From the IMG/VR virus record IMGVR_UViG_3300035698_015122, positions 1 to 30,650 of that record: a stretch of DNA of 30,650 bases. The stretch is one strand, 5' to 3'. Origin of the DNA: a virus. The notes under the pieces were generated by a model. That model ran no database searches, was not told the DNA's origin, and saw nothing but the letters and a program-made list of their open reading frames with translations. The position numbers and the translations under genes were made by a program. Of the stretch, positions 1 to 30,650 are shown piece after piece. Numbering within the stretch: the first letter of the stretch is position 1; each line of letters starts with the position of its first letter.

Positions 1-21
1 GTGATTCCGATAATTGAATAA
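1..21 (+). CDS. Possible 3' end of an upstream gene
   Basis: Reading frame 1 runs open from the window edge to a TAA at 19-21. It could be the last six codons of a gene that starts outside the window. Only six residues are visible, so nothing can be said about function. The A/T-rich stretch after it, with several T runs, would fit a gene boundary. Confidence 0.2.
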   Translation: MIPIIE

Positions 22-74
22 TATCTTATATAAACCGTTTTTCTTTTTTGCCAAAAAATTCTTTTTTTTAACAC

Positions 75-90
75 AAGGACAAATTATAAA
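75..90 (+). promoter_or_regulatory. Late-promoter-like motif
   Basis: AAGGACAAATTATAAA. The same 16 bases occur on the minus strand upstream of the tail sheath and tail tube genes, with near copies upstream of other virion genes. The TATAAA part recalls the T4 late promoter box. Here it lies about 35 bases before the GTG of the first structural gene. The promoter role is inferred from repetition and position. Confidence 0.5.
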
Positions 91-125
91 CTTATACTAT
101 AATTAGTGTGTTATTGGAGAAATGT

Positions 126-440
126 GTGAAATTATTATATGAAGAATATATAGATCATTTAATTAAAACTAGAGATAACGCTAAAAAAAGATATGATAAA
201 ACCCAAGAAGATTTCAATGTCCAACTTGAAAAAGTTCATGCATTGAGAAAGGTGATTAGTGATACTCAAGATGAAGTACGTAAAAAAGTTCTAATACGAA
301 GTTATGAATCTCTAAAGAATAGACTAATAACCGATGAGCAAATGGTAAATGCTAAAAGAATAAAATTCAAAGAAAAACACCGAGCTGTAAAATTTGCACG
401 GCGCATTCAGAAATCCAAGCTGTTTAAAACGAGGAGATAA
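126..440 (+). CDS. Small basic coiled-coil protein upstream of the tape measure
   Basis: About 104 residues, rich in Lys, Arg and Glu, with long uninterrupted helix-forming stretches and no membrane segment. I chose GTG at 126 because GGAG at 114-117 sits 8 bases before it; an in-frame GTG at 108 would add six residues but has no ribosome binding site. The stop overlaps the ATG of the tape-measure gene by one base, so the two are probably translationally coupled. The position before a tape measure would suit a tail-assembly or structural helper. The N-terminus (EEYIDHL) faintly recalls the EEYI part of the leader peptides described near 18-20 kb, but lacks their [I/L]-x-E ending. Function is not recognised. 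Confidence 0.7.
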   Translation: MKLLYEEYIDHLIKTRDNAKKRYDKTQEDFNVQLEKVHALRKVISDTQDEVRKKVLIRSYESLKNRLITDEQMVNAKRIKFKEKHRAVKFARRIQKSKLFKTRR

Positions 441-3400
441 TGGCAGAAAATAAAATCCCATCTGATTTAGAACGTAAACGCGAAAAGCTAGCGAGTACGG
501 TAAAACGATTAGATCGCGCCATGGGTCAAGCTAATATCGGTGTTCAACAAATGGATTCTGGATTGAAAAAAGCTAATAAATCAATGGGTTCTATGACTGA
601 TAGTATGCGCAAAGCAGTTATGGATATATCTAAAAGTACCAATCAAGCAACCACATCGATTGCAAAACAAACATTAGCATCTGCAGTTGAGCGTGATAAA
701 ATGATAAATGCAGAGTTAAGTAAAATTAGCAAATCTGCTGTTGATAGTGCAGGGTTAGTATCCAAATCTGTAGAAAGTGGTGCAGTAAAAATAAGTGATA
801 GAATCGGAGAAGCTGCGACTGCGACGGATAATATGTCAGAACGTGTAGCCGAACTCTCTGATCTTACAGATCAAAACTTCCAGGCAGTAGAAAAATCACA
901 TAAAATAATGGAGATGGTTAATCAAACTACTGTACATCTTCATAAACATTCATCGACTCTAATTGGATCGGCTGTATACGGAGCTGCTAAAGCTGCTAAG
1001 TTTGCTGCATGGGATGCTCCTAAGGGTATTTTAAAAGCACCAGGTAGGGCTGTCGGTGGAGCATATCGGATGTCAGGATTGCCTCAATATAATATGCAGA
1101 TGTATCAATCAATGCAGGACGAAAAGGGAAAAAGAAAATCTGATTTTGCTAAACTACTGTCAATGGGAATGGGTGGTGGTGTAATGGGAGATTTCGGAAC
1201 CCACCTAGGATTATCAAAACTCATGAAACCATTTGGTGGAAAAAAAGAAGATGTGGCAGTTAATAAGCGCATACTATTTGAACGTCAAGCTGCTGTCGAT
1301 GCTGCATTTAAAGCAACTGGTGCAACTGGTGCAGCATTCAAAAATCTATTTGGTAGTATATCAGTTGGTTCAGGCAAAGGTGGTCAAGCACTAAGAATGG
1401 CACCATCCCCAGAAATGGAAAAGCAATTTGAAATGTTAAGTGATACTATAGTTGATTCTCAAGATGGTATCATTGGTAATCTTAATAAACAAGAAAAAGC
1501 TGCCGCAGAAGGACAAATAGCGGGAAGAAAATTATCTTCTGCCCACCGTGCAGCAATAAGTGGAGGCGGAGGAGGCGGAGGAGGCGGTGTAGACCAAATA
1601 CAGATCCTCAAAGATATACGTGAACAATTATTCGAACAATCTGAAGCATTCAATATTCAAATGGTAGGAGGAAGGGCTGGCGGGTTAATTCCAAAATCTA
1701 AACGAGGGAGATTACTTAAACGATATACAGAAACGCCAGAACCAAGGGGTGCAGCCAAAACTCTCGCACATGCAATTGGAGATCAGTTTCAACAAGGATT
1801 AAAGGGATCATTTACCGGTATGATGACTACTTTCGCTCCAAAACGAATTATTGGTTATCTAATGCCATGGTACGGAGCAAGATATAGATCTGATTTACCA
1901 GATCCAAGGAGAGAAGGTATCTTTGGGGCAATGCTAAAAACTATGGGATTAATATATGTATCTTCAAGATACTCTGCTAAAGAAAATAACGAAATGTTAT
2001 ACCAAGTCGGAGAATTCATTAGAACGGGTTTCAAACTTGGTGGTAAAATGAAAATGCCAGCCGGTAGAGGATTTGGAGAACGAGTTGCAGGAAAAATTAG
2101 AGAGAAGGTTGGTAGTCTTGGATTAGCTGGGGCAGCCTCTGCGGCAATGGGAGCAGCTAAAAAAGGGGCCATGGGTGGATTGGGTAGTATATTAGGAGGG
2201 GTTGGAGCCGCAGGCGGTCTAATAGGTAAGTTGGGGTTTCTTGGTAAGATTAAAGATATAATCCCTAGGATAAAGCCTATGATGAAGACAATTAAAAAAT
2301 TTATAACCGACTTACCTGAAAAAATAAGATTACTACTTTTTGATAAGAAGTCTGGAGTATTAGGAAGATTCAGTCAATTTCTTGGCGGAATTACTGAAAA
2401 GATGACTAAATATCTTTTTGACCCCACAGAGAATAAAACACAAAAATTTCTACAAGATCTTTTACCTAACTGGATGAAGAAAGGAATGACAACCTTTTCA
2501 GAGTGGATGGTTGATTTTACAATCAAACCACTCGTTGGTGGAGTAAATTCAATTCTTAATGCAATAATGTCAATTCCAAATGCATATGGTCAGGTAAGAG
2601 ATGCTGAAGCTGCAAAAGCTAAAAAAGAAACTGGATCAGATAAATTAGGATTTAAGAAAAAGATTAAGATGTTTAAACAAACTGCTAAAGACGAATTCAA
2701 AAATGCAGAAGATATAGATGTGATGCGCCTTTTATTTGCTGTTGCACCGGGAGCATTATCACCCGGCTTTGCAGCCAGAATGGCAGGCTTTGGTGCTTTA
2801 GGAGGAGCGGCAGATGAATTTCTTTCTCCAAATGTAAGTAAAGCTACAAATAAAGCATTAAAATATTATATGGATACTCAATTCTTATTACCCGAACTTA
2901 TTTTAAGCGTGGGTAAAGGTACGATAAAAGGTGGTAAATCAGTAGTTAATAAGGCCAGAGGCAAGGGAGGAATGTCATTTGGTTCGATGGGAGGGAAATT
3001 TAGTCAAGCTCCATTCGCTCATGATATAATAGAAAAAGGTGATTATATTGGATCTGGATTCGGAGGCGGTCTTAAAGCTATGGGTTCCGATATGATGGCT
3101 CCATTGATGAACTTGGCAATGCGAGCCGGGGGCGATGCTAAAGCATTTAAGAAATTAGCCGGAGAAAAAATTAAAGAAGGAGATCAAGGATTTATAACAT
3201 CTCTTCTAAGCTGGGGTGCATCTGAAGCAAAACAATCCGGTCAAAAATCCAAATCCGCAATTACAAAACAAGCAGGAGCAGTTAAGGGTGGGATTGGGTC
3301 ATTATATAGTATGCTTAAGTCTTCAGGTACTCCGGAACATGATGCCAGACCCGGGTCCGTAACGAGCGGAAAGTCTATTCTGCTGGCTGACGATCCAGAA

Positions 3401-5326
3401 GCGCACATTCCTCTTGTCGATGGAAAGTTACCAATTGATTTAAAAATCGAACAAACAAAAGCTGAACGTAGTGCTCTTATAACCGATAGTAAAAATGCGG
3501 CAAAAAAATGGAGCCTCCAGATGCAAATGGCTTATTATCAAGCCAGATTAGATTGGTCTAAATCCAAACCACGTAGAGATGAACGTTGGCAAGATGCTAA
3601 AGCAAATGCATCTGAAAACTGGGCTAAAGGCAAAACGAGTATGACGGAGTTGTTTTCATCTGGTATGAGCAAAATGAGAAGCCTGGCTGATGTTGCCGGT
3701 TCCGAAAGACGTATGGCTAGTAAGCGACTTAAAGAGATAGCGGGAACCGAAGGCCTCACTGGATTAGATGCTATCAATGCCAGACTCAATCTTATCATTG
3801 AACTAATTGCTGGGAAGAATTTAAGTGCAAAAAAGATGGGCATCGTTGGAACACTGGCTGTATTACCTGTTAAATTAGGTGCAACAATGATGAGCACTGC
3901 AACATCTGTTGCCGGGACTGTGGTTAAAACAGTAACGAAATCTATAGGTGCCTTAGCAGTTGGAGCAGCCCAAAATTTTGCCGATATTGTTGTGCCTGTT
4001 TGGAAATTTGGTTGGACTACACTTAATAATACTATGGATGGATTATATAGAGTTACCAAATTTGGGTTTCAAGCTGTTGGTAAAACTATTAAGATTGGAG
4101 TACTTGGGCTTGGAAAATTATATCAAACAGTAACATCTGGTATTGTAAAAGCAGTAACTTGGCCATTCAGAAAGATAAGTGAGACGTTTGGAGTAATTAA
4201 AGAGAAACTAATTAGTACACCAAAAGCTTTAATCATGGGTGCAATTAAAGATAAGGCCCAAGGAGAACTTATAGGGCTTGGGCCAAAGGGTGAAGAAATA
4301 AGAACTAAGTTTGGACCCAAAGCAACATATAAACTTCTTAAACAATTCATGAACGAGCAATGGGATGTCGGATCTAAAACCTTTAAAATATTAAAAATTT
4401 CCAATATAGAAGATAACCCCGAGATCGGAAAGGTCACACTCAAACCGAGATTCAGATCATATTCTCAAATTCAGGCAGGTGGTGGGTTAATGAATCAAAT
4501 CATGGGAGCTGGAAAAAAGGTTCTCGGACAGGGTGCTGGCTATGCAGCTGCTGGAGCAGGCGCAATCGCTGTAGGATTATCTAAATCACTACTTCCAATT
4601 TTAACTAAAGTATTTCCTCTTCTTGCAGCTGCAGGAATAGGCATAGCTATAGGAACATTAATAAATAAATATATTATAAGACCAGCAGCTGAATGGATAC
4701 TCGGAAAACTACCCGAACCATTTAAAAATTTACTCGGTATTGACGAAGCAGCTCGTGTTGCAGAAAAAACAAAATATATATCTGCGTTAGGTGGCAATTG
4801 GCAAGCTGAAAAGCAAGCTGCAAAAACACCAGAAGAGAAAACAATGGTCAGAGCTAAATATAAAAAGCTTGTTGAAAATGCTCCGGGTTATGCAATGGGA
4901 GGTCCAGTTAGTAAAATATTTGGTCCCGGAGGTCTCATTAAAGTTCATGGTGGTGAATATGTATTTAAAAAGCCCGAGGCTCAAATGCTTGTTGGTCTAA
5001 CTGCAGAACTTAATAAAACCATGGAAGCAATTGGTTCAGCAATTCTCCCAGGTGGAAAGAAAGCGTTGGCCAAGATGAAAGCAGGAGATGAAGTGGGAGC
5101 CCGAAAAGCTATGGCTGGTGATATGGCTGGTCTCTTAGGAAAAAGCGCTTCCGATACAATGGCTGGTTTAAATATGGTTATGACAAATGCTACCAACGTA
5201 TTGACAACAAGTAACGCTACAATAGCATCAGGTATGGGCGGCGGAAATAGCGGTGATGGTGGTAGTTCATCTAATTCAGATATAGACTTTAAACTTGATC
5301 AAATTTTTTCAGCAAATTTTATATAG
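440..5326 (+). CDS. Tail tape-measure-type protein
   Basis: 1628 residues, the longest protein in the window. The N-terminal 170 residues are helical and coiled-coil-like. A run of nine glycines follows near residue 375-385. Beyond it come several long Ala/Gly-rich hydrophobic segments (about 560-620, 1120-1200 and 1340-1400), as in tape measures that help DNA cross the envelope. Near the C-terminus, about residues 1485-1515, it has the GGPV...GPGG...VHGGEYVF pattern common in tail tape-measure proteins. In the family this protein sets tail length inside the tube and is ejected with the DNA. The start ATG overlaps the previous stop and follows GAGGAG. The gene ends in TAG, and the next ATG is in the same frame 21 bases later but has its own ribosome binding site (AAGGGAG). 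The role is assigned from length, composition and context; there is no enzymatic domain I can name. Confidence 0.75.
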   Translation: MAENKIPSDLERKREKLASTVKRLDRAMGQANIGVQQMDSGLKKANKSMGSMTDSMRKAVMDISKSTNQATTSIAKQTLASAVERDKMINAELSKISKSAVDSAGLVSKSVESGAVKISDRIGEAATATDNMSERVAELSDLTDQNFQAVEKSHKIMEMVNQTTVHLHKHSSTLIGSAVYGAAKAAKFAAWDAPKGILKAPGRAVGGAYRMSGLPQYNMQMYQSMQDEKGKRKSDFAKLLSMGMGGGVMGDFGTHLGLSKLMKPFGGKKEDVAVNKRILFERQAAVDAAFKATGATGAAFKNLFGSISVGSGKGGQALRMAPSPEMEKQFEMLSDTIVDSQDGIIGNLNKQEKAAAEGQIAGRKLSSAHRAAISGGGGGGGGGVDQIQILKDIREQLFEQSEAFNIQMVGGRAGGLIPKSKRGRLLKRYTETPEPRGAAKTLAHAIGDQFQQGLKGSFTGMMTTFAPKRIIGYLMPWYGARYRSDLPDPRREGIFGAMLKTMGLIYVSSRYSAKENNEMLYQVGEFIRTGFKLGGKMKMPAGRGFGERVAGKIREKVGSLGLAGAASAAMGAAKKGAMGGLGSILGGVGAAGGLIGKLGFLGKIKDIIPRIKPMMKTIKKFITDLPEKIRLLLFDKKSGVLGRFSQFLGGITEKMTKYLFDPTENKTQKFLQDLLPNWMKKGMTTFSEWMVDFTIKPLVGGVNSILNAIMSIPNAYGQVRDAEAAKAKKETGSDKLGFKKKIKMFKQTAKDEFKNAEDIDVMRLLFAVAPGALSPGFAARMAGFGALGGAADEFLSPNVSKATNKALKYYMDTQFLLPELILSVGKGTIKGGKSVVNKARGKGGMSFGSMGGKFSQAPFAHDIIEKGDYIGSGFGGGLKAMGSDMMAPLMNLAMRAGGDAKAFKKLAGEKIKEGDQGFITSLLSWGASEAKQSGQKSKSAITKQAGAVKGGIGSLYSMLKSSGTPEHDARPGSVTSGKSILLADDPEAHIPLVDGKLPIDLKIEQTKAERSALITDSKNAAKKWSLQMQMAYYQARLDWSKSKPRRDERWQDAKANASENWAKGKTSMTELFSSGMSKMRSLADVAGSERRMASKRLKEIAGTEGLTGLDAINARLNLIIELIAGKNLSAKKMGIVGTLAVLPVKLGATMMSTATSVAGTVVKTVTKSIGALAVGAAQNFADIVVPVWKFGWTTLNNTMDGLYRVTKFGFQAVGKTIKIGVLGLGKLYQTVTSGIVKAVTWPFRKISETFGVIKEKLISTPKALIMGAIKDKAQGELIGLGPKGEEIRTKFGPKATYKLLKQFMNEQWDVGSKTFKILKISNIEDNPEIGKVTLKPRFRSYSQIQAGGGLMNQIMGAGKKVLGQGAGYAAAGAGAIAVGLSKSLLPILTKVFPLLAAAGIGIAIGTLINKYIIRPAAEWILGKLPEPFKNLLGIDEAARVAEKTKYISALGGNWQAEKQAAKTPEEKTMVRAKYKKLVENAPGYAMGGPVSKIFGPGGLIKVHGGEYVFKKPEAQMLVGLTAELNKTMEAIGSAILPGGKKALAKMKAGDEVGARKAMAGDMAGLLGKSASDTMAGLNMVMTNATNVLTTSNATIASGMGGGNSGDGGSSSNSDIDFKLDQIFSANFI

Positions 5327-5347
5327 TTTCAAGGGAGTATAAATATA

Positions 5348-7945
5348 ATGGCAAACAATAATTCGGCACAACTTAGGTCAGCTACAAGTATGATCCCCGT
5401 TTATAAAAAATCGATACAAGGCACCATTGGTTTGCCACCGCTATGGGGACACGGATTCAAAGAAAATTTGAATGATCGATTTGTTGCGTCTGCTTTTTCA
5501 ACCATAAGACTTATACCGTGTATGCCTGATATCGCCGGAAAAGCAACATCGGGCCTTCATCTGTATACATTAAATAATTTATCAGGCTCAAAACAGTATG
5601 CCGAGGTTATAGCGGATAGTATTCCAACAGAAGGGAATATTCCCAAAGTCCTTTTAGACCTTCGAAATAATGCTTTAACGGCATCTGCCGGTGGTAGTGG
5701 AAATGATAACTCAGCATTTAGATCTCTACAAATTGCATACTTAAATGAAACTAGTATTACTGAAACGTTTAATCAAGAGTATGGTTCGTCTATGTTTGAA
5801 GAGATGTTAGCTGGTGTTGGAGATGGTAAAATTGCAGAATTGACAAAAATGTCCGGTACTAAAAATGCAGCAGATGCACTTAAAAATTTAAAGAAAAGTT
5901 TGCCTAAAGGCAAAGCACTCAGTGCAATTGCAGGAGCGGGTCTTGATATTGCCGGTTTAGGCTATGCAGGACAAAAAGGTCTTGTCGACTGGGTTGGAAA
6001 CGCAACGGGCGCAGGCGGTCTCGGAAATCTATTGTCGGGTGCTAAAGTCGACTTCCCCCAAATTTGGAAAGGCGCTAATTTTCAAACTGGACATTCAATT
6101 ACTACTCGTTTATATAATCCTAATCCCAATGATCCAGAATCATATGCAGATAGAATTCTTGCACCACTTATTCGAATGTTAGCGTTCATAGTTCCAAAAT
6201 CTGATAAGGGATCACTCACATATAGAATGCCTGTTATGTGTAAAATTAATTGCTCTGGACTGTGGCAAATTAGAGCTGGGTTCATATCATCTATAGAAAT
6301 AATTAAGGGTGGTGAGTCAAACGATATTTCATTTGAACAACACCCCGGAATGGTTGATGTTAGGCTTTCATTTGGAGAATTATATAACGTACTATCTACT
6401 AATGATAAAGAACATCCGGACCGACCAACTCTAAAGACATATATGACCAATCTTATTGAAAAGCCCGATACTGACTTGAGGATATGGGGATCTAGTCTCC
6501 TTGATGATCCGTTTGAGGATTCATTGCCCATCGTGAATTCCAATATAAATAATCTAACCGAAAATATATTAAAAAGAGTTAATCCAGAGATATCTGAATT
6601 AGCTAAAAGAGTCGGAGCCAAAGGTCAAGCAGCATCTGCTATAACTCAAGCAGTAAAGGCTGTTACGAATATCGAAGCAGGAGCAGCACAAACTCACGAT
6701 TCCGTTGTGGATGCTATAGGTCAAAGATCAATCGGCGAGATGATAAAGGGCATTCTTAATCATGAACTCGGTACATTGCCAAAAGATCTTGTTAGTAAGG
6801 CAGACATTCTCTCCACAATCGGAAAACTCAGAGATAATATAGTTACCACACCCGAAATAGCCAATGCTCTCTCACTCGATCTTGCCACACACACCCTTCA
6901 AGAAATGGAGGATTCAATGTCTATGGATGGACTAACTACTGTTAATGAAATGGTTCTATCGTCTACAGATGGTCGATTTACCCCCGAGGCTCAAGTTGCT
7001 ATAACATCAATGGTAAATAATCTGTCAGGTATGTGGTTAAATTCAAAAAACAGTATGCCAGATGTATTTGGATCCGCTGTCAGAGGCTCTACAATGACTC
7101 AGATCGGGAGTTCTCTTAGAAAGGGTAGGATAGGTATCTTTGATGCTGGATTGCCCTCTAACGTAATTAAAGAAGATCTGGCGATAGTTAAGGATGTTGA
7201 TTCGAACTTTCAAATTGCTTTAGACGCCGGAGCTACAGACGAAGTCAATAGTCTTCTTGATGCCATCTCAGGAGTTCAGGCTGAATATGTTCAAAAGTAT
7301 AAAATATTTTGTGAAACTGAAAATCGATACATATATGAATGGACACCCAATGTACCTTCAGCGTGCCCACATGGTGCCAGCCACTCAATCGATTCATCTA
7401 CAATTGGAGTAGCAACAGAGTCTCCTTTACATGAGAAAATACAATTCAAAACATATAACGATGAAGTTGATGATGTGTTTTATTATGGTGCAAGCAAACA
7501 GAAACCTAACGATTTAGAACTTGGTGTTGGAACAAATGAAATAACAGGAGCTACACCCGGTTTATCTACAATGATATGGGCACAACTACCAGAGACTCCT
7601 AAAGCAAAACTTCTTCAAACCGAAGGTGCTACAAAACTAAGATTAGAAAAATCATTCAGCATTAACGATATGATTGAAACTGTTTCATATGATCCAACTA
7701 CAGATACAGTAGATGCAATGTTAGATATAGTAGTTGATATAAGGTCTACCGCTTCCACAAGACTCACAGCATTCAATACTCTCAAGAGTGAAGTTATAGC
7801 TGAGAATGTAGGTGGAGCATTAGATGATATTATTACTGATATCACTTCTCTAATCGGAGGCCTAGAATTGAAGATTGAGGATTATGAAGCATCTGAAATA
7901 AATCTAACAAATGCAAAAAATACTTTAACTGGCGTCGGAATATAA
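5348..7945 (+). CDS. Large tail/baseplate structural protein
   Basis: 865 residues, directly downstream of the tape measure with AAGGGAG before its ATG. The middle (about residues 250-365) looks like a folded beta domain: it has a run ending VDVRLSFGELYNVL, the kind of strand pattern seen in tube-initiator and baseplate hub or cap proteins. The flanking parts (about 150-210 and 400-520) are helical and Ala-rich. There is no signal peptide or membrane segment. In T4-like phages the gene after the tape measure often encodes a baseplate cap or tube initiator (gp48/gp54 region), which is my working guess. I cannot name a specific family. The gene ends just before a strong hairpin at 7970-7997 that faces a convergent operon. 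Confidence 0.6.
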   Translation: MANNNSAQLRSATSMIPVYKKSIQGTIGLPPLWGHGFKENLNDRFVASAFSTIRLIPCMPDIAGKATSGLHLYTLNNLSGSKQYAEVIADSIPTEGNIPKVLLDLRNNALTASAGGSGNDNSAFRSLQIAYLNETSITETFNQEYGSSMFEEMLAGVGDGKIAELTKMSGTKNAADALKNLKKSLPKGKALSAIAGAGLDIAGLGYAGQKGLVDWVGNATGAGGLGNLLSGAKVDFPQIWKGANFQTGHSITTRLYNPNPNDPESYADRILAPLIRMLAFIVPKSDKGSLTYRMPVMCKINCSGLWQIRAGFISSIEIIKGGESNDISFEQHPGMVDVRLSFGELYNVLSTNDKEHPDRPTLKTYMTNLIEKPDTDLRIWGSSLLDDPFEDSLPIVNSNINNLTENILKRVNPEISELAKRVGAKGQAASAITQAVKAVTNIEAGAAQTHDSVVDAIGQRSIGEMIKGILNHELGTLPKDLVSKADILSTIGKLRDNIVTTPEIANALSLDLATHTLQEMEDSMSMDGLTTVNEMVLSSTDGRFTPEAQVAITSMVNNLSGMWLNSKNSMPDVFGSAVRGSTMTQIGSSLRKGRIGIFDAGLPSNVIKEDLAIVKDVDSNFQIALDAGATDEVNSLLDAISGVQAEYVQKYKIFCETENRYIYEWTPNVPSACPHGASHSIDSSTIGVATESPLHEKIQFKTYNDEVDDVFYYGASKQKPNDLELGVGTNEITGATPGLSTMIWAQLPETPKAKLLQTEGATKLRLEKSFSINDMIETVSYDPTTDTVDAMLDIVVDIRSTASTRLTAFNTLKSEVIAENVGGALDDIITDITSLIGGLELKIEDYEASEINLTNAKNTLTGVGI

Positions 7946-7969
7946 TACCAAAAAAATAAACGGTAAAAT

Positions 7970-7997
7970 TCAGTGAGAGAAATTATACTCTCACTGA
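7970..7997. terminator. Bidirectional hairpin terminator
   Basis: TCAGTGAGAG and CTCTCACTGA form a perfect 10-bp stem around an 8-base loop. CGGT (7961-7964) and ACCG (7997-8000) could add an outer helix. It sits between the convergent genes ending at 7945 (+) and 8012 (-). There is no long T run after it on the plus strand; on the minus strand an A/T-rich stretch follows. Confidence 0.65.
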
Positions 7998-8011
7998 CCG
8001 CTCTTGGTAAC

Positions 8012-8323
8012 TTAATCTGAAGTTTGATTCAGATGAGACCATTCTATTTTCACTCCTTTAAACGTATCAATATAATCAAAAAACTTAGACCAATTTTCGC
8101 GGACTCCTCCCGCCAAAAGAGATGGGCGAATATTTGTATTCGGGAGACTCATTATGGGATCACAAAATTCACTAATGCTTTTAACAGCATCATCAGAACA
8201 CCACATCATAGGTCGATCGCCTTCGACTACGACATATCCACCAGCTGTTATCTTAAAGAAATAACCATCAAATTGAAGAGGTGGTTCATTAGCTGGTCTA
8301 ACCTTATATGGGCAATTATTCAT
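8012..8323 (-). CDS. Small protein of unknown function
   Basis: 103 residues, start ATG overlapping the TGA of the upstream gene (ATGA), so translation is probably coupled. It mixes aromatic-rich beta-like stretches (FDGYFFKITAGGYVVVEGD, about 18-36) with a helical C-terminal half. There is no membrane segment and no motif I recognise. It is the last gene of a short minus-strand set that begins with the sugar kinase. Confidence 0.6.
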   Translation of the reverse strand: MNNCPYKVRPANEPPLQFDGYFFKITAGGYVVVEGDRPMMWCSDDAVKSISEFCDPIMSLPNTNIRPSLLAGGVRENWSKFFDYIDTFKGVKIEWSHLNQTSD

Positions 8324-8583
8324 ATCACTACTCCTCTTGAAACAAAATTATAAAATATAGACATAATGGATACGCTACAGTAATAGCGAGACGATATTAA
8401 TGAATTAATAAACGACACCAAGCTGGTATAATCCATTAACCCATCGGTAGTTGATTTAACTGTAGCAACATAATCATCTCTAAAAAAGTTACTAATATCA
8501 TATTGAATTTCATCACACACCCATAGATTTTTTGGGAGGGTTATGGTCTGAAATAATTCCTCCACTATTGGTAACCGATTCAT
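8320..8583 (-). CDS. Small protein of unknown function
   Basis: 87 residues. Its TGA overlaps the next ATG by the ATGA arrangement. A GGAG stands 8 bases before its own ATG. The C-terminal third is rich in Ser, Tyr and Phe and mildly hydrophobic but not a clear membrane helix. No family recognised. Confidence 0.55.
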   Translation of the reverse strand: MNRLPIVEELFQTITLPKNLWVCDEIQYDISNFFRDDYVATVKSTTDGLMDYTSLVSFINSLISSRYYCSVSIMSIFYNFVSRGVVI

Positions 8584-8609
8584 TTCGCAACTCCATTATA
8601 TATATTAAA

Positions 8610-8933
8610 TTATGAGTTTTGAGTGTCGATGTTACACCCTAACTTTTCTTGGTTAAATTTTAAAAATACGGGGAGAACATCTAATGTCGAATAAAATTGA
8701 TCCCGCAATAATTTTATATAATCATCATAACGCGCCGATGTTGTTTGTATGACTGGCTGGCGAACCACTAATTGTTGAATCTGATAGTTGACTTGAAACT
8801 TTATCTCCTCTTTTATCCAAATATCGGAGCTGACCATATAATAAGTAAATAAGCCGATTCTCTCTCCAACGATATGATCATATTTTGTAAATTGTATATC
8901 GGGACCGACACTCTCATCTAGTTGTTTATTCAT
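8610..8933 (-). CDS. Small protein of unknown function
   Basis: 107 residues, starting directly after the sugar kinase stop (8940) and ending 26 bases before the next gene. The sequence is mixed alpha/beta with many Gln, Tyr and Val, no signal peptide and no cysteine motif (one Cys near the end). It belongs to the kinase operon by position. I do not recognise the family. Confidence 0.55.
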   Translation of the reverse strand: MNKQLDESVGPDIQFTKYDHIVGERIGLFTYYMVSSDIWIKEEIKFQVNYQIQQLVVRQPVIQTTSARYDDYIKLLRDQFYSTLDVLPVFLKFNQEKLGCNIDTQNS

Positions 8934-8939
8934 TTCGTT

Positions 8940-9848
8940 TCACCCATTTATTATTGTTATAATTTCTTCAAACCTCTTTCTCGAGATAGCCGAAGTACCT
9001 AATTGTGATACTGCCCAATGACCACATTCATTAGCAACCCGAGCTGCGATATCGATATCATAACCCATAGAGTTACAAACTACTAAGGATGCTATTACTG
9101 TATCACCAGCACCTGAAACATTAAAGACTTCTACTGGTTTACTTTGTATCGTTATTCTTTTGTCTAACTGAACATCATGTAATACCATTCCCTCTCTACC
9201 AAGAGTATTTAACACATATTTAGAATTACCCACACATTCAGAATGCTTTGTTATAATGTCATCCCATTCTGATTTATTCGGTTTAATAAGAAAATTCTCA
9301 CTATATATAGGCATATTATTTGGTTTAGGATCTATGAATATTTTAACATCATTATTATACTTTGAAATCTCATACATAACTTCAGAATTGATTACACCTT
9401 TACCGTAATCAGATATAATAATAGAATCATAATGAGACATATCTTGGGTCATTATTTCAGATGGAATGTCGTTTGTAATAAGAATCTCTTCTTTATCAAA
9501 TCTTAAAATTTGTGTTTGGTGATCTATTGATATTAATCTGGTCTTGACGGTTGTTAACTTATTATTCCATCCATAATGCATACACACGCCTAGATTATCT
9601 AATTCATTAATGACACGTTTACCAGCATCATCATTACCAACAACTGTGAAGAAATCCACAACAACTCCAATAGATCGGAGATTTCGAACAACATTTCCAG
9701 CAGCACCAAGTGTATATGTCTCATCTTCCGTAACAGCAAAGATTGGAACAGGGGCCTCTTGAGATATCCGACATACTCGACCAAACATATAGTGATCCAG
9801 CATGACATCCCCAATTACTGCTACCCGAACATTCTTTATATCCTTCAT
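8940..9848 (-). CDS. PfkB-family sugar kinase, heptose-7-phosphate-kinase-like
   Basis: 302 residues with the ribokinase/PfkB fold signature. GDVMLDHY is at 13-20 and RISQEAPVPIF at 28-37, a hallmark of HldE/RfaE kinase domains (RISPEAPVPV in the bacterial enzymes). GAAGNVVRN (48-56) matches the substrate-loop motif, SDYGKGV (146-152) and DPKP (173-176) follow, and GAGDT (246-250) carries the catalytic Asp249 and anion hole. The bacterial HldE kinase phosphorylates D-glycero-D-manno-heptose 7-phosphate on the route to ADP-heptose for lipopolysaccharide. This protein has the kinase domain only, without the nucleotidyltransferase half. All key residues are present, so it should be active; the exact sugar cannot be read. 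In a phage it could alter host surface sugars or make a sugar nucleotide. Start ATG follows AGGAG. Confidence 0.85.
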   Translation of the reverse strand: MKDIKNVRVAVIGDVMLDHYMFGRVCRISQEAPVPIFAVTEDETYTLGAAGNVVRNLRSIGVVVDFFTVVGNDDAGKRVINELDNLGVCMHYGWNNKLTTVKTRLISIDHQTQILRFDKEEILITNDIPSEIMTQDMSHYDSIIISDYGKGVINSEVMYEISKYNNDVKIFIDPKPNNMPIYSENFLIKPNKSEWDDIITKHSECVGNSKYVLNTLGREGMVLHDVQLDKRITIQSKPVEVFNVSGAGDTVIASLVVCNSMGYDIDIAARVANECGHWAVSQLGTSAISRKRFEEIITIING

Positions 9849-9892
9849 TTAATTTCTCCTAATAAAGTTATTAATATAATGATTAATATGAC

Positions 9893-9908
9893 ACCGTTTT
9901 AAAACGGT
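9893..9908. promoter_or_regulatory. 16-bp perfect palindrome, possible operator
   Basis: ACCGTTTTAAAACGGT, perfectly self-complementary, in the gap between the divergent kinase (-) and HTH (+) genes. A dimeric repressor such as the neighbouring HTH protein could bind it. There is no loop, so it is a poor RNA terminator. Inferred only. Confidence 0.4.
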
Positions 9909-9925
9909 TAAACTTCAAGTCACTA

Positions 9926-9950
9926 TTTAATATATATATTGAATTATGAA
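9926..9950 (+). promoter_or_regulatory. AT-rich promoter-like motif
   Basis: TTTAATATATATATTGAATT, a relative of the TATATATATTAAAT element seen before the plus-strand genes at 24201 and 25513. It lies just upstream of the HTH gene start. It partly overlaps the left arm of a 15-bp inverted repeat, which would suit autoregulation. Confidence 0.35.
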
Positions 9951-9959
9951 GCGGTTTTT

Positions 9960-10235
9960 ATGTCTCAACAAGAAGTCTCACTCATAAAAACAATCTGCGA
10001 CTCTTTTGATATTACCAGGGGATCATTAAAACAATATCTCGGAGTCAATGATGGTACTCTAACTCAATTCGAATCAGGAGAATTGGATGTTACAGATCCA
10101 GTTCTTATCACTCTAATTGGAATAGCAGTCTTTATCGAAAAATCGCCACACCCCAATTATGATGTGAAAGACATTCATGGCTCCACCGAGGCTTTTGTTG
10201 AAAAAGCCGCTAAGTGGGGGAGGAGGATATTCTGA
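9960..10235 (+). CDS. Small XRE-like helix-turn-helix protein
   Basis: 91 residues from the ATG at 9960; an in-frame TTG at 9939 would add seven residues. Neither start has a strong ribosome binding site. Residues about 10-45 (QEVSLIKTICDSF to TLTQFESGEL) resemble a Cro/XRE helix-turn-helix, with LGVNDGTLTQFESGEL in the place of the recognition helix. The rest is a short helical tail with a basic end (KWGRRIF). It probably binds DNA as a small phage regulator. Palindromic and inverted-repeat sites around its start suggest it regulates itself and perhaps the divergent kinase operon. The assignment is moderate because the HTH is weak. Confidence 0.6.
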   Translation: MSQQEVSLIKTICDSFDITRGSLKQYLGVNDGTLTQFESGELDVTDPVLITLIGIAVFIEKSPHPNYDVKDIHGSTEAFVEKAAKWGRRIF

Positions 10236-10327
10236 TGATTAATAATGGTTTATCAACACAATATAGATATCTAATAATAGATGTGGAAGTTAGTCCCCAG
10301 CCAACGCATCAACAGATAGATACATAG
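10235..10327 (+). CDS. Possible 30-residue microprotein
   Basis: The ATG overlaps the TGA of the HTH gene (TGATG) and is preceded by GGGGGAGGAGG, the strongest Shine-Dalgarno sequence in this region, 8 bases upstream. It encodes 30 residues and ends in TAG just before the right arm of the inverted repeat. Nothing in the sequence tells function. The good ribosome binding site and coupling are the only support. Confidence 0.4.
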   Translation: MINNGLSTQYRYLIIDVEVSPQPTHQQIDT

Positions 10328-10442
10328 GTGTTAAAACCGCTTCATAATAAATAATTACGGACCGCATTGCGATAATGGATCACTTATATAATATAGGTGG
10401 TTGGGAATTCAAATCTCCGGTCCATCCAACTCTAACTTATTC

Positions 10443-10468
10443 GGCGCGATTATTAGGTAATAATCGCC
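10443..10468. terminator. Hairpin at the end of the minus-strand operon
   Basis: CGATTATT-AGGT-AATAATCG gives an 8-bp stem, extended by GG/CC pairs across a two-base bulge. It follows the stop of the J-domain gene on the minus strand. There is no clean T run, so termination is probable but not proven. Confidence 0.4.
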
Positions 10469-10501
10469 TTACTATGATTAAAATTTATTTTTATGATAAT
10501 A

Positions 10502-10996
10502 TTAAGCTGCCTTCTTTTTCTCAAAATCAGGAGTCATTCCTTTAAATTCTTCTTTCTTTTTATTAGCAATCTTCCGTGCCCGCGCATTAGTTTTTAAAGC
10601 TTTTTCTACTGCTTTCTGCATAGCCTCTTTTCTTTTTCTTTGCTTTTTTATTTTTTTAATTTTTTTTGAGACAATTGGTCGAATGATAGCAACAACCAAA
10701 AATGTAAAATATAATATCACATACCACTGGGAAAGTGTAAATTTCCAAATTTTAAATGGTTGTGGTGGTGGACGATAATTACGTGATCTATAATCACTAT
10801 AACTGCTATTCGACCCAGAACTGCTACTCTCCGGTCCGGTCCAACCTGCATCGAGTTTCTCTTTTGCAGCCTGTACTTTTTTAAATGTTTCTTCGGCAGC
10901 TGGGTTATTTGGATTATGATCCGGGTGCCATTTCATTGAAAGATCCCGATATCTGGTTTTAATTTCAGACTTTGTAGCGCCTGGGTCCAAATACAA
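10502..10996 (-). CDS. J-domain (DnaJ-like) membrane protein, body frame
   Basis: The frame holds most of a J-domain: DPGATKSEIKTRYRDLS then MKWHPDHNPN, with the HPD motif that stimulates Hsp70/DnaK ATPase. A Ser/Gly-rich linker follows (about 57-75), then one membrane helix (about 88-108, WYVILYFTFLVVAII), then a strongly basic helical tail. In this frame the only start is TTG with no ribosome binding site, and helix I of the J-domain is missing. The missing part is present just upstream in another frame: the leader ORF at 10965-11066 ends ...EQLNPWVVFG, which is how a J-domain begins (NPYEVLG). The two frames therefore look like one gene broken near 10985. J-domain proteins act as co-chaperones for DnaK; here it could help virion assembly or act at the membrane. 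Confidence 0.7.
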   Translation of the reverse strand: MYLDPGATKSEIKTRYRDLSMKWHPDHNPNNPAAEETFKKVQAAKEKLDAGWTGPESSSSGSNSSYSDYRSRNYRPPPQPFKIWKFTLSQWYVILYFTFLVVAIIRPIVSKKIKKIKKQRKRKEAMQKAVEKALKTNARARKIANKKKEEFKGMTPDFEKKKAA

Positions 10997-11066
10997 CCCA
11001 CGGATTTAATTGTTCCCACGCTTCGAGAAATATCATCCTATGTATATATTCTTCAGCTATAAACAT
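10965..11066 (-). CDS. Leader ORF of the J-domain gene
   Basis: Starts at ATG 11066, one base after the previous gene's TAA, and encodes 33 residues. It begins MFIAEEYIHRM, clearly related to the MYISExYIEE leader of the 17.4-20 kb cassette but without the Glu at position 10. It then reads EQLNPWVVFG, the first helix of a J-domain, and runs out of frame to a TGA. Restoring one TTGGA unit at the TTTGGACCC sequence would give NPWVVFGLDPGATKSEI in one frame. So it is most likely the 5' part of the J-domain gene, separated by a deletion, a sequence error or a programmed shift. Confidence 0.6.
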   Translation of the reverse strand: MFIAEEYIHRMIFLEAWEQLNPWVVFGPRRYKV

Positions 11067-11067
11067 A

Positions 11068-12126
11068 TTAACATACCCGCTGTTTGACATAAAGTGTAAG
11101 ATAATGAGAAACAAACATTACCAATTGAGTTTCGTGAACAGTCTTCAAACTATATGCACTAGGTAATGAATGAATCAAATTAACAATTCTCTCTCGAACA
11201 GTATAGGTTCCAATCTTCTGATTGGACTCTATCTTTCTTATTAATAGAAGTCGCTTTGATTCAACACATACGTTCTTTAAATTGGCTAATCGGTGCATCA
11301 ATATAACAATGAATTGAATATGTTCTTTATAATCAGGATTAGCCATCTCAGAGGCCATAACTAAACCCAACTCTTTTCTTATTCCAGATTTAATAATCGC
11401 TTTTGAAACAGCCCTCTTATCAACTTGCCCGTATGTACACATCGTCATTGCAATTTTATCAGCAATTCTCTCAAGCTTATCTTCAGTCTCCTCCGCTACT
11501 GTTTGACCGCCACCTTCTTCTGTAATCTTATAATAAACTTCGGCAAACGATTTAATTGATTGAGATAATCTTGTTCTTAGAGCATAAACCATTTTTTGTA
11601 TAGCATCATCCGTCAACCGATTACTGGCTAGAATAGATTTATATTTAATATACTCTGAATCTGCTACGTGCTTTACTGCGGATGGTATTCCATTTTTAAC
11701 CTTATATAGATGCTTATGGGATATTCTCTCCATTGCCATTGCAAATGCATCTGGCTGACAAAATTTAAATTGTCTATGCATTAGATTTGATTGAAACTTT
11801 AAAGCTAAAAATAAGAAAAACATCTGGGATATTTGAGGTTTTTTATTCCGTGCAAAAAAAATAAATGCTATAATAAGCATTATAGCTTGACTATCATTTA
11901 ATATCGAAAAGGTAGCATACTTCTTAGATATGTTTGTTTTTTTAAATTGTTTAATACTTTCAGCTGAAATATTTAAACTTGATTTTACATCTTCAAAATA
12001 TTTAATCAGCTTAGGATAATAACATGGAGTCCCAAGATTCGATAGCTCCGATCCAATTATATTAACAATCTTTCTATGGATTTTATTATCATAATGAACA
12101 TCTGGGATATAAGTAATATTGGCCAT
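11068..12126 (-). CDS. Helical protein of unknown function in the baseplate operon
   Basis: 352 residues, almost entirely helical by composition. A hydrophobic stretch at about residues 80-111 (IMLIIAFIFFARN, then QMFFLFLALKF) could be one or two membrane or buried helices. The start ATG shares one base with the TAA of the gp6-like gene (TAATG), so it is coupled to it. I see no catalytic motif. It may be a baseplate or assembly protein by context, but no family is recognised. Confidence 0.65.
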   Translation of the reverse strand: MANITYIPDVHYDNKIHRKIVNIIGSELSNLGTPCYYPKLIKYFEDVKSSLNISAESIKQFKKTNISKKYATFSILNDSQAIMLIIAFIFFARNKKPQISQMFFLFLALKFQSNLMHRQFKFCQPDAFAMAMERISHKHLYKVKNGIPSAVKHVADSEYIKYKSILASNRLTDDAIQKMVYALRTRLSQSIKSFAEVYYKITEEGGGQTVAEETEDKLERIADKIAMTMCTYGQVDKRAVSKAIIKSGIRKELGLVMASEMANPDYKEHIQFIVILMHRLANLKNVCVESKRLLLIRKIESNQKIGTYTVRERIVNLIHSLPSAYSLKTVHETQLVMFVSHYLTLYVKQRVC

Positions 12127-14735
12127 TATTTAACTTCTATTGAAATTGTTGAGGTATCGAAATAAACAAGCTCGGGTGAGTATTCTAAAAGCTGAGTCTG
12201 TGTGAAATCTTCATATATATCATAATCGAAAAATATATCATGATTTGGAGAAACAAGTTGACAATGCTCAACACCAGAAACTGATTGCACTAATTTAATT
12301 ATCTCCGATTTGTAGAAGGGTTTATCATATCCGAAACGCGTATATAAATTTGATATTAAGTCTTCTCTAATCTTTGCAGTTAAAGCTTGTGTACTAATCG
12401 AAGAATTCATATCTTTCCATACTATAAGGCGGATTGTAAATGGTATATTAATCGTCGGGTCTACCATATCTTCTCCATTGTATATATACATTGTTTCCGT
12501 ATCATCGTCATAAATCATGTTATTGATAGCAAGACCATAATAGGTCCAAACCGAAGATGCACCAACCCATTCCGCCACAAAGGGTATGCTCCTAGTAGTC
12601 GGAAAATCATGGTGTATATCAGTAATTAAGTACTGATCACCATTAGTTGGTCCTACTGGAACACCAATTGGATCAAGGCCTTCAACCGTATATTTTCTTT
12701 TATTGAAATACATGTTTTTCAAAAGACCTGTAGTGTTAGCAAATTTTAGATTCAAAAAATCAGTAAGCATTCTATAATTGATCACATTAAATGCAATAAT
12801 TTTCTGCATGACAGTTAAGTTAAAATTATCTTGGTCAAAATCAGGATCATCATAATACTCAGTTAAAATAACCGGAACATCGTAAACAATATTCTCATAA
12901 GTTGGAGGATCCAATGCTGACTTCACCTGACTATACATATATTCAGATAGATTTCGTTTTACGATAGCACTACTATATGCTGTAAAATAAATTTCTTCTG
13001 CAGGTGCCAATGGATCACCATAATACATTCTAAACTTAAATATCTGTTCTCCATTTGGAACATCAGTTAACGGGATACTAATTTTAAAATTAGTATTGAC
13101 TGTAGTAGAAGAATCATAATAATGCACCATATCTACTTCTACTTCATCCCAGCCTTGTATAAGTACACATTTTAAATGCGCAAAATCATACCCAGGAGTT
13201 GTATCTATTACTTGGTAATTTAAAGTTACCCACAATAAATCATTATCAGTATCGTCCAAATCTCGTTCGGTCTGGAGATTTACATAAGAGGGCAACACCT
13301 TAGTATCTGCCGTTTCAGTACTTGCTAATGTGACTGCAAGATCTATATCAGATAATACATAAAAATATGTACAATCTTGAGTTAATGGATTAATCTCCAT
13401 ATCAAACATTGTCTGATAGTCTACCCAATTTGGAGCAATTACTGTCCCCTGATTTATTGAAATAGAATAACCAGATGGGAAAATCTGTGATCCAGTTGAA
13501 TCGAATGACAATGCAACATTTCGTGTTGGGACCACGGTATCTTCATAAAGAAGATCCGTAAACAAAGAGATTTCATTTCGTTTTATATCCGATCTTTTAA
13601 GAATCGGGGTAGCATGATTCACTGGAAGATCGTCTACAATATATTTTATATTAGTATAATCTAACTCTGATACCAACCGTTCTGCTGCAGGAACTCTTGC
13701 TAAGGCTGCAGTACGAATTTCATCAATCGTTTGAGATGATATACCACCAATGGCAGGAGTTGTATTAATAACATTCATCTTAACAGGCCTGGAAAGCAAC
13801 GACCCCGACACCAAAACATCGACGTATATATTATCAGCTTTAGTGATCGACCCTGCAATTACATTACCATCGAGCCCTTGTGTTGTATATAGATTAATTC
13901 GACATAACTGACCTGAATCAGGCTGCCGACCAATAACGCCATTGCCAAAATAAATTCTTCCTCCGGTTGCTGTCTGTCTATATACATAACCCTTAGTACT
14001 AGTAGGAATTTCGAAAAGTGAAGAATAACGTTCCCAGGGGTCTCCCTCTTCACCAAGCGCAGAAGATAACTCGACAATTTCAATCTCTGAAAGGGATCCT
14101 TCGAATTCAATATCAATATTATAAAATTCAAATGGTTCTAAATTAGGAATTTGATATCCAAGAGTTTGTAATTCTTCCTGTCTGGCATCAACAGAAAAAA
14201 AGATTTCAGACTTATCATCATTATATTGAAACGGGATACTTTTAACAATAGTGTCGTCCTCATCTCCAACTTCTTCATATTGTTCAAGACGCTGAGACAT
14301 AGTTAATGGTATTTGAGGATTAATGAGATCAAGTCTGATTTTATTTGATTGCGAGAAAACAATATCGCCAGCATAATATTTAAAATCTTTAGGAATTATA
14401 ATATTAGTAGTACTCTCGAACGATGTCGGCACCCCGACTAAAATCGAAACAGTCGATGGACTCGCATCGGGGGGAGGATAACCCAACATTGTTGATAAGT
14501 TTAATACAGACTCTTTTTGAATAGCCTTTGTTAGGAAGAATTCTCTGCTCACTGAAGAATTATAATACATTAAATTAGCCGTGAGCATAGACATCATGTT
14601 CACTAGATATGATAAGTACGACGTCTTACTTAAATCTATATCATCTAATTCTAGATATTCAGACATGTAGTCAATCATTTGCTGTCTTATTTTATCTCTA
14701 TCAGAATATATTTCTATCGAACTCTCGTCAAACAT
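12126..14735 (-). CDS. Baseplate wedge protein, gp6/J-like
   Basis: 869 residues. The N-terminal 120 residues (DYMSEYLELDDIDLSKTSYLSYLVNMMSMLTANLMYY...) match the start of T4 gp6 and baseplate J proteins: acidic helix, then a helical segment ending in EFFLTKAIQKESVLNLSTMLGY. The middle contains VYRQTATGGRIYFGNGVIGRQP (about 250-271), typical of the J/gp6 core where a beta strand precedes FGNG. The segment IDEIRTAALARVPAAERLVSELDYTN (about 340-365) is also characteristic. In the family gp6 forms the iris of dimers around the baseplate hub that triggers sheath contraction. The ATG directly follows the stop of the endonuclease, with GAGGGG as ribosome binding site. Confidence 0.85.
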   Translation of the reverse strand: MFDESSIEIYSDRDKIRQQMIDYMSEYLELDDIDLSKTSYLSYLVNMMSMLTANLMYYNSSVSREFFLTKAIQKESVLNLSTMLGYPPPDASPSTVSILVGVPTSFESTTNIIIPKDFKYYAGDIVFSQSNKIRLDLINPQIPLTMSQRLEQYEEVGDEDDTIVKSIPFQYNDDKSEIFFSVDARQEELQTLGYQIPNLEPFEFYNIDIEFEGSLSEIEIVELSSALGEEGDPWERYSSLFEIPTSTKGYVYRQTATGGRIYFGNGVIGRQPDSGQLCRINLYTTQGLDGNVIAGSITKADNIYVDVLVSGSLLSRPVKMNVINTTPAIGGISSQTIDEIRTAALARVPAAERLVSELDYTNIKYIVDDLPVNHATPILKRSDIKRNEISLFTDLLYEDTVVPTRNVALSFDSTGSQIFPSGYSISINQGTVIAPNWVDYQTMFDMEINPLTQDCTYFYVLSDIDLAVTLASTETADTKVLPSYVNLQTERDLDDTDNDLLWVTLNYQVIDTTPGYDFAHLKCVLIQGWDEVEVDMVHYYDSSTTVNTNFKISIPLTDVPNGEQIFKFRMYYGDPLAPAEEIYFTAYSSAIVKRNLSEYMYSQVKSALDPPTYENIVYDVPVILTEYYDDPDFDQDNFNLTVMQKIIAFNVINYRMLTDFLNLKFANTTGLLKNMYFNKRKYTVEGLDPIGVPVGPTNGDQYLITDIHHDFPTTRSIPFVAEWVGASSVWTYYGLAINNMIYDDDTETMYIYNGEDMVDPTINIPFTIRLIVWKDMNSSISTQALTAKIREDLISNLYTRFGYDKPFYKSEIIKLVQSVSGVEHCQLVSPNHDIFFDYDIYEDFTQTQLLEYSPELVYFDTSTISIEVK

Positions 14736-16385
14736 TTATTTCCCCTCTCTCGCCCACTTATAAACATTACAACCACAATCCCAAATTCGATCATACCCAT
14801 TAAGTTGCATATTCTGCCATTCAGTCAATTCTGGATCAAATGTATCTAATATATTGTGGAGTTTGTGTTTTTGAAATTTAATACGGGAATATCTCTTTCT
14901 AGAATTTTTAAAATAATGATACGCCGGTGGCGCGGAATGTTGAAATTGAAAACCAGCTTTGAGGTATGACTCGCCTTCACCATACCGCCTGTCTGCATAA
15001 GTCAACAAACTCTTAATATCTAAGTTCAGTATTCCGTATTTTATTAATCTACTAAGACCACCAACTACTACCGAATCAGAACAGTTCGTAAATCTCAAAA
15101 TTTCCCATTCAACATTTTTATTAAACCTAGATTTACCAAATGTTATGATTGACACTATCGCGCCTTTATATTTTAATCCAAAATGACGACCACTGACCGA
15201 TCCCTGAATATGATATTCGTCTAAAAGTTTCTTAGCTTCATCTCTTGGAATATCTATAATTTGACATTTTCGCGCAAATATTCGTTCACTACATTTATTC
15301 AAACGATAACGTATAAATCGTTCAACAATAGATTGATTATACACCCACTCATCTTCAAATATCTGAATTAGATCTACGTCCTCTTTAATTGCTTTAATTG
15401 TTTTATCTATATGATATTTTTTATCGCACCCGGATCCTTCTCTATGCCAATATAAACCATGAACTTCAATTCCTAATTTATGATCTGGAAGATATATATC
15501 TATCTCTTTACCATCTAATACAGTTCGATCATTGATTATAATATTATCAGTTAATTCACGACAATATTTTACAATTTCAGATTGAAGCTGCGACATATAA
15601 AGAGGATAACATATTGTACATCTTGGTATAGATCCATTTTTAATATTATCGAATATCATATTCCCACATTCATTACATACCCACCAATGAGCCACATATA
15701 CACCTTGATATGAATCTAAATTAAACAATGGACGACATGAACCTTGTAATCTATTCTCGTATAGTTGATCATAAAAATTAGTTTTACGAGTCTGACGTAT
15801 TTGTTTTTGAATCTGAGGGTTCTGATATGGATGTTTAAATCCATATCTTTTCAGATTTGTCGCAAAGCTCTTTTCTTGAATATGTTGATTCTGCATAACA
15901 TTTGAGACTCCATATCGAGTTTGGACTGTATTGCGACTTTTCATCTGAATATCTTTATTACTAAGTGGTGTCTTATAACCGTATCGTTCAATATTGGTGG
16001 CTTCTCTTTTTAACTGAAATTTCTTAATCGACATAATATGATCAACACCATACCTACACTTAATTGTATCTTTCTGTTTTTGCTTAATAACTTCATTCTG
16101 CATAGGATGAGAGCCATATTTTCTCATAAACACATCAGAGGTTTTTTGTTTTTTGTTTTTACATGAGTTGCTACATTTAACTGAACAATATCGTTTATAC
16201 CCTTCTGTCAAACTTATAAATTTAGGTTCATTATCACACCCATCTTTTTCACATATCGACGGAGTCAAATCAATGTATTTATCATAATAATATTGAGGTT
16301 TAATCTTATGGCGCTGGGTTAAATGTGAAGATAACCCAGCGCCATTCTTATATTCCCGATTACATATTTGACATTGTAATTTCAC
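14736..16385 (-). CDS. Free-standing homing endonuclease, EDxHD (Vsr-like) type
   Basis: About 549 residues from GTG 16385. An in-frame ATG at 16457 would overlap the upstream gene by 62 bases, so I prefer the GTG. Domains in order: a C2H2-like zinc finger (CQIC...H...H, residues 5-26), a second Cys cluster (about 45-75), five repeats of about 23 residues built on RYG...QN..IQ.K (about 88-200, probable DNA-binding repeats of the DUF723 kind), a four-Cys zinc site (237-259), then the nuclease EIDIYLPDHKLGIEVHGLYWH with Glu294, Asp296, Glu307, His309 and His314. A Vsr-like fold is known for this family. It lies between the HAD and gp6 genes and is likely a mobile gene inserted in the baseplate operon. 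Endonuclease 2 has the same plan. Confidence 0.8.
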   Translation of the reverse strand: MKLQCQICNREYKNGAGLSSHLTQRHKIKPQYYYDKYIDLTPSICEKDGCDNEPKFISLTEGYKRYCSVKCSNSCKNKKQKTSDVFMRKYGSHPMQNEVIKQKQKDTIKCRYGVDHIMSIKKFQLKREATNIERYGYKTPLSNKDIQMKSRNTVQTRYGVSNVMQNQHIQEKSFATNLKRYGFKHPYQNPQIQKQIRQTRKTNFYDQLYENRLQGSCRPLFNLDSYQGVYVAHWWVCNECGNMIFDNIKNGSIPRCTICYPLYMSQLQSEIVKYCRELTDNIIINDRTVLDGKEIDIYLPDHKLGIEVHGLYWHREGSGCDKKYHIDKTIKAIKEDVDLIQIFEDEWVYNQSIVERFIRYRLNKCSERIFARKCQIIDIPRDEAKKLLDEYHIQGSVSGRHFGLKYKGAIVSIITFGKSRFNKNVEWEILRFTNCSDSVVVGGLSRLIKYGILNLDIKSLLTYADRRYGEGESYLKAGFQFQHSAPPAYHYFKNSRKRYSRIKFQKHKLHNILDTFDPELTEWQNMQLNGYDRIWDCGCNVYKWAREGK

Positions 16386-16395
16386 TATATTTCTA

Positions 16396-16998
16396 TTATC
16401 CAAATAGTTGTTTATATAAACCAACTCTCGGTAGAGCTGATTCTTCCATCTCTTCATCTTCTACTTCATCTTCTACTTCATCATCAACTTCTTCTACATC
16501 CTCAAGTTCTTCATCTATTTCTTCTTCTTCATCCTGATCTTCTTCGCTAGCCTCATAAATATAAGATTCGGGAGAACCAAATACTCTTTCATAGAGATTG
16601 CCTTCTTTAAATGTTCCACCAGGAGAATCTTTACCGAATTCACTAGGCGGTCTTTCTCCTGCTTGTTGCCCATCATCACCACCAGCCTCTGGCTCATTTT
16701 TCATCATATCAGGAGCACTTGCTTTTCCAGCATCAGCCTTGGCTAATTGCATTTGCCCTTCTGGAGTTTTTTCATTAGGATCACCAGCAGTATCTCCATC
16801 TTCACCAGCTTCAGATGGGTGTTCCATATTTTCTGGACCCTGTTTCACGGGGTTCTTGGGTTTATCTGAAGGAATGCCTTCATCTCTTATTCCTGCGACA
16901 CCGGGGCGACCGTTCACACCAGCTTCTTCACCCTCATAATCGACAACTCCATCTGCTCCAGCTTCTCCAAAAATTTGTTTATAAAGTTTACCAGTCAT
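16396..16998 (-). CDS. Possible internal-start product: acidic scaffold-like protein
   Basis: Inside the HAD gene, AAGGAG stands 8 bases before an in-frame ATG at 16998, a better ribosome binding site than that of the full gene. The product would be 200 residues: low complexity, very acidic at the end (about 300-330 of the parent is almost all Glu/Asp), with the hydrophobic motif LYKQIFG at its start, LYERVFG in the middle and LYKQLFG as its last residues. Acidic internal proteins of this kind occur in T4 prohead cores (gp22, gp67). It could be made together with the full fusion. Evidence is the ribosome binding site and the domain boundary only. Confidence 0.4.
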   Translation of the reverse strand: MTGKLYKQIFGEAGADGVVDYEGEEAGVNGRPGVAGIRDEGIPSDKPKNPVKQGPENMEHPSEAGEDGDTAGDPNEKTPEGQMQLAKADAGKASAPDMMKNEPEAGGDDGQQAGERPPSEFGKDSPGGTFKEGNLYERVFGSPESYIYEASEEDQDEEEEIDEELEDVEEVDDEVEDEVEDEEMEESALPRVGLYKQLFG

Positions 16999-17430
16999 TA
17001 CATTTTCTCCTTGAATAATATTGCTTATTTGTTTATTCTCATTTAAAAAATCATCTTCTGAAATATTCAAACTACCAGGGGTAGCTGAAACCGATTCCAG
17101 AACAAGTTTGGGCTTACCTAATATCTTACCAGTATTTCTCTCAACTTGTACTGCGCGATCATCAATAATCATTGCTATATCTGGAGTCTTGATATTCGTA
17201 ATCTTCAAATGACCAAGACTATATTTTTCCAACCATTTCTTAATAACTGGAATGTGTGATGGATTAGTTGCTCTTGCTGTAAATATAATAACTCTCTGAC
17301 CCTTTGAATCCCACTTCTTAACCATATCCATAATTGGCTTAATGGGTTCACCAATATACTTTCTCTGTGCATATCCAGGCTTATATTCTGCTAATGTCGA
17401 ATCTAAATCTACTGCGATTGTTTTACCCAC
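16396..17430 (-). CDS. HAD-superfamily phosphatase fused to an acidic repeat protein
   Basis: 344 residues, start GTG at 17430. Residues 1-110 are a HAD hydrolase: AVDLDSTLAEY (6-16) gives the DxDxT nucleophile motif, IIFTARATN (48-56) motif II, and AMIIDDRAV (86-94) the acidic motif IV. The size and sequence fit the small phage HAD family that acts on phosphomonoesters; the substrate is unknown. Residues 121-131 (LNISEDDFLNE) resemble the leader peptide of the neighbouring small genes, including an L-N-E ending. From 145 on the protein is low-complexity: Gly/Pro/Glu-rich, then a Glu/Asp run (296-330). Three copies of LY(K/E)(Q/R)hFG stand at 149, 279 and 338. YIYE at 290-293 is another [I/L]-x-E site. 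The fusion of a phosphatase with an acidic scaffold-like tail is unusual. Confidence 0.75.
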   Translation of the reverse strand: MGKTIAVDLDSTLAEYKPGYAQRKYIGEPIKPIMDMVKKWDSKGQRVIIFTARATNPSHIPVIKKWLEKYSLGHLKITNIKTPDIAMIIDDRAVQVERNTGKILGKPKLVLESVSATPGSLNISEDDFLNENKQISNIIQGENVMTGKLYKQIFGEAGADGVVDYEGEEAGVNGRPGVAGIRDEGIPSDKPKNPVKQGPENMEHPSEAGEDGDTAGDPNEKTPEGQMQLAKADAGKASAPDMMKNEPEAGGDDGQQAGERPPSEFGKDSPGGTFKEGNLYERVFGSPESYIYEASEEDQDEEEEIDEELEDVEEVDDEVEDEVEDEEMEESALPRVGLYKQLFG

Positions 17431-17433
17431 TTC

Positions 17434-17859
17434 TTATTTCCGTTTCTTACTTAATTCTTTATCAAGAAGTCTCTTAGGTAGAATATCAACAGTAATAAGT
17501 TTATACTTCTTCAACAATACACCCATTTTCGCTTCAACACCTGCAATTACTGCTCCAGTCCCTATAAGTATTGATGCATTAGGAGATACAGCTGAGACTA
17601 CTCCAGATGCTGCTGCTGCACCTTTTGCGGTAATTTTCGAAACTACTAACATCTCTCTAAGAAAATCTTCTTTCGCTTTAATTTTACTTTTTTTAACTTT
17701 AGCATTGTGATCTTCTTTAATTCGTTCTTCTATATACTTAATTAACTTCTACACTCGCATTTTTTTATATATTTTTCCGAATACCGCTCCAAATATTGCA
17801 GAAATACCTACATCTAACAAACTACCAGATTCTTCGATATATACTTCTGAAATATACAC
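17434..17859 (-). CDS. Leader-tagged small protein with an in-frame amber codon
   Basis: From GTG 17859, after AAGGAGAGGAG, one frame runs to TAA at 17434 with a single TAG at 17749-17751. The first part is 36 residues: the leader MYISEVYIEES, then a Gly/Ala hydrophobic helix. After the TAG the frame continues KLIKYIEERIKE and further for 105 residues: a charged helix, an Ala/Gly/Val-rich hydrophobic segment (AAAASGVVSAVSPNASILIG) and a basic end. This overall plan (leader, hydrophobic, charged, Gly/Ala, basic) is like the intact neighbour at 17880-18266. The part after the TAG has no good start; its first ATG (17652) touches a weak AGAGAG. It may be read through, be a decayed gene, or contain a sequence error. 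Confidence 0.5.
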
Positions 17860-17879
17860 TCGTTTCTCCTCTCCTTAAA

Positions 17880-18266
17880 TTATTTTCCTGGCCATGTACC
17901 ATCTTTCTTCATCTGTTTATAATTCTGATTACCCTTCATACCTGCAACAATCCCGGTACCAGCACCAATCGCAGCACCCTTCTTAGCACCCCGTTTAGCT
18001 GATCCTTTAGTTTTTTTAAGTAATTCTTTGAGTTCATTTAGTTTTATTTGTAATCGTTTTCGTTTTGAAGAATCTTTAACTTTTCTAAGTTCAGATTCTA
18101 TTTGTGAAATGGCACTCTGATATTCATTTTTTTTAATCTTTCCATGTATTGCACCCACTGCAGCACCAATACCAGCACCCATTAAACCTTTAACAATTAC
18201 ATTCAACCCCATAATAATTGAAGCCGATTTGAAGGATTCTTCGATATATGTTTCTGATATGTACAT
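17880..18266 (-). CDS. Leader-tagged small protein with glycine-zipper segments
   Basis: 128 residues, ATG after GAGGAG. It starts MYISETYIEES, the clearest copy of the leader, with I-E-E at residues 8-10 followed by Ser. A hydrophobic Gly-rich segment comes next (about 18-44, IIMGLNVIVKGLMGAGIGAAVGAIHG), then a charged coiled coil (48-85), a second Gly/Ala segment (AKKGAAIGAGTGIVAGMKG, about 93-111) and a basic tail. If the leader is a capsid-targeting sequence, a prohead protease would cut after residue 10. The glycine-zipper stretches suggest membrane interaction or tight packing, perhaps after ejection. No enzymatic motif. Confidence 0.7.
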   Translation of the reverse strand: MYISETYIEESFKSASIIMGLNVIVKGLMGAGIGAAVGAIHGKIKKNEYQSAISQIESELRKVKDSSKRKRLQIKLNELKELLKKTKGSAKRGAKKGAAIGAGTGIVAGMKGNQNYKQMKKDGTWPGK

Positions 18267-18285
18267 TTGTTTCTCCTCTTCTTTA

Positions 18286-18441
18286 TTAATTTAAATTCTT
18301 ATAAGTATGTCCTCCAGTATACTTAGGATCTCCAGCATCTATCTTAAGACCTGCGTCAAGTGCTTCAATCATCCCTTCCGTCTTCCTAATTTTCATCTTA
18401 TTCAACAACCCTTCTTCAATAAAACTTTCTGAAATATACAT
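18286..18441 (-). CDS. Leader-tagged 51-residue protein
   Basis: ATG at 18441 follows AAGGGGG, and the frame ends in TAA at 18286. It begins MYISESFIEEG, with I-E-E at 8-10, and continues with a short charged helix (GLLNKMKIRKTEGMIEAL) and a Gly/Asp/Tyr-rich tail (GDPKYTGGHTY). After removal of the leader only about 41 residues would remain. The last codons overlap a promoter-like GGACATACTTATAAG for the next gene. Too short for family recognition; the leader and ribosome binding site support it as real. Confidence 0.65.
   Translation of the reverse strand: MYISESFIEEGLLNKMKIRKTEGMIEALDAGLKIDAGDPKYTGGHTYKNLN
18298..18315 (-). promoter_or_regulatory. Late-promoter-like motif, variant
   Basis: On the minus strand GGAGGACATACTTATAAG, a variant of AAGGACAAATTATAAA with the same GGACA and TATAA parts spaced one base wider. 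It lies about 32 bases before the ATG of the leader gene at 18266 and inside the end of the previous gene. Confidence 0.35.
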
Positions 18442-18470
18442 AACTACCCCCTTTATAATAAATAATAGAT

Positions 18471-18863
18471 CTAATCCTGATAACGAATTAGATTACGCAC
18501 CAACATATTTAAATCAAGTATTCCGCCACCTAAAATTTTAATATAATACATAATATCTTTACCAACTTCTGTTTTTTCGCCAGTTTTAAGCAATATAGGT
18601 TTAACTAAATTTAAATACATAGTAAATCTTTTTTCATATAAATCTATCACCTTTAATAGATCTTGTCGGTTTTTTGCTTTAAATAACTCTGAAGTTTGCC
18701 GCATTCCTAAATTATAATCAAGTTCTTTCCTCTTCAATCCACCAGATTTTGTCAACTTCACAATTTCATTATATTTTTCAGTATTTAAAACAAAATATTG
18801 TCTCCAGGCCCGATTCGCATTTTTAAACTTTAAAAGACCATTTCTAATTTGAGAATCATCCAC
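18471..18863 (-). CDS. Body frame of a frameshifted leader-tagged protein
   Basis: The frame from GTG 18863 gives 130 residues of charged, helical sequence ending in TAG, with no family recognised. The GTG has no ribosome binding site at a useful distance. The same frame is open upstream to 18980, adding about 39 codons of coherent sequence (INNAKDVPKIQKVVKNRIGD and on). It lies in the -1 frame of the leader ORF at 18956-19063, which stops right after a TTTTAAAA slippery site. A -1 shift there would give one protein of about 200 residues: leader, short Gly-rich linker, long helical body. I regard the independent start as less likely than the fusion. Confidence 0.6.
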   Translation of the reverse strand: MDDSQIRNGLLKFKNANRAWRQYFVLNTEKYNEIVKLTKSGGLKRKELDYNLGMRQTSELFKAKNRQDLLKVIDLYEKRFTMYLNLVKPILLKTGEKTEVGKDIMYYIKILGGGILDLNMLVRNLIRYQD

Positions 18864-18955
18864 CCCTTTAAATTCAGAAGAATTAATAAACTGTTTTATA
18901 TCTCCTATACGATTTTTAACAACTTTTTGAATCTTTGGAACGTCTTTTGCATTAT

Positions 18956-19063
18956 TTATTTTAAAAGCACTCCCACGTCTTTAAATAATACCGCATCTTT
19001 CATACTACCAGCAACACCTCTCAATATTCCTTCTTTAATAAATTGCTCTGATGTGTAAACCAT
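18956..19063 (-). CDS. Leader ORF ending at a slippery site
   Basis: ATG 19063 follows TAGGAG and encodes 35 residues starting MVYTSEQFIKEG, a leader copy with I-K-E at residues 9-11. It ends ...GVLLK then TAA. The last codons are CTT TTA AAA TAA, so the heptamer T TTA AAA stands in the right phase for -1 slippage, just before the stop. After slippage reading continues ATA AAT AAT GCA into the long open body frame. It is therefore probably the 5' part of a two-frame gene. Confidence 0.6.
   Translation of the reverse strand: MVYTSEQFIKEGILRGVAGSMKDAVLFKDVGVLLK
18959..18966 (-). other. Candidate -1 frameshift slippery site
   Basis: TTTTAAAA read on the minus strand as ..CTT TTA AAA TAA. The phase fits the X XXY YYZ rule (X=T, Y=A, Z=A). 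The following stop codon is the kind of pause signal that helps slippage. I did not find a clear stimulating hairpin immediately downstream. Confidence 0.45.
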
Positions 19064-19094
19064 TTGATTCTCCTAAATATTTAATTGTTTATAT

Positions 19095-19114
19095 TGTATA
19101 AGTATGTCCTCTTC
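19095..19114 (-). promoter_or_regulatory. Late-promoter-like motif, variant
   Basis: On the minus strand GAAGAGGACATACTTATACA, nearly identical in its core to the element at 18298-18315. It lies about 32 bases before the ATG at 19063, the same distance as for the other leader gene. Confidence 0.35.
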
Positions 19115-19157
19115 ACTTATAGGCACTTGATTTTCTTAGATCAGTAATATATAACCA

Positions 19158-19445
19158 TTATCCAGTAACTTGTATATTACCACCCTGCATAGTTCCAGTT
19201 CTCTTCTTGCTTCCAGGCATATTGCTCAATAGATCATTTAGATATGTTATTCTATCTTTAGATCTACGTATTTCTAATTCTATTCGCCTAGATCCAGCTT
19301 CATCTTTCCTAATGGATGCATCGGACTTACTAACCTTCAATTTCTCATATCTTCCTTTTTCTATAGCCTTTTGTTCACGAATACGATTCCTACGTAACTT
19401 TTGTGAGTCTGTAAGTTCATTTAAATATTGTTCCGATGTATACAT
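19158..19445 (-). CDS. Leader-tagged basic coiled-coil protein
   Basis: 95 residues, ATG after AAGGAG. It begins MYTSEQYLNELTDSQ, with L-N-E at 8-10. The rest is a highly charged helix (Lys, Arg and Glu over about residues 16-75) and a short Gly-rich end. There is no membrane segment, unlike its neighbours. A basic, soluble, helical protein with such a leader would suit an internal, DNA-associated head protein. That is inference; the sequence shows only the leader and composition. Confidence 0.7.
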   Translation of the reverse strand: MYTSEQYLNELTDSQKLRRNRIREQKAIEKGRYEKLKVSKSDASIRKDEAGSRRIELEIRRSKDRITYLNDLLSNMPGSKKRTGTMQGGNIQVTG

Positions 19446-19469
19446 TTGATATCACTCCTTAAAATACAT

Positions 19470-19687
19470 TTATTTTTCATCTCTCTTTGATTTATAATAT
19501 TTTCCAGCCTTATATACTCCATATGCACCAGCCGAAGCTAGGCCTGCAACTCCTGCACCTTTACCCACTTTTACGGATGATTTACCGATTTTAGCGACTT
19601 TCTTCTTTACAATTTGTGAAGCTCGAGTTAATTTCTCTTTTGCCCTGAATAGTGTTTTCTTGGCATATAATATAGTCCTCTGTTTTT
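19470..19687 (-). CDS. Out-of-frame continuation of the leader gene at 19996
   Basis: In the -1 frame of the leader ORF 19628-19996, coding-like sequence runs to a TAA at 19470. It holds a basic helix (LYAKKTLFRAKEKLTRASQ), a Gly/Ala hydrophobic segment (GKGAGVAGLASAGAYGVY) and a charged end. The Gly/Ala segment plus basic tail mirrors the C-terminus of the intact protein at 17880-18266. There is no start codon with a ribosome binding site in this frame. The switch point is near the A5 run at 19683-19687. Fused, the protein would have about 175 residues. Confidence 0.45.
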
Positions 19688-19996
19688 CAATTGAGATTGA
19701 GCTGCCGTAATCTGATCTATATTTTTCTTTGCATCTCCAGCTATTTTTGTGGCCCTTCGAATTTGTTCTTTCATAATATCTATATTTCTTTTAGCTTGAT
19801 CCATGCCTCGTTTATCATTTGCCGCTTTAAAACCAACATATAAATTACGATTTTTTTGAAGTTTTTTTGTTAATCTTTCAAGTTCCGTTACAGCATTAAT
19901 TTGTGCAGTCATTTTATTAAAGCGGGCGTTTAGTTTTTTTATTTTTTTATTCACTTCATTTAAATCTTCACATAGGTATAATCCTGATATATACAT
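19628..19996 (-). CDS. Leader-tagged coiled-coil protein, apparently frameshifted near its end
   Basis: 122 residues in its own frame. ATG after CAGGAG. It begins MYISGLYLCEDLNE, with L-C-E at 8-10, followed by a long coiled coil (residues about 15-105, many Lys, Asn, Gln and Ala). The last 17 residues after QLKNR are unlike the rest (GLYYMPRKHYSGQKRN), and the -1 frame carries a better continuation to 19470. The sequence TTG AAA AAC could have lost one A from AAAAAA, or could slip by -1. The first gene after the 219-residue structural protein, 7 bases from its stop. Confidence 0.65.
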   Translation of the reverse strand: MYISGLYLCEDLNEVNKKIKKLNARFNKMTAQINAVTELERLTKKLQKNRNLYVGFKAANDKRGMDQAKRNIDIMKEQIRRATKIAGDAKKNIDQITAAQSQLKNRGLYYMPRKHYSGQKRN

Positions 19997-20002
19997 TTGA
20001 TA

Positions 20003-20662
20003 TTACTCCTGAAAATACATTCCTGTTGAATGAAATAGATTATGGGATTGAGTCTGCAAATCTTCATGTCGACTCTGAAGTTTTAAAAGTACGCTTGCTG
20101 CTTGAATTTGGTGTATTCGTTTTGTTAGTTCTAAAAACATATATTGCCCTGAAACTTGATTCTCTAAATCCATAAGTGTATTTGCAGAAGTAACTTCTAA
20201 AGAAAGTTTGAGATAATTTATAGATCCCTGTGTCGAATTATCAACATTTCTAACTACATATATAGGCGAAAAATCAGATTGATCAAACATAAACTTTTGT
20301 GAAAAATGAACAATATCCCACGCAGTTACCTTTAATCCATATTCTGATGGTATCACGATAGATATTATATCACTATCTTTTGATGTTAACCCCTTCTCAT
20401 CTGCGGTTGTCTGGGGTTGAAGTGTTTCGGTCCAGTAAACTGGTAACATCTGAATCTTATTCCATCTCATGCCTGATAGCTGACCTACACCATGTCGTTC
20501 ATATGAGCCTGCCATCATATCTCTATCGTAGACACTATTAGACCAATCGATATGATAAAAGGTCACGGGATAAGCTGTTAATAATTTATGCGCAGCATAT
20601 CTATTCTGTGTCCAGTACCAATCGGAAATATAATTAAAACGCCTTATTCCAGGATTACTCAT
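20003..20662 (-). CDS. Virion structural protein of the baseplate region
   Basis: 219 residues. The ATG shares a base with the gp25-like stop (TAATG). It is rich in aromatic residues in the first half (WYWTQNRYAAHKLLTAYPVTFYHIDWSNSVYDRD is broken here as WYWTQNRY near 18-25 and TAYPVTFYHIDW near 29-40), then beta-rich, and ends in a helical segment (about 165-205). No membrane segment, signal peptide or catalytic motif. Coupling to gp25 suggests a baseplate wedge or neck component. I do not recognise a defined family. Confidence 0.6.
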   Translation of the reverse strand: MSNPGIRRFNYISDWYWTQNRYAAHKLLTAYPVTFYHIDWSNSVYDRDMMAGSYERHGVGQLSGMRWNKIQMLPVYWTETLQPQTTADEKGLTSKDSDIISIVIPSEYGLKVTAWDIVHFSQKFMFDQSDFSPIYVVRNVDNSTQGSINYLKLSLEVTSANTLMDLENQVSGQYMFLELTKRIHQIQAASVLLKLQSRHEDLQTQSHNLFHSTGMYFQE

Positions 20663-21084
20663 TATTTAGTTACACTCCTTAATAAGGATTCGTTTATATC
20701 AACAGATAGTTCTTTCTTCTCACCTCTATATGATATAAATAAATTTACTATAAACCCCTTCCTATTATTATAGAACAACACATTATAAGATATATCACCT
20801 CTACTCTCATATCTTTTAATCGAGCGTTCTAATTCCATATAGATATCTTGTCTAGTAATCTTGTCTGTGGGTTCAAATATATACTTATATATATCACAAC
20901 CGTATTCCGGATCAGCTATATAAGTTCCTCTAGCCGTGAGAAGTAGATTTTCTATACTCTTAACCAAAACGTCGATATTATCGAGTTGTTTCAAATCACC
21001 TTGTACCCCAATCTTAGCATCAACATCAAGTATTTCAGCCCGACGCCCTGGAATAGTTTGAAAAAATTTCTCTAAATCCGCCAT
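20662..21084 (-). CDS. Baseplate wedge subunit, gp25-like (GPW/gp25 family)
   Basis: 140 residues, the usual length for T4 gp25. The family core is visible: a helix with LVKSIENLLLTARGTYIADPEYGCDIYKYIFEP cut here to its key parts, IENLLLT (45-51), DPEYGCDIYKYIFEP (58-72), then a helix ending ERSIKRYESRGDI (about 86-98) where E.R is the conserved mark. A beta hairpin closes the domain. gp25 sits at the start of the sheath on the baseplate wedge and nucleates sheath polymerisation. ATG follows AGGAG, and a late-promoter-like element lies about 20 bases further upstream. Confidence 0.85.
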   Translation of the reverse strand: MADLEKFFQTIPGRRAEILDVDAKIGVQGDLKQLDNIDVLVKSIENLLLTARGTYIADPEYGCDIYKYIFEPTDKITRQDIYMELERSIKRYESRGDISYNVLFYNNRKGFIVNLFISYRGEKKELSVDINESLLRSVTK

Positions 21085-21104
21085 AATTAACTCCTAATTC
21101 ATGT

Positions 21105-21120
21105 ATATAAATTTGTCCTT
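21105..21120 (-). promoter_or_regulatory. Late-promoter-like motif
   Basis: On the minus strand AAGGACAAATTTATAT, very close to the consensus, about 20-35 bases before the gp25-like ATG. It overlaps the last codons of the endonuclease gene, so the gp25 operon has its own promoter even behind the inserted endonuclease. Confidence 0.45.
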
Positions 21121-22687
21121 ACATATTATGGAACAGATAACACCCACAGTCCCAAATTCGATCATATCCATTCAATTGAAGATTCTCCCACGCGGTTAGA
21201 TTATCATCATATAATGATAGTTTATTTTTCAATAAATGCTTTTGAAATCTCATTCTATTATATCGAATAGTATATGAATTATTAATAACTTGAGGGGACG
21301 GTGGAGTTGTTCGAACTAACTTCCAATCAGTTTCAGAATATGATAAGCCATGAGAATATCTACGATCAACATAAGAGACAAGTGGTTTATTTATATTCTT
21401 TTTATAATGAGACATGATCTTTGAAAAGCCGCCTCTAATATTGGTATTTTTCTTAGAGCAGAATCGTAATAATTCGACTTGTTTTGTTTTAGAAAATCTT
21501 GTATTCCCAAATGAAGCCACTGCAATTAACTCGTAATTATGATATAACCCATAATGTTTACCAACAATGGGGCCCTGGAGATGATTTGTATCTAAGAACA
21601 CTTCAGCCATAGGATTAAGTACGTGTTTGATAATACACTGTCTGGCATTGTACTGCTGCTCTATACGCCCCAATCTATAATCAATCATACTAAGAACGAT
21701 TTCTCTCTTATTCAACCATTCATCTTCAAATATATGAAATATATTTACACCCTTTGATAAAGCCTTTTCTGTTTTATTAATATGATATCGATTGCCTTTC
21801 TTTCCGGAGATTTCACTGTGCCAATATAAACCATTAAATTCAATACCAAACTTTTGATCCGGAAAATATAAATCTATCTCAAGACCATCCAATACAGTCT
21901 TATCGTTTTGAATGATATTAAATCTATCGCTATATAATTCATAGAGTTCGTTCTCATATGAAGAAATTGGTAGATTCAATGGATAACAATTTAAACACCG
22001 GGGGATTCTTCCATCTTTTAACACATCTATAAATTCAGATTCACACTTCATGCATCTCCACTTGTATGTATCAGTAGTTTTATTGTAATCCCCAACTTCA
22101 AATAAAGGTTTACATTTTGATTGTAGTCTCTCAGAAGTAATTAATCGATTGAAAAAATCCAATCGTTTTGTTTCTCGAGATTTCTCTTTCATTCCCTCAA
22201 TATAGGAAGTCCAATCTACACCATATTTCTTTTGACATGTTTTGTGTATTTTATTTTTAACTTCTGAATTTTGGATCGGAAAACGAACACCATATCGCTT
22301 TAAAGTCGTATCCTGCATTTTCTTCTGTACTTCTTTAGAACAACTAGGCGCAGAACCTCCATATAATATAATATTTGTTTCTTTACGTTTCTTTTGAAAA
22401 TCTGGGTCGATTGATCCACATTGTGAAGAACAATAAGTCCTATATCCTTTTTGAAATGATATAAACGACGTAGGTATAGAACACATCTTACATTCTGGTT
22501 TTATATTTTGACAAAAGAGAAATAAATATATTAATTCTGGATTTGAAGTGATACCCGGGTTTAGGAATTTAATATAATCCAAAAACCCAGGTATAATCTT
22601 TAATTTGTATATCAACTTTCTTGCACCAATGTTCTTCAGATCTCGTCCAAACTCACTGTATAAATACTCAATTATAGTTTGTGTCAT
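21119..22687 (-). CDS. Free-standing homing endonuclease 2, EDxHD (Vsr-like) type
   Basis: 522 residues; the ATG shares one base with the preceding TAA. It has the same plan as the endonuclease at 14736-16385: a Cys cluster (C66, C69, C86, C90), three RYG-type repeats (about 108-170), a four-Cys zinc site (C212, C215, C231, C234), then TVLDGLEIDLYFPD and GIEFNGLYWH with Glu270, Asp272, Glu283 and His290. The C-terminus ends with NLQLNGYDRIWDCGC, nearly the same as in endonuclease 1. It lacks the N-terminal C2H2 finger and has its own N-terminal region instead. It stands between the hub-assembly genes and gp25, so it too is a likely mobile insertion. Its native target is probably a nearby structural gene in related phages lacking it. 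Confidence 0.8.
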   Translation of the reverse strand: MTQTIIEYLYSEFGRDLKNIGARKLIYKLKIIPGFLDYIKFLNPGITSNPELIYLFLFCQNIKPECKMCSIPTSFISFQKGYRTYCSSQCGSIDPDFQKKRKETNIILYGGSAPSCSKEVQKKMQDTTLKRYGVRFPIQNSEVKNKIHKTCQKKYGVDWTSYIEGMKEKSRETKRLDFFNRLITSERLQSKCKPLFEVGDYNKTTDTYKWRCMKCESEFIDVLKDGRIPRCLNCYPLNLPISSYENELYELYSDRFNIIQNDKTVLDGLEIDLYFPDQKFGIEFNGLYWHSEISGKKGNRYHINKTEKALSKGVNIFHIFEDEWLNKREIVLSMIDYRLGRIEQQYNARQCIIKHVLNPMAEVFLDTNHLQGPIVGKHYGLYHNYELIAVASFGNTRFSKTKQVELLRFCSKKNTNIRGGFSKIMSHYKKNINKPLVSYVDRRYSHGLSYSETDWKLVRTTPPSPQVINNSYTIRYNRMRFQKHLLKNKLSLYDDNLTAWENLQLNGYDRIWDCGCYLFHNM

Positions 22688-22905
22688 TATCGATTCTTTG
22701 CTTTCAATGCATTAACTGATTTATCAATTGCTGATTTATGTCCGCTATTCATCTGCTTTCGTTTTTCGTCTTCAAGATCTATCTTCCATTTCAAATCATC
22801 AAGAAAAAAATGGTATGGCATCATCATAATTTCCATCCAAGACGCGCCTCTCAATTCTATGTACGTCTTGATATTTTCATCGAACGTTTTCTTGAAGGCA
22901 TCCAT
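22687..22905 (-). CDS. Small hub- or tail-assembly partner protein
   Basis: 72 residues, starting 8 bases after the stop of the zinc-ribbon protein and ending on the ATG of the endonuclease. It contains SWMEIMMMPYHFFLDDLKWKIDLEDE, seen here as WMEIMMMPYHFF (about 23-34) and a charged helix. The MPY-h-h pattern followed by a long charged helix is typical of small partners of T4 gp26-like proteins and tail assembly chaperones. It probably works with the upstream zinc-ribbon protein. No ribosome binding site is visible, so translation is likely coupled. Confidence 0.6.
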   Translation of the reverse strand: MDAFKKTFDENIKTYIELRGASWMEIMMMPYHFFLDDLKWKIDLEDEKRKQMNSGHKSAIDKSVNALKAKNR

Positions 22906-22912
22906 CGAGTCG

Positions 22913-24001
22913 TTATGAGAGGCTAACCATTCGAAAGAATTGTGCTGCTATGTTAACGTCCATTTCATTATCTAAACCACACTTTATACATTCATAGTGA
23001 CTCTTCACATCAATCCCATATATACCATAGTTATCTTGATACGCTTCCATAATTTTAATCTTATCTTGAGGTGGAAGTGATTGATATCCCATGAAAATAT
23101 CTTCTCTCTCGATTACCAACATCGCTGGTGATTTATCGCCGTCTTTATATTGCTCAAATCTTTCTATAATCAATGTTTCATTAACCAAGTCACCATGTTT
23201 CTTAGTAGCAAAAGCTAAGTCTTTTAAGAGTTGTTCTTCATGCCAAACAGTAGGTTGACGTACTATCGCTATAACATTAGAGATTGGAAGAGTAACTGAC
23301 TGCATATCTGATAAAATTGCAAGTTGATTCTCATCACTAGCAGGCTGTTGTTGTTCCAGTGGTTGAACTGATTTTGGAGTATTCGCATGTAGCTTATTAG
23401 TTATAGGTTTGGGTTGTATCGGTTTTTCAGTTGCTTTCTTTCCAACTGTCAACCCATCATCCTCATCTACTGCATCGATTGCGCGGTTATTATTAGTTGG
23501 AACTGCGGTAGGTACGGGTTTCTCTTTGGAGCTTGTTTCTACAATTGCAGCTTCTATCTCGGGGTCTATATCTGCATCGCCAGCCGCTTTAGCAATAGTA
23601 TATGACTTTTTCATAGCTTCCGATTTAGGATAAGCATTTATTGAAAATGCTTTACTTAGAGTTAATTTAATTAGTTGTTCATGTCCACAACCCTCACATG
23701 AAACCTGGAATTCCCGTTCATCTCCAAATGTTACGTGATACAATCCATAAAGTAAAGCTTCTCTATCTTGTGTGGTAATACTCTTCTTTAACATAATCGG
23801 ATCTGTAATGTAATCGGGCTTAGATTGTATACATTTAAATAGAATATCAGTTACTACCATATGGGCTCTATTAGGAGATATTAGAGATGTCTTCATCTCA
23901 TTAACCTCTGCCACTGTCATTGATCGCACATCGAACGTCTGCCCGGTCTGCGGTGTTACTACCGTATAGCTAGGTAGCTTAAAATTAAAACCTTTAAACA
24001 T
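22913..24001 (-). CDS. Baseplate hub assembly protein, gp26-like, with split zinc ribbon
   Basis: 362 residues, ATG after GGAGGGG. The N-terminal 120 residues (FNFKLPSYTVVTPQTGQTFDVRSMTVAEV...) and the C-terminal 120 residues fit the T4 gp26/gp51-type baseplate hub assembly family. A CEGCGHE knuckle (C102, C105) and a CIKCGLD knuckle (C338, C341) could together form a zinc ribbon. Between them lies a Pro/Thr/Gln-rich disordered insert (about 155-228). No membrane segment. Such proteins help form the baseplate centre and are not always in the virion. Position between tube and baseplate genes agrees. The family is assigned on pattern, with moderate certainty. Confidence 0.6.
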   Translation of the reverse strand: MFKGFNFKLPSYTVVTPQTGQTFDVRSMTVAEVNEMKTSLISPNRAHMVVTDILFKCIQSKPDYITDPIMLKKSITTQDREALLYGLYHVTFGDEREFQVSCEGCGHEQLIKLTLSKAFSINAYPKSEAMKKSYTIAKAAGDADIDPEIEAAIVETSSKEKPVPTAVPTNNNRAIDAVDEDDGLTVGKKATEKPIQPKPITNKLHANTPKSVQPLEQQQPASDENQLAILSDMQSVTLPISNVIAIVRQPTVWHEEQLLKDLAFATKKHGDLVNETLIIERFEQYKDGDKSPAMLVIEREDIFMGYQSLPPQDKIKIMEAYQDNYGIYGIDVKSHYECIKCGLDNEMDVNIAAQFFRMVSLS

Positions 24002-24027
24002 TTTATTACCCCTCCTGATGGATAGTT

Positions 24028-24051
24028 AGAGTATACACACGTGCATACTCT
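24028..24051 (-). other. Hairpin in the 5' leader of the hub gene
   Basis: AGAGTAT and ATACTCT form a 7-bp stem around a 10-base loop, between the late-promoter-like element at 24109-24123 and the ATG at 24001. It could stabilise the mRNA or modulate translation. Confidence 0.35.
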
Positions 24052-24108
24052 CGTTAATTGAATTTATTCTTTGATAGTTTTTGATTGTGTAATCACCCCT
24101 TATAATTG

Positions 24109-24123
24109 TTTATAATTTGTCCT
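24109..24123 (-). promoter_or_regulatory. Late-promoter-like motif
   Basis: On the minus strand AGGACAAATTATAAA, identical to the sheath and tube elements apart from the first base. It lies about 108 bases before the hub-assembly gene and could drive the long operon downstream. Confidence 0.5.
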
Positions 24124-24128
24124 CCGGC

Positions 24129-24166
24129 ATTATATATATTAAATTTTGAAATAATTGATTAATCAA
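24129..24166 (+). promoter_or_regulatory. AT-rich promoter-like motif with a palindrome
   Basis: CATTATATATATTAAATTTT at 24129 is followed by the perfect palindrome TTGATTAATCAA at 24155-24166. The first part recurs at 8594 and 25454. It stands before the plus-strand gene at 24201. The palindrome could be an operator. Back-to-back with the minus-strand late motif at 24109. Confidence 0.4.
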
Positions 24167-24200
24167 CCAATAATTTGCGATTAGATTATGGGGGTGTCAA

Positions 24201-24458
24201 ATGAAAAAAACTAAACAGGCGGACATTGCTCTTGTATGTTTTATGCAATATGGAACAGGATTAGATCAAGTAACGTTTATGATCGACGGTAAAGAATATG
24301 ATTACACCGTTGATAGAACCACTTGTGATCGTATTAGAACGCTTGCAGTATATAATCCCGGGAAAGCACTGGCGCTTGCCAAAGAAAGACACCAAGAAAC
24401 ACCCCAAGAAACACTCAAAGAAAAAAAGCCAATACAAATGCCCTTGCCGTTTCCATAG
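24201..24458 (+). CDS. Small protein of unknown function
   Basis: 85 residues, ATG after GGGGGTG. The first 55 residues are a compact alpha/beta sequence (VTFMIDGKEYDYTVDRTTCDRI); the end is Lys/Pro/Glu-rich and ends in MPLPFP. It stops in TAG, with an in-frame TAA two codons later, directly before a strong terminator. It is alone between minus-strand virion genes and has the AT-rich rather than the late-type promoter, so it may be expressed early. Not recognised. Confidence 0.55.
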   Translation: MKKTKQADIALVCFMQYGTGLDQVTFMIDGKEYDYTVDRTTCDRIRTLAVYNPGKALALAKERHQETPQETLKEKKPIQMPLPFP

Positions 24459-24468
24459 ACGTAAAAAA

Positions 24469-24503
24469 TACCCCGGCTTAGGCACAGCGACTAAGTCGGG
24501 GTA
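24469..24503. terminator. Strong bidirectional Rho-independent terminator
   Basis: TACCCCGGCTTAG and CTAAGTCGGGGTA form a 13-bp stem with one G-T pair around a 9-base loop. On the minus strand it is followed directly by TTTTTTA, ending the tail tube transcript. On the plus strand a T run follows a little later, closing the 24201 gene. Confidence 0.85.
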
Positions 24504-24522
24504 CGTGAAATTAAATTATTTT

Positions 24523-25242
24523 TTATTCTACATATGCAATTGATGCTGCTCTATCGCCAGTCAAATCAGAAACATAAGTCAGACAATTAGCATAAACCCA
24601 ATCTTCATGAAACATATAATCAACATTAAAATCAATATCAAGTTCCAATTTATCATAAGCTGTAATATCCCCACCATACTGATCCTGAGGGTCTTTTAAC
24701 GGAAACAACCCAGTCATACAATTGTAATATTCAATTGTTTGAGCATCTGGTTTTGTGGTCCAGTAATATACAGCAGTACTATAGTTTGATTTTGTATAAT
24801 CATCGTCTCCATTAACCATAATTTCAGAAACACCATTACGGTAATCTCTCATAAGTCTTACCCACCCGTGAAATATTTTAAGAATTGGAAGAGATGAGAA
24901 CTCGAGAAACTTAAATGTTACAGTATTGTCAAATTCAACATTGGTAGGCACTGAAAACTTAGTTCCACCAAGGCCTGTAAATTCTGCCTTATTAACAGTT
25001 CCGCCAGGAATAGTTACAGACAAACAAGATGATTCTAAAATTTGTGGAACATTTTTCTCATCTGCAATTCCAGCTCTGCCTGGAGATTGAGCAATTGCCG
25101 TTTGTACCTTTTTAAACGTCGGCGTTGAAGGCCAATGTGTGAAAAAATATCCAGAGACATAGGGGTCAACAGCATCTTTATTTGATCCGCCCCATTTACG
25201 ACTAAATCTGTTTTCTCCAATTACTGAATAGCTGCTTTGCAT
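24523..25242 (-). CDS. Tail tube protein
   Basis: 239 residues from ATG 25242, preceded by GGAGG 7 bases upstream; a TTG two codons before is less likely. The sequence begins with a loop region (YSVIGENRFSRKWGG) and has the tube-type beta-barrel pattern SCLSVTIPGGTV (about 72-83), TVTFKFLEFSSLPILKIFHGWVRLMRDY cut here to FKFLEFSSLPILKIFHGWV (about 108-126), and a C-terminal LELDIDFNVDYMFH, as in T4 gp19-like tubes. It forms the rigid inner tube through which DNA passes. Single-gene transcript: late-type promoter, long leader with hairpins, terminator after the stop. The product name rests on fold pattern and on the nearby sheath gene. Confidence 0.7.
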   Translation of the reverse strand: MQSSYSVIGENRFSRKWGGSNKDAVDPYVSGYFFTHWPSTPTFKKVQTAIAQSPGRAGIADEKNVPQILESSCLSVTIPGGTVNKAEFTGLGGTKFSVPTNVEFDNTVTFKFLEFSSLPILKIFHGWVRLMRDYRNGVSEIMVNGDDDYTKSNYSTAVYYWTTKPDAQTIEYYNCMTGLFPLKDPQDQYGGDITAYDKLELDIDFNVDYMFHEDWVYANCLTYVSDLTGDRAASIAYVE

Positions 25243-25270
25243 TTTCAATCCTCCATGAAATGTATATGAT

Positions 25271-25363
25271 ATTCGTATAAACGAATTTGTGTTTAAAATG
25301 GTGGGAGCATGTTAGCCCCCACCGAGGGTTGCCTATGAGGGGTTCGATTGTTGAGGCAATCCC
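25271..25363 (-). other. Three hairpins in the tail tube 5' leader
   Basis: Between the late-type promoter (25372-25387) and the ATG (25242) lie three hairpins: GGGATTGCCT...AGGCAACCC with a bulge (25326-25363), GGTGGGGGC...GCTCCCACC with one mismatch followed by ATTTT (25300-25323), and ATTCGT-ATAA-ACGAAT (25271-25286). The middle one is terminator-like. They may protect this highly expressed mRNA or attenuate it. Confidence 0.45.
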
Positions 25364-25371
25364 AAGCTTAA

Positions 25372-25387
25372 TTTATAATTTGTCCTT
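25372..25387 (-). promoter_or_regulatory. Late-promoter-like motif
   Basis: On the minus strand AAGGACAAATTATAAA, identical over 16 bases to the elements at 75 (+) and 28673 (-). It lies 130 bases before the tail tube ATG. Confidence 0.5.
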
Positions 25388-25453
25388 ATAACTATACCGG
25401 TAGTGGCGGTTTTAGGATATATTATTTGGATATCCTTATAGATTATCTTATTA

Positions 25454-25476
25454 GCACTATATATATTAAATATCGA
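25454..25476 (+). promoter_or_regulatory. AT-rich promoter-like motif
   Basis: GCACTATATATATTAAATAT, the same core as at 24129 and 8594. About 20 bases later ATTAACCAATAAT resembles AATCAACCAATAAT found at the same relative place after the 24129 copy. It precedes the small membrane protein gene and the phosphoesterase. Confidence 0.35.
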
Positions 25477-25512
25477 ATTGCGATAGTTATTAACCAATAA
25501 TAAATGGAGAAT

Positions 25513-25671
25513 ATGATGATTATGGAAATGCAAACACACAATAGAACTGTAGGAAAAAACAGGTACAAAAAGAAACCAAATCAAATGAAGTCGGCGATCA
25601 TTATGGCTGGAAAAGCGGCTGCATTATTTTTCGTTACAAGCGCAGTATTGCTTGTGGGTTTCTCACTTTAA
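25513..25671 (+). CDS. Small single-span membrane protein
   Basis: 52 residues from ATG 25513 (a second ATG follows directly), with GGAG four bases before. The N-terminal half is polar and basic (NRYKKKPNQMK), and residues about 35-51 form one hydrophobic helix (AAALFFVTSAVLLVGF). Basic residues before the helix predict the N-terminus inside the cell. Function unknown; small phage membrane proteins often act in lysis control or exclusion, but nothing here shows that. Confidence 0.55.
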   Translation: MMIMEMQTHNRTVGKNRYKKKPNQMKSAIIMAGKAAALFFVTSAVLLVGFSL

Positions 25672-25687
25672 AATTTACATAATTATC

Positions 25688-25828
25688 AAATCTCAGTCCT
25701 GCCGCAATTATGAGCTTAAGTAACTGGCGGAAATAAAGGATTGGAACAACAGATAAATGGGACGGAGTGCTTGAGCCAAAAAAGCCCACCGGCATGAGAT
25801 AAACACTCTATCTAATCTGCTGAGATTT
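25688..25828 (+). ncRNA. Structured 5' leader of the phosphoesterase gene
   Basis: AAATCTCAG (25688-25696) and CTGAGATTT (25820-25828) form a 9-bp closing helix. Inside, AGATA/TATCT (25751-25755, 25809-25813), GAGTG/CACTC (25765-25769, 25804-25808) and CTTGAGCC/GGCATGAG with one mismatch form a stacked arm. The rest contains CCTGCCGC and ACTGGCGG blocks. The whole ends 18 bases before the ATG at 25847. It may be a cis-acting RNA element. I cannot match it to a known riboswitch or ribozyme. Confidence 0.4.
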
Positions 25829-25846
25829 TTCAAAAAGGAATAATCA

Positions 25847-26551
25847 ATGAAAATATTAATATGTGGAGACACTCATGCAGAATGGGGGCCACTCAATAAA
25901 TTAATCAACCATCAGAACCCAGATATTATTCTTCAATGTGGTGATTTTGGTTGGTGGCCACATTACCATGATAAAAAAATGAGCAAATTTGATCGTACCA
26001 GATTCGACCAATACGGAATTAAAAACTTCGATACGAAAATCTACTGGTGCGATGGAAACCACGAAAATCATGAAGACCTGGGTTTGAAAATAAAAGAACA
26101 CGGAAGAGTTCCAATAGAGGTAATGAAGAATGTTTTTTATATGCCAAGATCATCTACCCTAACTTTACCAGATGGTCGAGTTGTTTTATTTATGGGTGGA
26201 GCCGAATCTATTGATAAAGACTCGAGAATAGAAGGCGTATCGTGGTGGAGAAATGAAACTATAAACCAATCTGATTTCGAAGCTCTTCCAGATGTGAAAG
26301 TAGATATTGTAATTTCGCATACGGTTCCGTGGACAATATTTAACGAGCCCGGCTTTCAAATGAAGCTCGGCAACATCAAGGTCTTAGAACCATCGAACTA
26401 TGCCTTAGAATCCATATGGGAAAAGTATCAACCATCCTTATGGTATTGTGGTCATTGGCATGGTTATTACAAATGGGAACACGGACCCACCAAAGGCTTT
26501 ATTTTAAACAAAGCTATTGGTCAAGATTGGTGGGTTAAATTAAAAGTATGA
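25847..26551 (+). CDS. Calcineurin-like metallophosphoesterase
   Basis: 234 residues, ATG after AAAGGAA. All metal-binding motifs are present: GDTH (D8, H10), GDFGWWP (D33), GNHEN (N71, H72), SHTVPW (H158) and GHWHGY (H203, H205). The family uses two metal ions to hydrolyse phosphomono- or diesters; phage members act on nucleic acids, cyclic nucleotides or protein phosphates. The substrate cannot be told. The segment GGAESIDKDSRIEGVSWWRNE (split: GGAESIDKD about 117-125, SWWRNE about 132-137) is common in small cytosolic members. Its TGA overlaps the ATG of a 4-base-shifted start of the next gene. Confidence 0.85.
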   Translation: MKILICGDTHAEWGPLNKLINHQNPDIILQCGDFGWWPHYHDKKMSKFDRTRFDQYGIKNFDTKIYWCDGNHENHEDLGLKIKEHGRVPIEVMKNVFYMPRSSTLTLPDGRVVLFMGGAESIDKDSRIEGVSWWRNETINQSDFEALPDVKVDIVISHTVPWTIFNEPGFQMKLGNIKVLEPSNYALESIWEKYQPSLWYCGHWHGYYKWEHGPTKGFILNKAIGQDWWVKLKV

Positions 26552-26562
26552 GAGGAGCAACT

Positions 26563-26853
26563 GTGAATACAATCCGGGAAGATAAATATGGCTTGTATCT
26601 ATTGGGAGAAGGAACGCTATGGAGGCCTATAGAAGCCAGGGCGGCTTTAGTGTTATGTCATATGGATAAAGATAAAAAAAGTCTCCGGCGGCACGGTGGC
26701 AGTCGGTTCAAAAAAAGCGACCGAGTTAAATTCAGATATTTATTAAACACTACTACCGCAAAAGTAGGTGATGAAATATGGTTCGAACATGGTGAATATA
26801 TCTATAATGGCGGGAAGCATAAAAAGTCCGAATCGCTTTGGAATCCCGCTTAA
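26563..26853 (+). CDS. Small protein of unknown function
   Basis: 96 residues from GTG 26563, chosen because GAGGAG lies 5 bases before it. An ATG at 26548 in the same frame overlaps the phosphoesterase stop but has no ribosome binding site. The protein is basic and mixed alpha/beta, ending GEYIYNGGKHKKSESLWNPA. It is probably co-transcribed with the phosphoesterase. Not recognised. Confidence 0.55.
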   Translation: MNTIREDKYGLYLLGEGTLWRPIEARAALVLCHMDKDKKSLRRHGGSRFKKSDRVKFRYLLNTTTAKVGDEIWFEHGEYIYNGGKHKKSESLWNPA

Positions 26854-26879
26854 CATGGATCATATATATAGACGTAAAA

Positions 26880-26910
26880 TAAAGGGCTGGAAACTTAATC
26901 CAGCCCTTTA
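26880..26910. terminator. Bidirectional hairpin terminator
   Basis: TAAAGGGCTGG and CCAGCCCTTTA form an 11-bp perfect stem around a 9-base loop, between the convergent genes ending at 26853 (+) and 26929 (-). On the minus strand A/T-rich sequence with TTTTA follows. Confidence 0.75.
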
Positions 26911-26928
26911 AGAAAATCTTGTAACTAT

Positions 26929-28617
26929 CTATTTTATAAACAGATTTAGACTGATCTGCTCTACTACTTTCGTAGGTCTCAAAGTTACATTGCAGTGAAA
27001 TTGTTTCGCCTTTAGTTCGTATTCAGTTGCGGCAACACTGACTTCATAACTGTAAAGCCCTCTTTTATTTTTGATAACTTTAAGAAATGAATCTACTTCG
27101 TTTCTCACCTTCTGCCATGTGTACTGATCATTCAATTCAAAAATATAGAATTTACAGAATTGCTCAAGAGCCCGCTTGATATAAAGAACTAGTCTCATAA
27201 CATTGAAGTCTTGAAGTGCAGATGGTCTCTTCTGTGTCGTAAGCTGTCCCCAAACAGTGTATCCCACGTTGAACTTAACAATAGGATTAAGCTGTTGTAA
27301 GTACATTAGCTCACGTTCACCCTGGAGAGGAGAGAATCTAAGCTCTTTAATGGTAGCCACAGTCGCTCTATTAAAGCCAGCGGGAGCATACCAAAGTTCA
27401 GCTACATTCTCAGTATATGGTATAATATTAGCCATATGGTAAACAGGAGTGATCCATATATCGCGACCTGTAAATAAATCGAATATCTTTGAATATGGTT
27501 CATACATTGCCAAATATCTAGTATTAAAAGTGTGGTCATCAGCTCTAGCTGCCAACGACTGAGTCACATTATAATTATCACCATTATCTATAACTCCAAT
27601 ACAATCACGTCTGGTAGTTGTAAGAACATAACAACCATTTGTTTTGACATCTGTATTATAACCACCATCTAATACAATACTGAAATATACATTATCGATG
27701 TCTAATACTTCTGTAAGATAATCACCATCGGTTTTCTCTAACAGACCAGTATAAGCTTTGATAAGTAGTTCATCAGCAACGGTAGGAACAACATTACCTC
27801 CAGAAAACAATTCTCCAGAAGTTCCACCATCAGTTCCGACAGCGCCACTCCGAAACGGTTGTGACCAATCCGCTCTATCATTTACATCTGCTTGTAAACA
27901 AACATCTCTATTTGATTTACATCTGAGAAATCTTGAGAATCTATTAATAACATCTTCTATATACATAGACTCAGCTGAATCATCAACGTCTCTGTAATCA
28001 AAAGAAACTTCGTATGATTCAATAATTTCATACTGATCAGCCCCAGTCTCATCTTCTTCATCTTGCAATTGAAGAATATCTAAAATATACACACCCTCTC
28101 TCTGAGGATTCGCATGTTGGGATATATCAATCTGAAAGTTGTTGTACCATTCACCGCGACCAATACCATATATAACTATACAGTTCTCAGGATTCTGAGT
28201 TGTGCTTACAAGAGTATCTAATTCATTTTCATTATTAATAGATAGATTCCAATCAACACTTATATCAGCAGTACCATCTAATCCTAAACCACTACCTCCC
28301 GCCGTTTCTGCTTTGAGAATTAAATTAGCATATGTAGCATTTGTAGGAAGACAACGAACCGTATAAAGAACATCAGATTCTTTCATAAAAGATCCGGCAA
28401 CATATGGTCCTTGACTAACCTGTTTTGCATATGTTCCACCATAAAGAATATTTGGCTCACCGTAATCTATATAGAAATCTCTATTGTTTGTAGCTATCAA
28501 TTTGTTATCTTCTCCTCTTTCGGAGATGATCGGTAAGAATCCAATCGTACTCGGAACATTTCTTACATATTCTGAGAGATCAATAATTTTCGTGTATACA
28601 CCTGGACTTACTGCCAT
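26929..28617 (-). CDS. Contractile tail sheath protein
   Basis: 562 residues from ATG 28617, preceded by GAGGAGG; the TTG at 28644 in the same frame lies before this ribosome binding site and is not used. The N-terminus AVSPGVYTKIIDLSEYV is the classic sheath start (SPGVY...D.S). A variable middle follows (about 150-330, with a VSFDYRDVDDSAES region). The C-terminal part has RDCIGVID (about 324-331), FNRATVATI (about 406) and FNVMRLVLYIKRALEQFCKFYIFELND (split: FNVMRLVLYIKRALEQF, then YIFELND), the conserved interlocking C-terminal domain. The protein forms the outer tail sheath and contracts on infection. It stops in TAG with a TAA seven codons later, before a terminator. Confidence 0.9.
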   Translation of the reverse strand: MAVSPGVYTKIIDLSEYVRNVPSTIGFLPIISERGEDNKLIATNNRDFYIDYGEPNILYGGTYAKQVSQGPYVAGSFMKESDVLYTVRCLPTNATYANLILKAETAGGSGLGLDGTADISVDWNLSINNENELDTLVSTTQNPENCIVIYGIGRGEWYNNFQIDISQHANPQREGVYILDILQLQDEEDETGADQYEIIESYEVSFDYRDVDDSAESMYIEDVINRFSRFLRCKSNRDVCLQADVNDRADWSQPFRSGAVGTDGGTSGELFSGGNVVPTVADELLIKAYTGLLEKTDGDYLTEVLDIDNVYFSIVLDGGYNTDVKTNGCYVLTTTRRDCIGVIDNGDNYNVTQSLAARADDHTFNTRYLAMYEPYSKIFDLFTGRDIWITPVYHMANIIPYTENVAELWYAPAGFNRATVATIKELRFSPLQGERELMYLQQLNPIVKFNVGYTVWGQLTTQKRPSALQDFNVMRLVLYIKRALEQFCKFYIFELNDQYTWQKVRNEVDSFLKVIKNKRGLYSYEVSVAATEYELKAKQFHCNVTLRPTKVVEQISLNLFIK

Positions 28618-28672
28618 AACTGTTTCCTCCTCGCTTATATTCAAATAACGTGATATTAAAAAGTCCTCTTTC

Positions 28673-28688
28673 TTTATAATTTGTCCTT
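28673..28688 (-). promoter_or_regulatory. Late-promoter-like motif
   Basis: On the minus strand AAGGACAAATTATAAA, the same 16 bases as upstream of the tail tube and the tape-measure operon. It lies 56 bases before the sheath ATG. Confidence 0.55.
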
Positions 28689-28814
28689 GGTTATTGGCGA
28701 TATGGACCCGTAAACTATACCTTATAATATCAATAATTTAGAGATTTTATCATATATATCAAATACTGATAGAAGATATTAACACCTATTTATAAAACAA
28801 AGGGGGCGAAATAC

Positions 28815-29483
28815 ATGTTCCAAGATTGGTTGATAAAAGTAGATTCTCAGGAATCTATCGAAGGAACCATAGGTTTGATGGACGGGAGAGCCGAGATATG
28901 TTTTCCAATGTATCTCGACCCATTTACGGGGTCATCAAAATCTATCAAAGAAATGTGTAACCCAGAAATAAACTTAATCTCTGGATGCACAATTGAATGT
29001 GCAGATGGATCGGGAGTATTTATTAAATCTCCCAAAAAGAGGGCGATGTATCTTATCCAGGATATCATGAATAGGCATAAAAATTATATGATGTCCCTTC
29101 TAAAGAAAATTAATAAAGAAATTCCAATATCTCCAACAGAATTAATGATTTATACAAAAAAACCATTGTTTGCATTGGATCTCGACTCTATTTCAGCATG
29201 TATTTTTGAAATGGGGTATGCCACAACTCCAACCGAGGCTGTGTATTGGTTAGAATCGTTAATAGTTGATAATATTCAACTCCCACCATTAAGCTTCTTT
29301 GAAGAATACCGCGATTCTGAAAGTGTTTATATGATTCATCCAATCGACGATCACATTATGATGATCGAAGATGGAAAGTTCACTGGAATCATAGTGAACA
29401 AGTTGGAGGACTCTGCAGTTATTTATTTTGCTAAAGAATCAGGAATAGAAATAGTAATTGGAACAGGCAGAAAATATGTCTGA
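28815..29483 (+). CDS. Protein of unknown function
   Basis: 222 residues, ATG after AAAGGGGGCG. Mixed alpha/beta, no signal peptide and no membrane helix. It has acidic patches and three Cys in the first 70 residues that do not form a knuckle pair. The segment ALDLDSISACIFEMGYATTPTEAVYWLESL (about 117-146, split as ALDLDSIS and ATTPTEAVYWLE) looks like a helical bundle. It shares a plus-strand unit with the 29525 gene, 41 bases apart. Not recognised. Confidence 0.6.
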   Translation: MFQDWLIKVDSQESIEGTIGLMDGRAEICFPMYLDPFTGSSKSIKEMCNPEINLISGCTIECADGSGVFIKSPKKRAMYLIQDIMNRHKNYMMSLLKKINKEIPISPTELMIYTKKPLFALDLDSISACIFEMGYATTPTEAVYWLESLIVDNIQLPPLSFFEEYRDSESVYMIHPIDDHIMMIEDGKFTGIIVNKLEDSAVIYFAKESGIEIVIGTGRKYV

Positions 29484-29524
29484 TGATGTAACCGCATCTT
29501 AACCACTTAAAGGAGGATTAAACC

Positions 29525-29977
29525 ATGAAATTAAATTTGAAGTTGAAGGGGTCTAATGTACTGGTAGCCGGGATCGCCAGAGTCGCAGAAGCAGTCCGTC
29601 ATATCGAAACAAACATCAATGGACCTGAATCCAGGCTCGCCAAGAGAGCCTCGGCTATCAAAGAAGCCATGCTCAAGGGCGACGGAACATCAGCAAATAT
29701 TCAACTTGATCTTGATGATCAGGTTGATGCCATCGCTGCCGAGTATCTTGAACTCGGATCTATGTATGCAGAAAAACTGATCACAATTAATGGATTAATT
29801 GAAAACTTCGCGGGGCCCGCTATCAAGGATGCTGGCCTTGGCATAAAGGTTGGAAAATACAGCATCAATATTAAAAAAGACAAAACCGGAAAAGTAATAG
29901 AAGAGGCCATCGGAACCGCAACAAACGGGCCCGAGAAAGTAACTCCTGATGAAAAGGCTGCCCATAACGCATCGTAA
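29525..29977 (+). CDS. Protein of unknown function, helical N-terminal half
   Basis: 150 residues, ATG after AAAGGAGG, one of the best ribosome binding sites here. The gene is noticeably more GC-rich than its neighbours, which hints at high expression or a different origin. Residues about 10-100 are helical and Ala/Glu-rich; 105-125 looks like a short beta hairpin (GIKVGKYSINIKKDKTGK cut here at 18 residues); the end is charged. The strong ribosome binding site and the excellent terminator after it suggest an abundant product. No family recognised. Confidence 0.6.
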   Translation: MKLNLKLKGSNVLVAGIARVAEAVRHIETNINGPESRLAKRASAIKEAMLKGDGTSANIQLDLDDQVDAIAAEYLELGSMYAEKLITINGLIENFAGPAIKDAGLGIKVGKYSINIKKDKTGKVIEEAIGTATNGPEKVTPDEKAAHNAS

Positions 29978-29981
29978 AAAT

Positions 29982-30019
29982 AGGCACACCCAATCTATAA
30001 TAGCAGATTGGGTGTGCCT
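29982..30019 (+). terminator. Strong hairpin terminator
   Basis: AGGCACACCCAATCT and AGATTGGGTGTGCCT form a 15-bp perfect stem around an 8-base loop, 5 bases after the stop of the 29525 gene. The following sequence is A/T-rich but lacks a pure T run. Confidence 0.75.
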
Positions 30020-30058
30020 GATAGTTTAAATATATAATAATTTTTAGGAGGTTATAAT

Positions 30059-30175
30059 TTGGAAATTGTATTTTGGTTAGTTATAATTGTTCTGTCTTCT
30101 GCAGGAATAATGAAACTATCAGAAAGTATTGAAGGAATCATTAAAAAAAATTCTAATAAAAATAAGAATAAATAA
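30059..30175 (+). CDS. 38-residue single-span membrane protein
   Basis: Starts with TTG 8 bases after TAGGAGG, and ends in TAA at 30173. Residues 3-17 are hydrophobic (IVFWLVIIVLSSAGI) and the rest is a short basic helix ending in Asn/Lys. The excellent ribosome binding site supports it even though it is short. The membrane helix at the N-terminus with a positive tail predicts the tail inside. Function unknown. Confidence 0.5.
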   Translation: MEIVFWLVIIVLSSAGIMKLSESIEGIIKKNSNKNKNK

Positions 30176-30185
30176 TATAAGGTTA

Positions 30186-30239
30186 GTGTATCGTTACTGA
30201 ACCGGGCGGCGATACACATTAACCCGGTTAGTCCGGTTC
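30186..30239 (+). ncRNA. Pseudoknot-like RNA element
   Basis: GTGTATCG (30186-30193) pairs with CGATACAC (30210-30217), an 8-bp stem. Its loop carries GAACCGGG (30199-30206). AACCGGG there can pair with CCCGGTT (30223-30229), and GAACCGG with CCGGTTC (30233-30239). Two mutually exclusive partners for one loop make a switchable pseudoknot. It lies just before a terminator and after a small gene, so it may be a small RNA or the 3' end of the mRNA. Confidence 0.45.
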
Positions 30240-30245
30240 GCATTA

Positions 30246-30282
30246 AGAAAGGCTGGTAAATGCTCTCCTCCCCAGCCTTTCT
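30246..30282 (+). terminator. Rho-independent terminator with a CU-rich loop
   Basis: AGAAAGGCTGG and CCAGCCTTTCT form an 11-bp stem around a 15-base loop and are followed by TTTTG. The loop contains CTCTCCTCC, complementary to Shine-Dalgarno-type sequence. It ends the transcript that holds the pseudoknot. Confidence 0.8.
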
Positions 30283-30295
30283 TTTTGTTAATATT

Positions 30296-30487
30296 TTACA
30301 CACAAACTTTATTTGCTAAAGATCCAGTTGAACATTCACCAATATGACCTTCAGTTTCTTTTTTTATAAATTTTTCATAATAACCTTCAACATTTAGACC
30401 ATCTTGATTTTGTTTGCAGGCTTTTATATGTTTCGAAAGACCTACTAATAATTTAAATTCTCTTTTACATAATTGACATTTTTCCAC
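30296..30487 (-). CDS. Orphan zinc-finger protein related to the endonuclease N-terminus
   Basis: 63 residues from GTG 30487, with GGAGG 7 bases before it. CQLCKREFKLLVGLSKHIKAC (residues about 4-24, split as CQLCKREFK and GLSKHIKAC) matches the N-terminal finger CQICNREYKNGAGLSSH of the homing endonuclease at 14736-16385, and the following YYEKFI matches YYDKYI there. So it is the finger module alone, without repeats or nuclease. It could be the remnant of a third endonuclease or a real small DNA-binding protein; the good ribosome binding site favours expression. Confidence 0.6.
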   Translation of the reverse strand: MEKCQLCKREFKLLVGLSKHIKACKQNQDGLNVEGYYEKFIKKETEGHIGECSTGSLANKVCV

Positions 30488-30506
30488 AAGACTTCCTCCA
30501 ATTTAA

Positions 30507-30522
30507 GTTTAGATTTTGTCCT
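30507..30522 (-). promoter_or_regulatory. Late-promoter-like motif, weak variant
   Basis: On the minus strand AGGACAAAATCTAAAC, matching GGACAAA but with a degraded TATAAA part, about 20 bases before the zinc-finger GTG. Confidence 0.25.
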
Positions 30523-30538
30523 CCAGAAAAATGATGAT

Positions 30539-30613
30539 CAACTCTCTTAACATACCAAGTAAAAACCAACTCTCTACATATAAATGTACCAGGAAAAAAC
30601 TAATTCTCTACTT
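30539..30613. repeat. Three imperfect copies of a short repeat
   Basis: CAACTCTCT at 30539-30547 and 30567-30575, and the variant TAATTCTCT at 30601-30609. The last two sit in longer similar blocks beginning TACCAAGTAAAAACC and TACCAGGAAAAAACT. The region lies upstream of the zinc-finger gene and runs to the window edge; it could be a regulatory array. The rest of 30488-30650 shows no gene. Confidence 0.35.
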
Positions 30614-30650
30614 GAAGTCTTTCGAATTGTAGAAAACGTAACTCGAGCAA

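Follow-up and report, generated by a model that had tools for sequence, protein, structure and literature searches.

Six consecutive small genes on the minus strand of an uncultivated virus begin with the same peptide, M-Y-[I/T]-S-E-x-[Y/F]-[I/L]-x-E, and form an island between a conserved baseplate-region gene and a gp6-like gene. What is this leader for? The DNA analysed here, referred to as the window, is an IMG/VR virus fragment of 30,650 bp (IMGVR_UViG_3300035698_015122), which also encodes a T4-like contractile tail (see table). T4 packs tagged proteins in its head and injects them along with its DNA, and an initial annotation had proposed a similar role for the products of the six genes. 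Our analysis makes it likely that the 10-11 residue leader is a capsid-targeting and processing tag working like the propeptides of the T4 internal proteins (IPs) and Alt, and that the tagged proteins are packaged, cleaved and ejected as an injected arsenal.

Features of the window discussed in the text (positions in bp; start codons are given for the leader genes)
Feature	Start	Coordinates	Strand	Description
Leader gene 1	19996	19628..19996	-	MYISGLYLCE + basic helical body; frame 0 stop at 19628
Leader gene 2	19445	19158..19445	-	MYTSEQYLNE + 85-aa basic body; intact
Leader gene 3	19063	18471..19063	-	MVYTSEQFIKE; frame break near 18970
Leader gene 4	18441	18286..18441	-	MYISESFIEE + 41-aa body; intact
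Leader gene 5	18266	17880..18266	-	MYISETYIEE + Gly-zipper/helical basic body, pI 10.5; intact
Leader gene 6	17859	17749..17859	-	GTG start, (M)YISEVYIEE + 26 aa, then TAG
Gene 6 continuation past TAG		17434..17748	-	same frame open; hydrophobic, basic
Neighbour ORF		16396..17430	-	HAD-like N-terminal part, internal NISEDDFLNE (~17067-17038), then acidic low-complexity part
Conserved baseplate-region gene		20003..20662	-	directly upstream of island; gp53-like by position only
gp25-like gene		20662..21084	-	baseplate wedge protein
gp6-like gene		12126..14735	-	baseplate wedge protein; downstream of island
Sheath		26929-28644	-	T4-like contractile tail
Tube		24523-25248	-	T4-like contractile tail
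Hub protein		22913-24001	-	T4-like contractile tail

The six starts with one N-terminal peptide that had been described are all present, except that one of them is a GTG and not an ATG. Each leader indeed ends in [I/L]-x-E at about residue 10, and the bodies are as basic as had been stated (pI 9.2-10.6). A ribosome-site-like purine run, mostly AGGAG-like, precedes all six genes. Three of the six are interrupted, two by frame breaks (gene 1 near 19675, gene 3 near 18970) and gene 6 by an in-frame TAG after 36 codons. In gene 1, coding resumes in another frame to ~19470, with a Gly-zipper end. The gene 3 body (18471-18863) is 27% identical to its ortholog on a related contig (G001), an unbroken leader protein of 194 aa that begins MYISETYTND. 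Reassignment of TAG is an unlikely cause of the break in gene 6: TAG terminates the sheath gene and the largest ORF (1628 aa), so the standard code is in use. In a BLAST comparison of the leader proteins, the window bodies showed no similarity to one another, and a search of Pfam and PHROG gave no match to a known family, T4 IPI, IPII, IPIII and Alt included. Homing endonucleases are present on the flanks of the island, and the NISEDDFLNE stretch inside the neighbouring ORF is a possible candidate for an internal processing site.

A leader profile was built from the six window leaders alone and scored on the N-termini and internal positions of the related contigs G001 and G002 and of a third phage, G006. 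Ten N-termini in G001/G002 and six in G006 (five genes, one of which was counted from two adjacent methionines) outscored all 155,963 internal positions. Of the 303 N-termini of G001/G002, 13 show the leader pattern, compared with 0.05 expected from column shuffles; none of their 1,459 internal methionines does. When a stricter motif was applied to all ORFs, 17 of 19 matches were at or near a leader start; the two exceptions lie inside the window ORF 16396-17430 and at residue 7 of a G006 protein. A chance origin of the common leader is excluded, and its placement is almost only at protein N-termini. Further matches to the pattern were discarded: L004, L034 and L035 were judged to be chance from their gene content, L037/L041 likewise, and five GTDB matches, mostly short reading frames, were treated as chance.

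The relatives were found by scanning the leader DNA pattern over IMG/VR, which yielded G001 and G002 (201 and 183 kb). These two contigs have segments in common that are ~100% identical but permuted in order; the best interpretation, from arithmetic, is that they are parts of a single ~266 kb phage. Its tail proteins are 35-57% identical to those of the window and their order matches. G006 (236 kb) is about as close to the window (sheath 60%). More genes with this leader, which the initial annotation had proposed to look for in the rest of the genome, are present in both relatives, with about 15 in the ~266 kb phage, looser variants included, and at least 6 N-terminal matches in G006. A scan with a sheath profile gave 24 loci, including G019 (284 kb), while a gp25 single-sequence scan of IMG/VR, and a comparison of the gp6-like and 865-aa proteins with cultured phages, detected no relative.

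It had been objected that the window contains no protease. This is correct as far as it goes, since no head gene at all, and no gp21-type protease, is found within the 30 kb. However, the ~266 kb relative with the same leaders encodes both a T4 gp21-family prohead protease (PF03420/S77, E 5e-11) and a gp23-like capsid protein, and the same protease family was detected in G019 (5.6e-15) and in a further T4-like fragment, G004. The GE[LV][ND]HP and S-x-R-G stretches are kept in the G001/G002 protease, and in an alignment the columns of T4 His85 and Ser140, which we take to be the catalytic residues, are invariant across the T4, G001 and G004 enzymes. The capsid proteins start with MMKHLLNE|AY and MKHLLQE|AY, where a cut at L-x-E|A is predicted, as in T4. 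Neither a gp21 match nor a convincing portal match was obtained in the G006 record, which is taken as incomplete.

G019 has no MYISE leader, and the window profile found no match in it. A blind comparison of all its N-termini nevertheless revealed a leader of another sequence, MRY[R/K]LILKE[E/D], on four genes, together with two looser variants; pairs of these leaders score 38-48 versus the ~30 reached by shuffles. The same comparison applied to T4 recovers IPII/IPIII and Alt/alt.-1 besides true homologs such as the mob genes. Three of the four G019 leader genes and one variant follow gp21 and the capsid gene at a distance of 4-9 kb. One of the proteins has a GNAT domain (strong match) and a metallophosphoesterase domain, and this variant carries the HELAHE metallopeptidase motif (M48-like). 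The two kinds of leader are alike in having ten residues, an L-x-E near the end and basic cargo that includes GNAT and M48-like proteins, but the G019 leader has another sequence and lacks the S-E core. Thus, the sequence changes between phages, whereas the length, the [I/L]-x-E ending, the basic bodies and the type of cargo stay.

To judge from the proteins that carry it, the leader is modular, with one and the same leader on unrelated bodies. The SNF2 helicase of G002 has it, whereas the G006 ortholog (54% identical) does not, its gene starting ~14 bases after the preceding gene. In the DsrC-like protein the leader directly precedes a methionine (MFISEQYLTE|MSVTV), as if it had been added in front of a complete gene. 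In a structure model of the G001 ortholog of gene 3, residues 1-20 have low confidence and the body is helical with moderate confidence; the leader region is probably disordered. A single-sequence prediction for a papain-like leader protein reached a pLDDT of only 33.

The leader bodies are basic, with a mean charge per residue of 0.045 vs 0.002 in other proteins (P=7e-5), and in the MYISE group the proteins, 51-654 aa long, have either one domain or no assignment. Pfam matches in the relatives comprise an InPase domain (PF18823, 3e-47), an SNF2 helicase in G002 (PF00176, 2e-16), a DsrC-like protein without the C-terminal Cys (7e-24), M48 peptidases (7.5e-15, PF01435, and 3e-4), a sub-threshold PrsW-like protease, and weak matches to GNAT (G002) and to a papain-like amidase. 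PADLOC gave no convincing defence match beyond general SNF2 helicase models. According to PMC5512222, the proteins that phages package and inject include ones with InPase, SNF2, GNAT and metallopeptidase domains, and the recognisable cargo of the relatives overlaps that virion-injected repertoire.

Might the leader instead send proteins to another site in the cell, such as the membrane or a replication compartment, or act on their stability, with no link to the virion? About a quarter of the leader proteins have predicted membrane segments, which is unusual for head cargo and counts against capsid targeting, and membrane-protease motifs occur in some. Moreover, the cleavage Glu is not fully conserved, the final position being different in MYISETYTND, MFISEDFIDD, MFISEEYIKN and MMFISEEYVT, and in MEVSKDYIDK of G012. 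However, the leader has no hydrophobic core of a secretion signal, its length and end match gp21-type cleavage motifs, InPase domains are likely to be packaged in virions (PMC5512222), and the different leader of G019 clusters near head genes. We therefore regard this explanation as unlikely.

The genomic setting bears on another possibility, namely that the leader directs docking or loading at the tail or baseplate and that the proteins are delivered by the tail or are baseplate accessories. The location of the island in a baseplate operon, already raised as an objection to head packaging, is real, and some leader genes of G001 also lie among gp25/gp53/gp6-like genes. The objection is weakened because, in the relatives, leader genes occur at numerous places away from the tail genes: most of them are beside RNA polymerase genes, a helicase or homing endonucleases, and in G006 the stretch from the gp25-like to the gp6-like gene is free of them. 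The single leader gene of G004 (MYISELFLPE) belongs to the head cluster, between the portal gene and a gp67-like gene and just ahead of gp21, and most of those in G019 are close to the head cluster. A role in the tail is thus very unlikely. Least probable of all is that the leader is a by-product of duplication or recombination of 5' ends without a targeting role, as the ~25 bases of upstream DNA common to genes 1 and 2, the flanking endonucleases and the interrupted genes might suggest, for the codons differ between copies (TAT/TAC, ATA/ATT/ATC, TCA/TCG, GAA/GAG) while the residues stay fixed, so that conservation acts at the protein level, and the same leader is found on unrelated bodies in three phages whose tail proteins are only ~40-63% identical.

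If the leader is a capsid-targeting tag, it would bring its protein to dock on the prohead core while the head is being assembled, and the gp21-type protease would then cleave behind a Glu. E10 is the most likely site and E5 a possible further one; each follows an [I/L/V/T]-x-E-like motif. The basic mature protein would stay in the head with the DNA and be ejected into the host. Being modular and placed on many accessory proteins that are unrelated to one another, the tag would mark an injected arsenal. More tentatively, and at somewhat less than even chances, each lineage of these giant T4-related phages may have its own head-packing code word (MYISExYIxE; MRYRLILKE in G019), by which a large, exchangeable set of individual enzymes is loaded, among them membrane proteases, an SNF2 helicase, acetyltransferases and a DsrC-like protein, as a modular counterpart of polyvalent proteins. 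In that case injected effectors would be predictable from sequence. For very few phages is it known which proteins are injected, and in giant phages the proteins without known role number in the hundreds; with a head-packing tag, likely injected effectors of uncultivated phages could be listed from N-terminal sequence.

Several known systems resemble this one in part. Polyvalent proteins (PMC5512222) and P1 DarB, which has an N-terminal capsid signal (PMC9024508), have InPase, SWI2/SNF2, GNAT and metallopeptidase domains like the cargo of the relatives, though not of the window's own genes. They differ in that each is one giant multidomain protein, whereas the leader proteins are mostly single-domain, each with a leader of its own. 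The propeptides of the phiKZ/SPN3US ejection proteins also have Glu at P1 and belong to head cargo of giant phages. They are often long, however, and their cleavage motif is S/A/G-x-E or A-x-E (PMC5694885); the leader described here does not end in such a motif but in [I/L]-x-E, and the gp21 of the relatives is of the T4 type.

The closest likeness is to T4 itself. The leaders of IPII, IPIII and Alt (MKTYQEFIAE, MELITELFDE) likewise comprise about ten N-terminal residues with an aromatic-[I/L]-x-Glu end and two Glu sites, and they too tag otherwise unrelated accessory proteins in a phage with a gp21-family protease, which in our case is found in the relatives. In IPIII, the first 10 residues suffice for packaging; targeting depends mainly on residues 4 and 7 and processing on 8 and 10, and Asp at position 10 blocks processing but keeps targeting (PMC9026906). 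By analogy, proteins with the Asp-ended leaders MYISETYTND and MFISEDFIDD would be packaged but left uncut at that site. The IPIII-like pattern claimed initially holds in register at residues 7 (aromatic), 8 (I/L) and 10 (E) but not at residue 4, which is Ser where T4 has Tyr. In T4 Alt, cleavage takes place behind residue 6, at I-T-E (PMC5694885), and an earlier I-S-E site is also present inside the MYISE leader. Scored with the window-only profile, Alt ranks first among T4 proteins, its register being shifted, while the IPIII N-terminus scores poorly (-5.2). An N-terminal double-Glu pattern is found in six of 228 T4 proteins (IPII, IPIII, Alt, gp22, gp24 and 61.1); as it was drawn after seeing the T4 leaders, its sensitivity is biased and only its specificity is informative. 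Five of these six are T4 head proteins that gp21 processes. The MYISE leader differs from those of T4 in its S-E at positions 4-5, a one-residue spacer and Tyr at 2 rather than 4. There are ~15 carriers in one phage, the bodies are not IP homologs, and the cargo includes helicase, InPase, GNAT-like and M48 peptidase proteins. With no similarity past the leader and the poor IPIII score, membership of the T4 IP family by sequence is rejected. What is supported is a tag distinct in sequence from that of T4 and T4-like as a mechanism, which, if the leader does pack heads, favours the proposal that the T4 capsid-targeting sequence represents a general, exchangeable loading system.

Three of the six leader genes in the window are broken (two frame breaks and one in-frame TAG), and the long tail genes near them are intact. 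The two endonuclease ORFs flanking the leader island belong to a family with many members in the relatives. In the nearest large relative (G001/G002) and a third leader-bearing phage (G006), genes resembling those of multi-subunit RNA polymerases by sequence form two diverged sets, one of which is broken up by leader genes and homing endonucleases.

Just two motif matches were located away from a leader start. One of these, NISEDDFLNE, is placed between the HAD-like part of its ORF and an acidic part with three LYKQIFG-like motifs. This HAD ORF also has a PHROG match of the phosphoheptose type, and the sugar-kinase-like ORF may be heptose-kinase-like. In the DsrC-like protein, which lacks the C-terminal Cys of DsrC, the protein's own Met comes immediately after the leader.

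Coordinates of features in the window and in other phages
Feature	Location	Strand	Remark
Sugar-kinase-like ORF	window 8940-9848	-	ortholog in G001/G002, 42% identical
Homing/HNH-type endonuclease ORF	window 14736-16457	-	one flank of leader island
HAD ORF	window 16396-17430	-	
NISEDDFLNE, leader-like	window ~17067-17038	-	internal to ORF 16396-17430
Six leader genes, three interrupted	window 17434-19996	-	
Homing/HNH-type endonuclease ORF	window 21119-22687	-	other flank of leader island
DsrC-like protein with leader	L028:5291-5656 = G002 122291-122656		
MRY[R/K]LILKE, different leader	G019 (L099) 145394-149372		common to gene cluster
T4 gene 61.1	L061:18966-19130		

The MRY[R/K]LILKE gene cluster of the more distant relative G019 comes after gp21 and the capsid gene. 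The product of T4 gene 61.1 begins with MKTFKEFIKE, very similar to the targeting sequence of IPII/IPIII, and is a candidate for an additional T4 internal protein.

Follow-up and report, generated by a model that had tools for sequence, protein, structure and literature searches.

Our analysis points to a real, moderately unusual orphan pseudoknot that lies directly upstream of an ordinary terminator; the RNA that holds both is most likely a short accessory message, with the knot in its 3′ UTR. We rate as somewhat better than an even bet the reading in which the element forms the structured end of such an mRNA, transcribed from a large, uncultured AR9/phiKZ-like phage and coding for a hydrophobic peptide of 38 residues. 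An initial annotation had proposed a trans-acting small RNA or a regulated 3′ end. The structure and the terminator are present and a regulated 3′ end is possible, but the small RNA finds little support, as a promoter-like motif precedes the open reading frame (ORF) and not the knot. Switching of the knot and action in trans are possible but unsupported.

The window, the whole stretch of DNA analyzed, is the entire IMG/VR record IMGVR_UViG_3300035698_015122 (30650 bases). Judged by matches of its tail sheath, baseplate and homing-endonuclease genes to PHROGs, it is part of the genome of a large phage with a contractile tail. Full-length relatives of the sheath occur in other virus records, such as L129 (67% identity), L130/L138 (60%), L150 and L151, of which L138 (the same contig as L130) is 236 kb, L150 201 kb and L151 223 kb; L147 and L148 are likewise duplicates. 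AR9, PBS1 and phiR1-37 are among the named phages that are distantly related (23-27% identity). The sheath ORF as listed, 26929-28644 (−), has a TTG start; the relatives, together with a Shine-Dalgarno sequence, indicate that translation really begins at an ATG near 28617.

Every letter of the 8-bp stem (S1), the loop segment and the two 7-bp partners that the initial annotation described is in place, by sequence and by repeat finder (Table 1). The S1 arms are 100% complementary and enclose a 16-nt loop. Pairing of the loop segment with partner 1 excludes pairing with partner 2, and the energies are almost the same when bare duplexes only are compared. The 8 bp of S1 and the 7 bp of the second helix, S2, interleave as in an H-type pseudoknot, with counted loops of 6, 3 and 5 nt for partner 1. 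What the annotation had overlooked is a 5-bp GGTTA/TAACC extension of S1 in the minimum free energy (MFE) structure, which adds 3.9 kcal/mol (−30.8 versus −26.9). As this extension overlaps partner 1 and has no bases in common with partner 2, the consistent states are short S1 with partner 1 or extended S1 with partner 2. For 30170-30300, the MFE comes to −44.2 kcal/mol (z = −5.35), with any pseudoknot left out of the computation.

Table 1. Features of the accessory insert (window coordinates)
Feature	Position	Strand	Remarks
150-aa orphan gene	29525-29977	+	No relative in collections searched
15-bp perfect hairpin	29982-30019	Strand-neutral	T-run on minus side (ATTTTT); end of 150-aa gene
Promoter-like motif TTTAAATATATAATA	30025-30039	+	TTTAATATATATAATA with one base deleted; ahead of 38-codon ORF
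Shine-Dalgarno AGGAGG of 38-codon ORF	30046-30051	+	From sequence
38-codon ORF, TTG start	30059-30175	+	Hydrophobic N-terminus, lysine/asparagine-rich tail
S1 extension, 5′ arm GGTTA	30181-30185	+	Pairs with 30220-30224, two bases bulged; MFE structure
S1, 5′ arm GTGTATCG	30186-30193	+	Repeat finder, MFE structure
Loop segment GAACCGGG, 5′ strand of S2	30199-30206	+	Two registers; from sequence
S1, 3′ arm CGATACAC	30210-30217	+	Repeat finder, MFE structure
S1 extension, 3′ arm TAACC	30220-30224	+	Overlaps partner 1 at 30223-30224; MFE structure
Partner 1, CCCGGTT	30223-30229	+	Pairs with 30200-30206; duplex −11.2 kcal/mol
Partner 2, CCGGTTC	30233-30239	+	Pairs with 30199-30205; duplex −11.7 kcal/mol
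Terminator hairpin and T-rich tail	30245-30290	+	Arms 30245-30256/30272-30283; 15-nt loop 30257-30271
HNH homing endonuclease remnant, 63 codons	30296-30487	−	Convergent with pseudoknot RNA

We asked how often such an arrangement arises by chance. Its one-partner form (a perfect stem of 8 bp or more, a loop of 10-25 nt and a loop 7-mer complementary to a site no more than 35 nt downstream) turned up on average 0.55-0.65 times in a dinucleotide-shuffled copy of the window, both strands counted. When the first matching 7-mer had at least 5 G/C, the figure fell to 0.011 per shuffle. Two separate partners were found in 0 of 100 shuffles in one run and 10 times in 1205 in another. In real sequence, two-partner cases were absent from 23 sheath-bearing loci (319 kb, L130 left out as the same contig as L138); a further 127 viral loci (1.15 Mb) had 11, every one of them in a G+C-rich, repetitive-looking stretch. 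Since both partners repeat the same sequence in direct orientation (CCGGTTAGT CCGGTTCGC), the two matches are not independent coincidences, and the search was framed after the finding had been seen. Thus, the interleaved helices exceed chance, with a significance that is moderate rather than overwhelming.

In the collections searched, the predicted pseudoknot is an orphan, so that no homologue backs it by covariation. None of 4227 Rfam families matched the window at the gathering threshold; at E values up to 10, the 13 matches within 29900-30400 were all sub-threshold and none was usable. A group I intron remnant, a ribozyme and a CRISPR-repeat mimic were dropped, as none had any Rfam match. 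BLAST with the pseudoknot against phages and plasmids returned no homologue, and matches in the insert region fell at 30113-30168, 5′ of the knot. The pattern GAACCGGG..CCCGGTT..CCGGTTC hit seven stretches in viral_contigs, all apparently unrelated G+C-rich repeats or coding DNA, and a tighter form hit nothing there; the GAACCGGG pattern hit three loci in genome_contigs, all unrelated. A covariance model built from the window alone (two identical rows), run on the window and 26 other loci, recovered only the window and weak terminator-like matches; its empty result against 10 longer virus records carries little weight. Scans of the relatives for a stem plus loop partner returned A+T-rich matches that look like chance. 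A 15-mer was too short a query, and among the matches listed all were attributed to chance.

The knot sits in DNA that the relatives lack. In L129, the homologue of gene 28815-29483 lies only ~70 bases after a conserved gene, while in the window ~1 kb separates the two; this extra ~1 kb makes the pseudoknot part of an accessory insert. It holds the 150-aa orphan gene, the 15-bp hairpin, the 38-codon ORF, the pseudoknot with its terminator and the 63-codon remnant, and its junction is variable, with homing endonucleases there in relatives. Gene 28815-29483 (+) precedes the sheath gene on the opposite strand and is fast-evolving, the L129 homologue being just 24% identical; the L150 gene at this position has a weak PHP domain match, under Pfam's cut-off.

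Searches of viral_contigs, genome_contigs, phages and plasmids turned up no relative for the 150-aa protein, whose single-sequence structure prediction was poor (mean pLDDT 45.6). The hairpin that follows it is terminator-like for leftward transcripts. For the 38-residue peptide, we found no match in Pfam, PHROGs or phages, nor in viral_contigs by back-translated pattern; a weak tblastn match in L132/L133 (E 0.02-0.06), on a coding-like, wrong-looking strand, was dropped as chance. The HNH remnant joins a zinc-finger-like N-terminal unit to the C-terminal tail GHIGECSTGSLANKVC and matches residues 110-152 and 444-459 of a 460-aa protein of L150. Apparently, it arose by internal deletion, with a promoter-like motif and Shine-Dalgarno sequence retained.

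The hairpin downstream of the knot has the form of an intrinsic terminator. Its 12-bp arms are 100% complementary, its loop is TAAATGCTCTCCTCC, ending in CTCTCCTCC, and the stem, with a T-rich 3′ arm, is followed by TTTGTT. It lies where a transcription unit would end, between the convergent ORFs 30059-30175 (+) and 30296-30487 (−). A stricter terminator scan of the window, allowing loops of no more than 8 nt, did not list the 30245-30283 hairpin; it is among nine perfect hairpins in the window that have stems of 9 bp or more and loops of 3-20, of which those at 7970-7997 and 26880-26910 likewise lie between convergent genes. Elsewhere in the window, a 14-bp perfect hairpin (ATGGCGCTGGGTTA/TAACCCAGCGCCAT, 16308-16345) lies inside the ORF region 14736-16457 (−); it is terminator-like, but not at any listed gene end.

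Relatives carry a hairpin at the same convergent junction. The 3′ end of the conserved gene is at 30574-30648 (−) in the window, and its 23 residues were matched by 13 entries, the duplicate pairs L130/L138 and L147/L148 included. By eye, a strong hairpin follows this gene, before a convergent gene, in seven of the 11 non-duplicate relatives (L129, L138, L139, L140, L141, L143 and L147), five of which (L139, L140, L141, L143 and L147) also pass the hairpin filter. L149 and L152 have no convergent gene at the junction, and L150 and L151 have an endonuclease gene there. This shared placement makes the terminator role of 30245-30290 well supported, and we regard it as an ordinary intrinsic terminator. 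It resembles intrinsic (Rho-independent) terminators between convergent phage genes in its G+C-containing stem, its T-rich tail and a convergent-junction position common to relatives, but differs in its longer loop (15 nt; the comparison set was 35 hairpins with loops of 3-17) and in the pseudoknot immediately upstream. AR9 operons are reported to have strong ends at predicted terminators (PMC5312081). The pseudoknot is absent from all of these junction relatives; as they manage with a hairpin alone, the knot would not be required for termination.

Where the transcript would begin is suggested by motifs shared across the phage family. In the window and 15 close relatives (without the duplicate or distant L130, L131-L137 and L148), AGGACAAATTATAAA had 36 matches at no more than 2 mismatches, versus three in one shuffle of each, and the AT-rich TTTAATATATATAATA had 30, versus four in one shuffle of each of the 16 sequences. 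The late-promoter-like AGGACAAATTATAAA is family-wide, and most relatives also have it ahead of their sheath gene; the window has four exact copies, at 76 (+), 24123 (−), 25386 (−) and 28687 (−), and one with 2 mismatches at 30522 (−). The second, early-promoter-like family motif, in the form TCANNATTTAATATATATAATA, occurs at 24143 (−), 8609 (−) and 30025 (+). The AR9 study gives the late type as AACA-6N-TA/G and the early type as AAATATATATTAT-6N-G (PMC5312081); set beside these, AGGACAAATTATAAA resembles the late type and TTTAATATATATAATA the early type, a likeness by sequence only.

Matches of the TTTAATATATATAATA type with no more than one error number three in the window, 30025-30039 included, versus 0.13 per shuffle. 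The one-base deletion in the motif argues against 30025-30039 as a promoter; the AR9 study reports that the virion polymerase is very sensitive to promoter deviations (PMC5312081). Directly before the pseudoknot there is no strong late-type motif (AGGACAAA-TATAAA), and upstream of 30181 nothing is comparable to the 30025-30039 motif; a 3-mismatch match at 30164 belongs to a quality class with 18 found and ~10 expected. Sigma-70-like matches in the region numbered 6, versus 8.5 expected, and none directly upstream of the pseudoknot was above chance. Since a family motif precedes the ORF and nothing comparable precedes 30181, an mRNA of ~30045-30290 is favored. The likeliest RNA would thus be a ~245-base mRNA ending in the pseudoknot and terminator, not a free ~100-base small RNA.

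A model that we prefer for this element starts from a short rightward mRNA, from about 30045 to 30290, that would encode the 38-residue hydrophobic peptide and end at the intrinsic terminator between convergent genes, as in relatives. Just upstream of the terminator, its 3′ UTR would fold into the H-type pseudoknot, with S1 forming first and its loop then pairing with one of the two downstream repeats. We infer that the knot would mainly shield the coding part from 3′-to-5′ decay and let the terminator stem fold unhindered. The two near-equal registers may be a mere trace of a small tandem duplication. Directly observed are the sequence, how rare this arrangement is, where the terminator lies, the promoter-like motif and the lack of the element in relatives; the transcript, its fold and its role are inferred.

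The initial annotation had also noted that the terminator loop is complementary to ribosome-binding sites. The pairing is present but not convincingly better than that of shuffled loops. Across 29 gene starts, the best duplex of TAAATGCTCTCCTCC was −12.7 kcal/mol, equalled by 487 of 1000 shuffled loops; 44 of 1000 shuffled loops, and 5 of 1000 random 15-mers from the window, attained its mean of −7.8. Shuffled loops did as well in 75 of 1000 cases against the site of the 150-aa gene and 328 of 1000 against that of a 222-aa gene. The anti-Shine-Dalgarno property of the loop is at most weak and generic. These figures bear on whether the element yields a trans-acting small RNA of ~100 bases, primary or processed from the mRNA 3′ end, whose CU-rich terminator loop covers ribosome-binding sites, which we consider unlikely. 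The mean pairing of the loop and its CTCTCCTCC end speak for such an RNA, and 3′-UTR-derived small RNAs are a known kind, but shuffled loops pair just as well with their best single target, any strong Shine-Dalgarno sequence would pair in this way, promoters directly upstream do not exceed chance and the Rfam matches are all sub-threshold. The element is like the H-type pseudoknots of small RNAs and riboswitches, such as RydC and the preQ1 classes, in its loop-to-downstream pairing and two interleaved helices; it is unlike them in having no Rfam match, no same-strand downstream gene to regulate and two alternative partners. The same loop could instead act on its own mRNA, in a unit resembling type I toxin systems. 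In that case, the 38-residue peptide would be a membrane toxin or a lysis or exclusion peptide, and two brakes would act on its mRNA: the 3′ loop folding back to the Shine-Dalgarno sequence, and an antisense RNA made by leftward transcripts that stop at 29982-30019. The small hydrophobic ORF with a strong Shine-Dalgarno sequence near the presumed 5′ end, the 3′ anti-Shine-Dalgarno loop, the outward-facing terminators on both sides and the late-type motif at 30522 (−), which could drive antisense read-through, all fit. However, the loop pairs with this Shine-Dalgarno sequence at −9.8 kcal/mol, which 92 of 1000 shuffled loops reach, the peptide has no known relative (Pfam, PHROG, phages), and the two segments are not paired with each other in the MFE structure of the 252-base stretch, computed with a program that cannot show such a pseudoknot contact. 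Type I toxin mRNAs with 5′-3′ fold-back, such as those of AapA1 and hok, share the small hydrophobic ORF, strong Shine-Dalgarno sequence and complementary 3′ segment, but here the complementarity is weak and generic and the antisense RNA only putative. A toxin-like unit therefore seems distinctly unlikely to us.

Other readings concern the helices themselves. The inverted repeats (8-16-8 and 7-16-7), which interleave, could serve together with the direct repeat CCGGTT as half-sites for a phage protein such as a recombinase, nuclease or packaging protein, making the RNA knot a by-product. Both inverted repeats have 16-bp spacers and the insert lies at a variable junction that hosts homing endonucleases in relatives, but GAACCGGG and the two S1 arms are found nowhere else in the window, and a location directly before a terminator suits RNA; we hold a DNA-level site to be quite improbable. 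Equally doubtful in our view is a co-transcriptional RNA switch between extended S1 with partner 2 and short S1 with partner 1, altering termination, decay or translation of the membrane peptide while a phage with RNA polymerases of its own infects the cell. Recoding, by which the knot would promote read-through of the ORF's TAA and add 27 residues up to a TAA in the terminator loop, strikes us as highly improbable. No stop codon interrupts the frame across the knot (YKVSVSLLNRAAIHINPVSPVRIKKGW), the pseudoknot starts 10 bases past the TAA and the extended stem 5 bases past it, and this stop-spacer-pseudoknot geometry resembles the retroviral read-through signal. Against this, a 27-codon open frame is nothing unusual, TAA allows little read-through and no relatives were found for comparison.

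As it stands, the knot is a single orphan example at an ordinary terminator. If functional, it would be an example of a regulatory pseudoknot in a 3′ UTR of large phages whose genes are probably transcribed by phage-encoded RNA polymerases, a group in which, to our knowledge, 3′ ends are little studied. The promoter-like motifs are more generally useful for reading these phages.
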